64,000 nt of DNA, taken from contig NZ_ABZU01000005.1 in NCBI RefSeq assembly GCF_000173655.1, forward strand, positions 1 through 64,000, given 5' to 3'. The first letter of the stretch is position 1; each line of letters starts with the position of its first letter. The notes under the pieces were generated by a model. That model worked only from the letters and a program-made list of their open reading frames with translations, was not told the origin of the DNA and did not search any database. The stretch is from Corynebacterium amycolatum SK46 (GTDB lineage: Bacteria > Actinomycetota > Actinomycetes > Mycobacteriales > Mycobacteriaceae). The position numbers and the translations under genes were made by a program. Shown piece by piece: positions 1 through 64,000 of this stretch.

Positions 1-89
1 CGCCCGAAAAATGACTTGAAAGTGCTATAAACTCCCACAGTTTCACATTTGCAGCCCATACCAAAAATACAGCCTGAAGCCCTGCCACC

Positions 90-126
90 AATCCTATCTC
101 CCGTGGTCAGCGCTATAATCGATAGA
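90..126 (+). promoter_or_regulatory. Candidate promoter of the MMPL gene
   Basis: A perfect TATAAT hexamer lies at 114-119, about 40 bases before the MMPL start codon. No convincing -35 hexamer sits 16-18 bases upstream. No clear Shine-Dalgarno sequence precedes the ATG. The assignment rests on the -10 match alone. Confidence 0.45.
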
Positions 127-158
127 AAGTATCCTCAAAATTTGAAAACGTTATAGTT

Positions 159-2546
159 ATGGCTTCATTTTTGTACAGAATCGGAAAATCGGCCTATCTT
201 CACCGCTGGCGTTTCCTCATTGTGTGGCTGCTGCTCATCGCGGGTATGGGCACCGCGACTGCGACGCTGTACAACGGCACATCGGAAAACTTCACCTTTC
301 CGGGCCTTGAATCTGTAGAAACTCAGAAAGAGATTCAGCAGCGCTTCGCCACCGACGAAGACCAATTACTCGCCCCCACGGGCACTGTGGTGATTAAGGC
401 TCCAGAGGGCAAGACTCTCGACGACCCAGCTGTCGCAGGTGAAGTCAATGAACTGGTCGCCGCCATGCGGGGTTCTGAAGGCCTGGCTAAGACCGACGAA
501 ATTGTGCCACCAATAATGGCCGCCGAGGGGATGAAGCAGCAGGCGGTCCCCGCAATGCAAGCCCAGGGCTACCCCGAGGAGCAGATCAATTCGAACCTGG
601 AGGCCGTTTCCCCACTGAGTGCCGATAAGACCACCGGTACTATTTCTGTGACTTTCGATGCTGCCACCAGTATGGATATCGAAAGCGGAGTCCGGGATGC
701 GTTCACGGCAACCGTCGAAAAGCACAAGGGTGACCTGGACGTAGCCTGGTCGGGCAACGCATTCCAAATGAACGAGATTTCCGCGACTGCGGAAATTATC
801 GGCATCATCGTGGCCGCATTCGTGCTAATCGTTACCTTCGGCAGCTTCGTCGCAGCCGGTTTGCCACTGCTGTCGGCCGTTATTGGACTGGGCATTGGCA
901 TGGCTGGGATCTTCGCCGCCACCGCTTTTACCGACACCATCTCCACCATGACACCGACGCTAGCTTCGATGATTGGCCTGGCTGTCGGCATTGACTACGC
1001 ACTGTTTATTCTGGCTCGCTTCCGCAATGAGCTGGTTGCACACGTCAATGCATCCAATCTCGAGCCGAAGGACCTGGCTGCCGAGTTGAAGAAAATCCCG
1101 CGCGATGAGCGTGCGCATTTGGCCGGCCTAGCAGTGGGCAAGGCTGGTTCTGCGGTTGTGTTCGCAGGGCTGACCGTTCTGATTGCGCTTGCGGCGCTGT
1201 CGATTATCAATATCCCGTTCCTGACTGCCATGGCGCTGGCCGCGGCGTTCACCGTCGCTATGGCGGTACTCGTTGCCATCACGCTGCTGCCGGCTATTCT
1301 CGGTCTGTTCGGTACGAAGGTTTTCGCAGGCCGCGTGCCATTTGTGAAGGCTCCGGACCCGGAGAACGACACCCCGACTATGGGGCTGAAGTGGGTACGC
1401 ATTGTGCGCAAGCGCCCACTGGCGTTCGTTTTGGGTACCGCCGTTGTCCTCATTCTGTTGGCCATCCCCGCTGCAAATCTCCGTTTGGCCATGCCCTCCG
1501 ACGGCATGATGGCCAAGGGCTCACCCAACCGCACGGCATACGAAATGACCGAAGACGCTTTCGGCCCCGGCCGCAATTCCCCGATGCTGGCGCTGGTGGA
1601 TTACAAGGAGCTCGCCGCGCCGGAGAAGCAGAATGCCATGATGGCTGCCCTGACAGAGCTACAGAGTGTCGATGGCGTGGTAAATGCCCAGGTGATTGCC
1701 ACCAACGGCAATCCGCAGGATCCGCGTGATCTCGGCGATGCCGCCCAAATTCTGATTACTCCGGCCTACAGCGCGACCGATGAGCGCGCTGCCGACCTAC
1801 TGCAGTCCATCCGGGATACAGAGGACAAGTACAACGAGGCCACGGGCGCACGCTACTCCATCACCGGCGTCTCGCCCATGTACGAAGACATCTCCCAGAG
1901 GCTTTCCGACGTGCTGTTGCCCTACATCGGCATCGTGCTCGTCTTGGCCTTCCTGCTACTGATGCTTGTCTTCCGCTCCATTTGGGTGCCGCTTGTCGCA
2001 GCGATCGGCTTCGCACTGTCTGTGGCCGCAACCTTCGGTGTCACTGTCGCCCTGTGGCAGGAAGGCGCGCTGGGCATCATCGATGACCCGCAGCCGCTCA
2101 TTTCCTTCCTGCCAATCATGTTGATTGGTATCGTCTTCGGCCTGGCCATGGACTACCAGGTGTTCCTGGTTACCCGTATGCGCGAGGGCTGGGCCCACGG
2201 CAAGACCGCAGGAAATGCCACGGCCAACGGTTTCAAGCACGGTGCCCGCGTGGTCACTGCTGCCGCACTGATTATGATTTCGGTGTTTGCCGCCTTCATC
2301 CTGATGGATGAACCGTTCATTAAGGTCATGGGCTTTGCCCTGGCAGCCGCAGTTCTCTTCGATGCCTTCATTGTCCGCATGACCTTCATCCCGGCAATGA
2401 TGTTCCTGCTCGGCGAGCGCGCCTGGAAGATTCCGGGTTGGTTGGACAAGATCATTCCGGCTGTGGATGTGGAGGGTGAGAACCTCAATAAGCAGTTCGG
2501 CGATGCTGGAGTAGTCGCTAACACTGAGGCTGCTGAAGCCAAGTAG
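159..2546 (+). CDS. MMPL/RND family membrane transporter (CmpL/MmpL-like)
   Basis: A 795-residue RND-superfamily transporter with the MmpL layout: one N-terminal membrane helix, a first extracytoplasmic domain (about 45-200), a helix bundle with a GIDYALF motif (Asp279-Tyr280), a second extracytoplasmic loop (about 450-600) and a second bundle with AMDYQVF (Asp665-Tyr666). The two Asp-Tyr pairs are the proton-relay positions of MmpL3-type transporters. The protein lacks a long cytoplasmic C-terminal tail. Family members move lipids such as trehalose monomycolate across the inner membrane. Its position near the TmaT/MtrP block makes a mycolate-lipid role plausible, and C. glutamicum CmpL4 would be the comparison, but substrate assignment is inference. 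Transcribed alone and closed by a hairpin terminator. Confidence 0.9.
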   Translation: MASFLYRIGKSAYLHRWRFLIVWLLLIAGMGTATATLYNGTSENFTFPGLESVETQKEIQQRFATDEDQLLAPTGTVVIKAPEGKTLDDPAVAGEVNELVAAMRGSEGLAKTDEIVPPIMAAEGMKQQAVPAMQAQGYPEEQINSNLEAVSPLSADKTTGTISVTFDAATSMDIESGVRDAFTATVEKHKGDLDVAWSGNAFQMNEISATAEIIGIIVAAFVLIVTFGSFVAAGLPLLSAVIGLGIGMAGIFAATAFTDTISTMTPTLASMIGLAVGIDYALFILARFRNELVAHVNASNLEPKDLAAELKKIPRDERAHLAGLAVGKAGSAVVFAGLTVLIALAALSIINIPFLTAMALAAAFTVAMAVLVAITLLPAILGLFGTKVFAGRVPFVKAPDPENDTPTMGLKWVRIVRKRPLAFVLGTAVVLILLAIPAANLRLAMPSDGMMAKGSPNRTAYEMTEDAFGPGRNSPMLALVDYKELAAPEKQNAMMAALTELQSVDGVVNAQVIATNGNPQDPRDLGDAAQILITPAYSATDERAADLLQSIRDTEDKYNEATGARYSITGVSPMYEDISQRLSDVLLPYIGIVLVLAFLLLMLVFRSIWVPLVAAIGFALSVAATFGVTVALWQEGALGIIDDPQPLISFLPIMLIGIVFGLAMDYQVFLVTRMREGWAHGKTAGNATANGFKHGARVVTAAALIMISVFAAFILMDEPFIKVMGFALAAAVLFDAFIVRMTFIPAMMFLLGERAWKIPGWLDKIIPAVDVEGENLNKQFGDAGVVANTEAAEAK

Positions 2547-2566
2547 CACCAGTTAGATAGCCATAA

Positions 2567-2611
2567 GCCCCGCACCGGCTCCGATCTCGAAGGAGTCGGC
2601 GCGGGGCTTTT
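2567..2611 (+). terminator. Rho-independent terminator after the MMPL gene
   Basis: Arms GCCCCGCACCGGCTCC and GGAGTCGGCGCGGGGC form a stem of about 16 bp with few mismatches around an 8-base loop, followed by TTTT. It separates the MMPL gene from the convergent response-regulator gene. Confidence 0.8.
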
Positions 2612-2623
2612 GCGCAGCACAAC

Positions 2624-3271
2624 CTAAGCCGACGGCGATGGCGCGGTATATCTCAGCCACCGCAACACTGCTTTGACACGACGGTTGTTATCTTCCGGTT
2701 GGAAGCCAAGCTTCAAGAACACATTCGCCACATGTTTACTCACAGCGCCTGCGGTTAGTACCAGGCGTTTTTCCATTTCCTTATTACTGAGCCCCTGCGC
2801 CATCAGGTCGAGCACTTCGCGCTCACGTGGAGTCAGCTCGGCGATGCCGTCCTGCTTTGCGGCCAGTAGCGTCGAAACCACTTCAGGATCGACCACGGTA
2901 CCGCCGCCGCGGACCTCTTCCAGTACTGCGACGAAGTGCTCGACATCTGAGACACGTTCTTTCAGCAAGTACCCAAAGCCACCATGCTGCAGCAGGCAAT
3001 CCAGGTAGCCGGCCGCCACGTATTGGCTGAGCACGACAACCGGCTGGTCGGGGTTGACCTGGCGAAGTGTGGAGACCGCGAGCAGTCCGTCGTCACGCAT
3101 GTTCGGCGGCATCCGGACATCGGTGACGATGACATCGAACGCCTGCTCCTTGACTGTGGCGAGAAGCTGATCCGCATCGCCGACGGCGACGACCTCGTGC
3201 CCCAGCGCCCGCAGCAGGCCGGTCAGCCCCTCGCGCAGGAGTACGGAGTCCTCTGCCAGCAGTACTTTCAT
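2624..3271 (-). CDS. NarL/FixJ-family response regulator
   Basis: A 215-residue two-domain regulator. The receiver domain (1-120) starts MKVLLAEDS and carries the phospho-acceptor Asp51 in VIVTDVRMP. A LuxR-type helix-turn-helix fills about 145-210 (ELTPREREVL ... LSNKEMEKRL). Its ATG overlaps the stop codon of the upstream histidine kinase by 4 bp, so the two are translationally coupled partners. The sequence does not show the signal or regulon. The neighbouring MMPL transporter and MFS carrier are possible targets by position only. No heme-sensor features (ChrSA/HrrSA type) were recognised. Confidence 0.9.
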   Translation of the reverse strand: MKVLLAEDSVLLREGLTGLLRALGHEVVAVGDADQLLATVKEQAFDVIVTDVRMPPNMRDDGLLAVSTLRQVNPDQPVVVLSQYVAAGYLDCLLQHGGFGYLLKERVSDVEHFVAVLEEVRGGGTVVDPEVVSTLLAAKQDGIAELTPREREVLDLMAQGLSNKEMEKRLVLTAGAVSKHVANVFLKLGFQPEDNNRRVKAVLRWLRYTAPSPSA

Positions 3272-4437
3272 CGCGTCCTCCCTTGGCGAATCGGCAGTTC
3301 CAGCAGCAATTGGGCACCACCATCGGCGTTGGTGAGCGTCACAGTTCCACCGAGCGCTGCCGCCCGTTCGCGCAGGCCCGCAATGCCGGTTCCACTGTCA
3401 TGCTTTACGACGTCTACAGCGTCTGCACTCGTTGGTTTTTCCAGGCCTTCGCCATTGTCGCGCACAGTGACCGTAAGCGTACCCAGATGAGACACGAGCG
3501 CCTTCTTCGGAGTCTGAACCGCGAGAGTGATATCAGCTCGATCGGCATGGCCATGCTTGGTGGCGTTGGTCAGACCCTCCGCTGCGCAGTGGTAAGCGAG
3601 CAACGCTGTGGTTTCGTCAATCGGGCCGAAGTCGGAGACACCGTCCTCACGAACAGAAACCTCCATGCCAGAGTGCGCTGCCAATTCCTCTACTGCTGCG
3701 ACTAGGCCATTTTCGAAAAGCACTGGCGGGGCAATACCAAGCACCACGGAGCGCAGCTGTGCAAGAGCCTGCGTTGCATTGCGGTCGGCGGCGGAGAGTG
3801 CCTCGGCTACTTCTTCCTCAGTCTTGCCCATGCGAGCAGCGGCAATGTTGAGTTTCAAGGCGGTCAGGTGTTGCTGTGGACCGTCGTGAAGCTCGCGCTC
3901 AATCCGACGGCGCTCGCCTGAGAAGGAGTCGATGAGCACATCGCGGGACTGGCTGACTTCCTCGCTGGATGGTGCGAGGATGACGCGGGAGAGCCAAATG
4001 GACAGCAGGCCGGCACCGAGGTTGATGGCGATGGTCAGCACTAAAGAGAGGATGGCGAAAACCCAGGCAACACCGATTTTCTGTGTGGGGTCAGTCAGAG
4101 TCCAGCTGAAAAACTGCACTTCATCAACCAGGAATGGTGCAGCGAAGAGCACTCCGACAGTGAACCCGCCGCCGACCCACGCTGTGAAGGTGACAAAGCC
4201 AATGGCCAACTGGACGAGCAGGTTGACGAAGTTGCGGATGTCGAACCAGCGATTGGTCACGCGGTTGGCAATTGGGGTGCCGGACCACGATGCTGCCCAG
4301 CGGGAGAGCCAATCGGCACCGCGGCCGATGAGCGGAATCCAGGGCAGAAGAAAAGCGGAGACAATCAATCCCGGAATGAACAGCAGTCCGAGAATAAAAC
4401 TCCAGGCCAGAGCGATTAGATTCTTTTTCTTTGTCAT
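3268..4437 (-). CDS. Sensor histidine kinase (HisKA_3 type)
   Basis: About 389 residues. The N-terminal half has roughly four membrane helices in two hairpins (about 8-35, 70-103, 123-150), with little room for an extracellular sensor. The dimerisation domain carries the phospho-acceptor His184 in RELHDGPQQH, the HisKA_3 signature that pairs with NarL regulators. The ATPase domain ends with DNGEGL and a TGIAGLRERAAALGG box. The ATG at 4437 (MTKKKN) is preferred. An in-frame TTG at 4467 would add 10 residues, and neither has a strong ribosome site. Being mostly membrane-embedded, it probably senses a membrane or envelope state (inference). Confidence 0.88.
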   Translation of the reverse strand: MTKKKNLIALAWSFILGLLFIPGLIVSAFLLPWIPLIGRGADWLSRWAASWSGTPIANRVTNRWFDIRNFVNLLVQLAIGFVTFTAWVGGGFTVGVLFAAPFLVDEVQFFSWTLTDPTQKIGVAWVFAILSLVLTIAINLGAGLLSIWLSRVILAPSSEEVSQSRDVLIDSFSGERRRIERELHDGPQQHLTALKLNIAAARMGKTEEEVAEALSAADRNATQALAQLRSVVLGIAPPVLFENGLVAAVEELAAHSGMEVSVREDGVSDFGPIDETTALLAYHCAAEGLTNATKHGHADRADITLAVQTPKKALVSHLGTLTVTVRDNGEGLEKPTSADAVDVVKHDSGTGIAGLRERAAALGGTVTLTNADGGAQLLLELPIRQGRTR

Positions 4438-4493
4438 AGTTTCAAAGCTAAGTTGGCCCGTGCCCAAATACAGTGGAGCTAACTCCCCTAAAT

Positions 4494-5825
4494 TCAGTCG
4501 AGCTGAATACGTCCCGGCTTCTTTTCGCCGATACCTCGGTCGGCCAGTTCGTCATCAATGTACGTTGGCCGACCGACAATCAACCCCAGCACTGCCAGCA
4601 CCACCGTGGTGCCAAGCAGCACGACCAGAATCGGCGTCCACGTTTCCGCGGTTCCGGCGGCCACGCCTACCAAGAATGGTCCAACTGCGGAGAAAATGTA
4701 ACCGATTGGCTGCACGAAGCCGGACAACCTCGCGGTCAGCTCATGACTGCGCGTGCGGCCCGGAATCAGTGCGATGGCCATGGGGAAACAAAAACCACCG
4801 ACTCCCAGCAGAAACGCAGCACCGATTGCGTATCCCACACCAGTTTCCGCCGCTCCCCGCTGGTCAATCAAAATCATCAATGCATAGCCGAGGAAGAAAA
4901 GGCAGCCGAGGCCAAAGGCGACGTAGGACATGGTGCGGAGCCGTGCAATCAGTGGCGGCATCAGCAGACCACCGATGATGCCCAACCCTTGAACAATCAT
5001 GGACGCTGCAGTGGCTATGTTTACGCTGATGCCAGCGTCGATAAGCATTTTCGGCATCCACCCCATGAGCACGTAGGCGTTCATCGACTGCACGCCGAAG
5101 AAAACCGCCAGCGCAATGGCTGTCGGCGACTTCCAGATTGGCGTATTTGCCGAGGAACTGACCGGCGCCTTCGGGTAGTCGAATCCGATGCGCGCACGCA
5201 GTGGAACCCACACGATGAGCTGCACAAAAGCGGTGATCGCCCATGCGGCAATAGCCCAGCGCCACATGTCGATACTGTCTGCGGACGCTTCGGGTGAATC
5301 GCTAATTAAAAACGCCGTCGCCGGCCCCAGGCCACCACCAAGAGCGAGCATGCTGGAGTACAGCATCATCAGCACAACCGTATGACGGCCGCCGTGCACC
5401 TTAATCCACGCAGGTAGCAGCACATTTCCAAGCGCAATGCCAGCAACCGACAACGCGGTAAACAACAGGAATAGCCAGATGCTGCTCACCCACGGGCGCA
5501 CCGCAAGGCCAACAAAAAGCAGCGTCGCCGACAGCGTCAGCGCGCCGCTTAGGCCCATCCGCTTGCCGACGGACACCGCGGACAGGCCAATCGCGAAGAA
5601 TGCGAGCCCCGGAATGGCCGTAATTAGACCACCAAAGGCCGAAGATGCACCGAGGGCGGAAAGGAGCTGATCGAGCACCGGGCCGATCGAAGCGATGCTC
5701 GGGCGCAAGTTCAACGCCGCCACGATTACGGCAAGCACAAGCAGGGGAACGCTGAGTGCAATGGCGTTCTTCGCGGGTCCAGCAGCTCTTGCTTGTGACT
5801 GCCCGGGATTTTCTTCTGTCGCCAT
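4494..5825 (-). CDS. MFS transporter, CynX/NimT (cyanate transporter-like) family
   Basis: A 443-residue, 12-helix major facilitator protein. The segment LNLRPSIASIGPVLDQLL in the first helix and loop is typical of the CynX/NimT group (cyanate and 2-nitroimidazole transporters), as are the symmetric halves and the short cytoplasmic N-terminus. No cynS-like cyanase or other substrate gene lies nearby, so the substrate cannot be inferred. It lies just upstream of the histidine-kinase gene on the same strand. It starts at ATGGCGACAG, with the divergent universal-stress gene beyond. Confidence 0.85.
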   Translation of the reverse strand: MATEENPGQSQARAAGPAKNAIALSVPLLVLAVIVAALNLRPSIASIGPVLDQLLSALGASSAFGGLITAIPGLAFFAIGLSAVSVGKRMGLSGALTLSATLLFVGLAVRPWVSSIWLFLLFTALSVAGIALGNVLLPAWIKVHGGRHTVVLMMLYSSMLALGGGLGPATAFLISDSPEASADSIDMWRWAIAAWAITAFVQLIVWVPLRARIGFDYPKAPVSSSANTPIWKSPTAIALAVFFGVQSMNAYVLMGWMPKMLIDAGISVNIATAASMIVQGLGIIGGLLMPPLIARLRTMSYVAFGLGCLFFLGYALMILIDQRGAAETGVGYAIGAAFLLGVGGFCFPMAIALIPGRTRSHELTARLSGFVQPIGYIFSAVGPFLVGVAAGTAETWTPILVVLLGTTVVLAVLGLIVGRPTYIDDELADRGIGEKKPGRIQLD

Positions 5826-5978
5826 AACTACGGACGTTACCTTTTCCCGATGGAACTGAATACCTTCAAGAACTGGCGTGCTTAGTCGCGCTGTTGTCCT
5901 ATCCTGGACTACAACGACAGCTTTTTTCTTTATCTAGTGATATTTTCGGCTAACTCTGACGTAAGGATTGAACTGAAA

Positions 5979-6458
5979 ATGGTTGAACCGATTTCTGATT
6001 CCATGCTCATTGCCTACGACGGCTCCGACGAAGCCAAGCGGGCGCTGGCCTACGCCGGAAAACTGCTGCGCGTTAAGAAGGCCTACATTCTGACTGCATG
6101 GGAGCCTCTACAGCGTGCTGCTGCTCGCACTGCTGGCGCCTCTGGCATGATGCAGCCCGACTGGGATGCCACTACTGAAGACGGCGATCCGGCACACGAC
6201 GAAGCTGTTCGTATTTGCCGTGAAGGTGTTCAGATTGCCGCCGAGGCTGGCTTCGTCGCCGAGCCCTACTTGGTAGAGACTGAAACTACTATCTGGTCGG
6301 CCATCGTCGATGCAGCTCACGACCTCGATGCGGGCGTGATTATCTCCGGCACTCGTGGTGTGACTGGCTTGCGTGGTCTGTTTACCGCCTCGACCTCTGA
6401 CGCGTTGCTGAAGAATGCTGGCCGCCCAGTCCTCGTCGTCCCGGGGGAAAAGGAATAA
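5979..6458 (+). CDS. Universal stress protein (UspA family)
   Basis: About 159 residues, one Usp domain. It begins SMLIAYDGSDEAKRAL (the beta1/ATP-loop of the fold) and ends with SGTRGVTGLRGLFTAST and PVLVV, a version of the G-x2-G-x9-G-S/T nucleotide-binding signature. It is therefore likely an ATP-binding Usp, active in the cytoplasm under stress or growth arrest. The ATG at 5979 follows an AAGGAT element. An upstream in-frame GTG at 5937 would add 14 residues with no family support. It is a single gene between divergent MFS and downstream envelope genes. Confidence 0.88.
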   Translation: MVEPISDSMLIAYDGSDEAKRALAYAGKLLRVKKAYILTAWEPLQRAAARTAGASGMMQPDWDATTEDGDPAHDEAVRICREGVQIAAEAGFVAEPYLVETETTIWSAIVDAAHDLDAGVIISGTRGVTGLRGLFTASTSDALLKNAGRPVLVVPGEKE

Positions 6459-6654
6459 TTTCTAGAAAATTTTTAAAAACTTACTTAGCTGATAGAAAAT
6501 GGGTTAATCTCTCAACTAAGAAAACTCAATGACCGATGAAACCACCCAAAATTCAAGGCAGGGAGAGATTCCCAGCTGTTCCACTGGTTTACAGAAGTCA
6601 CAGAGTGTAGTTTCATAAACAGTATTGACTTAATGCACACGAGGAGTCCTCAAC

Positions 6655-6849
6655 ATGGCATACGAAACTGATTCCGAGCAGCGTCGTAGCGTTGGCCCTG
6701 CCCTGGCCTCGGCGCTCATTGGCGCCCTTCTCGGTGGTGCCGCTATCTTCGGCATCGGCCAGGCTCTGACCGAAGACCGAATTCCGGAAGCACAGGCTGT
6801 TTCCACCGATGACGCTCTGCTTGGCGGTGTCGAGTACGGTCAGCGTTAA
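6655..6849 (+). CDS. DUF2613 small membrane/secreted protein (Rv0236A-like)
   Basis: A 64-residue protein with one hydrophobic segment (about 14-38, Gly/Ala rich) and a polar tail. It matches the DUF2613 family that sits next to aftD in mycobacteria (Rv0236A) and corynebacteria. A strong GAGGAG ribosome site precedes ATGGCATACG. The aftD gene starts 29 bases downstream on the same strand, so co-transcription is likely. The function is unknown. The conserved pairing with AftD suggests an accessory role in that enzyme's assembly (inference). Confidence 0.85.
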   Translation: MAYETDSEQRRSVGPALASALIGALLGGAAIFGIGQALTEDRIPEAQAVSTDDALLGGVEYGQR

Positions 6850-6878
6850 GCCTTTAACGCTAACCCTCCTTTAAAGCT

Positions 6879-9800
6879 ATGCCCACCTTTGTTCGAGCGC
6901 GTAAGCGCGTGCTTGTACCTTGGTGGGTTTTGCTGTGCCTGCTGGCATTCATTCAGTCCCCCGGCAAGACTGTCGCTGACACAAAGCACGACCTGACGGA
7001 AGACCCCATCGGGTTTTTGTCCGCCTCGCTCAACATGTGGTCAGACACCATGCCACTGGGACAGCTTCAAAACCAGGCATATGGCTATCTCTTTCCACAG
7101 GGTGCATTCTTCGCACTGTTCAGCTTGCTGCCCGATGTCCTAGCGCCCGGCTGGATCATCCAGGCGCTGTGGTGGAGTCTTACTCTCTGCTTGGCTTTTA
7201 CTGGCGCATATCGCGTGGCCGAAGCTATAAACGTCGGCACGCATACCTCTCGCGTACTGGCGGCATTGCTGTATGCGTTGTCGCCGCGAGTGATTACGAC
7301 GTTGGGCGCGATTTCGTCCGAGACCTGGCCCGTGGCACTGGCACCGTGGATTCTGCTTCCGCTCCTGCGAGTCGCGGCCCGGCGCGAGGAACTGCCCTGG
7401 CGTGCGACTGCCCGTGCCGTATTGCTGTCCGGCCTAGCGGTACTGTGCACTGGCGCGGTCAATGCGGTCAGTACAGCGGCGGCTTGCATCCCCGCAGGTC
7501 TGATGCTGCTCTTCTTCGCTATTACGGGGCCTCGCCGCGGGCGTGCGTGGGCGATGCTCGGCGGTTGGCTGGCTGCGTGTGCAGCAGTCAGCATGTGGTG
7601 GATCGTGCCTCTACTACTGCTGGGCAAGTACTCACCACCGTTTACGGACTACATTGAGTCCTCCGGCGTGACCACTCGTTGGTTGAGTCTCGGCGAAACG
7701 CTCCGCGGTTCCACCTCGTGGACCCCGTTCGTCTCTTTCGAGCGAGTGGGCGGAAATGCGCTGGTCGCGGAACCTATTCTCATTTACGCCACTCTGGCTG
7801 TGGCGGCGATTGGTCTGCTTGGCTTGGTCATGCGCTCACTGCCGCTGCGTCGAATGTGGCTGATGATGATGCTCATCGGGCTTGTCATCATGACGGCCTG
7901 GACGGAACCATTCGGGCTGGTGTGGGAATCGGCTCGAGAGGTGCTCGATTCCACGCTCGCAGCAGTACGCAACCTGCACAAATTCGACACAATTGTGCGC
8001 CTGCCGCTTGTTATCGGCTTCGCTCATGCGACAGCCCAGCTGCCATGGCCGTGGCGAGAGCCGGCGAGCGAGCGCACGAACGAGACGGCGAGCGATTCAG
8101 CGACCACTGGCTGGCAGCAGTGGCTGCATCCGGAGAAGCACCCGCGCGCTATCGCATCGATGCTGGTTCTGGTGGTTATCGCCAGTGCCACCGCCCCTGC
8201 GTGGAGCGCACGCCTCGCTCCGGCAGGCGGTTTTTCCGAGGTTCCGGGCTACTGGCACGAAGCTGCCGACTGGCTGAATGAGCAGGGCGAGGACACCCGC
8301 ACGCTGGTGGTGCCTTCATCTCCGTTTGCTGATCAGACGTGGGGCAATACTCGCGACGAGCCGCTCCAGCCGCTTGCCGACGTGCCCTGGGCCGTCCGCG
8401 ATACCGTGCCACTAGTACCCCCAGAGGCGATTCGCGGCCTCGATGGTCTGCGCAATTCGCTGACTCGGGGCCGTGAGGTACCGGCACTGGATGCCACTCT
8501 GCGCAACAACGGCATCGGCTATGTGCTGGTCCGCCGCGACTTGAGAGTTACCTCAAGGGGCGATTCGCTGCGCGCCATCACCTCTACGCTGCAGGACTCT
8601 CCGACCATGGAAAAGGTGGCGGAGTTCACGGACGAGGACGGCCATACTGCTATCCAGATTTGGGGCGCGGGCCCGAAGGAGCTACGCAATCACGCCCTTT
8701 CACCGCGGTTGGTGGACACTACACAGGTGCCGCTGGTCGCCGGTGGCCCCGAAGTGCTCCCGAGGCTTGATGAAGTCGATTCCGATGCCCCGGTGCGCAT
8801 CCTGTCCGGCAAGAACGCCGGCACTGTCACCGACACTCCCGCACGCCGCGGCCGCAACTATGGCGAAGTCGTCGGTGCGGAGTCAGCAATCCTGGCCGAA
8901 GACGAGGACTCATATGTCCGCAACCTCGTTCCGGACTACCCCGTCGCGGGACTGCCGCTAACACAGACAGCAACGGGTCGCGCCACAATTGAGGTTTCAT
9001 CGTCGGCCTCTGAGCCATACAACGTCGGTGGTGCATCGGCGGACCACTCGGTCAACGCAATGCTCGACGGCGACACCTCCACCTGGTGGGAGCCCTTGGC
9101 GAGCAAGAGTCAGGCTGAGTGGGTCAAGCTGTCGTGGAAGGAACCGACCGATAACGCAGTGCTCAACCTGACCGGCGCTCGCGTTCCGGTACAACTGCGC
9201 ATCCAGACCGATACGGCTTCCAGCTCCGTACAGTTGGTTCCGGGGGAAACGACTCGCATTCCGCTGCCCGGCGGCAAGACCACATCTGTGCTCATCACAG
9301 CAAAGATTGCTCCTGTGGGCTTTGCTATCTCCGAGCTAGGACTGGTGATTCCAAAGCGGGACACTGGCTTCGACGCATTCGAATCCACCAACTCCGATTC
9401 CGATGAAGAGGCGGAACCTTCCGCCGAGGATATAGCGGAGGACCTCACGCCGGTTCGTGTCCCGGTGGTGCCGAATTCCTCGTCGTTGGCTCAGCGTTGG
9501 GTCTTTGGCCAGGAGATTCACGAGGGTACGCTGGTGCGCCTGTTCACCGTTCCGAAGCCGGTAAAGGTGAAGGTCGATGCTGATACCTGCCGCAGCAGCA
9601 TCGGAGACCCGTGGGCCAACCTCCAACGAGGTGACGGTTCTGATCACCGCGAGCTGACCTGTGGTGAAGAGATTGAGCTCTCACCGGGGCCATGGCGCAT
9701 CGATGCCAAGTCCGATTGGGTATCGCTGACCTCGACTGACTACTTCGCGCCGTCAGCCGAGCAGCAGAAAGTCACGCCAATCGACCTGAACAATCCTATT

Positions 9801-10469
9801 GACGCTGCCGACCACGATCGCATCGTGTGGTTGCCAATCTCTGTCAATGCTGGCCACGAGCTCCGTGTCGGAGGTGCCGCCATGAAGCCGGTAACGGTCT
9901 CTGGTTGGCAGCAGGGTTGGACAATTCCGGCTGGAATTGGTGGTGCGGTCGAGCTGACCTATCCACCGCAGCAGACCTGGCGTACTGGAATCCTCGCAGG
10001 CGGTGCGCTCGCAGCCGTGTACGCACTGGTCGCTGTGGGGCTGGCTTTCGCTTGGCGACGCTTCGCTCTCACCTCCCCGATTCCCGCATCTTCGCTGAAC
10101 AATGACTTGCCGCGGGCGGCTATTGGCATTGCGGCTGCCACGACAGTGACGATGGTATCCAGCTGGCCTGGCGTGGTGGTTGCCCTCGTGGTGGTTGCCG
10201 CTACCCTTGGCGCGGTTTTCTGGGCACGGAAGCGTGGGGACGTCGTCAAGCCATGGCTGAACGTGCGAAACACACTAATTGTGGCGCTTGCTGCGACGAT
10301 GTCGATTGCGGGCTTGATGCTGGCGGCGAACCCGTGGCCGAAGGATGACTACGCCGGTGCCGGCTGGCCGCTTCAGTTACTGCTGACGGCGGCGCTGACA
10401 ATCGTGGCGTGCTGCTCGCTACTTTCCGGTGGCGCTCCTGATGACGACACCGACAACACCGCTGATTAA
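6879..10469 (+). CDS. aftD: Alpha-(1->3)-arabinofuranosyltransferase AftD (DUF3367)
   Basis: A 1196-residue GT-C glycosyltransferase. The first ~430 residues contain about ten membrane helices and the family motif around NQAYGYLFPQGAFFALF. A large extracytoplasmic region follows. It includes a discoidin/carbohydrate-binding-like segment (about 700-830, with LDGDTSTWWEP and WVKLSW) and ends in a cluster of C-terminal helices. AftD adds arabinofuranose from decaprenyl-phospho-arabinose in building arabinogalactan and lipoarabinomannan at the outer face of the membrane. It follows the DUF2613 gene as in mycobacteria and converges with the acyltransferase gene 6 bp away. Length and order are normal for the family. 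Confidence 0.9.
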   Translation: MPTFVRARKRVLVPWWVLLCLLAFIQSPGKTVADTKHDLTEDPIGFLSASLNMWSDTMPLGQLQNQAYGYLFPQGAFFALFSLLPDVLAPGWIIQALWWSLTLCLAFTGAYRVAEAINVGTHTSRVLAALLYALSPRVITTLGAISSETWPVALAPWILLPLLRVAARREELPWRATARAVLLSGLAVLCTGAVNAVSTAAACIPAGLMLLFFAITGPRRGRAWAMLGGWLAACAAVSMWWIVPLLLLGKYSPPFTDYIESSGVTTRWLSLGETLRGSTSWTPFVSFERVGGNALVAEPILIYATLAVAAIGLLGLVMRSLPLRRMWLMMMLIGLVIMTAWTEPFGLVWESAREVLDSTLAAVRNLHKFDTIVRLPLVIGFAHATAQLPWPWREPASERTNETASDSATTGWQQWLHPEKHPRAIASMLVLVVIASATAPAWSARLAPAGGFSEVPGYWHEAADWLNEQGEDTRTLVVPSSPFADQTWGNTRDEPLQPLADVPWAVRDTVPLVPPEAIRGLDGLRNSLTRGREVPALDATLRNNGIGYVLVRRDLRVTSRGDSLRAITSTLQDSPTMEKVAEFTDEDGHTAIQIWGAGPKELRNHALSPRLVDTTQVPLVAGGPEVLPRLDEVDSDAPVRILSGKNAGTVTDTPARRGRNYGEVVGAESAILAEDEDSYVRNLVPDYPVAGLPLTQTATGRATIEVSSSASEPYNVGGASADHSVNAMLDGDTSTWWEPLASKSQAEWVKLSWKEPTDNAVLNLTGARVPVQLRIQTDTASSSVQLVPGETTRIPLPGGKTTSVLITAKIAPVGFAISELGLVIPKRDTGFDAFESTNSDSDEEAEPSAEDIAEDLTPVRVPVVPNSSSLAQRWVFGQEIHEGTLVRLFTVPKPVKVKVDADTCRSSIGDPWANLQRGDGSDHRELTCGEEIELSPGPWRIDAKSDWVSLTSTDYFAPSAEQQKVTPIDLNNPIDAADHDRIVWLPISVNAGHELRVGGAAMKPVTVSGWQQGWTIPAGIGGAVELTYPPQQTWRTGILAGGALAAVYALVAVGLAFAWRRFALTSPIPASSLNNDLPRAAIGIAAATTVTMVSSWPGVVVALVVVAATLGAVFWARKRGDVVKPWLNVRNTLIVALAATMSIAGLMLAANPWPKDDYAGAGWPLQLLLTAALTIVACCSLLSGGAPDDDTDNTAD

Positions 10470-10475
10470 AAGCCG

Positions 10476-11768
10476 TTAGCGGTTGACCCAGACACGTGCG
10501 AAGAAGCGGCGGGCGGGTTCCTCGACGAGCGCGTAGGAGGCGGCGGCCACCGGAATCGACAGTGCGACCGTGACAATGGTGACACTGAGCAGATGGCCGG
10601 TGAACAGCTTCACGCCAAGCAGCGGGAATGCAATGGAGAGCATAGCCACGTGCCAGAGGAAGATGCCGTACGACCAGCGCCCCAGCGCCTGCATGATGGG
10701 GTGTTCGAGGAAGCGCGACTCCGGCGCCATCGTCCAGGGGCCGATGATGGCGGCACCGAAGACCAGACCGCACAGCAGGCGGCGAGTGAATTCCCAGTTG
10801 GTGAGCTCTACAAGCCCTTCGGGCCCCAGATAGGAAGCCAGGACCAGCGCACCCACGGCAATCGCCAGCCACAATGCGCGACGGCGCGCCCAACGCTGCA
10901 TGGTTTCCACCTTCGCGCGGGCGGCATCGGTATCGACGCCCTGGAGCGATTCCAGTTCGGCGAGAATCATGCCAGCTGCGAACCAGGAAAAGTGTGCAAT
11001 CGGCTGAATATGTGGGTTAACGCCTTCTGGGTACGGCAGTGGCAGGTAAGGCCAACCGAAGCTCAAGATCGCGAGCAGGGAAATCGCCACTATGCGGTGC
11101 CCCTGCTGGCGATGCGGGTCCAACCGGCTAAGCCCAATGGCAAACAGCGGCAGCGAGATGTAGAACGCGACCTCCACCGACAACGACCACAGGTGCGTCA
11201 ACCCACCGTGCAGCGAGCCGGAGAAATACACCTGTGTCAGCGTCAGGTTTGTTAGCCAGATCTTGAGGTCCGCGCCGCGACCCACCGGCAGTGCGATGAG
11301 CACAATAAGCACCAGCACCCAGTACGCGGGCATAATGCGCGCGACGCGCTTCTTGTAGTACTTCGCCCAGCTCTTCTTCCGTCCGCCGTCGGCATCGGCC
11401 AATGCTTTACGACGGGGAATGCCGCCGTAACCCGAGCGGTGAGAACGCCACAACAGGAATCCGGACAGCACGAAGAAAACGGCCACGAAGAAGTCGAAGC
11501 GGCCGAGGATACGCTCCCACAGGGCTCCCACATCATGCCCGGTCTGGAATGCGACGTGCGTACCGATGATGCCCATCGAAGCCACAGCTCGTAGGCCCTC
11601 CAGCGAAGGAAGGAAGCCTGGGCGGAATGTGGTGGCAAAGCTCGATGCAGTGGTCGATCCCGAGCTGGACCCCGAGCTGGATGCAGTGCTCGGCGTAGAG
11701 TTCGGCACAGAGCTCGACACTGTGTCTTGCCCAGCGTTTGGCGCTGCCGCAAATGCCTTGGACGTCAT
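10476..11768 (-). CDS. tmaT: Acyltransferase_3 family protein, TmaT-like (trehalose monomycolate acetyltransferase)
   Basis: A 430-residue integral membrane acyltransferase. A Ser/Thr-rich N-terminus (1-45) precedes the OafA/YrhL-type domain, which opens with LEGLRAVASMGIIGTH (the Arg...His signature) and continues through about ten helices. In C. glutamicum the Rv0228 homologue (NCgl2759, TmaT) acetylates trehalose monomycolate, which aids its export. The surrounding gene order (AftD, DUF3068, membrane protein, GT4, methyltransferase) is that locus, which is why this name is chosen over a generic acyltransferase. It is divergent from the DUF3068 gene across about 196 bp. Confidence 0.78.
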   Translation of the reverse strand: MTSKAFAAAPNAGQDTVSSSVPNSTPSTASSSGSSSGSTTASSFATTFRPGFLPSLEGLRAVASMGIIGTHVAFQTGHDVGALWERILGRFDFFVAVFFVLSGFLLWRSHRSGYGGIPRRKALADADGGRKKSWAKYYKKRVARIMPAYWVLVLIVLIALPVGRGADLKIWLTNLTLTQVYFSGSLHGGLTHLWSLSVEVAFYISLPLFAIGLSRLDPHRQQGHRIVAISLLAILSFGWPYLPLPYPEGVNPHIQPIAHFSWFAAGMILAELESLQGVDTDAARAKVETMQRWARRRALWLAIAVGALVLASYLGPEGLVELTNWEFTRRLLCGLVFGAAIIGPWTMAPESRFLEHPIMQALGRWSYGIFLWHVAMLSIAFPLLGVKLFTGHLLSVTIVTVALSIPVAAASYALVEEPARRFFARVWVNR

Positions 11769-11964
11769 AGTACTTTCTTACACGGATACCAGAATGAGTA
11801 AAATCACTTGTATTTTATTATGAAATAAGTCCTGTTCAGGCCGGTTTTTCCAAAATTCTTTTGTTTTCCCGACAAGTTATTTTTAAAAAACGCACCACAT
11901 AACTCCTAACTTCCTGCTAGGTTTTGCAGCAGAAAGTTACGTACAGTTAAAGGACTATCCGCTG

Positions 11965-13125
11965 ATGAAGAGAACTCTCGGACATGCACTGATTATCATC
12001 GGTGCTGCATTGATTGTCATTGCCGTCCTTCTGCCAACCTTCCTGGTGCCTCGCCTCCGGGTCATCCCACTTGACACTGTGAGCGACACCGTCACGGAGG
12101 TGCGCGACGGCACTCTGTTGGACTCCAGCCAGCTGGGCAAGAATGAGCCAACGCCAAACCGCAAGAATGACCCGCGCTGCAAGGCAGAGACGGACGAAGA
12201 GAAGCGCGATCTCCCGGTCCACTGCTTCATCAATGACAAGACCCCTATCCAGTCGAAGCGCCACGTGGAGATTGAGGAGCCGGCTGACGACAAGATTGCA
12301 ACCCTCCAGGTCGGTACCACTCTGCTGCGCGATGACCGCGAAGAGCCGAAGAACCTCATCAACGCGACCCTCGACCGCATCACTGTTGACCGCAGCACTG
12401 CGTACCCGGTAGATGACCCGATCTCCAGCGTTGCTATTAACGCACCGCAGGGTGGTTCGGACACCAAGCCGCCGACGTTCACTCGTCCGGGCATCCAGTA
12501 CCAGTTCCCGTTTGGTGCTGAGAAGAAGTCCTACCCGTACTTCGATGTTCAGGCTATGCGTAACTTCGAGATTGACTTCGTCGGTGAGGAAACTCAGGAT
12601 GGCGTCAAGGTCTACAAGTACTCCATGACCATTCCGCCGCAGAACCTCTACGAGTCCCTGACCGAACACTTCACTCGCGACGGCCGCAAGCTCACCGAGG
12701 CTGACAAGTCCTCGCTGGCTTCCATGCGCCTGAGCTTCCCGGCTCACAAGTGGGGCCTGGAGGGTGACGACGACGTCGAGTTGGATCGTTACTACACCAA
12801 CGTCCGTACTGTCCGCGTCGAGCCGACCTCTGGTGTGATTGTCAACGGTACTGAAGAGATGTTCATGTACTACGCCAAGGACGACAAGGAAGCTGAAGAG
12901 ATTGCTTCCAAGGCTGGTCGTGAAAAGGAGGCCAAGGAGCAGAACCGTACCGCGATGAAGTACACCGCTCAGTGGGACGAAGGCTCCAAGGGCCGCCAGA
13001 TGGACCGCGCTAAGGAAGCACGTAAGTCGCTGACTATCGGCGGCACTGTCGCACCGTGGGTCCTCGGTATCCTCGGCCTGGTCCTCATCGTGATTGGCTT
13101 CCGTGTTCGCAGCAAGTCTGCCTAA
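11965..13125 (+). CDS. DUF3068 membrane-anchored protein (NCgl2760/Rv0227c/PgfA-like)
   Basis: A 386-residue protein with a membrane helix at each end (about 8-28 and 358-380) and a single extracytoplasmic domain between, so both termini face the cytoplasm. This is the DUF3068 topology. The corynebacterial homologue NCgl2760 is needed for lipomannan maturation and lipoarabinomannan synthesis. The mycobacterial one (PgfA, MSMEG_0317) is linked to MmpL3 and polar growth. A good AAAGGA ribosome site precedes ATGAAGAGAACT. The coding region is rich in Asp, Glu and Lys, and lies in the conserved envelope locus. Confidence 0.85.
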   Translation: MKRTLGHALIIIGAALIVIAVLLPTFLVPRLRVIPLDTVSDTVTEVRDGTLLDSSQLGKNEPTPNRKNDPRCKAETDEEKRDLPVHCFINDKTPIQSKRHVEIEEPADDKIATLQVGTTLLRDDREEPKNLINATLDRITVDRSTAYPVDDPISSVAINAPQGGSDTKPPTFTRPGIQYQFPFGAEKKSYPYFDVQAMRNFEIDFVGEETQDGVKVYKYSMTIPPQNLYESLTEHFTRDGRKLTEADKSSLASMRLSFPAHKWGLEGDDDVELDRYYTNVRTVRVEPTSGVIVNGTEEMFMYYAKDDKEAEEIASKAGREKEAKEQNRTAMKYTAQWDEGSKGRQMDRAKEARKSLTIGGTVAPWVLGILGLVLIVIGFRVRSKSA

Positions 13126-13206
13126 GACGCCAAACTACGGTGCCTCAGGCTCTCGCTTACCCTAAGTATCACTGAGGAAAGCGAAAAATAATTTAATATA
13201 GGGCAC

Positions 13207-15039
13207 GTGACACAACGTTTCCGCACTACTCTGACCCAGTCGGCTCGCTCTCATTCGGAGCGAGTCGCCTGGGTTTTTGTGTTGTCGTGGATTCTCTTGC
13301 TGACCGCTGCCGTTTGCTGGCCTCTCTTTGCACCCCACAAGGCCCCGGCTGATGGTCGCTTTGGGGCACCGATGTTCCTGCTGCGTGACATGGTCATCCC
13401 CAATCACCCACCGCTTACCGACGCGGCCCTGGGACTCAGCTCCGCTGCGGCACGAGCTGTTCCGCAAGACACCGCTCTGTGGGCACTGGGCTACTTTGTG
13501 GATGCCAGTCATTGGGTGCGCTTCGGCATGGTTGGCGCCTGTTTGATTGGTGGTCTTGCGGCTGCTGAGCTCGCCCGCAGGCTCACTCGCCACGGCTCGG
13601 GCACCAGTAGCGTATCCGGTGCGAGCCTTGTCCCCATGACTCCGAGCTTGGCCAGCCAGCTGATTGCACCGACGATGCTGCTCTGGAACCCGTTCGTGGT
13701 CGAGCGTTTACTCCAGGGGCAGTGGTCACTGGTCATCGCCGTATTGCTACTTCCGGCAGTTGTTCTGGCAACGCAGATGGGTAGCGCCTTGTGGCGCACC
13801 AGTGCCATTGCCGCTGCGGGCCTCACACCGACCGGTGCCCTTTTGGCTGGTATCACCGGCATTGTTGCCGCTCGCAATAACCGCGACCGCGCTTGGATCG
13901 CGGCCACAACAGTAGCAGTCAGTTCACCGTGGCTGGTGGCATCTTTGCTGAACCCGAGTGCAGCTGGGTCCTCCGATGTGGCTGGCGCTGCCGCATTTGC
14001 GGCCAGAGCAGAGGCTCACGTCGGCACGCTCGGAAGCCTGTTGGGATTGGGTGGCATCTGGAATAAGCAGGCTGTGCCACTGACGCGCGAGGTTGGTTTT
14101 TCGGCGATTATGGTGCTGGCACTCCTGGTGCTTATGGGTCTGGGATTCCGTCGGGTCTGGCATTCGCAGGAGCGCTGGCGGGGGCTGATTATCACTGGCG
14201 CCACGGCCATCGTGCTGGTGGCTCTCGCCGCAACAACGCCGGGCATTTTGATGATGGGTTGGGCGCTCGAGCACATCCCGGGGGCAGGCCTGCTTCGTGA
14301 TGCGCAGAAGTGGATCGCGCTCGCTGTCCCCGCGTATGTCATCCTCGCCGCCAGCGGTGCGGAGTACCTGGCACGCCGCGCTCGCGGCGCCACCGCCAAT
14401 ATCGGCCAGTGGTTGGCTACTGGCGTCAGCGCGCTTATCATCATCGCCGCTGTCCCCACGCTGCCCGCCGATGTCGCTCCGCTCCGCCCCATTCCGTCAT
14501 GGGAGGGCTGGTCGGCGGTTTCCGGTGTGGTCGCGCTTGACGACGATCACGTTGCGGTTCTACCTGCCGGTTCTTACCGCATTATTGATGGGCGTCCTGT
14601 CCTCGACCCGGCTACGAAGATTTTGCCCGCTCCGGTGGTGAGCTCTGGCGAACTGATTGTCTCTGGGCAGTCGGTGTCTGGCGAGGGAGCCACAACCGTT
14701 GAGCGCACGCTGCTCGGTGGTGCGAAGAGGCAGGAGGAGCTTGAGTCTGCGCTCCAGAGTCTTCGAGACCAAGGCGTTGGCTGGGTCCTAGTGGAGAATT
14801 CGCCCGGCAACTTCGGCGACTCCGCTGACATTGTGGCAGCGTTAGATCCCGTCTATGAAACCCCTGACCTGCAACTATACCATGTCCCCGGCGTTATCGA
14901 GCCGGCCACACAACCAAGCCCGGGGGCCTATGCAGCTGCGTGGACAGCCTTTGGAATCTGGACTCTTTGCCTACTCGCTGGGCTGCTGGCGGGACTACTG
15001 ACTGGAGTAATGGAAGCGCTACTGCCCCGCCGCAGGTAG
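13207..15039 (+). CDS. Conserved polytopic membrane protein (Rv0226c-like)
   Basis: A 610-residue membrane protein starting at GTG. About ten to twelve hydrophobic segments fill residues 20-430. A periplasm-type domain (about 440-570) follows, then a final helix (575-605). It corresponds by position and layout to mycobacterial Rv0226c, between the DUF3068 gene and the GT4 gene. The fold resembles GT-C-like membrane proteins but no catalytic motif could be pinned down, so no activity is claimed. Its 3' end overlaps the convergent glycosyltransferase gene by 21 bp. The upstream ribosome site is weak. Confidence 0.75.
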   Translation: MTQRFRTTLTQSARSHSERVAWVFVLSWILLLTAAVCWPLFAPHKAPADGRFGAPMFLLRDMVIPNHPPLTDAALGLSSAAARAVPQDTALWALGYFVDASHWVRFGMVGACLIGGLAAAELARRLTRHGSGTSSVSGASLVPMTPSLASQLIAPTMLLWNPFVVERLLQGQWSLVIAVLLLPAVVLATQMGSALWRTSAIAAAGLTPTGALLAGITGIVAARNNRDRAWIAATTVAVSSPWLVASLLNPSAAGSSDVAGAAAFAARAEAHVGTLGSLLGLGGIWNKQAVPLTREVGFSAIMVLALLVLMGLGFRRVWHSQERWRGLIITGATAIVLVALAATTPGILMMGWALEHIPGAGLLRDAQKWIALAVPAYVILAASGAEYLARRARGATANIGQWLATGVSALIIIAAVPTLPADVAPLRPIPSWEGWSAVSGVVALDDDHVAVLPAGSYRIIDGRPVLDPATKILPAPVVSSGELIVSGQSVSGEGATTVERTLLGGAKRQEELESALQSLRDQGVGWVLVENSPGNFGDSADIVAALDPVYETPDLQLYHVPGVIEPATQPSPGAYAAAWTAFGIWTLCLLAGLLAGLLTGVMEALLPRRR

Positions 15040-16197
15040 CAACTTGTCCAGTGTTGGGTTTTCCAAGACATTCAGAACTGCCTCGCCGGTCTTGTCCCAG
15101 CCAAACTCTGCGGCACGCGCGACGCAGGCCTTGGACATGGCGCGATGCAGTTCGCCGTTATCGAGAATCTGCCGCGTCTTGGTAATTAGGTCCGCTTCAT
15201 CGCTGGCCAGCAGGCCAGTTTCACCGTCGTTGACCGAATCGCGCAAACCCGCCGAGGAGCGGTAACCGACCGTCGGCACGCCGTGCTGCGCTGATTCGAT
15301 GACGGCGAGCCCCCAGCCCTCCTTGCGCGAAGGCATCAGGTGCAGACACGCCTTGGAGAGGATGCGGTGTTTGTCCGCCTCGGTGACCTGCCCGTGGAAT
15401 ACCACGTGGTCCGAAACACCCTTGTCACGGGCATATTCCACGAGGTTGTCGTGCCACCATCCCGAGCCAATAACATCGAGAATCGCACCTGGCCGATCTT
15501 GTACAAGATCTGCAAGCACATCGATGGCGTGCTCAATCTGCTTATGCGGGACCAATCGCGACAGCGTCACCAGATGCGGCGCTGGACCGTCGCACTCGGA
15601 TAGGTCCGCCATGATTTCAGTCGACTGCAACTCCTCCGGAATCGGGTCCACACCATTGCGGATTACCGCGATACGCCCCGGAGACACTCCGAGTCCTACC
15701 AGTTCAGCGGCACTTGGCTCGGAAACGGTGATGTAGCGGCAGCGGCGGTGAATCATCGGCGACAGACGCGACTCGATGAACCACCCCAGCTTGCTAATAA
15801 TCGGCCCTGCCACTGGCCACTGTTCGCGGTGGCAGTGATGTGTCAGCAGCACCGTCGGCGCGCCGGAGAAAATCCGCGCGAAGAAGGGGACACCGTTTTG
15901 GGTATCGACCACGACATCCGGCTTGCCGCCGAGCGCCTTGGCAATTGGGCCCACGCCAAATCGCGCACCCAGCATCGCAGTCCAGGAGCGCACGTAGACG
16001 GAGAAGTTTCCACCAGCGCGGGAGAAAGTCACACCGTCACGACGCGAAAGGGCTGGTGCGCCTGGGTAGTTGGCCGTGCGGAACACCACAGTATGGCCTT
16101 GGTCGGCAAGGTAACCTGCGACGCGCTCCAAATAGCGCTCACTACCTCCACCTTCGGGATGGCCAGTGTCGCGCCAACACAACAGTAAGATTTTCAT
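15019..16197 (-). CDS. GT4-family glycosyltransferase (Rv0225-like)
   Basis: A 392-residue GT-B glycosyltransferase. The N-terminal Rossmann domain starts MKILLLCWRDTGHPEGGGSE, with the glycine loop that contacts the acceptor or nucleotide. The C-terminal domain has the donor-binding E-x7-E motif in EGWGLAVIES followed by HGVPTVGY. Members use nucleotide-activated sugars at the cytoplasmic face. In the conserved envelope locus it is the Rv0225 equivalent, whose substrate is not established here. It is divergent from the methyltransferase gene and converges on the Rv0226c-like gene with a 21-bp overlap. Confidence 0.85.
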   Translation of the reverse strand: MKILLLCWRDTGHPEGGGSERYLERVAGYLADQGHTVVFRTANYPGAPALSRRDGVTFSRAGGNFSVYVRSWTAMLGARFGVGPIAKALGGKPDVVVDTQNGVPFFARIFSGAPTVLLTHHCHREQWPVAGPIISKLGWFIESRLSPMIHRRCRYITVSEPSAAELVGLGVSPGRIAVIRNGVDPIPEELQSTEIMADLSECDGPAPHLVTLSRLVPHKQIEHAIDVLADLVQDRPGAILDVIGSGWWHDNLVEYARDKGVSDHVVFHGQVTEADKHRILSKACLHLMPSRKEGWGLAVIESAQHGVPTVGYRSSAGLRDSVNDGETGLLASDEADLITKTRQILDNGELHRAMSKACVARAAEFGWDKTGEAVLNVLENPTLDKLLPAAGQ

Positions 16198-16277
16198 AAC
16201 AATATGAGCCTAACGCTCGGCGCGACTTTCGTTGCCGCTTTAGCTCAAATCCATACTCCCAAACCCAACCAGTCCAT

Positions 16278-16283
16278 TAGATT
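16278..16283 (+). promoter_or_regulatory. Candidate -10 element for leaderless start of the methyltransferase gene
   Basis: TAGATT fits the TANNNT -10 pattern and ends 7 bases before an in-frame GTG at 16291. This spacing would put transcription start at the start codon, the usual arrangement of leaderless actinobacterial mRNAs. It supports the shorter start over the ATG at 16204. Confidence 0.4.
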
Positions 16284-16290
16284 GTTTGAC

Positions 16291-17163
16291 GTGACCAGCT
16301 TTCGCTTTCCCGCTTTTATCGTTCCGCCCGCTCTGAAAGAGCTCCGCAGCTTTGCTACGCTGTCGCGCTCATTCGGGCTGCTCAACGACTTCAAATACGA
16401 GCAAACCGATCCCGATATCTTCTACGGGCACCTGGCCGAGGACACCATCGGCCTGCTGGAAGGCATCGCGGCTGGGGCGAATGCTTCGGTGGGCACCGCC
16501 GGTACGGCGGGGTCGGCGGGCGCAGGGGGCACGTCGTCAAGCGTTACGACGAATACCGCACTGCGCGGCAAACGCATCCTTGATGTCGGCGGCGGCCCCG
16601 GTTACTTTGGCCGCGCATTTGCCCAGCGTGGCGTGGAGTATTACACCTGCGAACCCGATGTGGGCGAGATGGCGGCGGCGGGTATCAAGCTGGAGTCGTC
16701 GGTACGCGGATCGGGGCTGGAACTGCCATTTCGCGATGATGCTTTTGACCTGACGTACTCGTCGAACGTTGCCGAGCACGTGCCCGAGCCGTGGACGATG
16801 GGCGAGGAAATGCTGCGTGTGACCAAGCCGGGCGGGCTGGTCGTTTACTCGTACACCATTTGGTACGGCCCGTTCGGCGGCCACGAGATGGGGATGACGC
16901 ACTACCTGGGCGGCGACCGCGCGCGGCGCATGTATGAGAAGAAGCACGGCAAGCGACCGAAGAACTACTTTGGCGAGTCCCTGTTCAAGGTCGGTTGCGG
17001 TGAAGGCTTGAAGTGGGCACGCGCTGCGGCGGAGGCTGGCGACTGCGAACTACTGGCCGCTTTCCCGCGCTACCACCCATGGTGGGCCTGGTGGATGGTG
17101 CACGTGCCGGTGCTGCGCGAGTTCGCGGTGTCGAACCTGGTGCTGGTGCTGCGGAAGCGGTAG
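16291..17163 (+). CDS. mtrP: Class I SAM-dependent methyltransferase, MtrP-like
   Basis: About 290 residues with one Rossmann methyltransferase domain. The SAM-binding motif I is ILDVGGGPGYFGRAF, followed by an acidic residue after YYTCEPD and the LPFRDDAFDLTYSSNVAEHV segment. The C. glutamicum homologue at this position (NCgl2764, MtrP; Rv0224c in mycobacteria) is needed for efficient transport of trehalose mycolates. The methylated substrate is not shown by sequence. GTG at 16291 is chosen because of the leaderless-type -10 just upstream. The alternative ATG at 16204 adds 29 residues, lies 6 bp from the divergent glycosyltransferase start and has no ribosome site. Confidence 0.78.
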   Translation: MTSFRFPAFIVPPALKELRSFATLSRSFGLLNDFKYEQTDPDIFYGHLAEDTIGLLEGIAAGANASVGTAGTAGSAGAGGTSSSVTTNTALRGKRILDVGGGPGYFGRAFAQRGVEYYTCEPDVGEMAAAGIKLESSVRGSGLELPFRDDAFDLTYSSNVAEHVPEPWTMGEEMLRVTKPGGLVVYSYTIWYGPFGGHEMGMTHYLGGDRARRMYEKKHGKRPKNYFGESLFKVGCGEGLKWARAAAEAGDCELLAAFPRYHPWWAWWMVHVPVLREFAVSNLVLVLRKR

Positions 17164-17238
17164 GGGGGGATTCATAGAGGAAGCCTTTAGCGCCCCTCAA
17201 CGCACACCGACACTTTAACCCCAACACGACCCCTGCTT

Positions 17239-17257
17239 TTAGGCTAGCCTGCCCTTT
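17239..17257 (+). promoter_or_regulatory. DtxR box upstream of siderophore uptake operon
   Basis: TTAGGCTAGCCTGCCCTTT matches 14 of 19 positions of the DtxR consensus TTAGGTTAGCCTAACCTAA, with the left half nearly perfect. It lies about 80 bp before the lipoprotein start codon. It predicts repression of the operon when iron is plentiful. Confidence 0.7.
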
Positions 17258-17336
17258 GTTACTCTTGCCGGCATTCGGTAAACTGCTGGACTCGGAAGTA
17301 CTCAACGAGACTCTTCGCACACAACAAAGGACCTAC

Positions 17337-18407
17337 ATGAACAAAACCTTCAGGACCCTGGCAATCGCGGTGGCCAGCGGAGCCATCGCATTCACCATGG
17401 CAGCCTGCGGAAGCAGCGACACGAGCAGTGAAAACAATGCCAGTAGTGTCAGCGCCTCGGACGCCAACACACAGTTACCTGTGACCATCAAGCACGCGTT
17501 CGGCGAGACCGCTATCAAAGAGGCACCGCAGCGAATCGCAACTGTCGGCTGGGCGAACCATGAAGTCCCGCTTGCTCTGGGACAGGTGCCCGTTGGTATG
17601 AGCAAGGCCACCTACGGTGACGATGACGGCGATGGCATCCTCCCGTGGGTTGAAGACAAGCTGAAGGAACTCGGCGCAGACTCCGGAGACAAGAAGCCGG
17701 TGCTTTTCGATGAAACCGACGGCATCCCGTTTGAAAAAGTCGCAGACACAAAGCCTGACATTATTCTTGCTACTTACTCCGGGATTTCGCAGGAGGACTA
17801 CGACACACTCTCCAAGATTGCGCCCGTCGTTGCCTACCCAGACATGGCATGGGGCACATCATTGGAAGACATGATTCTGATTAGCTCCAAGGCGATCGGC
17901 AAGGGCGATGAGGGCAAGAAGCTGTCCGAGAACTTGGACAAAACTATTGCCGACGCTCTTGAGAAATACCCGAACCTCAAGGGCAAGAAGGCACTCTTTA
18001 CCTCCTTCGGCGGCAGCTCCGACCCGTCCAAGCTTGGTTTCTTCTCCACCGAAGATCCACGTATGGGATTCCTCGTGAACCACGGTCTTGCGGCACCGAA
18101 GATCGTCGAGGAACAGTCCAGGACTGCCGATAAGTTCTGGGTTGAAGTCTCCACTGAGAACCCGGAGCAATTCGATGACGTCGATGTCATCATCTCCTAC
18201 TCCTCGGGCGATAAAGCCGAGGATGACAAGAACGTCAAGGATATGCAGGCGGATCCACTGCTTTCCAAGATTCCGGCGGTGAAGAACGGCAACATTGCCT
18301 TCCTTGAAGATGGCCCGCTAGGAGCCGCCTCGAACCCCTCTCCGCTCTCCATCCCATGGGGCATCGACCGTTACTTCGCAGCGCTTAACGAAGGATTGAA
18401 GAAGTAA
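17337..18407 (+). CDS. Iron-siderophore ABC transporter substrate-binding lipoprotein
   Basis: About 356 residues. The signal peptide ends in a lipobox, FTMAACGSS, so the mature protein is lipid-anchored at Cys outside the membrane. The rest is a FecB/FhuD-type (PF01497) binding protein with two lobes, including APQRIATVGWANHEVPLALG near the start of the first lobe. AAAGG precedes ATGAACAAAACC at good spacing. The frame stays open upstream to 17256 but that would destroy the signal peptide. It is first gene of a five-gene uptake operon behind a DtxR box. The ligand is probably a ferric siderophore of unknown type. Confidence 0.9.
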   Translation: MNKTFRTLAIAVASGAIAFTMAACGSSDTSSENNASSVSASDANTQLPVTIKHAFGETAIKEAPQRIATVGWANHEVPLALGQVPVGMSKATYGDDDGDGILPWVEDKLKELGADSGDKKPVLFDETDGIPFEKVADTKPDIILATYSGISQEDYDTLSKIAPVVAYPDMAWGTSLEDMILISSKAIGKGDEGKKLSENLDKTIADALEKYPNLKGKKALFTSFGGSSDPSKLGFFSTEDPRMGFLVNHGLAAPKIVEEQSRTADKFWVEVSTENPEQFDDVDVIISYSSGDKAEDDKNVKDMQADPLLSKIPAVKNGNIAFLEDGPLGAASNPSPLSIPWGIDRYFAALNEGLKK

Positions 18408-18409
18408 TA

Positions 18410-19450
18410 GTGCCAACCTCAATCCAGGCTGCTTCAGCAAGGTCCACTCCCCTGCCTTCGACTACCACCAAGTCAGCTGTATTTGTTCTCTTGCTGATAC
18501 TTGGACTGGTATCGGTGGTTCTGTCGGTGATGTTCGGCATACGCAGTATTACGTTCACCGAGGCGCTTTCCGCCTTAGGCGGAGCCACCGACACCGCGGG
18601 AGAAGCTGCAGCGTGGACACGCATTCCGCGTACCGTGCTGGCACTGTGCGCGGGCGCAGCGCTCGCCACCTCGGGCGTAGCCTTTCAAGCTGTTACTCGA
18701 AACCCGCTCGCAGACCCCGGAATATTCGGGGTTCTTGCTGGCGCTTCTCTATCAGTTGTTATCGGTATTACCTTTTTCAACATCAGTCGCACACTGCCGA
18801 CAATGCTGATTGCGTCAATGGGCGCCTTCGCAGCTGCAGTGTTTGTCTACTGCGTGGGATCGATCGGCCACGGCGGCGCCACTCCACTCAAGCTAGCTCT
18901 TGCTGGAGCTGCCACGGCCGCCGCCCTATCCAGCCTGACCAGCGCCATCTTGTTGCCGCGCGCCGATGTCATGGACGAGTTCCGCAACTGGCAAATCGGC
19001 TCCGTCAGCGGTGCGCAGTGGGAATCACTGACGGCCGCCTTCCCGTTACTTGGTCTCGGGTTCATCATCGTCTTTTTCACCAGCAGCGGCCTCAACGCAC
19101 TCTCTCTTGGCGATGATGTCGCCACCAGTCTCGGCATCAACTTAACCCGCACACGAGTCCTGGCAACACTCGGCGCGGTGCTGCTCTGCGGGACCACCAC
19201 TGCCGTCACTGGTCCGATTGCCTTCGTCGGTCTCATCGTCCCCCACGTTCTCCGGATGATTCTCGGAACCGACCACCGCGTTCTCATCCCAGCAAGCGCT
19301 CTGGCAGGAGCAGTATTGCTCACGCTTGCTGACACCGTCGGACGCCTCATCGGTGACCAATCCGAGATTGCCGTCGGCATCATCATGCCTTTCCTCGGAG
19401 CCCCACTGTTTATTTGGATCGTGCGACAGACAAGGATGCGGGAACTATGA
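18410..19450 (+). CDS. FecCD-family siderophore ABC transporter permease
   Basis: A 346-residue permease with about ten helices, starting at GTG two bases after the lipoprotein stop codon. FecCD landmarks include RIPRTVLALCAGAALATSGVAFQAVTRNPLA and the C-terminal TGPIAFVGLIVPH, given here as positions about 64-95 and 265-277. It forms a heterodimer channel with the next gene. Its end overlaps the next ATG in an ATGA arrangement, so translation is coupled. Confidence 0.9.
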   Translation: MPTSIQAASARSTPLPSTTTKSAVFVLLLILGLVSVVLSVMFGIRSITFTEALSALGGATDTAGEAAAWTRIPRTVLALCAGAALATSGVAFQAVTRNPLADPGIFGVLAGASLSVVIGITFFNISRTLPTMLIASMGAFAAAVFVYCVGSIGHGGATPLKLALAGAATAAALSSLTSAILLPRADVMDEFRNWQIGSVSGAQWESLTAAFPLLGLGFIIVFFTSSGLNALSLGDDVATSLGINLTRTRVLATLGAVLLCGTTTAVTGPIAFVGLIVPHVLRMILGTDHRVLIPASALAGAVLLTLADTVGRLIGDQSEIAVGIIMPFLGAPLFIWIVRQTRMREL

Positions 19451-20502
19451 CAAACCTCGCCCCCGAAACGCGCCCGCAGAATAGGGTCAGCGAACTAGCG
19501 ACCGCTATCCAAGAACAACGCGGTCACGCCCGAATTCGTTTTACGCTCACATTATTGGTTCTGGCAGCGATCACGGCCGTACTGTGGCTACTGAGTCTCA
19601 TGCTCGGAGACTCCTTCTATTCCCTTGCCGATGTCATCAGCGTCATTCGCGGTGACACCGTCCCCGGGGCATCTTTCACAGTGAGAGAGCTACGCCTACC
19701 ACGCGCCACGATTGCAATTGTCGCCGGCTTTGCGTTTGGCGTATCGGGAATAATCTTCCAAACGATGCTGCGAAACCAGTTAGCCTCACCGGACATTATC
19801 GGTATTTCCGCTGGTGCGGCCGCTGCCGGTTCGACCATGATTGTGCTGTTTCAGTCCTCTCAGACTGCCGTGTCAACGGTGGCGCTGATGGCGTCGTTAA
19901 GCGTGGCAGCCCTGACCTATCTATTGGCGTTGAAGTCGGGGTTTACTGGCACCCGCCTGATTCTGACGGGAATTGGCATTGCTGCGATGCTGCAGGCGTG
20001 GACCACCTACGTGTTGTCGAAGGCTTCCGCGTGGGATCTGCCGACGGCCACACGTTGGTTGACTGGATCGCTGAATAACATCTCGTGGGAGCGCGGATTA
20101 CCGCTGGTTACTACCGTTCTTGTTGTGACGCCGCTGCTATTGATTGGCGCGCACAGGCTATCAATCTTGGAGCTTGGCGACGACATCGCCACCTCACTCG
20201 GACTGCGCGTGAACCTGCTTCGCGGAGCTCTTATTGTCGGCGCCGTCATGCTCATCGCAGTGGCAACATCCGCAACCGGACCAATCTCATTTGTCGCATT
20301 CATGGCAGGTCCGATAGCGACGCGAATCTTTAGGCCCGGCGCGAACCTCATAGTGCCATCTGGATTGGTTGGAGCCTTCTTGGTGCTTGCCGCAGATTTA
20401 GCCGGCCAATACCTCTTCGGTACGCGTTACCCCGTCGGCGTTATTACCGGCGCGCTCGGAGCGCCCTTTTTGATTTACCTGCTCGTCAGAACATCTCGAT
20501 AG
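19447..20502 (+). CDS. FecCD-family siderophore ABC transporter permease
   Basis: About 351 residues starting at the ATG that overlaps the upstream stop codon (ATGA). A longer reading from 19414 is open but lies inside the previous gene. After a polar N-terminus (1-33) come about ten helices. FecCD landmarks are ELRLPRATIAIVAGF, VSGIIFQTMLRNQLASPDI and TGPISFVAF. It is the second half of the permease dimer and ends 36 bp before the ATPase gene. Confidence 0.9.
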   Translation: MTNLAPETRPQNRVSELATAIQEQRGHARIRFTLTLLVLAAITAVLWLLSLMLGDSFYSLADVISVIRGDTVPGASFTVRELRLPRATIAIVAGFAFGVSGIIFQTMLRNQLASPDIIGISAGAAAAGSTMIVLFQSSQTAVSTVALMASLSVAALTYLLALKSGFTGTRLILTGIGIAAMLQAWTTYVLSKASAWDLPTATRWLTGSLNNISWERGLPLVTTVLVVTPLLLIGAHRLSILELGDDIATSLGLRVNLLRGALIVGAVMLIAVATSATGPISFVAFMAGPIATRIFRPGANLIVPSGLVGAFLVLAADLAGQYLFGTRYPVGVITGALGAPFLIYLLVRTSR

Positions 20503-20538
20503 CTGCGCTTTGTTCATCAAACCAAGGAGTCACTCACC

Positions 20539-21345
20539 GTGTCCGCACAACTGAATGCTCAGTCCCTTACCTCTGGGTATGGGGAAAAACCCATTGTGAA
20601 AGACCTGACTTTGTCATTCGAAGCAGGCAAGATTACTTCGATTGTCGGACCAAATGGTTGTGGCAAATCAACGTTTCTACGGACGCTAGCTCGATTGATT
20701 CGACCATCAGCTGGATCCGTCGAGCTGGACGGCAAGGAGCTGGGTTCCTATTCTTCCCGCGAATTGGCAAAACGGCTCGGGCTGCTTCCGCAGAGCCCCA
20801 TCGCTCCTGACGGCATCACTGTTGCAGATTTGGTCGGCCGTGGTCGAACCCCTTACCAGGGAATTCTGGGCCGCTGGAGTTCAGCCGACTACGACATCGT
20901 CGCCGAAGCTATGGAAGCTACCCGAGTTGCAGACCTCGCGGGGCGATGCGTCGAAGAGCTCTCCGGTGGCCAGCGTCAGCGTGTGTGGATTGCGATGGCA
21001 CTCGCGCAGCAAACCGATGTGCTGCTTCTCGACGAACCTACAACCTACCTAGATCTAAAACATCAATTAGAGGTCCTGGATTTACTAACTGATCTCAATC
21101 ATCGCCGTGGCACCACCATCATCATGGTGCTGCACGACCTCAACCTGGCTGCTCGGTATTCGGATGTTCTCGTCGCTATGCGCGACGGCCGACTGCATTC
21201 CGCAGGAGCGCCTGTCGACGTGCTCACACAAGAGTTGACCCGGGAGGCGTTCGACCTCGAGTCACTGATTATTACCGATCCAGTCTCAGGGCTGCCCACG
21301 GTGATGCCCATTGGGCGCCACCACTCGAAACTCGCCCAGCACTAG
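20539..21345 (+). CDS. Siderophore ABC transporter ATP-binding protein (FecE/FepC type)
   Basis: A 268-residue ABC ATPase starting at GTG after an AAGGAGT ribosome site. It has Walker A GPNGCGKST, a Q-loop in LLPQSPIAPDG, signature LSGGQRQRVWIAM, Walker B VLLLDEPTTYLD and the switch His in MVLHDLN. The LSGGQRQRVWIA form and the DLVGRGR motif are typical of the iron-siderophore and B12 class. It powers import by the two preceding permeases. The siderophore-interacting reductase follows, its start about 40 bases after this stop. Confidence 0.93.
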   Translation: MSAQLNAQSLTSGYGEKPIVKDLTLSFEAGKITSIVGPNGCGKSTFLRTLARLIRPSAGSVELDGKELGSYSSRELAKRLGLLPQSPIAPDGITVADLVGRGRTPYQGILGRWSSADYDIVAEAMEATRVADLAGRCVEELSGGQRQRVWIAMALAQQTDVLLLDEPTTYLDLKHQLEVLDLLTDLNHRRGTTIIMVLHDLNLAARYSDVLVAMRDGRLHSAGAPVDVLTQELTREAFDLESLIITDPVSGLPTVMPIGRHHSKLAQH

Positions 21346-21385
21346 CTCAGTAGATGTAAGCAACTCATCAGATTTAAGGATTCCC

Positions 21386-22387
21386 ATGGGATACCAGCCA
21401 CACCGCGTCCGCGTCGCCCGCACGCGACAGATTTCCCCGCACTTTCAGCGCATAACACTTCACGGCGTGGAGAATGTCGGTCCGAAGGACACAATTCGGG
21501 ACATCCGTATCAAGGTCATTATCCCAGCCGCTGGTCAGCTTCCAGCGCTGCCGAAGGAGAATTGGTTCGCTACCTGGCAAACCCTTGACCCCGAGACTCG
21601 GGGCTATGTCCGCACGTATTCCATCCGCGCTTTTCGACGCAACTTGCCAGACGACGCTCCCGATGAACTCGACATCGATTTCGTGTTGCACCCCGATGCC
21701 GCTGGACCAGCCTCTGCGTGGGCTGCAAAGGCACAGGTCGGCGATGAGCTGCTCATCATCGCACCGACACGAGATGATGAATCCGGCACTGGCATCGAAT
21801 TCGCCCCTGGAGCTAGTAGTCACATCGTGATGCTTGGAGATGAAACTGCCTTACCTGCAATTGCGAAGACCCTGGAGGAATGGCCAGCGGAAGTGCAGGG
21901 AGAGGTGTTTATTGAGATTCCATGTACAACCGATGCCCAGGAGCTAGAGGTGCCATCTGGAGTCTCGGTGAAGTGGCTGGCGCGAGCGGAAGATGAGCAC
22001 GACACTTCGGGCGAGCTGCTGTACTCCAATCTGGTGAAGCTTGTCAGCAATGCGCTAAGCCCGGTCGCGCGAGAAGCCCTGTCAAACGTTCTCGAGGGGA
22101 ATACGGCGGCGACCACTGCGTCGACAGGCGGGGATGACCCCAACTTTCTGGTGTGGGAGACTCCAAGCTATTCCCAGTCGGGTGAAGATATTTCCAATTC
22201 CAGCGACGAAGATAAGGCCAACGCCGAATCCCCGAATCCGACACTAACCGGGACCTACTTTTGGATTGCGGGCGAGTCTTCAGCGGTGATTCGGATGCGG
22301 AGGCTGCTGGTGAAGGAATGCCACGTTCCGAGGAAGCAGGTGTCGTTCATGGGATATTGGAAGCGGGGTCAGGCAGCGAAGGGATAG
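21386..22387 (+). CDS. Siderophore-interacting protein (NAD(P)H:flavin ferric-siderophore reductase)
   Basis: About 333 residues. The N-terminal FAD-binding barrel contains VRVARTRQISPHFQRITL and the flavin motif RTYSIRAFR. The NAD(P)H-binding lobe has HIVMLGDETALPAI and ends TYFWIAGESSAVIRMRRLL and SFMGYWKRG, all signatures of the SIP family that reduces imported ferric siderophores in the cytoplasm. AAGGA precedes ATGGGATACC. An acidic, Ser/Asn-rich insertion (about 250-290) interrupts the second lobe and looks disordered. A 7-bp-stem hairpin (22491-22514, no T-run) follows at a distance and may close the operon. Confidence 0.9.
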   Translation: MGYQPHRVRVARTRQISPHFQRITLHGVENVGPKDTIRDIRIKVIIPAAGQLPALPKENWFATWQTLDPETRGYVRTYSIRAFRRNLPDDAPDELDIDFVLHPDAAGPASAWAAKAQVGDELLIIAPTRDDESGTGIEFAPGASSHIVMLGDETALPAIAKTLEEWPAEVQGEVFIEIPCTTDAQELEVPSGVSVKWLARAEDEHDTSGELLYSNLVKLVSNALSPVAREALSNVLEGNTAATTASTGGDDPNFLVWETPSYSQSGEDISNSSDEDKANAESPNPTLTGTYFWIAGESSAVIRMRRLLVKECHVPRKQVSFMGYWKRGQAAKG

Positions 22388-22625
22388 TTTTTAAATCTGC
22401 TGCGCTGCCAGGTGACTGAGGCTCAGCCGGATTGGATGGCTGATTGGAAGGCTGACGGCACTCAAACTACTTATGTAATTACCCCCGGTTTCTCCCATAA
22501 CCGCAGGTGGGAGACTACGGCGAGTCAACTTTCTCCCCAGCACCCCTCAAATCACCCCCGGCAATCCGCCATTCGTTATAGAGTGACGCACGACACTTTA
22601 CGACGAATCTGTGAGGTAAAAACAC

Positions 22626-23861
22626 ATGACTTCCGCCACCATTCAGCCGGGCGGCGAAGCCTTCATCTACGAGGCAATTCGCACCCCGCGCGGCAAGGGC
22701 AAGAAGGACGGCTCCCTCCACGAGGTACGCCCGGTATCACTTCTCGTCGGCCTCATCGACGAAATTCGCAACCGTTTCCCTGACCTGGACGAAGAGCGCA
22801 TCAGCGACCTCATCGTGGGCTGCGTCAGCCCGGTTGGCGACCAGGGCGCGGACATTGCCCGCACCGCAGCACTCACCGCAGGTCTGCCGTACCGCACCGG
22901 CGGTGTCCAGATCAACCGCTTCTGCGCTTCCGGCCTCTCCGCCATCAATTTGGCTGCTCAGAAGGTCCGCTCCGGCATGGACGAGCTCGTCCTCGCCGGC
23001 GGCGTCGAGTCCATGTCCCGCGTGCCAATGATGTCCGACGGCGGCGCAATGGCGATGGATGCACAGGTCTCGTTCGCGACCGACTTCGTCCCGCAGGGAA
23101 TCTCCGCTGACTTGATTGCATCGCTCGACGGCTTTGACCGTGAGTCCCTCGACGAGATGGCCGCACTCTCCCACGCCCGTGCCGCAAAGGCTTGGTCTGA
23201 GGGCCGCTTCGACCGCTCCGTCGTCCCAGTCAAGGACGCGAACGGCCTGACCATCCTCGACCGCGATGAGACCATCCGCGAAGGCGTTTCCGCAGAGTCC
23301 CTCTCCGGCCTGCGTGCTGCCTTCACCATGATGGGCGAGCAGGGCGGCTTCGACGCTGTTGCTCTGAAGAAGTACCCACAGCTCGAGTCCATCAACCACG
23401 TCCACCACGCAGGTAACTCCTCCGGCATCGTCGATGGCGCTGCACTGACCCTGGTTGGTTCTGAGAAGGCCGGCGCAGACATGGGTCTGACGCCACGCGC
23501 ACGCGTTGTCGCCACCGCCGTTAATGGTGTCGAGCCGACCATCATGCTCACCGGTATCGAGCCGGCTGTTCGCGAGGCTCTGGCCAAGGCCAACCTGACC
23601 GTCGACGATATCGACGTCTGGGAAATCAACGAGGCGTTTGCCGCCGTCGTCAAGCACGCTCAGCAGAACCTGGGCATCGACTACGACAAGCTCAACATCA
23701 ACGGTGGTGCGATGGCCATGGGTCACCCGCTGGGTGCAACCGGTGCCATGATCACCGGCGCCGCAATCGATGAGCTGCACCGCACCGGTGGCCGCTACGC
23801 CCTCATCTCGCTCTGCGTGGCTGGCGGCATGGGTGTTGCAACCATCATCGAGCGCGTCTAA
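22626..23861 (+). CDS. fadA: Acetyl-CoA C-acyltransferase (thiolase)
   Basis: A 411-residue thiolase. It has the acyl-enzyme Cys in [14 protein letters not shown], the substrate motifs NEAFAA and GHPLGATG, and the second catalytic Cys in SLCVAGGMG. It cleaves 3-ketoacyl-CoA to acetyl-CoA and a shortened acyl-CoA, the last step of beta-oxidation. The fadB-type gene follows 74 bp downstream on the same strand, so the two probably form one transcript and a trifunctional-type complex. Codon use is strongly biased towards preferred codons, suggesting high expression. The substrate chain length is not evident. Confidence 0.92.
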
Positions 23862-23935
23862 AGCAAACCGGAACGAAACTCACAGCGACAATTACCGCGG
23901 TCACACCGCGATAACCACAAAGGACTGACTGATTT

Positions 23936-26167
23936 ATGAGCACAGATAACATGTTCCGGTGGGATCAGGACGACGCCGGAATCGTCACCCTCACCATGGA
24001 TGACCCGAATGCGCCGGTCAACACCATGAACAAGACCTTCCAGGACGACATCCGCGCCACCGTGGAGCGCCTGGAAAACGAAATTGGCGACGGCTCTGAG
24101 ACCTCCATCAAGGGCATCATCATCACCTCCGCGAAGAAGACCTTCTTCGCAGGTGGTGACATCAAGCAGATGTCCAAGGCCACCGAGGACGATGCAGCTG
24201 ACATGTTCGGCATGGTCGAGGACATGAAGGCCTCCCTGCGTCGCCTGGAGAAGCTCCCGGTGCCAATTGTTGCTGCCATCAACGGCGCAGCACTGGGCGG
24301 CGGCCTCGAGGTCGCGCTGGGTGCTAACCACCGCGTTGCTGCCGATGCCCGCGGTTCCAAGATTGGCCTGCCAGAGGTCACCCTCGGCCTGCTGCCGGGC
24401 GGCGGCGGTGTTTCCCGCGTCGTTCGCATGCTGGGCATTCAGGACGCACTGATGAAGGTCATTCTGACCGGCGCGCAGATGAACCCGGCCAAGGCTCTCG
24501 CAGCTGGCCTCGTTGACGAGGTTGTTGCCCCGGAGCAGCTCATCGACACCGCTCGCGCATGGCTGACCAGCGAGAATGCTAAGGCAACCCAGCCGTGGGA
24601 CGAGAAGGGCTTCAAGATCCCGGGTGGCGACCCGAAGACTCCTAAGTTCGCAATGAACCTGCCGTCCTTCCCGGCAAACCTGACCAAGCAGCTCAAGGGC
24701 TCCCCGATGAAGGCTCCGCGCCTTGCTATGCAGGCTGCCATCGAGGGTTCTCAGGTCGACATCGACACCGCACTGCGTATCGAGTCCCGCTACTTCACCG
24801 AACTGGTCACCGGTACCCAGTCGAAGAACATGATGCAGGCGTTCTTCTTCGACCTCAACCACGCTCAGGGCGGCGGCTCCCGTCCGCTGCAGGCTGACGG
24901 CACCCCGTACCCGAAGCGCGAGTTCAAGAAGGTGGCCGTTGTTGGCGCCGGCATGATGGGCGCAGGTATCGCCTACGTGTGTGCAAAGGCTGGCATGGAA
25001 GTTGTCCTGAAGGACATTTCCCTGGAGAACGCCGAGCGCGGCAAGTCCTACTCCGAGGGCCTGGAGGCGAAGGCTCTCAAGCGCGGTCGCACCACTGAGG
25101 AGAAGTCCGCAGCACTGCTGAACCGCATCAAGCCGACCGAGTCCTACGACGACCTGGCCGACGTCGACCTGGTCATTGAGGCCGTCTTCGAGAACACCGA
25201 CCTCAAGCACAAGGTTCACGCCGAGATCGAGGCCGCAGTTCCGGAGACCTGCATCCTGGGCTCCAACACCTCCACCCTGCCGATTACCGAGCTGGCTTCC
25301 CACGTCAAGCGTGAGAAGGACTTCATCGGCCTGCACTTCTTCTCCCCGGTGGACAAGATGCAGCTGATCGAAATTATCTCCGGCGATAACACCGACCCGG
25401 CAATCCTGGCTGCTTCGCTGGACTTCGCTGTTGCGATCCGCAAGATTCCGATCGTCGTCACCGACTCCCGCGGTTTCTACACCTCCCGCGTCATCGGCAC
25501 CGTTATCAACGAGGCCCTGCGCATGGTTGCCGAGGGCTACGACCCGGCCATCATCGAGGCCGCTGGTCGCCAGGCTGGTTACCCGGCACCGCAGCTCCAG
25601 CTTGCCGACGAGCTGAATCTCAAACTCATGGAGAAGATTGCTGGCGAGACCCGCGCTGCCGCCGAGGCTGCCGGTCAGACCTTGGACGAGGGCGGCGTAC
25701 CGGCTCTGGTCGAGGCCATGCTGCACAAGTTCGAGCGCCCGGGCAAGCTCGAGGGCAAGGGCTTCTACGAGTACGTCGACGGCAAGCGCTCCGGTCTCTG
25801 GCCGGGCCTGTTCAACGAGCTCCGTGAGGAGCTGAACATCACCCCAATCGCTCCGGAGGACACCGACCTGCAGGAGCTGGTCGACCGCATGCTCTTCATC
25901 GAGGCCATCGAGACTCAGAAGTGCGTCGACGAGGGCGTTCTGCTTCACGACGCCGACGGCAACATCGGATCCATCTTCGGTATCGGCTACCCGGCCTGGA
26001 CCGGTGGTACTCGCCAGTTCATTAAGAACTACGATGGCGCCACTGTTGTCGACCCGGCTGCAGCTCACCCGGAGCGCCGCGGCGTCGCGGGCTTCGTCGA
26101 GCGCGCCGAAGAGTTGGCCGCTAAGCACGGCGAGCGTTTCAATGCTCCGGAGTCTCTGAAGAAGTAG
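23936..26167 (+). CDS. fadB: Fatty-acid oxidation multifunctional enzyme (enoyl-CoA hydratase / 3-hydroxyacyl-CoA dehydrogenase)
   Basis: A 743-residue fusion. The N-terminal crotonase domain (about 1-230) has AAINGAALGGGLEVALG and the oxyanion region SKIGLPEVTLGLLPGGGG. The NAD-binding domain begins near 325 with VAVVGAGMMGAGIAYV, followed by HFFSPV, and two C-terminal 3-hydroxyacyl-CoA dehydrogenase domains complete it. It hydrates trans-2-enoyl-CoA and oxidises L-3-hydroxyacyl-CoA with NAD+. It is partner of the thiolase encoded just upstream. A hairpin terminator follows. Very strong codon bias produces a 756-residue open frame on the opposite strand that is not a gene. Confidence 0.93.
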   Translation: MSTDNMFRWDQDDAGIVTLTMDDPNAPVNTMNKTFQDDIRATVERLENEIGDGSETSIKGIIITSAKKTFFAGGDIKQMSKATEDDAADMFGMVEDMKASLRRLEKLPVPIVAAINGAALGGGLEVALGANHRVAADARGSKIGLPEVTLGLLPGGGGVSRVVRMLGIQDALMKVILTGAQMNPAKALAAGLVDEVVAPEQLIDTARAWLTSENAKATQPWDEKGFKIPGGDPKTPKFAMNLPSFPANLTKQLKGSPMKAPRLAMQAAIEGSQVDIDTALRIESRYFTELVTGTQSKNMMQAFFFDLNHAQGGGSRPLQADGTPYPKREFKKVAVVGAGMMGAGIAYVCAKAGMEVVLKDISLENAERGKSYSEGLEAKALKRGRTTEEKSAALLNRIKPTESYDDLADVDLVIEAVFENTDLKHKVHAEIEAAVPETCILGSNTSTLPITELASHVKREKDFIGLHFFSPVDKMQLIEIISGDNTDPAILAASLDFAVAIRKIPIVVTDSRGFYTSRVIGTVINEALRMVAEGYDPAIIEAAGRQAGYPAPQLQLADELNLKLMEKIAGETRAAAEAAGQTLDEGGVPALVEAMLHKFERPGKLEGKGFYEYVDGKRSGLWPGLFNELREELNITPIAPEDTDLQELVDRMLFIEAIETQKCVDEGVLLHDADGNIGSIFGIGYPAWTGGTRQFIKNYDGATVVDPAAAHPERRGVAGFVERAEELAAKHGERFNAPESLKK

Positions 26168-26235
26168 GGCTCTTTTCGCCCCGGCTAGCTAGTTCACTAG
26201 TTCATACGGCTTAGGCCATACAGCACACCAACCAG

Positions 26236-26275
26236 CCCCGACCGGCAGTTTTGAACTAACTGCGGGTCGGGGTTT
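26236..26275 (+). terminator. Rho-independent terminator after fadB
   Basis: CCCCGACCGGCAGT and ACTGCGGGTCGGGG form a 14-bp stem with one mismatch around a 10-base loop, followed by TTT and a T-rich tail. It lies about 70 bases after the fadB stop codon. Confidence 0.8.
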
Positions 26276-26325
26276 CGGCTTTTCGAGGGAAGGTTGGTGG
26301 ACTTGGATCCGTCGTAAAGCGAAAA

Positions 26326-26487
26326 CAACGGTTATCGCCATTTAACAGGGGTGTTTTGACGTAGACTCGCATGTTTGGTGGGCTTCAAATTAGAAACTCC
26401 CAGGTCAGCTTCCTGGATTTGGGCAAAAAGGCACCAAACATGCGAGTCTAGGTAATTTTGACCCTTGTAAACGCCTTTAACCGTTAC
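26326..26487. repeat. Nested inverted-repeat element (about 160 bp, MITE-like or structured)
   Basis: A perfect 19-bp inverted repeat, TAGACTCGCATGTTTGGTG at 26362-26380 and its complement at 26432-26450, is separated by 51 bases that hold a smaller hairpin (CCAGG...CCTGG). Outside it, an imperfect outer repeat begins AACGGTTA (26327) and ends TAACCGTT (26478-26485), with further matches between. TTTTGAC occurs in direct orientation on both flanks of the inner repeat. There is no T-run, so it is unlike an ordinary terminator. It fills most of the 427-bp gap between fadB and the next gene. No coding potential was recognised. Confidence 0.6.
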
Positions 26488-26594
26488 TTTTGGATCTGCA
26501 GTCTGACTCAATTGATGTGTTATCCACAGTCCGAAAACTATCCACAGAAAGTTGATTTTCAACGGTCTTTGGCCAGCGGGCTTCCGCACCATCG

Positions 26595-27887
26595 ATGAGA
26601 ATGTCCGCCATGCGGAAAACGAGCGAGCTCATTTTCAATTCCTCCGGAATTGTGCACCTGCGAGAACAGACTCATATCAGCCGAAATACAGCACGAGGAA
26701 TTCTCAGCCGGGCGGTCGAGCGCGGCGAACTTGTTCAGTTGTTTCGGGGCACTTACGTGGATGCACGAATATGGCCATCTAACAGCGATTTTCCACGAGG
26801 AATTCTTGCCATTAAGGCGGAACTCATCCGGGCACGGATTCAATGCATTGCCATTTCACAGGCACACCCAGATCGCGCATTAACCGGAATCGCAGCAGCG
26901 CTGATACATGGCCTGTCACTGCTCGATATTCCGCAAACGCTGACGCTCAGTTCCAGTGTAAAAAGTGGGTCGTCGACACTTAAAACACACCATGGCCTGC
27001 AATTTCATCAGAATTACTCAGCATTGCCCTCAAGTGCCACGACCACCATCGATGGCGCGCGGGTCACTACTCTGGCGCGAACCGTGGTTGATATCGCTGC
27101 TGCTCAGCCGCGCGTCGACGACGCCACGCGCCGCAAACCCGAGGTCTTTCGACGCTTTGCCGAAGCTATCGCGCTTGCCGACGGCGCCCTGCGCGGCTCG
27201 GTCGGAACACTTGGCTCGACGGGAATGCAGCCTCAGCAAGCCCTGCCGTGGCCGGAGGCGCCGCCGCGCTTCGAGCCACCAAATTGGGATATTGAACAGG
27301 AGTTTCCGCAGCTCGCAGCGCCGCGGCATGTGGCCATTTCCAGTACTGATTTCTTACCCCACGTGCACGACCAACGGGGTCGAGTGCGTGGGCCCCGCAC
27401 GCTGGAGGTGCTGATGGTGGCATCGCCGTGGTCGGAAAGTGCATTTGAGTCGGTGACAAAGGCGTTGCTCGTGGAGCTAAAGCTGTCATTTGTGCAGCAA
27501 CCGCGAATAGTAGATGAGACCGGGGTGTTCGTTGCGCGTGTGGATTTCCTGCTTCCGGCTCACGGAATCATCATCGAGTGCGACGGGCGAATGAAGTACG
27601 AGCCCGCGCAATCGAGAATGCAATCAACAGTGCAATCAGAAACGCGCGCTGGCGCCGGCCAACACCACGCGGGCACAGCAAGGATCTGGCATGACCGGCG
27701 TCGCGACTACCAACTCACCAACCTCGGCTACGCCATCATCCACCTGACGTGGAATGCAATCTTTGACGGCTCTGCGGCGGGCATGATTCGAAAGGCATTG
27801 GCAGCCTCACCGACACCGCGCGGACGCTGGTTTGATGCCATTACCACACTTCCAAAAGGCGCATACAAATTCTCCTTTTCTGGCTAA
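26595..27887 (+). CDS. AbiEi-like / DUF559-domain protein of unknown function
   Basis: 430 residues. The N-terminal half resembles AbiEi-type (type IV antitoxin) proteins: a helix-turn-helix-like start (ISRNTARGILSRAVERGELVQLFRGTYVD), a middle with ALIHGLSLLDIP and a TLARTVVDIAA segment like the VTTxxRTxxDL motif of AbiEi. The C-terminal part (about 300-430) is a DUF559/Vsr-nuclease-like domain with VDFLLPAHGIIIECDG and a final RRDYQLTNLGYAIIHLTW. No toxin partner gene adjoins it. The start could be any of three ATGs at 26595, 26601 and 26610. Function is unknown; DNA binding and nuclease-like activity are only suggested by the fold. Confidence 0.7.
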   Translation: MRMSAMRKTSELIFNSSGIVHLREQTHISRNTARGILSRAVERGELVQLFRGTYVDARIWPSNSDFPRGILAIKAELIRARIQCIAISQAHPDRALTGIAAALIHGLSLLDIPQTLTLSSSVKSGSSTLKTHHGLQFHQNYSALPSSATTTIDGARVTTLARTVVDIAAAQPRVDDATRRKPEVFRRFAEAIALADGALRGSVGTLGSTGMQPQQALPWPEAPPRFEPPNWDIEQEFPQLAAPRHVAISSTDFLPHVHDQRGRVRGPRTLEVLMVASPWSESAFESVTKALLVELKLSFVQQPRIVDETGVFVARVDFLLPAHGIIIECDGRMKYEPAQSRMQSTVQSETRAGAGQHHAGTARIWHDRRRDYQLTNLGYAIIHLTWNAIFDGSAAGMIRKALAASPTPRGRWFDAITTLPKGAYKFSFSG

Positions 27888-27918
27888 AACGCTTCCAGTC
27901 AGATGACAGACTCAAAAC

Positions 27919-28662
27919 ATGAGCCCGCAGACCCAGCCAAGCCACCAGCGACCAAGCCAGGAACAACCAAGCCACCAACTCCCAGAACTCATCGGCCGAG
28001 TGCGCCGTGTCCGCACCGGCCCGGTAGTGACGCAAAAGTGGAGCGGCCGTGAAATCAGCACCGGTGCCGCCAAATCACCACGCACGGGCCGCGTAATAGT
28101 CGCAGAAAACGGCCTTGACAGCGACGCGCAGGGCAATTTGAAGGTCCATGGTGGGCCAAATAAGGCGATGTGCTGCTGCCCATTCGAGTTCATGACTCAG
28201 TGGGCGGCTGATGGATTCGATTTGCCGGAGGGCGCTTTCTTCGAAAACCTCACGCTGGAAGGCCTTCCTGACCAGGCGGTTTATCTGGGTGACATCTTCG
28301 AACTGAACGATCTGACAGTCCAGGTCACGCAACCGCGTCGTCCGTGTGCCACGGTCTCGGCACGCTGGCGTGACCGCCGACTGCCCAGGCTCATGCAGTC
28401 GAAGTCTCGTTCCGGCTACTACCTGCGGGTCCTTCATCCCGGCACCATCGCTGAAGGCGACACCATGCGGCTGGTCAAACGTCTTCCAAGCGCCGTCTCT
28501 GTTGCAGAGACCAATCGCGTCATGAACATCGACCGCCAGGACATCGAGGGCATCCACCGTCTCCTCGCCGCCCCTGAGCTTCCGGAGCGGTGGCGGGCAA
28601 CGCTCTATCGCCGCTTAAACGGCGAGCTTGAAGACGACACCGCTCGCCTCGGCAAGCCTTGA
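27919..28662 (+). CDS. MOSC domain protein (YiiM-like)
   Basis: 247 residues with an unusually Gln/Pro-rich N-terminus (1-22). The MOSC domain follows, with KVHGGPNKAMCCCPFE and the conserved Cys in TQPRRPCATVSARW. MOSC domains carry sulfur or bind molybdenum cofactor. The YiiM group helps detoxify N-hydroxylated bases and amidoximes. The three consecutive Cys residues after the HGG motif stand out, because the family usually has an aromatic or Ala there. The gene lies between the DUF559 protein and selO, each on the same strand with short gaps. Confidence 0.85.
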   Translation: MSPQTQPSHQRPSQEQPSHQLPELIGRVRRVRTGPVVTQKWSGREISTGAAKSPRTGRVIVAENGLDSDAQGNLKVHGGPNKAMCCCPFEFMTQWAADGFDLPEGAFFENLTLEGLPDQAVYLGDIFELNDLTVQVTQPRRPCATVSARWRDRRLPRLMQSKSRSGYYLRVLHPGTIAEGDTMRLVKRLPSAVSVAETNRVMNIDRQDIEGIHRLLAAPELPERWRATLYRRLNGELEDDTARLGKP

Positions 28663-28710
28663 GCATAAAAGCGCATATTCTCAATCCGGCCTACCCGTTA
28701 AACTGCGCAC

Positions 28711-30330
28711 ATGGCTAGAAACGTCGCTGATCTGCCCACCGCACTGCCTGAACTCACAATCTCTCAGGAGGGGTTCGCCGCCCCATCGCCGCAGCTGGTC
28801 ATGCTTAACGACGAGCTCGCAACCCAACTCGGCCTCTCCCCACAGTGGCTCCGGTCAGACGCTGGCCTGAAGTTCCTCACTGGCCACGGCGCCGATCACG
28901 GAGTCGACAGCGGCGCCGGCACCCCACCCGGCGCATACACAACCCCGATAGCCACGGCCTACGCCGGCCACCAATTCGGTAACTTCGCAGGCCTACTCGG
29001 TGATGGCCGCGCGCTCTTGCTTGCCACAGTTGAGGCTGAACCGGGGCTGACCGGGCTGCCCTGTCAGGCCAACCAGCCCGACTACCCCAAAGAGACAGCC
29101 CACAGCGACAGCACCCAGTCCTACGAGATTCAGGCCAAAGGCACAGGGCCCACACCCTTCTCCCGTGGTGGCGACGGTAAAGCCACGCTGACCTCCGCCC
29201 TGCGGGAGTATCTCATCAGCGAAGCCATGTATGCGCTCGGCATCCCGACCACCCGCGCGCTGGCGGTCATCACAACCGGCGAAGAGATTTACCGCGGCTC
29301 GCAAACCCCATTCGACGGCACCGACCCCACCACCGAACTTCAACCGGGTGGCATCGTCGTGCGCGTAGCATCCAGCCACCTGCGAGTTGGCACGTTCGAG
29401 CTGGTCGCTCGCTCCGGAGCGGACACCGGAATCATGGATCGGCTCATCGAGTTCGCCGCGCAGCGGCATGGCTACGAGGGTTCGGCGGAGTCGGTTCTCC
29501 GGGACGTCGTCAAGCGGCAAGCCAATCTCGTTGCGACGTGGCTGGCCTGCGGATTTGTCCACGGCGTGATGAACACCGACAACGCCAGCATCGCGGGCGA
29601 GACCATCGACTTCGGGCCGTGTGCGTTTCTGGATGCGCACGATCCGCGGGCGGTGTTTAGCAGCATTGATCACGGCGGTCGATACGCGTACGGCGCGCAG
29701 CCGACGATTGCCGGGTGGAACATGTCGAAACTCGCGGAGACGTTGCTACCGCATTTCGCAGGCACCCCGGAGGATGCCCTCGCACGCGCCCGCGACATCC
29801 TGGGCGAATTCGCCGACGAGTTCACCGATGCGCTCAGCCGCAGGTGGCTGCCCAAGTTGGGGATTCTCCCCTCGCTTTACGACGACCCGCTGGCCATCCC
29901 CTTGGTGCATCAGTGGCAGGCGTTGCTGGCGAAGTTTGGGCTCGACCATACGAATGCTCATCGGGCGCTGATTGAGGCTCTGGCCGATGGTGATGGGCAG
30001 GATTTCACTGTGCTGACCGCGCTGTCTGATAATCCTGCGTTCCCCGCCGCTGCGGCTAAGTGGGGGCAGTTGTGGAAGCGAACGCGGGAGGAGCTAGGAA
30101 TCGAGCAGACGACGGCCCTTTCGCTGATGGAGGCAACCAATCCGCTGTATATTCCGCGAAATTACCTGGTCACGGAAGCGTTAGCGGCGGCAGGGGCGGG
30201 GGATTTGACCGACTACCGGCACCTGCTGGAGGCGGTAACCAACCCCTGTGAGTCGCAAGACGCCCCAGCGGGGTTCACTGAGCCGGCACCGCGGGAGTTG
30301 GGTGCTTTCCGCTCGTACTGCGGGACTTAA
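28711..30330 (+). CDS. selO: Protein adenylyltransferase SelO (YdiU/UPF0061)
   Basis: A 539-residue pseudokinase-fold protein. Family markers are TAYAGHQFGNFAGLLGDGRA, QAKGTGPTPFSRGGDGKA, REYLISEAMYALGIPTTRAL, HGVMNTDN and DFGPCAFLD. SelO transfers AMP from ATP to hydroxyl side chains of proteins, with a role in redox stress. The bacterial forms usually end without selenocysteine, as here. A less conserved, Gly-rich insertion sits at about 50-72. Start is ATGGCTAGAAAC. It ends just before the first copy of the hairpin repeat. Confidence 0.92.
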   Translation: MARNVADLPTALPELTISQEGFAAPSPQLVMLNDELATQLGLSPQWLRSDAGLKFLTGHGADHGVDSGAGTPPGAYTTPIATAYAGHQFGNFAGLLGDGRALLLATVEAEPGLTGLPCQANQPDYPKETAHSDSTQSYEIQAKGTGPTPFSRGGDGKATLTSALREYLISEAMYALGIPTTRALAVITTGEEIYRGSQTPFDGTDPTTELQPGGIVVRVASSHLRVGTFELVARSGADTGIMDRLIEFAAQRHGYEGSAESVLRDVVKRQANLVATWLACGFVHGVMNTDNASIAGETIDFGPCAFLDAHDPRAVFSSIDHGGRYAYGAQPTIAGWNMSKLAETLLPHFAGTPEDALARARDILGEFADEFTDALSRRWLPKLGILPSLYDDPLAIPLVHQWQALLAKFGLDHTNAHRALIEALADGDGQDFTVLTALSDNPAFPAAAAKWGQLWKRTREELGIEQTTALSLMEATNPLYIPRNYLVTEALAAAGAGDLTDYRHLLEAVTNPCESQDAPAGFTEPAPRELGAFRSYCGT

Positions 30331-30382
30331 TGCGCTGCCTCTTCCTCTTCCTGTACCAAAACCCACTTCCTCTTCCAATGCC

Positions 30383-30452
30383 ACTTCACGACACGGGTGT
30401 CACCTCGTGCCAGCTGTGGAGGTGGCATGAGGTGACGCAGGTGTCGTGAAGT
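30383..30452. repeat. 70-bp palindromic repeat, copy 1
   Basis: Two 30-base arms, 30383-30412 and 30423-30452, pair around the loop GCTGTGGAGG with only a few mispairs. The arms begin ACTTCACGACAC and end GTGTCGTGAAGT. A second copy at 36201-36270 has the same loop and orientation and differs only at a few central stem bases. It lies 52 bp after selO and upstream of the oligopeptide transporter operon. Confidence 0.85.
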
Positions 30453-30813
30453 CGCGAAGTGTGGCCGGGCAGGAGCCCAGCGGTGGGACAGCCAGCGATC
30501 CAGCAGTCTCAACCCCTGCGGGGGTGACAGGATGTTACAACGTTTCACTACTGCACAGGATTAACTCCCCAATCGAGGGTAAAAGACACCGTCAAATAAG
30601 GGATGGATCGCCTGATTAATACTCATATGTTTTTTGGACTTGTAAGGTTAGAGACTGTATTGAACGGTCGTATCCAAACCTTAGAATCCACCACACCCAA
30701 GTTCTCACCACCACCATTGCTTATACAGGTAGGAGGTGGGTATCTAAGTCATTTGGAGTGAGCCGATCACCAAATTCATATCGCCTATCTGGCAGAATCT
30801 AGAAAGGCTCGCG
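30453..30813 (+). other. Intergenic region upstream of the oligopeptide operon
   Basis: 361 bases without a recognised gene. It contains a small CCCCTGCGGGGG hairpin (about 30511-30523), an AAGGTTA...AACCTTAG inverted pair (about 30647-30685) and a 44-codon open frame (30629-30762) with no ribosome site or family resemblance. It presumably holds the promoter of the operon, but no clear -10/-35 pair was identified. Confidence 0.5.
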
Positions 30814-32559
30814 ATGCATAGACCCGTTGCCTCCGGCCCCTTCCACACCCGGCAGAAACTCCGGCGGAAGCTCCGACAGCGAGAGAAGTTCCGTGCCACA
30901 AAACTGCACGCAACAACGCTCAGCGGAAAAGGAAAGTTCGCGCTGCATGTCCGCCAGATTCTGGCGGCTTTGCTGGTAATCGCCTTGCCAGGAAGCGCGC
31001 TCGCTGCCTGCAGCACTGACCAGCAACAGGTCGGCGCGGGGTTCATCGTGGTCCAGAACTCCGAACCACAGTCGCCGCTGTACACCACTGACACCAATGA
31101 AACCGGTGGTGGCGATATCCTCCGCATGCTCTACTCAGGTCTGGTGCGCTACGACACCGACGGCTCGATGATCCTGGACCATGCGGCAGAAATTAAGCCC
31201 AACGAGGACTCGACTCATTTCGACATCACGCTGAAACCGGGCTGGACCTTCCACAACGGCGAACCAGTCACCGCGCAGAGCTACATCGATGCCTGGAATT
31301 ACGCTGCCTACGGCCCGAACCTGCAGAAGCAGCAGTCCTTCTTCGCCAACGTGCAGGGTTTTGATGCTGTCTCTGGCGAAAAAGCCGCGACCAAAACCAT
31401 GTCAGGTTTGAAGAAGGTCGACGATCTGAAGTTCACCGTAGATCTGACCAACCCAGATTCCTCCTTCCCGCTCAGCCTCGGCTATGTCGCATTTATGCCG
31501 CTGCCGAAGGCCGCGTTCGAAGACAAGAAGGCTTTCGGTGAACACCCAATCGGCAACGGCCCCTACAAGATGGCCGAAGGCCGCGCTTGGCTGCACAACA
31601 ACCAGCTAACTGTGGTCCGCAATGATGACTTCGCCGGTGAGCACAAGGCCCGTAACAACGGCCTGGTATACCGCTTCTACTCGGACATGGACACCGCATA
31701 CGCGGACCTTCAGGCAGGCCGCCTGGACACTCTGCCGCGCACCATTCCACCAACAGCTCTGGCCAGCTTTGAAACCGACTTCCCCGATTCCAGCGCAAAT
31801 GTCCCGACCTCCTCCTCGCAGTACTTCGGAATTCCGCGAAATCTGCCAGGTTTTTCGGGTGAAGAGGGCAAGCTTCGTCGTCAAGCGATTTCCATGGCGA
31901 TTGACCGGAAACTAATCACTGAGAAGATTTTCTTCGACACCCGCACTCCGGCGCGCGAGTTCAGCTCGTTGACGCTTGGCGACCTTGACCCGAACGTACC
32001 GGGCCAAGAGGTGCTGGAATACAACCCGAAGAAGGCCCGCCAACTGTGGGCCGAAGCCAACAAAATTGCGCCGTTTACCGGCTCGTTCGACATCGCCTAT
32101 AACGCCGACGGCGGACACCAGCAGTGGGTCGAAGCGGTGACCAACATGATTGGCGAGACCCTCGACATCGATTCCCACGGCAAGGCCTACCCGACCTTCA
32201 AACAGCTGCGCGATGAAATTTCCAACGAGACTATCACCAGCGGCTACCGCACCGGCTGGGCAGCTGACTACCCATCAGTGGCCAACTACATGATCCCGCA
32301 GTTCGTCACCGGCGGCTCCTCGAATGACAACCACTACTCGAACCCGGAGTTCGACAAGCTTATCCAGGACGCTGCTTCAGCCAAGAGCGCAGAAGATGCC
32401 AAGCCAATTTATGTGAAGGCTCAATCTGTGCTGATGGAGGACCTGCCAGCGATTCCGCTGTGGTACCCGAATGCTTCGGTGGCGTGGAATCCGAAGCTGC
32501 GTAACGCCGTGGTGATGTGGGACGGCATTTTGGACTACCCGATGATTGAGAAGGACTAG
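30814..32559 (+). CDS. Oligopeptide/dipeptide ABC transporter substrate-binding lipoprotein
   Basis: 581 residues, SBP_bac_5 (DppA/OppA) family. The signal sequence is odd: 45 residues rich in Arg and Lys precede the hydrophobic core, and the lipobox SALAACST places the lipidated Cys at 66. No alternative ATG, GTG or TTG occurs in frame before the hydrophobic core, so the long n-region is probably real. The mature part has FDITLKPGWTFHNGEPVTAQ and later IPLWYPNASVAW, typical of peptide-binding proteins. It is the first gene of a four-gene operon; the permease gene starts 4 bp after the stop. Confidence 0.9.
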   Translation: MHRPVASGPFHTRQKLRRKLRQREKFRATKLHATTLSGKGKFALHVRQILAALLVIALPGSALAACSTDQQQVGAGFIVVQNSEPQSPLYTTDTNETGGGDILRMLYSGLVRYDTDGSMILDHAAEIKPNEDSTHFDITLKPGWTFHNGEPVTAQSYIDAWNYAAYGPNLQKQQSFFANVQGFDAVSGEKAATKTMSGLKKVDDLKFTVDLTNPDSSFPLSLGYVAFMPLPKAAFEDKKAFGEHPIGNGPYKMAEGRAWLHNNQLTVVRNDDFAGEHKARNNGLVYRFYSDMDTAYADLQAGRLDTLPRTIPPTALASFETDFPDSSANVPTSSSQYFGIPRNLPGFSGEEGKLRRQAISMAIDRKLITEKIFFDTRTPAREFSSLTLGDLDPNVPGQEVLEYNPKKARQLWAEANKIAPFTGSFDIAYNADGGHQQWVEAVTNMIGETLDIDSHGKAYPTFKQLRDEISNETITSGYRTGWAADYPSVANYMIPQFVTGGSSNDNHYSNPEFDKLIQDAASAKSAEDAKPIYVKAQSVLMEDLPAIPLWYPNASVAWNPKLRNAVVMWDGILDYPMIEKD

Positions 32560-32563
32560 CACC

Positions 32564-33490
32564 ATGGGTTGGTACATCGGAAAGAGACTCCTGCAGATGG
32601 TGCCGGTATTCTTCGGTGCCACACTGCTGATTTATGCAATGGTCTTCGCCATGCCCGGCGACCCCATTGCCGCACTAGCCGGCGACAAGCAGCTGCCACC
32701 TGAGCAGGTCGCTGCACTGCGCGCCCACTACCACCTGGATCAGCCATTCTTCGTCCAGTACTGGGAGTACCTCAAGGGGCTGTTCACACTGGATATGGGC
32801 GAGACCTTCTCCGGCCGCTCGGTCGGCGAGGAAATTGCGCTGGCCTTCCCCATTACGATTCGCCTGGCGCTGATGGCCGTTGCCATTGAGGCAATCTTCG
32901 GCATCGGCCTCGGCGTCATTGCCGGTATGCGCAAGGGCGGCTTCTTCGACTCCACCGTTCTGGTACTGTCCCTGCTGGTTATCGCAACTCCGACCTTCGT
33001 ACTTGGCTTCGTTGCCCGCTACCTCTTCGGTGTGCGCTGGCAGATTGTGTCCCCCACCGTCGGTAGCGATGCCTCCTTCACCTCCCTGCTGCTGCCGGCA
33101 TTCGTGCTGGGGCTCGTCTCGGTTGCCTATGTGCTGCGGCTGACACGCTCTGAGGTCTCGTCGGCACGCCATGCTGACTTCGTGCGCACCGCCCGCGCCA
33201 AGGGCTTGCCAACCTCTGAAGTCACCCGTCGCCACATCTTGCGCAACTCGCTGATTCCCGTTGTGACCTTCATCGGCGCTGATCTCGCTGCTCTGATGGG
33301 CGGCGCAATTGTCACCGAGGGCATCTTCAACGTGCCCGGTATCGGTGGCCTGATCTTCCACGCCGTCCAGATTGGTGAAGCTCCCACCGTGGTCAGCATC
33401 GTGACCATCCTGGTGGTTATTTACATGTTCGCCAACTTGCTCATCGACTTGCTCTACGCAGTCCTGGATCCGAGGATTCGTTATGCCTAA
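32564..33490 (+). CDS. Oligopeptide ABC transporter permease (DppB/OppB type)
   Basis: About 308 residues, starting MGWYIGKRLLQMVPVFFGATLLIY, a standard DppB/OppB opening with the first helix. Six helices are predicted. The coupling motif that contacts the ATPase lies at FVRTARAKGLPTSEV followed by HILRNSLIPVVT. It overlaps the next permease gene by 8 bp. An upstream in-frame start at 32546 lies inside the preceding gene and is rejected. Confidence 0.92.
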   Translation: MGWYIGKRLLQMVPVFFGATLLIYAMVFAMPGDPIAALAGDKQLPPEQVAALRAHYHLDQPFFVQYWEYLKGLFTLDMGETFSGRSVGEEIALAFPITIRLALMAVAIEAIFGIGLGVIAGMRKGGFFDSTVLVLSLLVIATPTFVLGFVARYLFGVRWQIVSPTVGSDASFTSLLLPAFVLGLVSVAYVLRLTRSEVSSARHADFVRTARAKGLPTSEVTRRHILRNSLIPVVTFIGADLAALMGGAIVTEGIFNVPGIGGLIFHAVQIGEAPTVVSIVTILVVIYMFANLLIDLLYAVLDPRIRYA

Positions 33491-34451
33491 GCCAGATTCG
33501 ACGCAATTGAATTCGACTCAGCCAGAAAAGCAGGCCAACACCGTGCATACCGGCACCGCCCAGGCGACGAACCCCGACCACAAGCAGTTGCCGGATACCC
33601 CGCCACTGGGGCTCTGGGGTTCAGCCTGGCAGAATCTGCGTTACCGCCCACTGTTCTGGGTTTCCGCAGTCATCATTTTGCTCTCCATCGCAGTGGCCGC
33701 GTTCCCGTCGCTGTTCACCTCTGTGGATCCGTCGGCAGCTAATCTGCGTGACTCGCTGGCCCCGGCCCGCGACGGCCACCCGATGGGCTTCACTCAGCAG
33801 GGCTACGACGTCTACGCCCGTGTCATCTACGGTGCCCGCGCCTCGGTCATCGTCGGCATCGGCGTCACCCTGGCAGTAACCGTGGTGGGCATCATCCTCG
33901 GCGCCATCGCTGGCTATCTCGGCGGTTGGGTCGATGCGGTGCTCTCTCGCATCACGGACATGTTCTTTGCCATTCCGCTGATCCTGGCCGGCATCGTGCT
34001 GATGCAGCTGTTTACCGAACGCACCATCTGGTCCGTGGTCTTCGTGCTCGCCGCCTTTGGCTGGCCTCAGATGGCGCGCGTGGTGCGCTCCTCGGTGATC
34101 TCGGTGAAGAACGAGGAATACGTCACTGCTTCCAAGGCGCTCGGCCTGTCCAACACGGGCATCCTCTTCCGCCACGTGCTGCCGAACTGCCTCGCCCCTG
34201 TGATCGTCATGGCCACGACCTCGCTGGGTATTTACATCGTCGCCGAAGCCACGCTGTCCTACTTGGGCATTGGCTTGCCGACGACCACCGTTTCCTGGGG
34301 CAACGACATCTCTGTCGCACAGCAGGTGCTCCGCCAGGCCCCGTCCAACCTATTCTGGCCAGCACTCGCCTTGGCGATTACCGTTCTCGGCTTCATCCTC
34401 ATGGGTGACGCTTTGAAGGATTCTCTCGACCCGAAGGAGCGTCGTCGATGA
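33483..34451 (+). CDS. Oligopeptide ABC transporter permease (DppC/OppC type)
   Basis: 322 residues. A polar N-terminal tail of about 55 residues precedes the first helix (VSAVIILLSIAVAAFPSLF). Then comes the DppC/OppC domain with HPMGFTQQGYDVYARVIYGAR, the coupling loop YVTASKALGLSNTGILF and HVLPNCLAPVIV. It pairs with the preceding permease. It overlaps the preceding gene by 8 bp and the next by 4 bp (ATGA). Confidence 0.92.
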   Translation: MPKPDSTQLNSTQPEKQANTVHTGTAQATNPDHKQLPDTPPLGLWGSAWQNLRYRPLFWVSAVIILLSIAVAAFPSLFTSVDPSAANLRDSLAPARDGHPMGFTQQGYDVYARVIYGARASVIVGIGVTLAVTVVGIILGAIAGYLGGWVDAVLSRITDMFFAIPLILAGIVLMQLFTERTIWSVVFVLAAFGWPQMARVVRSSVISVKNEEYVTASKALGLSNTGILFRHVLPNCLAPVIVMATTSLGIYIVAEATLSYLGIGLPTTTVSWGNDISVAQQVLRQAPSNLFWPALALAITVLGFILMGDALKDSLDPKERRR

Positions 34452-36130
34452 GCACCGACACCAACAAGACCGCGGCACCGATCCTCACCCTGAAGGACGT
34501 CTGCATCGGCTTTCCGACGACCACAGCGTCCGGCCGCCGCAGTAAAGAGCTAACCGATGTGGTGCACAACGTCGACCTGGAGGTTTTCCCCGGTGAGACG
34601 GTCGCCATCGTCGGTGGGTCCGGCTCCGGTAAGTCCACTACTGTCCACGCCGCGCTGGGTCTGCTACCCGGTGATGGCGAAGTCACCGGTGGCACCATCA
34701 CCTTCGATGGCCGCGACATCACTCACCTGACTGACCGCGAATTCGTCGGCATCCGAGGCAGTGGCATCGGCCTGGTCCCCCAGGATCCGATGACCAACTT
34801 GAACCCGGTGTGGACCGTCGGTGCCCAGATTAAGGAAGCCCTGCGTGCCAACAACATCGCCACAGGCTCCGAAGCCCACAAAAAGGCCATTGAACTGCTG
34901 GAACAGGCTGGCCTTCCCGACGCTAAAAAGCGCATTGACCAGTACCCACACGAGTACTCCGGCGGTATGCGCCAGCGCGCGCTGATCGCCATGGGTCTGG
35001 CTGCACGGCCAAAGCTGCTGATCGCCGATGAGCCCACTTCCGCGCTCGACGTGACCGTGGCGAAGAAAATCCTCGACCACCTCGACAAGCTCACTAGCGA
35101 GCTCGGCACGTCCGTAGTGCTGATTACCCATGACCTCGGCTTGGCTGCCGAGCGCGCTGACCGACTCGTCGTTATGCAAGCAGGACGTGTCGTGGAGACC
35201 GGCTCTGCCCTTCAAGTCCTCACGCACCCGCAGCATCCGTACACCAAGCAGCTGATTGCCGCCGCTCCGTCGCTGGCTGCCCGGCGCGGTGACCGCGTGG
35301 TGGCCGCACCGACGACTGCGGACCACGAGCAGAAGGAAATTCTTGTCGCGAAGAATCTGGTGCGCGACTTCGCCATCCCGGGCAATCGTCCGTGGCGCAA
35401 GGACACCTTCCGCGCCGTCGATGACATCAGCTTCACGCTGCGTCGCGGTCGCACCATTGGCATCGTGGGCGAGTCCGGTTCGGGCAAATCCACCGTGGCC
35501 AACATGGCGCTGGGTCTGCTCGATCCGACCGAGGGCGAAGTGCTTTTCGACGGCAAACGAGTCCAGGGCCGGAATCGTAAAGAGGAGCTGGAACTGCGAC
35601 GTCGCATTCAGCCGATTTTCCAGAATCCATACGCGACGCTGGATCCGATGCGCACCGTGCATTCCTCCATCGAGGAGCCATTGCGCATTCACAAGATTGG
35701 TACCAAGAAGGAGCGTGAACAGCGCGTATTCGACCTGCTCGACCGCGTGGCACTGCCAGCCGAGATGGGACGCCGCTTCCCCGGTGAGCTCTCCGGCGGT
35801 CAGCGTCAGCGCGTGGCAGTCGCGCGTGCGCTGGCGCTGAATCCTGAGGTTGTGGTCTGTGACGAGGCCGTTTCCGCCCTCGACGTGGTGGTGCAGGCGC
35901 AGGTGCTCGAGTTGCTGGCTGAGCTGCAGGAAGAGCTGGACCTGGCCTACCTGTTCATCACGCATGACCTCGCGGTGGTGCGCCAGGTAGCCGATGAAAT
36001 CATCGTGATGGAGCACGGCAAGATGGTCGAGCACCGTCCAACGGATGAGCTCTTCGACCGCCCGGAGAAGGAGTACACCCAGCGACTACTGGACGCCATC
36101 CCAGGTGCGTCGTTGGATTTGGATCTGTAG
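34448..36130 (+). CDS. Fused dual ATP-binding protein of oligopeptide ABC transporter (DppD-DppF type)
   Basis: 560 residues made of two ABC ATPase domains. Domain 1 (about 10-270) has Walker A GGSGSGKST, signature YSGGMRQRALIAMG and Walker B LLIADEPTSALD. Domain 2 (about 300-550) has GESGSGKST, LSGGQRQRVAVARAL and VVVCDEAVSALD, where the usual Pro after Glu is Ala. Separate DppD and DppF proteins are fused here, a common actinobacterial form. It completes the peptide uptake operon. The second copy of the hairpin repeat lies 70 bp downstream. Confidence 0.92.
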   Translation: MSTDTNKTAAPILTLKDVCIGFPTTTASGRRSKELTDVVHNVDLEVFPGETVAIVGGSGSGKSTTVHAALGLLPGDGEVTGGTITFDGRDITHLTDREFVGIRGSGIGLVPQDPMTNLNPVWTVGAQIKEALRANNIATGSEAHKKAIELLEQAGLPDAKKRIDQYPHEYSGGMRQRALIAMGLAARPKLLIADEPTSALDVTVAKKILDHLDKLTSELGTSVVLITHDLGLAAERADRLVVMQAGRVVETGSALQVLTHPQHPYTKQLIAAAPSLAARRGDRVVAAPTTADHEQKEILVAKNLVRDFAIPGNRPWRKDTFRAVDDISFTLRRGRTIGIVGESGSGKSTVANMALGLLDPTEGEVLFDGKRVQGRNRKEELELRRRIQPIFQNPYATLDPMRTVHSSIEEPLRIHKIGTKKEREQRVFDLLDRVALPAEMGRRFPGELSGGQRQRVAVARALALNPEVVVCDEAVSALDVVVQAQVLELLAELQEELDLAYLFITHDLAVVRQVADEIIVMEHGKMVEHRPTDELFDRPEKEYTQRLLDAIPGASLDLDL

Positions 36131-36200
36131 CTGGGCGGTGCTCCGCCCCACCCCACACACACGCAGCACTTCACTCCACCCTCTGGGCGGGGCAGATCGC

Positions 36201-36270
36201 ACTTCACGACACCTATGTCACCTCGTGCCAGCTGTGGAGGTGGCATGAGGTGACATAGGTGTCGTGAAGT
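36201..36270. repeat. 70-bp palindromic repeat, copy 2
   Basis: The arms 36201-36230 and 36241-36270 pair at 29 of 30 positions (the exception is a G-T type) around the loop GCTGTGGAGG. It has the same orientation, loop and outer arms as the copy at 30383-30452. It lies between the convergent ends of the peptide transporter operon and kdpE, so it could also act as a two-way terminator, though no T-run follows. Confidence 0.88.
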
Positions 36271-36356
36271 CGCAGGGAGGGAGACGGAGCCGGGTCGGGA
36301 ACTGGGCGGGCGGGAACGTGCAGGCGGGCAAGCAAGGACGGGCAAGCAGCCGGCTG

Positions 36357-37100
36357 CTACTCCTCGTCCAGCACCATGCGATAACCGACCCCCACCTCAG
36401 TGCGCAAGTACTTGTTGTGAGCCTGCTGAGGCTCAATCTTGTGGCGCAGCTGGGAGATGTAAACGCGCAGGTAGTTGGTCTCTTTTTCGTACTGGTCACC
36501 CCAGACGGCCTTGAGAAGCTCCAGTTTGGTCACCAGTTCGCCACGATGCTGCACCAGGTAGACCAGGATGTCCCACTCGCGCGGGGTCAGATGCACGAGC
36601 TCGTCCGCCACGAGAACTTGCCGTTTGGCCAGGTCAACCATTAGATGACCATCTGCGGAGGCCACCTTCGGCACCTCTTCGACCACTACTTTGCTAGCAC
36701 GCCGCATGGTTGAACGCAGCCGAGCCAACAACTCCCCCATCGAGAAAGGCTTGGTGACGTAGTCATCGGCCCCTTCATTGAGGGCGTTGATTTTCCCCGC
36801 CTCGTCGTGACGTGCGGAGACAATCAGCACTGGAATATCGCTCCACCTGCGCAAAGAACGCAGAACTTCCAGGCCACTGACATCGGGCAAGCCCAGATCC
36901 AGGAGAACGGCGTCGGGCTTCCACTCGCTGACCGCGGCTAACGCCCGCGTGGCCGTTTGCGCGACACGTGGCTCGTAACCGCGGGCTTTTAAACTGACAA
37001 GCACAGTGCGGGCCATGGCGACATCATCCTCGACGATGAGTATCTTTCGCCCGGGTTTGTTGCCAGCCTGACCAGCGGGTTGTCCTGAACTGAGATTCAT
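36357..37100 (-). CDS. kdpE: KDP operon response regulator KdpE
   Basis: 247 residues, OmpR/PhoB class. The receiver domain begins ILIVEDDVAMART, carries the phospho-Asp in AVLLDLGLPDVSG and the switch Lys in YVTKPFSMGELL. The winged-helix DNA-binding domain follows at about 150-245 (LTPREWDILVYLVQHRGELVT, NYLRVYISQLRHKIE). It is activated by KdpD and turns on kdp genes when potassium or turgor is low. It is the last gene of the kdp cluster, 6 bp after kdpD. An 18-residue Gln/Gly-rich N-terminal extension precedes the receiver fold. Confidence 0.94.
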   Translation of the reverse strand: MNLSSGQPAGQAGNKPGRKILIVEDDVAMARTVLVSLKARGYEPRVAQTATRALAAVSEWKPDAVLLDLGLPDVSGLEVLRSLRRWSDIPVLIVSARHDEAGKINALNEGADDYVTKPFSMGELLARLRSTMRRASKVVVEEVPKVASADGHLMVDLAKRQVLVADELVHLTPREWDILVYLVQHRGELVTKLELLKAVWGDQYEKETNYLRVYISQLRHKIEPQQAHNKYLRTEVGVGYRMVLDEE

Positions 37101-37106
37101 GGAATC

Positions 37107-39710
37107 CTACTTTCTCTCGCCCATTGCACGCGGCAACGTCAGCACGAAGGTAGCACCGCCGCCGGGTGTCTGTTCGGCGCGGATGGCGCCTCCCATGGCG
37201 TCGGCAAAACGCGAGGCGGCGGCAAGTCCCAGACCAAGGCCCTGAGATTGTGCCGAGTAGTCGCCAAGGCGTTGGAACGGTTGAAAAATCTCCTCCAACT
37301 TATCCTCCGGGATGCCCTTACCGTGGTCAATGATCAAAATGTCTATGCATGCGCTCGCAGCGATAGCACCCAGCGAGCCCATAACCGGCATGTCGGCGGG
37401 ACCGCGCACACCGCGCTCGCTGGGCCGCGTACGAATGGTCAGGCTCGACTCCGGTGCGTACTGACGGCCGTTGATGACGATGTTGGAAACAATGCGCTGG
37501 ATCAGCCCAGGATCGCCTTCCACCATGCAGGCGTCATGGTCAATATCGCGGTCAATGTGACCTGCGGCTTCCGGCAGCTCCGCACATACCGCGTCCACAA
37601 CATCGGAGACGCTAACCGGCACACTTTCCACCCGCTTGGTGCTGGAGTCGATGCGGCTGGCATCGAGTAGGTTGCCAATGACCACCTCTAGGCGGTCAGC
37701 GGAACTCTCGATTGTCTCCATGAGGATGAGACGCGTTTCGTCGTCAAGCTCGACGTCCTCCATGTTCATGCTGGAGATCGCAGCCTTGATGCTGGCCAGC
37801 GGTGTGCGCAGGTCATGTGAAACGGCGGTCAGCACCGCGCTGCCCACGCGGTTGCCCGCCTCGAGGGCAGCGGTGGCGCGGCGCATCGCGGCGATTTCCT
37901 CCATGTCCATGAGCGCCCGAATGCGGGAACCGTGAGCCGCAATCATGGCAGTCTCAGCGGCGGTGAGTTCACGGCCACTGAGCACAAAGCGCAGGTCATC
38001 GCCGGAGCTGACCTTAGTCATCGGCAGCTCTGTCGGCCACGGTTCGGACAAGCCGTGTTCGGCGGTGGTGACAATGGTCAACCACTTCTTGCGCTCTGAG
38101 GAGTAACGCTGCACGTCCACGCGCTCCATCGAGAACGTATCCGCCAAGCTGTGGACCAGGTTGGACATGTTGTCGCCATCGTGGACGACACCGTGTGCCA
38201 ACTCGGACATTACGACTGCCTGATGCAAACTCCTGTCCGCCATCTCGCGGCGGCGCTCGGAACGCTCCACCACCGTCGCCACAGCCGCCGCAATCACACC
38301 GAAGAGCAGGATTTGAGCCAAGCTGGCCGGCTCGGTGATAGTCAGGGTGTTCACCGGAGTGGTGAAGTACCAGTTTGCCAGAATTGAGGAGACCACCACT
38401 GCCGCCAGCGCTGGCACCAACCCTGCCGCCATAGCGGCGAAGACTATCGGCATCAGATAGGTCAGCAGCAGTACGCCCAGGAACTCCGGGCCGGTGTCCA
38501 GCTGGTAGAGCAGCAACGTCAGTAGCACTGGCCCCACCAGTGCCAGCAGCCAACCGGTGATACGTCGCTCCTTGGAAAAGCGAGAGCGCAGTTTCTTGCG
38601 CCGCTTGGCTTTCTTCTCTGAGCTTGAGGAGATGATGTGCACATCGATGGGCCCAGCCTGGTCGATGATGCGCTGCGAGGTACTTAAGCCCACATAGCGC
38701 CGCAGTCCTCGCTCCGAGCCAATGACCAGCTGCGATGCATTGACCGTGCGGGAGAACTCCAGCAGAATTCCCGGCACATCATCGCCCACGATGGTGCGCC
38801 ACTGCCCACCCAGCGACTCGGTGAGATCCTGCAGCTTGCGCAGCCGACGCAGATACCCGCGGTCAAGGCCGTCGTCCTCGCCGGTAATGTGCACGACAAT
38901 CATCTCGCGGCCGGCCACGCGACCGCTCATACGAGCACCGCGGCGAATCATGGACTCCGCGTTCTCATCATCGCGCACGGCCACCACGACGCGCTCACGC
39001 GTGGTCCAGTGGTCGTCGATCTCCTCGTCTTCGCGGTAGGCATCCAGCACCTCCTCGACCTTGTCAGCCAGCCACAAAAGTGCCAGCTCACGCAGGGCGC
39101 TGAGGTTGCCCGGGCGGAAGTACTTGCGCAGCGCTAGTTCCGCTTGCTCCTTGCGGTAGATTTCGCCGCGAGACAGGCGGATGCGCAGGGCGTCCGGGCT
39201 CAAGTCGATGAGCTCAATCTCGTCCGCATCGCGGAGGACACGGTCGGGTACCGTCTCCATCTGGCGCACGCCGGTGACGGCCGCAACGACGTCGTTAAGC
39301 GATTCTAAGTGCTGGATGTTCATCGTCGAGATGACGTCGATGCCTGCGTCGAGAAGCTGGTAGACATCGTGCCAGCGCTTGCGTTGCTGAACGAACTCGT
39401 TGTCCGGCTCATCAGTAACGACGGTGTGCGCGAGCTCATCGACGAGGGCGACCTCGGGATGCATCTCGATAATCGCATCAACATCCAGCTCACGATAGGT
39501 GTTGCCGCGGTAGGACACCTTTCGACAATCCAACACTGGCAGGCCTTCGATGAGCTTCTTCGTCCGCTCGCGACCGTGGTGTTCCACCAGACCAATGACT
39601 ACCTCGTGCCCACGGGAGTACAGATCGTGCCCTTCGCTCAACATGGCGCACGTCTTACCCACGCCCGGGGCGAACCCCAGGTAGACCTTCAGTTTTCCTC
39701 GCTTGGCCAT
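37107..39710 (-). CDS. kdpD: Sensor histidine kinase KdpD
   Basis: 867 residues with full KdpD architecture. An N-terminal KdpD domain carries Walker A GFAPGVGKT (12-20) and VDELAHTVVTDEP. A Usp-like domain (about 240-370) follows, then four membrane helices (about 385-490), a GAF-like region, the phospho-acceptor site AVSHDLRTPLASIKAA and an ATPase domain with IIDHGKGIPEDKL and GLGLGLAAASRFADAMGG. It senses potassium limitation or ionic strength and controls KdpE. It lies 46 bp after kdpC, in the same transcript direction as the pump genes. Confidence 0.94.
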   Translation of the reverse strand: MAKRGKLKVYLGFAPGVGKTCAMLSEGHDLYSRGHEVVIGLVEHHGRERTKKLIEGLPVLDCRKVSYRGNTYRELDVDAIIEMHPEVALVDELAHTVVTDEPDNEFVQQRKRWHDVYQLLDAGIDVISTMNIQHLESLNDVVAAVTGVRQMETVPDRVLRDADEIELIDLSPDALRIRLSRGEIYRKEQAELALRKYFRPGNLSALRELALLWLADKVEEVLDAYREDEEIDDHWTTRERVVVAVRDDENAESMIRRGARMSGRVAGREMIVVHITGEDDGLDRGYLRRLRKLQDLTESLGGQWRTIVGDDVPGILLEFSRTVNASQLVIGSERGLRRYVGLSTSQRIIDQAGPIDVHIISSSSEKKAKRRKKLRSRFSKERRITGWLLALVGPVLLTLLLYQLDTGPEFLGVLLLTYLMPIVFAAMAAGLVPALAAVVVSSILANWYFTTPVNTLTITEPASLAQILLFGVIAAAVATVVERSERRREMADRSLHQAVVMSELAHGVVHDGDNMSNLVHSLADTFSMERVDVQRYSSERKKWLTIVTTAEHGLSEPWPTELPMTKVSSGDDLRFVLSGRELTAAETAMIAAHGSRIRALMDMEEIAAMRRATAALEAGNRVGSAVLTAVSHDLRTPLASIKAAISSMNMEDVELDDETRLILMETIESSADRLEVVIGNLLDASRIDSSTKRVESVPVSVSDVVDAVCAELPEAAGHIDRDIDHDACMVEGDPGLIQRIVSNIVINGRQYAPESSLTIRTRPSERGVRGPADMPVMGSLGAIAASACIDILIIDHGKGIPEDKLEEIFQPFQRLGDYSAQSQGLGLGLAAASRFADAMGGAIRAEQTPGGGATFVLTLPRAMGERK

Positions 39711-39756
39711 TTCTTACAGACCTTTACTTGCCATACCTTGCCCAATCGCAGGATGC

Positions 39757-40347
39757 TTACTGTCCGTCTGTCAGAGCGGCGTTCAGCTTTACGATGTTGA
39801 CCAGTCGCCCACCATCCTGCGAGCCCTGTTCCGTAATTGCTTTTTCACTATTTTCCGAGATCAACCGCTCAACCTCTGCCTGTGGCAGGTTGCGCTCCTT
39901 GGCCACGCGCGGTGCTTGCAGCTGTGCGTACTTCTCGGAGATATGCGGATCCAGACCGGAACCGGAGGCGGTGACTGCCTCCACCGGTACCTGGGCCGGG
40001 TCGATGCCCTCGCGGGCAGCGACATCGGTACGGCGCTGTTCGATTTCAGCCTGGAACTCCTTGCTATACGGCGACACGTTCGATGCCGAAGACGACATCG
40101 CGTCGTAGCCATTATCCCCCGCAGCAGACGGGCGCGGGTAGAAAAATCCCGGCTTTGTCACTTCTTGGGCAATGAGCTCCGAGCCCTGGGCCTTGCCTGC
40201 GGAGTCATACATCATTGAGCCATCAGCGTTATCGGACCAGATTCGCCCCGCTACCCAGATTGCGGCTGGGTACAGCAAGCCGATAACCACGGTGAGCAGC
40301 AAATAGGCCTTGATCGTGGTGGATACCAACCGAAAGTTCTTGTTCAT
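39757..40347 (-). CDS. kdpC: Potassium-transporting ATPase subunit C
   Basis: About 196 residues, the usual KdpC length. One N-terminal helix (TTIKAYLLLTVVIGLLYPAAIW) is followed by the periplasmic KdpC domain with GSELIAQEVTKPGFFYPRPSA and ending EAVTASGSGLDPHISEKYAQLQ (shown as two stretches of the family motif). The ATG at 40347 follows an AGAAGG ribosome site. The frame is open to 40428, but that extension is not KdpC-like. KdpC stabilises the KdpA-KdpB complex. Confidence 0.93.
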   Translation of the reverse strand: MNKNFRLVSTTIKAYLLLTVVIGLLYPAAIWVAGRIWSDNADGSMMYDSAGKAQGSELIAQEVTKPGFFYPRPSAAGDNGYDAMSSSASNVSPYSKEFQAEIEQRRTDVAAREGIDPAQVPVEAVTASGSGLDPHISEKYAQLQAPRVAKERNLPQAEVERLISENSEKAITEQGSQDGGRLVNIVKLNAALTDGQ

Positions 40348-40428
40348 GTCCTTCTCGATTCTTTTCACATGTTGCGAGATGCCAAGTGCTGTGCGCTGGC
40401 TGCGCCGTTTGGCGCGAGGCCAAGGCAC

Positions 40429-42537
40429 TTACATCCCGAACACTCCGGAGAGCAGGAGGTCAATAATTTTGATGCCGACAAACGGTGCGATGATGCCACC
40501 GACACCGAAGATGAGCAGGTTGCGGCTCAGCAGTGAGGCAGCCGACCCGGCGCGGTACTTCACGCCCTTGAGAGCCAGCGGAATCAAGGCGACAATCACG
40601 AGCGCGTTGAAGATCACCGCAGACAGGATGGCGCTTTCCGGTGAGTGCAGGTTCATGATGTTGAGCTTGTCCAGGCCAGGCAGCGCCGTGACGAACATGG
40701 CTGGAATGATGGCGAAGTACTTCGCCACGTCATTGGCAATGGAGAAGGTGGTCAGCGCACCGCGGGTAATCAGCAACTGCTTGCCAATTCCCACCACATC
40801 AATGAGCTTGGTCGGGTCCGAATCCAGATCCACCATGTTGGCCGCTTCCTTCGCCGCCGAGGTACCGGTATTCATTGCCACACCCACATCTGCCTGCGCC
40901 AATGCAGGAGCATCGTTGGTACCGTCACCGGTCATGGCGACCAGGCGTCCCTTCGACTGCTCCTTGCGAATCAGCTCCAGCTTCTGCTCCGGGGTAGCCT
41001 CAGCGAGCACATCGTCAACACCGGCTTCCTTCGCAATCGCATGCGCCGTAATCGCATTGTCGCCAGTAATCATGACGGTACGAATGCCCATTTCACGCAG
41101 CTGGTCAAAACGCTCACGCATGCCAGGCTTAACGACGTCCTTGAGATAAATGACACCCAGCACACGTCCGGACTCACCGCTGGTTACTTCGTCACCGCCA
41201 AATACTTCGGCGACCACCAACGCGGTACCGCCCGCCTCCGAAATGCGCTGGACAATGCCATCGACCTCAGGTGGCACGGTGGCGCCGATGCGCTTCATCA
41301 GCTTCACAATCTCCGTTGCAGCACCCTTGACCACCTTGCGGTTCTTCTCGCCGCCGGTAGCCGGGAACTCGATGCCACTCATACGAGTCTGCGCCGTAAA
41401 GGGAATGAAGGTTGCATTGGCGTAGACGGACTCGTCGATGCGCTCATTCGATTCGGTTTCCGCGAGCTCGACAATGGATCGGCCCTCCGGGGTTTCGTCG
41501 GCAAGAGAGGAGAGCTGGCAGGCGTGCACCAGTTCAGCGTGCGTGGTGTCGCCGACCTCGGAGAACTCCGCGGCCTGGCGGTTACCGAAGGTGATGGTGC
41601 CGGTCTTGTCCAGCAGCAGCGTCGCGACGTCGCCGGCGGCCTCAACTGCACGGCCCGACATGGCCAGCACATTGTGCTGCACCAGGCGGTCCATACCGGC
41701 GATGCCGATGGCGGACAGCAGTGCGCCGATGGTGGTCGGAATCAGGCAGATCAGCAGTGCGACCAGGACTAATGGGTCCTGCTCGGCGCCGTTGAAGACG
41801 GCCATGGGAGCCAGTGCGATGACAACCATGAGGAAGATCAGGGTCAGCACGTGCAGCAGGGAGCCGAGTGCCAGCTCGTTCGGGGTCTTCTTGCGCTGTG
41901 CGCCTTCGACCAGGCCAATCATGCGGTCCATGAAGCTCTCACCGGGCATGGTGGTGACCTCAATGGCGATGGCGTCGGAAAGCACGCGCGTACCACCGGT
42001 GACCGCGCAGCAATCACCGCCAGCCTCGCGGATGACCGGCGCGGACTCGCCCGTGATGGCGGACTCATCGACGCTGGCGGCACCGACAATCACGTCGCCA
42101 TCAGCGGGAATGGGCTCGCCTGCGGAGACCACGACAATGTCACCCGGCACCAGATCCGTGGCCGCGACCTTGGTGGTCTGTGCGGCTGGATTCTCCAGCG
42201 CTGCGGCGGCATTGGTGACCTTGTTGAGTTTGAAGGCATCGGAGGTGGTGCGCGAGGCGCGCAGCGATTCCGCCTGTGCCTTACCGCGGCCCTCGGCGAC
42301 GGCTTCGGCCAGCGTTGCAAATAGGACGGTCAACCACAGCCACACCGTGATGGAAATACTGAAGAGCGAGGGGTGCGCAATGGCCAGGACCAGCGTAAAT
42401 GCGGCACCGACTTCGACCAGGAACATCACCGGGGTGGCGATGAGCTGGCGCGGATTCATCTTGCTCAGCGCCAGTGGCAGAGCCGCTTTCAGTGCGCTGG
42501 GTGAAAATGCGGAAGATGCGTTGGAATTCTTGCTCAT
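40429..42537 (-). CDS. kdpB: Potassium-transporting P-type ATPase subunit B
   Basis: 702 residues. P-type ATPase motifs are [13 protein letters not shown], the phosphorylated Asp in [32 protein letters not shown], and the KdpB-type [17 protein letters not shown] near the N-terminus. It hydrolyses ATP to drive potassium through KdpA. Its ATG overlaps the kdpA stop codon (ATGA), coupling synthesis. It runs 81 bp short of kdpC. Confidence 0.96.
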
Positions 42538-44186
42538 GACAGGGCCTCCGTCAGCGGGCCAAGGACGAGGGTTGGTAGGAAGGTCAGGGCGCTGACGATG
42601 ATTGCGATGGCAACGGTCAGGCCGACAAACTGCGGTCGGTGAGTTGGCAGGGTGCCTGCGGTCTCGGCGGCTGGTCGCTGCTTGGCGAAGTCACCGGCCA
42701 GACCCAGCACCATGACAATTGGCAGGAAGCGACCAAACAGCATGGCGAAGCCGAGGCTCATGTTGAACCACGGGGTATCGGCACCGAAGCCCGCGAATGC
42801 CGAACCATTGTTGTTGGACGCGCTGGTGAAGGCGTAAATCAGGTCGGAGAAACCGTGCGGCCCCTCGGCGGAAACAGAGTCCAGCGTCGACGGCAACATG
42901 GTGGAGATACCGACACCTGCCAGCACCAGCACTGGCATGACCAGGATGTAGAGGCAGACCTTGGTGATTTCCGAAACACCAATGCGCTTGCCCAGGTACT
43001 CCGGGGTACGGCCGACCATCAGGCCAGCGATGAAGACGGTCAGGATGGCGATGATGAGCATACCGTAGAGGCCAGAGCCCACACCACCAGGGCTAATCTC
43101 ACCCAGCAGCATGTTCAGCATGAGCATGCCGCCGGCCAGTGGCGAGTAGCTGGAGTGGAAGCTGTCCACCGCGCCTGTCGACGTCATGGTGGTGGTCACC
43201 GCAAAGAAAGAACTTGGCAGCACGCCAAAGCGCATTTCCTTGCCCTCCATGCCGCCACCTTGGAAGACCTGCAATGCAGTCTCGCTGGACATAACAACAG
43301 CCAGAGAGATGAAGTAGAGCACCGCCATGGTGGAAAGAATTGCCCAGCCCTGGCGCTTGTCACCGATGATGACACCGAATGCCTTGGTCAGCGACACCGG
43401 AATCAGCAGGATAAGGAAGATCTCCAGCATGTTGGTCCACGCATTTGGGTTCTCAAACGGATGCGCGGAGTTGGCGTTGAAATAGCCGCCACCGTTGGTG
43501 CCCAATTCCTTGATGACCTCCTGCGATGCCACTGCACCGCCCGGGATGGTCTGGCTGCCACCGGTGACCGTTTGAATGGTCTGTGGGGCCGAGAAATTCT
43601 GGATGGCACCCTGCGAAATCAGCAGAATTGCACCGATGGCGGCGATTGGCAGCAGCACGCGCAGGACGGTGCGAGTCAGATCTACCCAGAAGTTGCCGAT
43701 GTTGCCGTCACCGTGGCGGTTGGCCAGACCGCGAACCAGCGCTACCGCCACTGCGATACCGACTGCGGCGGAGACGAAGTTCTGCACTGCCAGGCCAGCC
43801 ATCTGGGTTAGCACTGTCATGGCTTCCTCACCGGAGTAGGACTGCCAGTTGGTGTTGGTGGTAAACGACACCGCGGTGTTCCATGCCTGGTCCGGAGAGA
43901 CCGGGCCCTTGCCGTGGTTCAGCGGTAGCCACTGCTGAACTCGCTGCAGCAGGTAGACGAAGATGACGCTGACCGCAGAGAAGCTGAGCACGCTGGCGGT
44001 GTACTTTGTCCAGTGCTGGTTGGCCTCTGGACGCACACCGATGGCGCGGTAAAAGCCGCGCTCAATACCCAAGTGCTTGTCAGTGGTGAATACCCGCCCC
44101 ATGTAGTTGCCGAGCGGGATGTACAGGATGGCCAGTGCGGCCATCACAATGATTACCGGGACGAATCCCATAATGACGTTGCTCAC
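42534..44186 (-). CDS. kdpA: Potassium-transporting ATPase subunit A (channel subunit)
   Basis: 550 residues with about ten helices of the superfamily of K+ transporters. Selectivity-filter regions are visible as [44 protein letters not shown] and [14 protein letters not shown]. It carries potassium across the membrane as part of KdpFABC. Its start overlaps the kdpF stop by 4 bp. Confidence 0.96.
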
Positions 44187-44275
44187 GAGAATCGCTCCGG
44201 ATCAATCAGGGCGACTAGGACATAGCCCAATGCCGCCAAACCTAAAATGGCGCCGACGATCAATTCCCACGTCAT
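44183..44275 (-). CDS. kdpF: K(+)-transporting ATPase subunit F
   Basis: A 30-residue single-helix peptide, beginning MTWELIVGAILGLAALGY and ending LIDPERFS, the ending typical of KdpF (L-x-P-E-R/K-F). It stabilises the KdpABC complex in the membrane. Its stop overlaps the kdpA ATG and its own ATG overlaps the stop of a still smaller upstream frame. It is too short for most gene callers. Confidence 0.9.
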   Translation of the reverse strand: MTWELIVGAILGLAALGYVLVALIDPERFS

Positions 44276-44379
44276 AGTTTCTTCACCGCCTTGGCGCAGC
44301 CCTGCAGCAGCAAAAAGGCCGTGACGGTGAGTAGAAGAAGCAAAATGTCTACGAACATGACAGTTACTAAAACACTCAT
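44272..44379 (-). CDS. Small membrane protein of 35 residues upstream of kdpF
   Basis: An ATG-started 35-codon frame. It encodes one long hydrophobic stretch (residues 2-26, Leu/Val rich, one internal Asp11) followed by LQGCAKAVKKL, a positively charged tail that predicts a cytoplasmic C-terminus. Its TGA overlaps the kdpF ATG as ATGA, the same coupling used at kdpF-kdpA and kdpA-kdpB. This overlap is the main evidence that it is translated. The ribosome site is weak. A single-helix peptide just ahead of KdpF could be an extra Kdp subunit or regulator (inference). The family is not recognised with certainty. Confidence 0.55.
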   Translation of the reverse strand: MSVLVTVMFVDILLLLLTVTAFLLLQGCAKAVKKL

Positions 44380-44404
44380 ACGTACCGTCGCGGGCACCTA
44401 TTAA

Positions 44405-44434
44405 CGCTTTTTTAACACCTCCTGAACTGGTGTT
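44405..44434 (-). promoter_or_regulatory. Candidate KdpE-binding region upstream of the kdp genes
   Basis: GCTTTTTTAACACC (44406-44419) resembles the T-run plus ACACC core of the E. coli kdp control site recognised by KdpE. It overlaps an AACACC...GGTGTT inverted repeat (44414-44434). It lies 26-55 bp before the small membrane ORF. The T-run is on the strand opposite to the genes. Assignment is by resemblance only. Confidence 0.35.
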
Positions 44435-44562
44435 ATGCGCTGTGAGGTGCTCGAATGCGCCTCTGATTAAGAAAGTGCCAATGCAGGTATGCAGCGAATT
44501 AATAGCCACTTCTGGGACCGAGTGGGGAGGGAGAGCTGGGCAGGCGCGCTGGTGTCGCCGAC

Positions 44563-44726
44563 TTATCGATGGTTTTCCGTGACCTGTCGATGACTTCCCT
44601 TGTCTTATCGATGGTTTTCCACCACTTATGCGCACGCTGTGGGGTCTACCTGAGCACTTGTCGATGCGTTATTCACTGATGGCCACGCTATAGCGCATCG
44701 ACAGGTGAATAGCTCATCGACAAGTG
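44563..44726. repeat. Cluster of TCGATG-type direct and inverted repeats
   Basis: The 16-mer TTATCGATGGTTTTCC occurs twice (44563-44578, 44605-44620). Related TGTCGATG copies lie at 44585 and 44659. Inverted CATCGACA copies lie at 44696 and 44715. CACTTGTCGATG (44655-44666) and CATCGACAAGTG (44715-44726) are perfect 12-bp complements, with nested CGATGCG/CGCATCG and TATTCAC/GTGAATA pairs. It fills the middle of the 581-bp gap between the kdp and ydhK genes. No gene was seen in that gap. Confidence 0.65.
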
Positions 44727-44845
44727 GCCGACCGCCCCTGCCCCTCGCCGCCCCTGCCCTCGCCGGCCCCGTCCCCGCCGTCTCCGCCCCAGCCGGACCA
44801 CGCGCTACCCGAAGGTTTTTGGACACGGAGCATAGGCGCGAAGCA

Positions 44846-44888
44846 TAAAAAAACCGGGCACCACACTTCCTGCGTGATACCCGGTTTT
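44846..44888 (-). terminator. Terminator after the YdhK-type lipoprotein gene
   Basis: Read on the minus strand, AAAACCGGG...CCCGGTTTTTTT forms a hairpin (loop region rich in non-pairing bases) followed by seven T. It lies about 75 bp after the lipoprotein stop codon. The A-run on its other side would allow action in both directions. Confidence 0.7.
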
Positions 44889-44960
44889 AATGGATTGAGT
44901 TAGGCCGAAGCAACCGGCCCGAAGCAACCAACCTAGAAGTGGCTGACTAAGCCTGACTAG

Positions 44961-45641
44961 TTAGTCCTCCGGTGCGAGCTCGCTTTCAGTAACCCACTTG
45001 TGGTTCTTCATGGTCATGCCATCTTCGTCGATATCAACCATGTAGACCGGCTCCTGGGTGGAGTAATCAACAGTGCCCTTGGCACCCTTCATGCCCGCCA
45101 TATGCTCGGCATTGATGGTGATCTCGGAGCCGTCGGCAAGCGGAGCCTCGCCTGGGTTCTCCAGCTCCTCATGAACGACCCAACGGTGATCCTTCACCGG
45201 TTCACTGCCATCGGTCGGGGTGTAGGAAACGGAGTAGGTAGTAGTGTTGAAAACTCCAACAACCTTGCCTTCTGCACCCTTCATGCCCGGCATGTGATCG
45301 GCGAGAACCTGCACCTCACTGCCGACCGGGAACTTCGCATTGTCCGCCGGAATCATTCCCTCTGGAGCCGGACCGCCATCGGCCGGATGATGATGGTCTG
45401 CCATCGCGTCGTCGCTATCGTCTCCATGATTGCCGTGGTCGCCATGCTCATCGGCATCGTCCATATCATCCATGTCGTCATGGTCCTCAGAGCTGGTGGC
45501 CGACACGGAAGAGCTAGTTTCGCTAACAGTGCTGCTTTCCTCAGTATTAGCCGAATCATCGGAGGAGCAACCGGCCAGCACAAGGACGCTGGCGGCACCC
45601 GCGGCTACGAGAGCATCTAGTGGTCGAATATTCTTTGCCAT
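44961..45641 (-). CDS. YdhK-family lipoprotein with two DUF1541 repeats
   Basis: 226 residues. A signal peptide ends in the lipobox VLAGCSSD. A Ser/Thr then His/Asp-rich linker (about 40-100, with runs such as DDMDDMDDADEHGDHGNHG) looks suited to metal binding. Two DUF1541 copies follow, marked by ADHMPGMKGAEGKVVGV with DHRWVVHEELENPG and by AEHMAGMKGAKGTVDY with NHKWVTESELAPED. It is anchored on the outer face of the membrane. The family is often found with copper or heavy-metal genes, but none adjoins it here. AAAGGAG precedes the ATG. Confidence 0.88.
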   Translation of the reverse strand: MAKNIRPLDALVAAGAASVLVLAGCSSDDSANTEESSTVSETSSSVSATSSEDHDDMDDMDDADEHGDHGNHGDDSDDAMADHHHPADGGPAPEGMIPADNAKFPVGSEVQVLADHMPGMKGAEGKVVGVFNTTTYSVSYTPTDGSEPVKDHRWVVHEELENPGEAPLADGSEITINAEHMAGMKGAKGTVDYSTQEPVYMVDIDEDGMTMKNHKWVTESELAPED

Positions 45642-45717
45642 GATTGAGCTCCTTTGTTGTTGATGTCAATCAATCTATGCCCTCACCCTAACAACGCTCC
45701 TCTAACGCCACCAGGGC

Positions 45718-47217
45718 TTATCGCCCGCGGCGGACGGAAATCGTCCAACCAGCCTCGCCGGTCTGCTCGAAGTTGGTGACCTCGTGGCCATCCTTCGCAG
45801 CCCAGCGCGGAATCGCATCCGTGGCCTGGGTGCAGTCGAATGGAATCACCAGCTCCTCGCCGATCTCAATCTTGCCAATCGCGTCCTTGGCCTCGATCAG
45901 CGGGAATGGGCACACCGCGCCGACGGTGTCGAGCTCGTAACGCCCGCCGCCCAGTGGCTTGAGCTTGCCGTCTTCCTGCTTTACGACGCTCCGGTCGAGC
46001 AACGCCACCGGCGCGACAGCAAAGGCACCCGCCAGCGGGGAGGCCTCGGTGCCAGCGGCACCGGCACCTTCGCTACCCGGCAGGGACACAGGCGAAGTAG
46101 CAGCCGAAGTGACCGGAGCCGTTGCCGATACCGCCGTGTCGTTGGTGGCCGTGTCGTTGGTGGTGGAAGGGGTGCTCGGGACGTCGTTAAGCGAAGGTGC
46201 GGACGGCTTCAGCCAAAGCTTTGCGGCGATAGCGACACCTGCGGCGATGGACGCCAGCGCAAGCCAACCCTGGTAGCTGAACAGCGAGGTCTGAACCATG
46301 CCGTTGCCGACGGTGCAGCCGCCGGCCCAGGCAGCGCCGACGCCCATGCAGATGCCGCCGACGACCGAGCGTGCGCCCTGGGTTGCGTCCGGGACGCGGA
46401 GGCGGAACTCGCCAGAGGCCTTAGCCGCGATGAAAGAGCCGACGAGGATGCCGAGGACGAGGAGGACGCCCCAGTCGAAACGCTCGGTGTCACCAGTGAC
46501 AACATAGTTGGCAAGGTTGGAGGACGGGGTCGTGATGCCGAGGCCGTCGTTGCGGCCGGTGGCAGCGGACAGCGGCCATGCGATAACGCCAAGTACACCG
46601 ACGATGGCGGCGGTGGCGTACACATGCCAGGCCTTTTCAGCCAGGATGTGTGCCAGGCCGGTCTTGCGCGGCGCCAGAGTCACCGGACGCGGTCCGGAGA
46701 ATTCTTCGCGCAGGTAACGGACGGCGAGGTAAGCCGTCAGTGCGCTGAGAGCGATGACCAGTGGCCAGATGCTAATGCCGAGCGAGGCATGGATACTGGT
46801 CAGTCCGACTGTGCGGTCCTTCAGGGCATCCTGCAGGCCGCCCAGGAAGCCAGTCTTCATGGCAGCAGCGGACAGAGTATAAAAGACCAGTGCAATCCAG
46901 GAGCCGATCAGGCCCTCACCGGAGCGGTACCAGGTGCCCGAGGCGCAGCCACCGGCCAGGACGATACCCAGTCCGAAGATAACGCCACCGACGATAACGG
47001 CCAGTGGTGCCAATTCCTTGTATTCGGGAGTAATCACGCCGGCGCTGGTCAGGGCGGCCAGGCCGATGGCGTGGACGGAAATAACAATCAGCAGGGCGAC
47101 GAAGCCGCGCCAGCTGCGCTGAGTGAAGATATCGCGCAAGAAGCCGGTGACGCAGAAGCGTCCTCGCTGCATAACAAAGCCGAGCACGGCGCCCAGCGCT
47201 AGTCCTGAGATGAGCAT
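45718..47217 (-). CDS. YeeE/YedE thiosulfate-type transporter fused to TusA-like domain
   Basis: 499 residues. The N-terminal ~370 residues form a YeeE/YedE transporter with about ten helices and the conserved cysteines in MQRGRFCVTG (Cys22), LAGGCASGTWY and WAGGCTVGNGM. A low-complexity Thr/Ser/Ala linker (about 345-400) joins it to a TusA/SirA-like domain whose active Cys lies in VGAVCPFPLIEAKDAI. YeeE imports thiosulfate, and TusA-type proteins carry sulfur as persulfide. The fusion suggests that sulfur is handed over directly after uptake. AGGAGAAACACTC precedes the ATG. It is the only gene of its transcript apart from ydhK downstream (76-bp gap). Confidence 0.9.
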   Translation of the reverse strand: MLISGLALGAVLGFVMQRGRFCVTGFLRDIFTQRSWRGFVALLIVISVHAIGLAALTSAGVITPEYKELAPLAVIVGGVIFGLGIVLAGGCASGTWYRSGEGLIGSWIALVFYTLSAAAMKTGFLGGLQDALKDRTVGLTSIHASLGISIWPLVIALSALTAYLAVRYLREEFSGPRPVTLAPRKTGLAHILAEKAWHVYATAAIVGVLGVIAWPLSAATGRNDGLGITTPSSNLANYVVTGDTERFDWGVLLVLGILVGSFIAAKASGEFRLRVPDATQGARSVVGGICMGVGAAWAGGCTVGNGMVQTSLFSYQGWLALASIAAGVAIAAKLWLKPSAPSLNDVPSTPSTTNDTATNDTAVSATAPVTSAATSPVSLPGSEGAGAAGTEASPLAGAFAVAPVALLDRSVVKQEDGKLKPLGGGRYELDTVGAVCPFPLIEAKDAIGKIEIGEELVIPFDCTQATDAIPRWAAKDGHEVTNFEQTGEAGWTISVRRGR

Positions 47218-47421
47218 GAGAGTGTTTCTCCTAAATATATGAGCCAGTCCGCCATCAAAGCCATAATGAACAGACCTGTCTATTAGTGGATTAGAAGCTA
47301 CTCTACACAGCGAAAAAAGTCCAACTTAATGGCATTTCCACAGGGCAGGACACTCACCAATAGACAGACCGAACCGTATAGCTGCTGGCGATAAGCACAA
47401 GTTGTGGCAAGCTAAAACACT

Positions 47422-48432
47422 ATGAGCGCACAGAATTCAGCCCTGGCTGGGCACCAGCGACTCCTTGCAATGCGCTCGATACTCGACCTTCCTTTTACCC
47501 ATGCTTTCGCCCTTGATCCCCAGGCGGTCATCGATATTTCCGGCGTGGCCCGCCTCAGCGAGCTCAATGCCAAAAATGCCGTAATAATCGACAGCTTGCG
47601 TTCACTCGCCCACACCAACACGCAGGACTTTTACGCCATCGATGACGCGGCAGAAGCTTTGGGTACCGCCTTGCGAATGGCGATTTCCTCCCGGCAGCTA
47701 CTCTGGTTCAGCTCACTACCCCACAGTGATGTCGACAAGGTGCAAAACATCCTCGGCGGCGACATCGTTCATGTGGTGGGCCCGGAACTGGCCGTCGATA
47801 AGCTCGATGGAAGCACCCTCGAGCTTCCCGATCACCTGAAGCAGCGCGGAGAACCACTGGTGCCCATCGCTATCTCGCCAAGCGAGCTGGTGCAGGCCTG
47901 GGCACACGGCAGCCTCGAGCAGCAAAAACTGCTCGCTTACCTGCTGGAGGGCACGAATACGCTGGTCATGCAGCAAAAGGACCTGCATGCGCTGCGCAAA
48001 GTCGGGACCAAACTCATCGAGCGCAACCCCGTCTGGCGACTGCTCTACAACCCGAAGGTGCTCGCCTATCTGGCGGTGATGGTCTACTCTTCGCTCCGCG
48101 CGCTACCTGTGGTTTTCGTCCCCGGATTCCACGGCAATGTCTGGGTTCTGTGGAGCATCGACATCATTACCGCTATCCCCTACACCTGGGGAATTGTCGA
48201 GATGATTACTGGCCGCTCATTCGGCCGAAGAATGCTGGGGCTCCTGATCACCCTAGTGACTTTCGTCTCGCCCTATGTCTACTTCTGGGCCAACGGACGC
48301 GATTATCCGATGTGGGTCACCATCTTTGTCATCGCGTTAATTGTCGCAGCCTGCGCCGTCGAATACGTCCGCTGGCTGCGCGACCGCGCCATCTCCGCAA
48401 TCCTGCGCCAACCACCCACCATCTGCCGCTAG
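47422..48432 (+). CDS. Unknown membrane protein
   Basis: A 336-residue protein not assigned to a family. The first ~205 residues are soluble, with alternating helix and strand character. The C-terminal part has four hydrophobic segments (about 212-230, 238-256, 268-290, 297-318) and ends in a basic cytoplasmic-type tail. No catalytic motif was recognised. It is divergent from the sulfur transporter gene and converges with the phosphatidylcholine synthase gene, sharing 4 bp at the stop codons. Start at ATGAGCGCACAG lacks a clear ribosome site, so a leaderless mRNA is possible. Base composition matches the core genome. Confidence 0.7.
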   Translation: MSAQNSALAGHQRLLAMRSILDLPFTHAFALDPQAVIDISGVARLSELNAKNAVIIDSLRSLAHTNTQDFYAIDDAAEALGTALRMAISSRQLLWFSSLPHSDVDKVQNILGGDIVHVVGPELAVDKLDGSTLELPDHLKQRGEPLVPIAISPSELVQAWAHGSLEQQKLLAYLLEGTNTLVMQQKDLHALRKVGTKLIERNPVWRLLYNPKVLAYLAVMVYSSLRALPVVFVPGFHGNVWVLWSIDIITAIPYTWGIVEMITGRSFGRRMLGLLITLVTFVSPYVYFWANGRDYPMWVTIFVIALIVAACAVEYVRWLRDRAISAILRQPPTICR

Positions 48433-49223
48433 CGACCGCTGAGCGAGCGCCGCACGCCCCCGACAATCAGCCAGGCACCGGCGGCGACATTGACAGCCAC
48501 AAGCTCGTGGATAGACGTCTTGCTTAACGACGCTGCCATCGTCTCACTTGCGATGAGCATGCCGGTCGAGAGAATCCAGATGAACGTTGCGGCAATGTTG
48601 GCAATCCGGCCGCGTTCCACGCGGAATGGATGCGTGTAGTGCAGCGGCACCAACGTCATTGCGCTGAAGATGAAAATGGCAGCGATGCACACCGCCATGG
48701 GCGCGTTCCATACCCACAGCAAGACCGCCACGATGTTCCACGCGGCAGGGAAACCAACGAAGTAGTAGTCGCCGGACTTGGCGGCTTCGTTGGCATAGCA
48801 GAACATCGACGACACCAGGACCAGAATCATCAGGGCGATCGCCAACGGACGTGGCCCCAGCGGCAGATACATGACCATAAAAGCGGCGGGTATGGCTGTC
48901 CAGGTGAGATAGTCGACGATGTTGTCCACCACTGCGCCGTTAAACCACGGGACGACTTCCTTGATGCGATGTTTACGCGCCATATTGCCGTCGACACCAT
49001 CGACGACAAGGGCAATGCCCAACCAGAGCCACATCCAGTGCGGGCGACCCTCCAGCAGTGCGACCACAGCCAGCGTCGCCCACACCAAACCTGTCAGTGT
49101 GAAGGCATGCACCGCCCAAGCGATGACATGCTGACGCCGGGTGAAGGTCTGGGTTTGCGAGCTTTCCAGATGAGAGGACATCATCATGCCTTCAGCATCG
49201 GCAGTTGAAGCAGAAATGGGCAT
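48429..49223 (-). CDS. pcs: Phosphatidylcholine synthase homologue (CDP-alcohol phosphatidyltransferase)
   Basis: 264 residues, about eight helices. The CDP-alcohol phosphotransferase signature is complete: Asp75, Asp78-Gly79, Ala82-Arg83, Gly96, Asp100, Asp104. The spacing of 12 residues between Arg83 and Gly96, instead of the usual 8, is the form I associate with bacterial phosphatidylcholine synthase (Pcs). Other Pcs-like stretches are AWAVHAFTLTG, KEVVPWFNGAVVDNIVDYLTW, VGFPAAWN and HPFRVERGRI. Pcs joins choline to CDP-diacylglycerol. AAGGATCC precedes the ATG. The nearby betaine genes show that choline is imported. Another CDP-alcohol transferase role is possible but less likely. Confidence 0.78.
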   Translation of the reverse strand: MPISASTADAEGMMMSSHLESSQTQTFTRRQHVIAWAVHAFTLTGLVWATLAVVALLEGRPHWMWLWLGIALVVDGVDGNMARKHRIKEVVPWFNGAVVDNIVDYLTWTAIPAAFMVMYLPLGPRPLAIALMILVLVSSMFCYANEAAKSGDYYFVGFPAAWNIVAVLLWVWNAPMAVCIAAIFIFSAMTLVPLHYTHPFRVERGRIANIAATFIWILSTGMLIASETMAASLSKTSIHELVAVNVAAGAWLIVGGVRRSLSGR

Positions 49224-49880
49224 GGCTAGGATCCTTCATCGGCGAATTGGTCGGAGAGTACGGTCAAAAGAAAAACGTACAACCGCGAATACCAATCACG
49301 GCTGTACGCCACTCGAATAATTCTGCAGCAGAGTATAATGACTACTCACTGTTTTCCCGTATCTACGGGGAGATTCCTTCTAACAATGGACAATCACAAA
49401 CGCGGAATGCAATAAACAGCCACCTTGCTACCGGCGGAATAGGCACCATGGTCACATTGGAGATAACAGGATCTGGAACAACTCACCAGCGGTCGTAGAA
49501 TCACCAATACGTAAAAGTACGACACTAGGAAACCAACGGTTTAAATCCTTAGCTGATGAAATTCAAAATGAGATTGGTCCAGACATGAATCGATACGCCT
49601 CGAACTTGTCGATAGTCTTCGCGTCTTATGGATCAGCTCAGATACTGCAGCTCGCGATGAGGCTGCGTACTTTGGCTCCTGTGTGCTTTTAGATACGTTA
49701 ACCCGAGATGCGTTCTCTTCATTATTTGCCGCGCCTCCGGATGTACCTACTAGGATTCTATCCAAGTACACACTGTGCTTTTATCCGCTGTGCTCCAAAA
49801 AGTCTTCGTCTGATTACAGCTCGATAATCACCAAAGAATCTTGGTCCAGTACATTGTTAACCGGCCTTTGTTTATTCAAT
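49224..49880. other. AT-rich spacer at the left edge of the accessory island
   Basis: 657 bases with lower GC than both sides. A TATAAT hexamer occurs on the plus strand at 49334-49339, and a CCCGTATCTACGGG hairpin follows at about 49355. An open frame on the plus strand from 49572 runs into the end of the next gene, but its product (with DEAAYFGSCVLLDTLTRDAF) has no start signal and no recognised family. It may be a decayed gene fragment. Nothing else was identified. Confidence 0.5.
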
Positions 49881-52553
49881 TTATCCCGCGTTCGATGCTG
49901 CCTCACTAGTAGTGAGCCATTGAGCTACAGCGATATCGTGCGGAGGATCGAGTAGAGCAAAGTGATCAATACCAAGTCGATCAAAAGTTGCTGACGGACA
50001 GATTTTTGACCATGCTCCGCTCGGCGCCACGCGCTCTATCTGCGCATGTGCGGTTTCTCCTCTGTCTGCGACTGCCCCGTCATAAGCAATATCTTCCCCA
50101 GTCGCGCCTACAAGGATTCGCGTTTGGGGCAGTTGCCCAGCAATCTCATCTACGTCGCAGGATCTGAGAATAGAAGCATTGAGACGATAAATCTCCCATG
50201 CGTTACGCAGAGCTTGGGTTCCTTCATTCATCGTGGCCATTCCTGTAGCTACTGCGGCATTGAGAAGTTCGTCCCAGGCAATGTCGTCTTCGCGAACTTC
50301 GGCTACCTCACCAGTGGCTACGGGGCCACGAAGAAATCGCGCACCGTCACCAGGTATAGCCAATCCTACCTGAGCAAATACGAGGAATGCCGTCCTTTCC
50401 GGAGTGGCATGTCCACTGGGGTCTGGCGGATCGATAAGGTGAGCCGAACAGCAGGTGAACCCACGGGAAGCGAGCTCGACTGCTACTGCACGCGCATAGA
50501 CTCCGCCGAGGGAGAACCCAGAGAGACGCAAGTCTGCATCAATTGGAATTTCTGCAGCAATCGCGTCAGACATAGCGGAGACCGCCGTGGCGAATCCGCC
50601 TTCGAGATCCTCCCGCGCATTCTCACATGCACTGACCTGGTGAGAATCCGGCAGCAAACGAGACAAACGTAAATACCGGGTAACGGCACCCGACATCGGA
50701 GGCAGAAACACCCAGTGCACTTCCTTAACAGAATGGTCACCTGTGCTGTCGCTCTGTGCTGTCCCGCGCAGCCGCACGAGCCCTTGACCTGACGACAAAT
50801 GTCCTGCATGCACCCCAGCACGAGCCCGGTGAGAAGCATCGATGAGATCTCTCACATTCCCACCGACGATGACCGGTAAGGGCACATCTACATCTAGCTC
50901 GCCGAGAAGAGCCCCACGCACCGAAACAGCGGTTAGTGAATCCGCTCCAGTCTCAGCAAAGCTACGAAGATCTTCCGGATCACCTACATACCGCCTCCAA
51001 ATCTCCGAAATTGCGAAGTCGAGATCCAAACCGGCGCGGGCGGAGTCCCTATCTGCGCTACGAGCAAGACATCGTAATAGACTCGCAGTCGCTTCTGGAT
51101 TGCGCTTACCTCGCGCCGTCAGCGGAATCTCGCTGGCCATACCTAGTAGCCGAGGCACCGCATACCAGGGAAGTTCGGTCTTGCAACGACGACTGACCGC
51201 ACGTTTGATCATATCCTCGCCGCTGCTGACTTCTTCAACTGCAGAATCTTGGCTGTTCCAAGACTCGGAGCTGCGTACGGTGTCAGGGACAATAAGGCAC
51301 CCCAACGCACCATCGACGCGTACAACATGGGCTGCGCTCACCCCATCCACAGAGGTAACAATCCCTTCCACCGTGGCCGGGTCGACACGGTACCCGGATA
51401 CCTTCAGCATTCGGTCACGACGCCCTTCGATAACCCACCTTCCGTCTGCAAGTACTTGAGCGGCATCTCCAGTGGCATAGGTATCTCCGTTATGCGATTC
51501 GAAGCCACCTACACGCTTCTCTAAGTACCCAAGCCCTACTTGCACTCCACCAATGATGAGCTCGCCATCTCGCAGGGAATAGGTAACACCAGGAAGTGGA
51601 GTACCAACGGTAATGGGTTCATCCGGCGCAAGATTGCCATACGAAGTCACAACTGTGCATTCGGTCGGCCCGTAACCATTGAGCAGCCGTGCTTCCGGCA
51701 GTGCTGCGGCCCAACCACGGATGGCGACGGGGTCAGGGGCTTCACCACCGGCCATCACAAGGCGCACAGAAGACTGATGAAATGCTGATGCTGCAGAAGT
51801 GTCGGCATCCATAGCAGTACCGACAGCATTGAAGACACCAGTGGGGAGGCTAAGTACGGTGATTCCACGGGCACAAACTTCGGCAGCAAGAGCAAATGGA
51901 TCTGTTGCGATAAGTCCTGGAGAAGCTGGTATGACTGGGCACCCAGCATGTAGAGAAGTGCCCACCTGCTCCATGGCCAGGTCAAAGGCCGGATTGGACA
52001 GCAGCAATCGACGATCTTCGGAGGTCAATTCGTATAAATCGCAAGTCGATTGGACAAAAGATTTGAATGCACGCCGTCCGATAACAACGCCTTTCGGTGT
52101 CCCGGTTGAGCCGGACGTGTAGGCGATATATGCCGGGATGTCGTTGTTACTTGCTGATGCAAACTGCGATGTCAGTCCGAATCTCCGAGGTTGGGAATCT
52201 GGAGACGCTAAGTCCAACATTGGACAGGGCTGAAAGGATTCGCCTTGCTCTGACTGTGAAATCGTCCATGCGAGAACAGCTGCTGGAAAAAGTTCGCTGA
52301 GCAGAACTGGCTGCAGCATTTCAGGTAGGTGAGGATCAAGTATGGCAGGGACGAGGCCACGTGCCCACAGTTCGGCTAGGGTCGCCGCATGCGCCTGAGG
52401 AACGAGATCACGTATTGCAACCACACTCCCGGGGGGAAGGGCCGAGTTATCCAGCAGAGTGGAAAGGGCGTTACGGCATGCCTCTTGCATATTTGAATCG
52501 TCCCCGTTGCTCGCTACTGAACGGTCATCCAAAGCGATATCTGATGCATACAT
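49881..52553 (-). CDS. Stand-alone NRPS-like protein: adenylation - carrier - thioesterase (A-T-TE)
   Basis: 890 residues. The adenylation domain (about 20-500) has YTSGSTGTPKGVVIG, GYGPTECTV, YATGDAAQ, GRRDRMLKVSGYRV and the catalytic Lys483 in TARGKRN. The carrier domain (about 510-575) has the phosphopantetheine Ser539 in TGADSL. The thioesterase (about 610-890) has nucleophile Ser681 in GFSLGG, a candidate acid in HLIDPPD and His864 in GIDHFALL. There is no condensation domain. Asp191 at the amino-group position predicts an alpha-amino acid substrate. A by-eye ten-residue code is D-L-E-S-V-A-G-V-V-K, where Glu195 suggests a basic side chain (tentative). AAGGAG precedes the ATG, 17 bp after the exporter gene. 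Confidence 0.88.
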   Translation of the reverse strand: MYASDIALDDRSVASNGDDSNMQEACRNALSTLLDNSALPPGSVVAIRDLVPQAHAATLAELWARGLVPAILDPHLPEMLQPVLLSELFPAAVLAWTISQSEQGESFQPCPMLDLASPDSQPRRFGLTSQFASASNNDIPAYIAYTSGSTGTPKGVVIGRRAFKSFVQSTCDLYELTSEDRRLLLSNPAFDLAMEQVGTSLHAGCPVIPASPGLIATDPFALAAEVCARGITVLSLPTGVFNAVGTAMDADTSAASAFHQSSVRLVMAGGEAPDPVAIRGWAAALPEARLLNGYGPTECTVVTSYGNLAPDEPITVGTPLPGVTYSLRDGELIIGGVQVGLGYLEKRVGGFESHNGDTYATGDAAQVLADGRWVIEGRRDRMLKVSGYRVDPATVEGIVTSVDGVSAAHVVRVDGALGCLIVPDTVRSSESWNSQDSAVEEVSSGEDMIKRAVSRRCKTELPWYAVPRLLGMASEIPLTARGKRNPEATASLLRCLARSADRDSARAGLDLDFAISEIWRRYVGDPEDLRSFAETGADSLTAVSVRGALLGELDVDVPLPVIVGGNVRDLIDASHRARAGVHAGHLSSGQGLVRLRGTAQSDSTGDHSVKEVHWVFLPPMSGAVTRYLRLSRLLPDSHQVSACENAREDLEGGFATAVSAMSDAIAAEIPIDADLRLSGFSLGGVYARAVAVELASRGFTCCSAHLIDPPDPSGHATPERTAFLVFAQVGLAIPGDGARFLRGPVATGEVAEVREDDIAWDELLNAAVATGMATMNEGTQALRNAWEIYRLNASILRSCDVDEIAGQLPQTRILVGATGEDIAYDGAVADRGETAHAQIERVAPSGAWSKICPSATFDRLGIDHFALLDPPHDIAVAQWLTTSEAASNAG

Positions 52554-52570
52554 TGTTCTCCTTATAGTAT

Positions 52571-53767
52571 CTAGATAGATTCCGTCGTCGCCGCTGAGAG
52601 CTCTAGACGGTTATGATTTCGCTTTCTACTACCCAGCAGCGTTATTGCGATGAGAGCAATGACGACGACGAATCCGAGTACAGCTTTAGTGCCCGCTGCA
52701 ACTGCAAGCGCTGACCCTGCTGCCGCAGCAATTTGCTGACCAAGCATTAAACTGGACGAAACCTTTTTTGCACAGCCGGGATTCGAAATTGTGCCAATAT
52801 ACAGCCCTGGAATCATTACAGCGAATCCGAATACAATGCCGAGGGCGAGTAAAGCTGCCAGAATGACTGGGACTGATGAAGATGGAATGGCAACTGCTAC
52901 ACATGCAATGATGACTAGTCCGCATACCGCCACGCCCCTTATAAGGGGAATCAAAGAAAGGTTGATGCGGAGACCCGAAACTATGATTGATGTCACAATC
53001 ATTCCTGCGGCAAGAAAACTCGGCGGTAAGGCAGACGTTGACAGTGCAGCCCCGGAGGCTACCAAAACGGAACTGGCCGCAACGAGTGACGCGAAGACAC
53101 CAGCGAACATTGCAGGAGTCAGCACAAAATACTGCCACTGCCCTTTCGCCTGTTCAGAATCTGACGTAGCGGAGGCCACTGACTGTCTGACTCCACCTTC
53201 CCCTTGATGTGAAGTTACTGCAAAGAGACCCACACCTAAGAGAAGAATCACCGGAGCAATAAGCCACATCATACGCACGTGTGAGGAAAACAGTGGTAGG
53301 TGCGCGTATAGCGGAACTACGAGAGATGCAATACCCCCTGCGAATGGCCACAGTGCAACGATACGGTGGAATGTGCTGGGATCAGATGTAGATTTCGCCA
53401 GCGGAAGAAATCCACCAAGAATGATGCCTGCACACATTCCGAAAAGCAGTCTGCAAACTCCCATACCCCAGACTGATTCGGCGCTAACGGTACCCCAGGA
53501 AAAAAGTAAAACAAGAGGCATAATCATATTCAAGCCTCGGACAGTCAAGATCCGAGAATAGAATGTGACGACAAGCCCGAGTGCCAGTCCTAAGAGGTAG
53601 ATAGGAGTTCCCAGTAGTCCTGTTAGCCCCATGGTCTCGAGGACGGAGCCGACCAGTGGCGAAACTCCGTTATCAGTGGACAACGCAATGATGATGAGTA
53701 CGGCCCCGAGCTGGTGCCCAATAGCTCTCGAGAAGAGCGGTACCCGCGCCTTGAAGCCCCTAACCAT
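52571..53767 (-). CDS. MFS transporter of the A-T-TE operon (likely product exporter)
   Basis: 398 residues with about twelve helices in two halves. The first half holds a YSRILTVRGLNMIMPL loop and the second starts near 205 after a short polar linker. It is an MFS protein with no family-specific motif that I can assign. Its ATG lies within the end of the dioxygenase gene (8-bp overlap) and its stop is 17 bp before the A-T-TE gene, so it is part of the same transcript. Export of, or self-protection from, the pathway product is the natural inference. Uptake of the amino acid precursor is an alternative. Confidence 0.82.
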   Translation of the reverse strand: MVRGFKARVPLFSRAIGHQLGAVLIIIALSTDNGVSPLVGSVLETMGLTGLLGTPIYLLGLALGLVVTFYSRILTVRGLNMIMPLVLLFSWGTVSAESVWGMGVCRLLFGMCAGIILGGFLPLAKSTSDPSTFHRIVALWPFAGGIASLVVPLYAHLPLFSSHVRMMWLIAPVILLLGVGLFAVTSHQGEGGVRQSVASATSDSEQAKGQWQYFVLTPAMFAGVFASLVAASSVLVASGAALSTSALPPSFLAAGMIVTSIIVSGLRINLSLIPLIRGVAVCGLVIIACVAVAIPSSSVPVILAALLALGIVFGFAVMIPGLYIGTISNPGCAKKVSSSLMLGQQIAAAAGSALAVAAGTKAVLGFVVVIALIAITLLGSRKRNHNRLELSAATTESI

Positions 53768-54755
53768 CGATAAGATGATTGGTGCCAGGAACCACGTGAG
53801 CTAGGTGAGGGACAATGGAGTCCACATTTACTGTCTTCATAATCCACCTACGCGAGAGCTCATCGGGAGCCTTTAGTTCGCCTACATCCTTCGCATGAAT
53901 GCAGTGATTATTAAAAGTAATTAACATGTCGCCGACAGGTAAGAAGATTGGCAGTTTCAAGTCATGAAGCATGTTGGAAACTTCAGCAACCGCAGCCTCT
54001 GCCTCAGGGTCGATACCAGTGGTGCGCCCTTCAAAGAACCGCAGATTTTGGAGTCTGTCCAAAATCGGGTGAAGTGAGGCCTCACCAAGCTCTTTATCAC
54101 CGACAACGCTTAAATCGTCAAAGGGGGTGTGGAATCGTGGCTGGCGCAGCAGCTCCCTAAGAGTTGGACTGCACCTTTCAATCAAATCAGCATTCCTCAC
54201 GAACGAGGTATAAACCTCATTTCGCGAATCATTCCGCATACTGATCATGTGCACAGCATCGGGGCGAACATAGTGATTCGCTAAATCCTTATGGAATCCA
54301 ATTGCCCCGCGAGCCTTCTGTGATTGCGTCGAAAACATCCCTCGTTTAGGGTGAATATCTTGATGAACATCTCCATCATTAACATTGCGGTAGCCGATTG
54401 AAGGTGTTCCACAGAGCTCCGCGAGTGCTGTCAACATACATTCAGCCACCCACGTGCGTTTTTGCACGTACTTCTGCCCAATCGGGTCATCGTTGCCTAA
54501 TTCGGGAATTTCAGAGTCAATAGGTGCCCCGGCAATCCAGACAACAGGCTGACGATCTCTGTCGCGTCCTTGAAGAATACTGCAAAACTCTGCAAATCTT
54601 CTGAAAACATTTTCGGAGGACACACACTGTCTCACTGCATGTACATGTGCTTCGTACTGCCGATACGGCGATTGCCAGATTTTTTCAAATAGCGAACGAA
54701 TTTCATCGCGCTCCTCTTCCGTGAACCGAAACTCAGCTTCCACAGACCATGGCAT
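53760..54755 (-). CDS. TauD/clavaminate-synthase-like Fe(II)/2-oxoglutarate dioxygenase (AsnO/VioC-type amino acid hydroxylase)
   Basis: About 331 residues, the usual length for AsnO/VioC-type hydroxylases. The metal ligands appear as H155-x-D157 in GFHKDLANHY and distal His287 in FNNHCIHAKD. The 2-oxoglutarate-binding Arg is 302 or 303 in SRRWIMKTV. AsnO/VioC members use H-x-E; this one has H-x-D. These enzymes hydroxylate the beta carbon of free amino acids such as Asn or Arg for nonribosomal peptides. The start at 54755 (MPWSVEAEF) is fixed by an AAGGAG seven bases upstream; a TTG at 54788 is rejected. It is the first gene of the operon. Confidence 0.85.
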   Translation of the reverse strand: MPWSVEAEFRFTEEERDEIRSLFEKIWQSPYRQYEAHVHAVRQCVSSENVFRRFAEFCSILQGRDRDRQPVVWIAGAPIDSEIPELGNDDPIGQKYVQKRTWVAECMLTALAELCGTPSIGYRNVNDGDVHQDIHPKRGMFSTQSQKARGAIGFHKDLANHYVRPDAVHMISMRNDSRNEVYTSFVRNADLIERCSPTLRELLRQPRFHTPFDDLSVVGDKELGEASLHPILDRLQNLRFFEGRTTGIDPEAEAAVAEVSNMLHDLKLPIFLPVGDMLITFNNHCIHAKDVGELKAPDELSRRWIMKTVNVDSIVPHLAHVVPGTNHLIDG

Positions 54756-54786
54756 TGAATACTCCTTGAAAATCGACTGCAAGGCC

Positions 54787-54817
54787 AATATAGAAACGGT
54801 ACCGAAACCCTTGTCAC
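54787..54817 (-). promoter_or_regulatory. Candidate promoter of the dioxygenase/MFS/A-T-TE operon
   Basis: On the minus strand, GTGACA (54812-54817) and TATATT (54787-54792) are spaced by 19 bases, about 32 bp before the dioxygenase start codon. Both hexamers are close to the sigma-A pattern, but the spacing is slightly long. Confidence 0.4.
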
Positions 54818-54819
54818 GG

Positions 54820-55505
54820 ATTTGTGCTTTTTGCGATTTTCCAACTCTAGAAATTCTGTCTTAATCGTGAAACGATTACCATCATCGGCAGTGTGTACTC
54901 AACACAGACCTTCGAGGCCCTCGCGCAGACCCCGTTCCTTGATGCTGTCCATATCATCTAATCTGCAGATAGGCTATAATTTCCTTAGTGGCCATATGAC
55001 CATATGTCTATCCAGCTCTTTGGCCAGACAGACACTTATTCTTCCCATAGACGGGGCGCACTCGTCATTGCATATACCGGCCTCAATACTCCTGCGCTAG
55101 GAATGCTTACAGTTCAACTTCTCGGGGCGGAGCACAGCTAATTTCTTGAATGATTTCACCGATAATTCGAGGAGACTTCTGTCGATAATGACTGGGGAAC
55201 CCGGGAGCGAAATCAGTGCCGAGTTGTCTGATGATCCTTGCCGGGGCAATACATCGCTATGAAATGGGTATCGCAGGCGACTTCGATCTGTGGGACTTTG
55301 GAGAATGATTCCTTCGTGTTCATCCCATATTGGATGACCAAAAGTGTTTATACGTGCACTTTGCGGCACGAAGCAAAACGGCACAGATGAAAGATGTCAC
55401 ATAGCACTCATGGAGGCGCCATAGGAGCGACAGTGCTGGCTGGCTAGAAATGAAGCAAATATATCTTTCATAACGACAGGTCTTCACCTACGTTACGTCC
55501 ACTAC
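54820..55505. other. Non-coding spacer inside the accessory island
   Basis: About 690 bases between the dioxygenase operon and the AbiE remnants. It includes a plus-strand TATAAT (about 54978-54983). A minus-strand open frame of 95 codons (55097-55384) has no ribosome site and no recognisable family. It has the look of decayed DNA, with GC below the core genome. No intact gene is supported. Confidence 0.5.
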
Positions 55506-56125
55506 ATGAAGGTTTCTGAGACTCAAGCCATTTTGGCCGCATACCTTTTACCTGCAACATGGTTTAATCACGTCGGCGCACGCGCCAAAAAAGGAATCAA
55601 CACCACGACAATGACGTTTCTGACGAAGGAATACATAGCCGAATCCGCCGAGGTGTGTACATCCTTTCTCGTGTCGTGGAAGATTCGCTCACGGAACTCC
55701 GGGCGACGTGGCTTTTCGACAGACTCAGGGGGGCCTTAGCGAGGAGCACTTTCAGGAAAAACAAACCAATCGTTATCTCTCATTCTCGGCCGTGAGCCTC
55801 TTCATGTTGGGAGTTATCACTCCATCGACGCATATTTTTACTTCTTCAAAGTGGAAACAATCATCGGCGGCTGATATTTCCCATCACACCACTAACCTGC
55901 CGGACGTCGATTGGGAAACTATCCATGGTCTTCCGGTGACGACCGTGGCACGGCCAATCCGCGATCTGGCGAGAGACAACCTTGATGAAGATCACCTCCA
56001 CCATGTGAGCGCGGACAGAATTCATAACCAACGCCTCCGCCCTTCAGAGACTGCCAAGGTGATTGATTCCTATGCCTACTAATATGGCAGTGACTCAGGT
56101 GATGGCATAGTGACAGAATCGCTGC
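55506..56125 (+). pseudogene. AbiEi-type (type IV antitoxin) gene remnant, frameshifted
   Basis: AbiEi homology is spread over three frames. Frame one gives YLLPATWF and TTTMTFLTKEY. After a shift near 55650 the next frame gives RGVYILSRVVEDSLTELRATWLFD and IVISHSRP. After a second shift near 55790 the third gives HIFTSSKWKQSSAADISHH, LPDVDWETIHGLPVTTVAR and IRDLARDNLDEDHL. A stop codon then interrupts an AY-x-SGDG tail near 56081. The GVYxLSR, TELRAxWL and GLPVTTxxRxIxDL motifs are those of actinobacterial AbiEi. The gene cannot make a full protein. Confidence 0.75.
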
Positions 56126-56403
56126 GACATTTTCCGAAAAATGGAAACATGACGGCGCAACAGAAGCCGAACTCTACAGCATGAAGATTATCTATGATGA
56201 TTGGGGCAATGCTATGGGAAGCGCTGCATTGTCAGCGCTGACTCAGCAGATGCCAGGAAAATGGTTGTCAAATAGCAAATTACTACTGCCCAGATTACAG
56301 CGTTGATGCAAAGTGCGATGAAATCAGTTCCACCACATGAGGAACAAACCTAAGACTAGCGTTGACCCAGTTTATGAATCGCCTGGTCGGGAGGACAGCG
56401 TGT

Positions 56404-56941
56404 CATGAGCTCCGCGTCGCCAGTCGCTAGTATTACCCGCAAGCGGATCCAACTCCTGGCGAAGCTTCGTAATGGAGCGCGACGCCAATCGGTGATGGTA
56501 GAGATGTTCAGCACCAATTTGTATTCGACATGTTCCTAACCCGAATGCTTGCTCATGCAAACTGTGATCGGGTTCTGAAAGGTGACACGAGTCCTCTTCT
56601 GCGTATTGGCTCTGGCCAACGCAGCCGTGATATTGGCCTAGATCGCCGGGAGCAAGCCCTCCGGCAGAAGCCGCAGGCGCTTGTCAAGGAGCCCGGATCA
56701 ACGGATTCCGGTTTTTAGCTTCAATTTGAAAGAACCTGCCAGAGATAACCGGAATCCGATGGTTCGGGCTCGAGAGGCGTTCAATGTAATTCTCAGAATC
56801 GGAACACAGCAGGTCATTCTCTTCGGCGTGGATATCTGTACCCCACAACGCCTCGATGCACTAATCGACCTAGTGAAAAGCAATCCGGTCATTGATTATG
56901 AAGCGCTCCCAGCCGACACCTTCCAGCTGCGATTGCGTTGA
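56404..56941 (+). pseudogene. AbiEii-type (type IV toxin, nucleotidyltransferase) gene remnant
   Basis: Downstream of the AbiEi remnant in the same orientation, as in intact abiE operons. One frame gives SITRKRIQLLAKLRNGARRQ, the next HQFVFDMFLTRMLAH, RVLKGDTSPLLRIG and QRSRDIGLDRR. AbiEii toxins have FVLKGGTxLLxR...RxTxDIDL here, so the catalytic GG and DID are changed to GD and DIG as well as the frame being broken. A third frame (from about 56699) ends in a 60-80 residue open stretch with GTQQVILFGVDICTPQRLDAL. Assignment of that last part to AbiEii is uncertain. Confidence 0.65.
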
Positions 56942-56950
56942 AAATGCGAC

Positions 56951-58519
56951 CTAGCGACGATCCTCGAACCAACCGGTAACAGCCGGTGCTGTGTTCTCGT
57001 AGACCAGCTTGGCTTCGGTGTACTCCTCCAGGCCGGTCGGACCCAGCTCGCGGCCAATACCGGACTGACCAAAGCCGCCCCACTCGGCCTGTGGCAGGTA
57101 GGGGCCAAAGTCGTTGATCCAGACGGTGCCGTGGCGCAGCCCGCGGGAAACGCGCTCAGAAACCTCGCGGTTGGATGTCCACACCGCACCGGCCAGGCCG
57201 TATTCGGTGTCGTTGCCAATCTCGATGGCCTCATCAACCGTGGTGAAGGTCTCCACCGTCACCACCGGGCCAAAGGCTTCGTCGTGAACGCAGTCCATCT
57301 CGCGAGTGACCTGGTCAATCACGGTTGGGAGGTAGAAGTAGCCGTCGGCAAGCGAGGCGGAACCGTCAGCGGTGGCGCCGGTGGCAATCTCGCCGCCCAC
57401 GCGCACGCGAGCGCCCTGCTCACGAGCCCGATCGACGTATGCCGCGACCTTATCCAGGTGCTGCTTGGAAATCAGCGCACCGGTCTCGGCCTTCTCATCG
57501 AGTGGACCGCCGAGCTGGATGTGCCCGGCGCGCTCGACCAGATCGCCGACAAACTTCTCAGCGATGGACTCCTCCACCACCAGACGAGCACCCGCCGAGC
57601 AGACCTGACCGGAGTGCAGGAACGCAGCATTGAGGGCATTGTCCAAAGCGGCTTCGTAGTCAGCGTCGGCGAAGATGATGTTCGGGTTCTTGCCGCCGAG
57701 CTCAAGCGCAACCTTCTTCACGGACTTGGCTGCTTCACCAGCAATAATCTTGCCAGTGACAAGACCGCCAGTGAAGGAGACCATGTCCACCTTCGGATGC
57801 GAGGACAACGGTGCGCCCGCTTCGGCGCCAGCGCCGGTAATGAGGTTGGCAACGCCTGCCGGAACGCCCAGGTCATCGATAACGTGCATGAGCAGGATAG
57901 CCGTGTGCGGAGTCAGCTCCGCCGGCTTCAACACAAAGGTATTGCCCGTGGCCAGGCACGGTGCGACCTTCCATGCGGTCTGCAGCAGCGGGTAGTTCCA
58001 CGGCGTAATCAGACCACAGACACCGACGGGTTCACGCACAATGCGCGCAACGACGGTCGGGTCATCAGCATCCACGAGACGACCAGCATCATTGCCCGCC
58101 AGCTTTCCGAAGTACTCGAAGCAGGCGATGATGTCATCCATATCGGCTGCTGCCTCAGGCAGGCGCTTGCCGGTATCCATGGCCTCCGCCCAGGCAAATT
58201 CGTCCTTGCGCTCCTTGATGGCAGCTCCAATATCGAGTACCAACTTGCTGCGCTCAGCTGTGCTCCAGGATGCCCAGGAACCTTCTCCGGTACGTCGGAA
58301 AGCAGCGTCGGCGGCGGCGATGGCTCGCTCGGTGTCGGCGGCATCGGCTTCCGCGACCTCTGCGATGAAAGAACCGTCGGCTGGGCACTCGATGGTGCGA
58401 GTGGTGCCAGCGGCCGCAGCGGACCAGGTGCCGTTGATAAACAGCGTGGCCGCGCTTTCGTGCGATTTGGCGGTCTCGGGTGCGAGGGCCTTATCGGTAG
58501 TGGAAGGCTTAAAGGTCAT
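56951..58519 (-). CDS. betB: Betaine-aldehyde dehydrogenase
   Basis: 522 residues, aldehyde dehydrogenase superfamily. Key sites are the NAD-binding PWNYPLLQTAWKVAPCLATG region, the general base Glu in ALELGGKNPN and the nucleophile Cys in SGQVCSAGARL. C-terminal motifs are DEAFGPVV and WVNDFGP-like WINDFGPYLPQAEWGG. It oxidises betaine aldehyde to glycine betaine. It directly follows the BetT-type transporter gene (ATG adjoining its stop, AAGGAGG upstream) and is divergent from betA, whose product makes its substrate. About 30 extra N-terminal residues are poorly conserved. An aldehyde dehydrogenase of similar substrates is the alternative, unlikely in this context. Confidence 0.9.
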   Translation of the reverse strand: MTFKPSTTDKALAPETAKSHESAATLFINGTWSAAAAGTTRTIECPADGSFIAEVAEADAADTERAIAAADAAFRRTGEGSWASWSTAERSKLVLDIGAAIKERKDEFAWAEAMDTGKRLPEAAADMDDIIACFEYFGKLAGNDAGRLVDADDPTVVARIVREPVGVCGLITPWNYPLLQTAWKVAPCLATGNTFVLKPAELTPHTAILLMHVIDDLGVPAGVANLITGAGAEAGAPLSSHPKVDMVSFTGGLVTGKIIAGEAAKSVKKVALELGGKNPNIIFADADYEAALDNALNAAFLHSGQVCSAGARLVVEESIAEKFVGDLVERAGHIQLGGPLDEKAETGALISKQHLDKVAAYVDRAREQGARVRVGGEIATGATADGSASLADGYFYLPTVIDQVTREMDCVHDEAFGPVVTVETFTTVDEAIEIGNDTEYGLAGAVWTSNREVSERVSRGLRHGTVWINDFGPYLPQAEWGGFGQSGIGRELGPTGLEEYTEAKLVYENTAPAVTGWFEDRR

Positions 58520-60700
58520 TTAGGAATCCTCCTTGGCGTAGTCATCAGACCATTCGCGGACGGGGTCGGCATTATCGGACAGATCTGAGGTGCCCGGGAG
58601 ATCAGACTGCATGTGCAGGAACTCCAGGTGCCGTTCGTAGAGGTCGAGGACGTCGGAAATCAGCTGCTCTTGGGTGTAGCCATAAATGTCGTAGCCGAGC
58701 GAGCCGGTAAGCGTGAAGACCTCGAGACGGTAGTAGTAAATATCGGCATCACTGTCCAGGTGTACCAGGCCGGCAAAGGACGGCGTCAAGTGTTCAACCG
58801 GATAGACCTGGTAGCGGAAGCTCATCTCCTCGCCGAAGCCGACCTGCAGGTCAATCTGGTCGATGCCGACTTCTTCAACTGGTTCTCGGTGCAGCGCCAC
58901 CTCACCGCCACGTTCCTTGATGGCTCCCGCGACCTGCTCGAGCGCGGGCTGCACCACTCGGTCGAGATAGCGCGTGACCGGCTTCTTGCCCGGGAAGGAC
59001 ATGGAGCGGGCAAGGCGCTTCTGCCAATCCCCCTGCTGGCCGTCCACAGCGCGGCCCGACATCGCCCCGTGGAGGGCTCGACGTGTCGAATCCTGTTGCA
59101 ACAGCTCCAGTCGCAGCGACTTGAACAGGCCATACATCACCAGATAGATGACAAAGGCAAACGGCAGACCCATCACAATTGTTGCCGACTGCAGTGTCGG
59201 AATACCGCCGACATAGAGCATCGAGATGGTCAGCACACCGACCACGACAGCCCAGAAAATCCGGGTCCACTTCTTGCCGTCCTGCTGTGTGTCAGTGATC
59301 TTCGACGTGAAGTTACTCATCACCAGTGCCGCCGAGTCCGCCGAGGTGATGTAGAGCAACAGGCCAATCAGAGATGCGACTGCAGCCACCATCATCGGCG
59401 CCGGGTACTGCTCCAGCAGCAGGTAGAAGGCACGCTCCGGGTAATCCAGTGCCGTCTGGCCAAACTCCGAATCGCCATTGATAACCAGGTCCAGCGCCGA
59501 GTTACCGAACACCGACACCCACATCAGGACGAAGAGGAATGGAATGGTCAGCGTGCCGACGACAAACTGGCGCAGGCTACGGCCACGGGAAATACGGGCC
59601 AGGAACAAACCGACGAATGGAGCCCAGGCCACCCACCAAGCCCAGAAGAACAGAGTCCAGGCGTTCAGCCATTCCTGTGCGCCCGAGAAGGCGTAGGTAT
59701 CCATAGTCATGGACGGGAACTTGGAGACGTACTCGCCGACGTTCATCACCAGGGCGTCAAACAGGAACGCCGTGCGACCAGTGACCAGGATGTAGAGCAT
59801 CAGGCAAATGGCCAGGCCAACGTTGAGTTCCGAGAGACGACGAATTCCCTTGTCAACGCCCGAGACGGCAGATGCGATGGCCACTGATACAGCCACCACG
59901 ATTAGCGCAATCTGCCAGGACGTACTCTCCTCCACCCCGAACAGCACGCGCAGGCCGTAATTCAGCTGGACGACGCCGATACCCAGCGAAGTTGCGACAC
60001 CGAAAACGGTACCGAGCATCGCTGCGATTTCGACCGCTTCACCAGCGGGGCCGTGGATGCGCTTGCCAATGATTGGGTAGAGCGCCGAGCGAATGGTCAG
60101 TGGCATGTTCAAGCGGTAAGCGAAGTAGCCGAATGCCATGCCCATCAGTGCGTAGAGCGCCCAACCGGTCACGCCGTAGTGGAAGAGCGTAAAGACGACT
60201 GCCTGACGCGCGGCTTCGATGGTCTCCGCATCTCCGGTCGGCGGGCCATAGTACTGTGCCACCGGCTCTGCTACCGAGAAGAAGAGCAAGTCAATGCCGA
60301 TACCTGCGGCAAAGAGCATAGAGGCCCAAGAAAACAGGCCGAACTGAGGTTTGGCGTGATCGGGACCGAGCTTAATCTGCCCCGTTCGCGAGATGGCGAT
60401 GTAGAGCATGAAGAGCACTGCCACCGTCGCGGTCACGATATAGAACCAACCGAAGTTCTTCGATACCCAGGCGACAATGCCAGCTAGGGTGTCCGCTGCA
60501 TTGTCCGGGGCAAAAATAGCCCACAGGGCAATGGCGAGAATACCAACGCCTGAAATAATAAATACAGGCCAGTTGACCTCAGGCTCAGAGGTCGCACTCG
60601 CTTGCGCTTGTTGTGGAGGGACCGACTGCGATCGCTGCATTTCTTGCGACGATCCAGATTTTTCCTCCGTTACCTTCTCAGTTGGCGGAGTATCAGACAT
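58520..60700 (-). CDS. betT: BCCT-family choline transporter (BetT-like)
   Basis: 726 residues. A polar N-terminus (1-45) precedes twelve helices of the betaine-carnitine-choline transporter family, with the signature FFWAWWVAWAPFVGLFLARI and the segment WASMLFAAGIGIDLLFFSVAEP. A long cytoplasmic C-terminal domain (about 540-726) with EMSFRYQVYPVEHLTPSF and YYYRLEVFTLTGSLGYDIYG is the osmoregulatory tail seen in BetT rather than in short BCCT carriers. It imports choline by proton symport. It is co-transcribed with betB just downstream and divergent from betA across 338 bp. Confidence 0.9.
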   Translation of the reverse strand: MSDTPPTEKVTEEKSGSSQEMQRSQSVPPQQAQASATSEPEVNWPVFIISGVGILAIALWAIFAPDNAADTLAGIVAWVSKNFGWFYIVTATVAVLFMLYIAISRTGQIKLGPDHAKPQFGLFSWASMLFAAGIGIDLLFFSVAEPVAQYYGPPTGDAETIEAARQAVVFTLFHYGVTGWALYALMGMAFGYFAYRLNMPLTIRSALYPIIGKRIHGPAGEAVEIAAMLGTVFGVATSLGIGVVQLNYGLRVLFGVEESTSWQIALIVVAVSVAIASAVSGVDKGIRRLSELNVGLAICLMLYILVTGRTAFLFDALVMNVGEYVSKFPSMTMDTYAFSGAQEWLNAWTLFFWAWWVAWAPFVGLFLARISRGRSLRQFVVGTLTIPFLFVLMWVSVFGNSALDLVINGDSEFGQTALDYPERAFYLLLEQYPAPMMVAAVASLIGLLLYITSADSAALVMSNFTSKITDTQQDGKKWTRIFWAVVVGVLTISMLYVGGIPTLQSATIVMGLPFAFVIYLVMYGLFKSLRLELLQQDSTRRALHGAMSGRAVDGQQGDWQKRLARSMSFPGKKPVTRYLDRVVQPALEQVAGAIKERGGEVALHREPVEEVGIDQIDLQVGFGEEMSFRYQVYPVEHLTPSFAGLVHLDSDADIYYYRLEVFTLTGSLGYDIYGYTQEQLISDVLDLYERHLEFLHMQSDLPGTSDLSDNADPVREWSDDYAKEDS

Positions 60701-60858
60701 AGGAAAATCCTTCAGATTCGGGAACTAATCCAGCATACCTAGTTTGAATAATCCCTCAAGTCTTAGAATCGATTCAGAAGAATTCCTTAACCCCAATATC
60801 AACACCATTACCTGCATCTTTACCTAGTTTTCACGGCGTTGAAAATCATTCCAACTGG

Positions 60859-60873
60859 AATTGAATGTCAATT
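60859..60873. promoter_or_regulatory. Palindrome in the betT-betA intergenic region (candidate operator)
   Basis: AATTGAATGTCAATT is a perfect 6-bp inverted repeat around ATG, centred in the 338-bp gap between the divergent bet genes. The size and symmetry would suit a TetR-type regulator such as BetI. No betI gene is present in the window. The rest of the gap (60701-61038) has no gene, and no clear promoter pair was identified. Confidence 0.4.
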
Positions 60874-61038
60874 GTATGCCATTCTATATCTGTGAAGGGG
60901 ATTTGAGATACGCCTCCGGCCACTTATTTCAATATCGATATATAGGGCACGCCTTTAAATATCACTTGAGGCTTATCGCAGTCCTTGAAAACCATTCCGA
61001 TACACATCGGTACACAACCTACGGAGGTACACCAGAAC

Positions 61039-62778
61039 ATGGGAGCTTTCCCGGCTGTCTTCAACTTCGGTAAAAAGAATGGCAACACCACAGTCGAACA
61101 CCGCGACGTCGTCATCGTTGGCGCGGGCTCTGCCGGCTCTGTGCTGGCTAACCGGCTGTCCGCAGACCACACTCAGCAGGTGCTCGTACTCGAAGCCGGC
61201 CGCATGGACTCCCTCTGGGATCTCTACATTCACATGCCTTCGGCGTTCTCCTTCCCAATCGGCAACAAGTACTACGACTGGAAGTACGAATCCGAGCCGG
61301 AACCGGAGATGAACGGTCGTCGCATCTACCACGCCCGCGGCAAGGTCGTCGGCGGTTCCTCCTCCATCAACGGCCAGATCTACCAGCGCGGCAACCCGAT
61401 GGACTACGACAAGTGGGGCGACACCAAGGGGCTGGAAAACTGGGGTTGGAACCATGTCCTGCCGTACTTCAAGCGCATGGAAAATGCGCTGGGCTCCGAC
61501 AAGGACGACCCGCGCCGTGGCCACGACGGCCCGCTGCGTATGAAGCGCGGACCGGCCGATTCTCCGCTGTTCAAGGCTTTCTTTAAGTCTGTACAGCAGG
61601 CCGGCTACAACTACACCCCGGACGTCAATGGCTACCGCCAGGAGGGCTTCGGCCCCTTCGACGCGAACATCGACAAGGGCCGTCGTCTCTCCGCAGCTCG
61701 CGCATACCTGCACCCAGCCCTGCAGCGCCCGAATCTGGAGCTCCGCACCCGCGCGGAAGCCACCCGCATCCTCTTCGAGGGCACCAAGGCCGTCGGCGTG
61801 GAGTACACCTGGAAGGGTCACACGCGCCAGGTGCGAGCAGACAAGGTTATCCTCTGCGGTGGCGCTTTCAACTCTCCCCAGCTGCTCGAGGTCTCCGGCA
61901 TTGGCGATGAGAAAATCTTGAATGCCGCCGGAGTGAACGTCGTCAAGCACCTGCCTGGCGTCGGCGAGAACCTGCAGGACCACCTGGAGGTCTACATTCA
62001 GTACAACGCCACCCAGCCGGTGTCTTCACAGCCGTACCTGGAGAAGTGGCGTTGGCCGTTCATTGGCCTGTGGTGGATGCTCACCCACAAGGGCCCGGTG
62101 GCGACGTCGCACTTCGAGGGCGGCGGTTTCGCCCGCTCCAACGACAACGAGCCCTACCCGAACCTGATGTTCCACTTCCTGCCGCTGGCCATGCGTTACG
62201 ACGGCACAAAGATCGATAGCCCGCACGGTTTCCAGTTCCACGTTGGTCCGATGTACTCGGACGCCCGTGGCCATGTTCACATCACCTCCTCGGACATCAA
62301 GGTCAAGCCGTCGATTCTGTTCAACTACCTGTCCACTGATCAGGACCGTCGTGAATGGGTCGAGGCTGTCAAGGTCTCCCGTAAGCTGCTGGACACTCCA
62401 GCAATGAAGGAGTACACCGACGGCGAGATTTCTCCGGGCGCAGACGTGCAGACCGACGAGGAAATCCTCGAGTGGGTCCGCAGGGATGCCGAGACCGCAC
62501 TGCACCCATCCTGCACCTGCAAGATGGGTCCGGCCTCCGACGAGATGGCCGTGGTCGATCCGGAAACCATGCAGGTCCACGGCACCGAGGGCCTCTACGT
62601 GGTTGACGCTTCGGTCATGCCGGGCATCACCAACGGCAATATCTACGCACCGACCATGATGATTGCCGAAAAGGCCGCTGACCTCATCGCCGGCAAGACC
62701 CCGCTGGCACCGCAGGACATTCCGTTCTACCGCGCCGGCCAGGGCATGCCGCTAGATCCGCCGGAGAACAATAAGTAG
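61039..62778 (+). CDS. betA: Choline dehydrogenase (GMC oxidoreductase)
   Basis: About 579 residues. The FAD-binding Rossmann motif [19 protein letters not shown] starts near residue 22. GMC signatures are [18 protein letters not shown] and [17 protein letters not shown]. The C-terminus has [11 protein letters not shown] with the catalytic His, and [12 protein letters not shown]. It oxidises choline to betaine aldehyde, the substrate of BetB. ATGGGAGCTTTC at 61039 follows GGAGG. The frame is open further upstream to 60985, but that part is not family-like. Coding bias is strong, suggesting high expression when induced. Confidence 0.9.
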
Positions 62779-62837
62779 TTCTTGAATTCTTGAGGCGGCA
62801 GCGGAGCGTCTATTGCGCAACGCCGTTCGTCGGCACC

Positions 62838-62869
62838 GGCCGGATTCTCCCACACGGGGGAATCCGGCC
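62838..62869 (+). terminator. Hairpin terminator after betA
   Basis: GGCCGGATTCTCCC and GGGGGAATCCGGCC form a strong stem of about 14 bp around a 4-base loop, followed by TTAGTGTT, a weak T-tract. It lies 60 bp after betA and 20 bp before the next start codon. Confidence 0.7.
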
Positions 62870-62888
62870 TTAGTGTTACTCTCGCCCT

Positions 62889-63995
62889 ATGAGCAGCACA
62901 ACCTCGCAATCACCCGAAAACCTACGACGCTCATCAATCATCTTGGCACCGATGGCTGGAGGACCATCCACGCCAGAACTGGTCGCAGCAGTTTCTAATG
63001 CTGGCGGGGTTGGTACCCTTGCCGCTGGATATCTCACTGTCGAAAAGCTCACCGAACAGGCACGGCAGACGTGCGCGCTGCTTGACGACGGCAAAGGTTT
63101 CGGCATCAACCTCTTCTGCCCCAACACGGCTGGCGCCCGTGGCGGAACCTCCGAGGGTGAGCTCGCTCAGTGGACCGCTTTTCGTAATCGTCTGGCGCCG
63201 GTTGCTGCCCACTTCGAGGCCGATTTGCCCGACACTCCAACCTGGTCAGATGACTATTTCCCGGCAAAAGTCGAGGCAATTCTGGCCGATAATTTTCTGC
63301 CCAATCCGAATGCGCTGGAGTTCGTCTCCTTCACCTTTGGCTATCCAGATAAAGAGGTCATTGCTCGGGTAAAGGAATCTGGCCGCAAAGTGATTTTGAA
63401 TGCGACCTCAATTGAAGGCGTGCGGGCGGCGGCTGCAGCTGGCGCTGATCGCATTGTTCTGCAGGGATTAGCTGCGGGTGGGCACCGCGCATTCGTGAAG
63501 GGCAAGGATTCGTCCGATAGCATTGGGGCCTCTGTAGAAGAGCTCGCCCAAGCAGTCACCGAGGCGAGTGCAGTTACCGATGTTCCCATCATCGCCGCTG
63601 GTGGGGTGGGTAACCGAGAGGACGTCGTCAAGCTTGTGGGAGCTGGCGCGACGGCTGTGCAAGTTGGCACGCGGTTCCTCACCACCGCGGAGGCGGGTAC
63701 GAAGGAGACCCACCGACGGGCATTGCGTGAGCTCACGGAGCGCGGTACCGTTTTGACTCACGCCTTTTCCGGTAAGCCCGCGCGTGCAATTGAGAACACG
63801 TTTACCCGGGAGCTTTCTGCGGTCGCTCCGGAGCTTTACCCACAACTGCACTACTTGACCACGCCGATTCGCGGCGCAGCGAATAAGACCGGCGATCCTG
63901 AATATCTCAACTTATGGGCCGGTATTGCTTTTTCTCAGTGCGAGGATCAATATGCGGGCGATGTCGTTGCGGAGCTTTCCGGCTCAGCCGAGTAA
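62889..63995 (+). CDS. Nitronate monooxygenase family flavoprotein
   Basis: 368 residues, a FMN-binding TIM barrel. It opens with IILAPMAGGPSTPELVAAVSNAGGVGTLAAG. Phosphate-binding and active-site regions are VILNATSIEGVRAAAAAGAD, VLQGLAAGGHRA (with the conserved His) and PIIAAGGVGNREDV followed by GATAVQVGTRFL. Members oxidise alkyl nitronates or propionate-3-nitronate, and some are enoyl-ACP reductases, which the shorter N-terminus argues against. It lies alone after the betA terminator, with its stop codon 5 bases from the window edge. No denitrifying or nitro-compound genes adjoin it. Confidence 0.85.
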   Translation: MSSTTSQSPENLRRSSIILAPMAGGPSTPELVAAVSNAGGVGTLAAGYLTVEKLTEQARQTCALLDDGKGFGINLFCPNTAGARGGTSEGELAQWTAFRNRLAPVAAHFEADLPDTPTWSDDYFPAKVEAILADNFLPNPNALEFVSFTFGYPDKEVIARVKESGRKVILNATSIEGVRAAAAAGADRIVLQGLAAGGHRAFVKGKDSSDSIGASVEELAQAVTEASAVTDVPIIAAGGVGNREDVVKLVGAGATAVQVGTRFLTTAEAGTKETHRRALRELTERGTVLTHAFSGKPARAIENTFTRELSAVAPELYPQLHYLTTPIRGAANKTGDPEYLNLWAGIAFSQCEDQYAGDVVAELSGSAE

Positions 63996-64000
63996 TACGA

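What the first reader, a model, noticed from the sequence alone, without database searches (positions are those of the whole stretch)
49881..54755. Minimal three-gene pathway: AsnO-type dioxygenase, MFS exporter and condensation-free A-T-TE synthetase
Three overlapping or tightly spaced genes form one transcript: an Fe(II)/2-oxoglutarate amino-acid hydroxylase, an MFS carrier and a single-module NRPS-like protein with adenylation, carrier and thioesterase domains but no condensation domain. All key residues appear intact (Lys483, Ser539, Ser681, His864 in the synthetase; H155, D157, H287 and R302/R303 in the dioxygenase). The likely logic is to activate one amino acid, hydroxylate it (free or carrier-bound), release it or self-condense it at the thioesterase, and export it. 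Known A-T-TE proteins (ralfuranone or terrequinone type) use alpha-keto acids; here Asp191 predicts an alpha-amino acid. I know of no described corynebacterial product of this kind. Such a compound could act as a signal, an antimetabolite or a metal ligand.
Basis: partly seen in the sequence, partly recalled or inferred. Interest (0 to 1): 0.88.

Follow-up and report, generated by a model that had tools for sequence, protein, structure and literature searches.

The report
Orphan Corynebacterium single-amino-acid metabolite operon
Three adjacent genes in a Corynebacterium look like a tiny pathway that activates one lysine- or arginine-like amino acid, may hydroxylate it, and exports a small product; it is rare and unstudied but built from known kinds of parts, and a sister species has lost the hydroxylase while keeping the other two genes intact.

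Summary
A clavaminate synthase/AsnO-like Fe(II)/2-oxoglutarate oxygenase (54755-53760), an MFS carrier (53767-52571) and an A-PCP-TE synthetase without a condensation domain (52553-49881) lie in a tight minus-strand array with every cited catalytic residue present. The A-domain code DLESMGGVVK matches 7 of 10 positions of the code read from epsilon-poly-L-lysine synthase (DAESIGTVVK) and 7 of 10 of a published Arg/homoarginine code, so a basic amino acid is the best guess. Of 242 genus genomes searched only the own one has the complete trio. One relative (G010) keeps synthetase and carrier (80 and 73% identical; pairwise dN/dS 0.15 and 0.23) but only a frameshifted 250-nt relic of the oxygenase. 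So synthetase plus carrier look like the core and the oxygenase an accessory; 'activate, hydroxylate, hydrolyse' cannot be the whole story there. Close oxygenase relatives accompany other NRPSs and MFS carriers in four other genomes. That such enzymes only use alpha-keto acids is too narrow: indigoidine synthetase (A-Ox-T-TE) uses Gln. Most likely a basic amino acid is loaded, optionally hydroxylated, released by the TE as a lactam or other non-hydrolytic product, and exported. Substrate, TE chemistry and product are untested. New variant of a known kind.

The parts
53760..54755 (-). Fe(II)/2-oxoglutarate oxygenase of the clavaminate synthase/AsnO/VioC-like family, 331 aa; metal ligands H155, D157, H287; 2OG-binding R302/R303
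   Evidence: (start and Shine-Dalgarno)
52571..53767 (-). MFS carrier, 398 aa; presumed exporter
   Evidence: MFS_1 below cut-off; crude hydropathy
49881..52553 (-). single-module NRPS-like synthetase A-PCP-TE, 890 aa, no condensation domain
51084..52481 (-). adenylation domain (about aa 25-490): D191 = GrsA Asp235, K483 = GrsA Lys517; pocket code DLESMGGVVK
   Evidence: literature codes
50838..51011 (-). peptidyl carrier domain (Pfam aa 515-572), phosphopantetheine Ser539
49899..50756 (-). thioesterase domain (about aa 600-885; Pfam match aa 616-714): S681 (GFSLGG), D708, H864
   Evidence: triad assignment by motif and spacing, recalled from other TEs

Best explanation
A small specialised-metabolite operon whose core is the A-PCP-TE synthetase plus the MFS exporter. 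The A domain adenylates one basic amino acid (Lys/Arg class) and loads it on its own carrier domain (inferred from domains and code). With no condensation domain and no partner NRPS in the operon, the TE most likely releases the loaded residue by a self-contained reaction other than plain hydrolysis, best guess attack of the side-chain nitrogen to give an amino-lactam, as known for L-Lys in capuramycin biosynthesis; a homo-oligomer or diketopiperazine is second. The CAS/AsnO-like oxygenase is an accessory step that hydroxylates the amino acid (free or on the carrier) in this strain but not in G010. The MFS protein exports the product. Shown by sequence: genes, domains, residues, code, conservation, decay of the oxygenase in G010. 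Inferred: substrate class, TE chemistry, order of steps, export. My estimates: basic substrate 0.65; non-hydrolytic release 0.5; lactam specifically 0.3; oxygenase accessory rather than obligatory 0.7.
For: Operon and residues. Code DLESMGGVVK shares 7 of 10 positions, E239 and S278 among them, with DAESIGTVVK, the code of the own genome's Pls/PosA-family protein (TIGR02353 713 bits against a cut-off of 423) and of the solved epsilon-poly-L-lysine synthase 7wew (read by me from the alignment); 7 of 10 with DVESIGGVTK, given in the Arg paragraph as also taking homoarginine (PMC12283262 passage); 5 of 8 with DAESIGSV of bacitracin Lys (PMC3207962 passage). Core versus accessory: G010 keeps synthetase (80%, dN/dS 0.145; TE 0.106) and MFS (73%, 0.227) as open frames, while its oxygenase is a 250-nt relic with five 1-nt indels and stops. 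Hydrolysing an unmodified amino acid would be futile there, hence non-hydrolytic release. Precedent for L-Lys lactamisation by an NRPS-like module: CapU, as cited in PMC9893682 (passage; original not read).
Against: No enzyme was tested, and no TE residue was found that separates lactam formation from hydrolysis. The code is a nearest-neighbour reading with three mismatches. In the oxygenase, the place where KDO1 and CAS show D-x-[D/E] reads E242-x-R244 (alignment, ambiguous by one residue; that VioC uses D268/D270 there for the guanidinium is recalled), which fits an amide or acid better than Arg/Lys. The closest oxygenase relatives stand near A domains with Gln-type (Bacillus) or aminoadipate-like (G197, G247) codes. 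Codon positions 1/2/3 differ by 0.214/0.155/0.358 in the relic, clearly above the synthetase (0.122/0.091/0.383) but only a little above the MFS gene (0.163/0.133/0.404), so the decay may be fairly recent; pairwise dN/dS cannot separate time before from time after it, and the G010 pair could itself be at the start of decline.
Confidence: 0.4

Rival explanations
1. Carrier-tethered hydroxylation: the amino acid is loaded on the PCP, the oxygenase hydroxylates the thioester-bound residue, the TE hydrolyses it, and a free hydroxy-amino acid (antimetabolite, signal or metal ligand) is exported.
For: The five oxygenases that group together (window, G197, G247, two Bacillus; support 87/98 and 82/95, below the tool's star level) each have an NRPS gene with A and PCP domains adjacent or one gene away and an MFS gene nearby, although these NRPSs differ in layout. 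DdaC acts on substrate tethered to DdaD (PMC12451424 passages).
Against: In G010 the oxygenase is lost and synthetase plus MFS are kept. Three slightly more distant oxygenases (G593, G576, G367) lie in clusters where no A domain was found (tblastn with three A-domain queries, E <= 1e-5, 18-kb loci), so they have no adjacent NRPS carrier.
Confidence: 0.27
2. The oxygenase hydroxylates a free amino acid first; the A domain selects the hydroxylated form and the TE releases a lactone, lactam or oligomer.
For: Characterised CAS-like relatives AsnO, VioC and KDO1 act on free amino acids (recalled; complexes with Lys, D-Arg and hydroxyasparagine are named in the table).
Against: G010 lacks the oxygenase yet keeps the same pocket code apart from V330 to I.
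Confidence: 0.13
3. The synthetase makes a homo-oligomer or cyclic dimer of a basic amino acid, a short analogue of epsilon-poly-lysine or polyornithine.
For: Code similarity to Pls; condensation-free Pls exists in coryneforms (PMC8117764 passages).
Against: Its C-terminus is a TE, not the membrane tandem-domain region of Pls/PosA.
Confidence: 0.1
4. The TE transfers the amino acid to an external acceptor (lipid, sugar, wall component) rather than making a free metabolite.
For: Single-module NRPSs that esterify alcohols with amino acids exist in fungi, though they use a C domain (PMC10720950 abstract and passages).
Against: No acceptor-making gene in the operon; an MFS exporter fits a soluble product better (inference).
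Confidence: 0.05
5. A decaying, horizontally acquired remnant without present function.
For: Very rare in the genus, AT-richer than most of its flanks, 2.2-kb upstream stretch with only fragmentary frames, oxygenase already lost in G010.
Against: All three frames intact here; low pairwise dN/dS of the two shared genes.
Confidence: 0.05

Closest known systems
DdaD/DdaC of dapdiamide biosynthesis (Pantoea agglomerans)
   Same: Small NRPS that tethers one amino acid plus an Fe(II)/2OG oxygenase acting on the tethered residue (PMC12451424 passages)
   Different: DdaD is 578 aa in that paper, which leaves no room for a TE (my inference); substrate is fumaramoyl-Dap; more genes in the pathway. DdaC was not compared with the window oxygenase here
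Indigoidine synthetase BpsA/IndC
   Same: Single module with thiolation and TE domains that activates an alpha-amino acid, Gln (PMC3992020 passage)
   Different: Oxidation domain embedded in the A domain and a DAWQFG-type code; the window protein shows neither
epsilon-Poly-L-lysine synthase (Pls/PosA family)
   Same: Condensation-free; A-domain code 7 of 10 the same; present in coryneforms (PMC8117764 passages) and in the own genome
   Different: Membrane tandem-domain C-terminus (TIGR02353) and no TE; makes a polymer
CapU (capuramycin)
   Same: NRPS-like module that turns L-Lys into a caprolactam
   Different: Known here only from a sentence and a reference title in PMC9893682; domain layout and sequence not checked
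Quinone/furanone-forming A-T-TE synthetases
   Same: Same A-T-TE layout
   Different: Condense two aromatic alpha-keto acids (PMC9047271, start of abstract in the listing); the window A domain has the amino-acid Asp (D191). Bacterial examples are recalled
AMB cluster (AmbA-E, Pseudomonas aeruginosa)
   Same: Exporter, small NRPSs and Fe/2OG oxygenases that modify an amino acid on carriers (PMC4357302 abstract and passages)
   Different: Two NRPSs with condensation domains, two oxygenases, tripeptide precursor
CAS-like oxygenases AsnO, VioC, KDO1, clavaminate synthase, GntD
   Same: Family, metal ligands, 2OG Arg
   Different: Far below the curated cut-offs of the three NCBIfam equivalogs it matches: an unassigned branch

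Membership tests
Clavaminate synthase-like Fe(II)/2OG oxygenases | H-x-D/E...H metal triad and downstream Arg for 2OG | tested here: met
   H155, D157, H287, R303 identical in all 7 aligned sequences, window included
Clavaminate synthase-like Fe(II)/2OG oxygenases | sequence and fold similarity to solved members | tested here: met
   Profile E 3.4e-14 to 5.9e-11; the first 38 Foldseek rows are all KDO, CAS, VioC or AsnO, but from a weak model (pLDDT 59) and with TM-scores under 0.5
GntD, VioC or Cs1 (named equivalogs) | curated score cut-off | tested here: not met
   57.5 vs 345; 23.6 vs 418.6; 52.9 vs 450 bits
AsnO | closest relative and Asn substrate | tested here: inconclusive
   Best profile hit in the PDB but distant; the best single-sequence hit was CAS; substrate untested
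Alpha-keto-acid A-T-TE synthetases | A domain without the amino-group-binding Asp | tested here: not met
   D191 present; the rule itself is recalled
Indigoidine synthetase (A-Ox-T-TE) | oxidation domain and Gln code | tested here: not met
   Pfam at E <= 0.1 shows only AMP-binding, Thioesterase, PP-binding and a weak AMP-binding_C; code differs
Pls/PosA family | TIGR02353 terminal domain | tested here: not met
   TE at the C-terminus; TIGR02353 not among the 25 best of 90 NCBIfam hits, the only ones shown
Pls/PosA family | L-Lys-type A-domain code | tested here: inconclusive
   7 of 10 positions
DdaD/DdaC-type tethered oxidation | oxygenase acts on PCP-bound substrate | not testable with these tools
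   Needs enzymes
Lactam-forming NRPS-like module (CapU-like) | lactam as product | not testable with these tools
   Needs enzymes; CapU sequence not compared

The most novel reading that the evidence does not exclude
A minimal, self-contained lactam (or lactone) synthase: one A-PCP-TE protein turns a single basic amino acid into an exported cyclic amino-acid derivative, hydroxylated in this species and unhydroxylated in G010; that is, the TE of a condensation-free module used as a cyclase on one residue, with exporter and optional oxygenase as the whole pathway.
Probability: 0.2. Interest if true: 0.7.

Novelty: new variant of a known kind. Interest (0 to 1): 0.45.

Why it matters
If active, it would be among the smallest NRPS-based pathways (three genes, two in G010) and would make a cationic single-residue metabolite in a genus from which few such products are described (as far as I recall). 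The G010/window pair is a natural with/without test of what the oxygenase adds. The repeated pairing of this oxygenase branch with differently built small NRPSs and MFS carriers marks a set of uncharacterised clusters that genome mining can follow.

Tried and rejected
Considered and rejected: quinone/furanone-type A-T-TE (Asp191 present); indigoidine type (no Ox domain); Pls type (TE instead of the Pls C-terminus); anti-phage defence (PADLOC: 0 hits for 3 proteins); a known riboswitch upstream (Rfam at gathering threshold: 0 in 2.8 kb); promoter or terminator evidence (not above shuffles; one 15-pair terminator-like hairpin at 49310-49274, downstream of the synthetase, was not tested further).

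Led nowhere: structure prediction of the synthetase from one sequence (pLDDT 37); the oxygenase model is too poor in the pocket for substrate reading (pLDDT under 50 at 118-156 and 209-248). The window MFS carrier has no match in the plasmid collection and no significant blastp match to the four carriers it was compared with, those of G197, Bacillus, Vibrio and G593 (best E 2.6). Plasmid tblastn of the synthetase gave 1827 records, all under 60% identity. Vibrio halioticoli, Staphylococcus epidermidis and Streptomyces oxygenases (25-28%) were followed and fall on another branch. The nine literature searches were for the gene set in Corynebacterium, for tethering, A-T-TE and lactam precedents and for codes; none listed a description of this operon. 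The library is open-access PMC only, and of the listed papers I looked at passages of those cited, not at every one.

Mended on re-checking: gene names for G593, G247 and Bacillus neighbours, first given by eye, were confirmed by Pfam; the Pls/PosA assignment, first made on a part of the protein, was repeated on the whole; an AbiEi-like label for an upstream frame found no Pfam support.
Full report
WHAT IS THERE. On the minus strand three intact genes run in order oxygenase (54755-53760), MFS carrier (53767-52571) and synthetase (52553-49881), overlapping by 8 bp and then separated by 17 nt. The oxygenase ATG at 54755 has AAGGAG six bases upstream. The synthetase has A, PCP and TE domains and no condensation domain in Pfam; the TE score (25.0) is just below its cut-off (26.4), but S681, D708 and H864 are present and kept in an 80% ortholog. 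D191 and K483 take the places of GrsA Asp235 and Lys517 (positions listed in PMC12283262). The oxygenase is clavaminate synthase/AsnO-like, with metal and 2OG ligands identical in all 7 sequences aligned, window included. The operon is AT-richer (45-57% GC in 500-bp steps) than the genes beyond it (53-68%; 8 of 10 steps at 57% or more).

WHO HAS IT. All 242 genus genomes have some A-domain match, but only 2 of 242 have the synthetase itself: the own genome (1984 bits) and G010 (1540 bits); the next match in the list has 109 bits. In an order-wide draw of 348 genomes the same 2 reach E <= 1e-60. The oxygenase matches 4 of 242 genus genomes at E <= 1e-3: own; G197 (45%, full length); G065 (two weak matches, 26-28%); G010 (a fragment with a stop). 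In 397 order genomes 9, own included, reach E <= 1e-15; in 396 phylum genomes 3, own included, reach E <= 1e-30. The complete trio was seen only in the own genome.

THE NATURAL EXPERIMENT IN G010. G010 carries MFS (73%) and synthetase (80%) side by side as open frames in a different neighbourhood. Just upstream lies a relic matching oxygenase codons about 242-325 in several frames with stops; about 250 nt hold five one-base indels, and no trace of the first 240 codons was found in the 1.4 kb examined. The two kept genes, 3.8 kb, have no frame break. Codon positions 1, 2, 3 differ by 0.214, 0.155, 0.358 in the relic, 0.122, 0.091, 0.383 in the synthetase and 0.163, 0.133, 0.404 in the MFS gene: the relic is clearly looser than the synthetase, only slightly looser than the MFS gene. 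Pairwise dN/dS is 0.145 for the synthetase (A 0.144, PCP 0.141, TE 0.106) and 0.227 for the MFS gene (own Nei-Gojobori script). The simplest reading is that synthetase plus exporter kept a function after the oxygenase decayed. The pairwise ratio cannot exclude that most of the constraint predates the loss.

SUBSTRATE. The code is DLESMGGVVK (G010: DLESMGGIVK). The own genome's 1350-aa Pls/PosA-family protein (TIGR02353 713 bits, cut-off 423) and the solved epsilon-poly-L-lysine synthase 7wew (letters read by me from the alignment) both give DAESIGTVVK: 7 of 10 identical, with E239 and S278 kept. DVESIGGVTK, given in the Arg paragraph of PMC12283262 as also taking homoarginine (passage), is also 7 of 10 and shares G322. 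Bacitracin Lys DAESIGSV (PMC3207962 passage) matches 5 of 8. So a basic amino acid is favoured; Lys against Arg or a homologue is open. Against this, the oxygenase shows E242-x-R244 where KDO1 and CAS show D-x-[D/E] (one-residue ambiguity; the roles of the VioC residues are recalled).

RELATED CLUSTERS. In a 17-row tree the window oxygenase joins G197 and G247 (87/98) and then two Bacillus species (82/95). These values are below the tool's star level and the window row is flagged as a long branch, so the support is moderate. All five loci have an NRPS gene adjacent to the oxygenase, or one gene away in the window, and an MFS gene nearby, but of different kinds: A-PCP-TE (window); A-PCP-C with one or two ATP-grasp-type ligases and a FemAB/GNAT-type transferase (G197, whose ATP-grasp match is weak; G247); A-PCP-C-PCP-TE with a phosphopantetheinyl transferase (Bacillus ISL-34; the same NRPS layout and MFS in SD075). 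Codes: G197 DVRHFALLAK by eye and in one locus, DVRDFALLAK in the automatic mapping of three other loci, G247 DVRTFALLAK in the automatic mapping, near DPRHLALLAK for aminoadipate (PMC12283262 passage); Bacillus DAWQFGLVDK and DAWQFGLIDK, the latter identical to a listed Gln code (PMC2866473 passage). The three next oxygenases (G593, G576, G367; 37-38% identical to the window's) lie with an ATP-grasp-type ligase, class-III aminotransferase, KASIII, acyl-CoA dehydrogenase, MFS and FemAB/GNAT-like genes (Pfam for G593 plus the G576 transferase; the rest by similarity) and no A domain was detected. The window carrier has no significant match to the four carriers compared; G197 and Bacillus carriers match weakly (64 aa, E 6e-4) and G247's resembles G197's (27%). 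The oxygenase branch is thus repeatedly found in small-peptide or amino-acid clusters and need not always work on an NRPS.

HOW IT MAY WORK. The basic amino acid is adenylated and loaded (inferred). Because G010 does without the oxygenase, and hydrolysis of an unmodified amino acid would be futile, the TE more likely makes something itself: a lactam (precedent CapU for L-Lys, cited in PMC9893682, original not read) or a small oligomer. Hydroxylation here is an added step, on the carrier as for DdaD/DdaC (PMC12451424 passages) or on the free amino acid. Export by the MFS protein is inferred from the operon only.

COMPARISON AND NOVELTY. By the tests in the membership table it is not the keto-acid A-T-TE type, not indigoidine synthetase and not Pls, but each part belongs to a known kind and the logic has precedents. 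The searches named under Tried and rejected listed no description of the operon. New variant of a known kind, moderate interest. Product, substrate and TE chemistry are unproven.

Noticed in passing
L048 4714-12309 (G197 = Corynebacterium sp. MAG S30M_Sa_12) and L062 about 7474-17012 (G247): Matching uncharacterised clusters in two different families of the order: MFS, oxygenase (45 and 50% to the window's), A-PCP-C NRPS with an aminoadipate-like code, one or two ATP-grasp-type ligases (two with L-amino acid ligase C-terminal domains in G247) and a FemAB/GNAT-like transferase.
   Followed up: partly
L052 and L053 (Bacillus sp. SD075, ISL-34), about 8968-16303: Oxygenase (38-39%), A-PCP-C-PCP-TE NRPS with one Gln-type A domain but two carrier domains, MFS and (Pfam-checked in ISL-34) a phosphopantetheinyl transferase: perhaps a homodipeptide or cyclic dipeptide pathway.
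   Followed up: partly
L063, L064, L065 (G593, G576, G367), 18 kb each: Conserved cluster without a detected A domain: ATP-grasp-type ligase, oxygenase, class-III aminotransferase, KASIII, acyl-CoA dehydrogenase, MFS, FemAB/GNAT-like transferase.
   Followed up: partly
L044 (S. epidermidis plasmid pML7049-5), L046, L066, L067, L068, L070, L071: A separate oxygenase branch: LeuA-like matches in 7 of 7 loci (a short one at the locus edge in L068), isochorismatase-family and FAD/NAD(P)-binding matches in 5 of 7; L066 also has NRPS genes nearby. In S. epidermidis leuCD, cupin, aminotransferase and MFS are added, on a plasmid.
   Followed up: partly
L045 (Vibrio halioticoli plasmid), about 5004-12669: A-PCP-C NRPS, oxygenase (28%), MFS and a double ATP-grasp protein in a row; record unannotated.
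   Followed up: partly
window 54790-56940: 2.2-kb AT-richer stretch with only fragmentary frames between the operon and an aldehyde dehydrogenase gene (Aldedh). Frame 55639-56082 (+) reminded me of an AbiEi-type antitoxin end (recalled), but Pfam gave no hit.
   Followed up: partly
G000:C46 about 88-92 kb (L072 3997-8049): 1350-aa Pls/PosA-family protein with the same A-domain code as epsilon-poly-L-lysine synthase; the same code was read in loci of 11 other genus genomes, with open frames of similar length, so poly-basic amino acid synthesis may be more widespread in Corynebacterium.
   Followed up: partly
window 45718-47217 and 44961-45641: A sulphur-transport (YeeE/YedE-like) protein fused to a C-terminal TusA domain, beside a His/Asp-rich DUF1541 protein.
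   Followed up: partly
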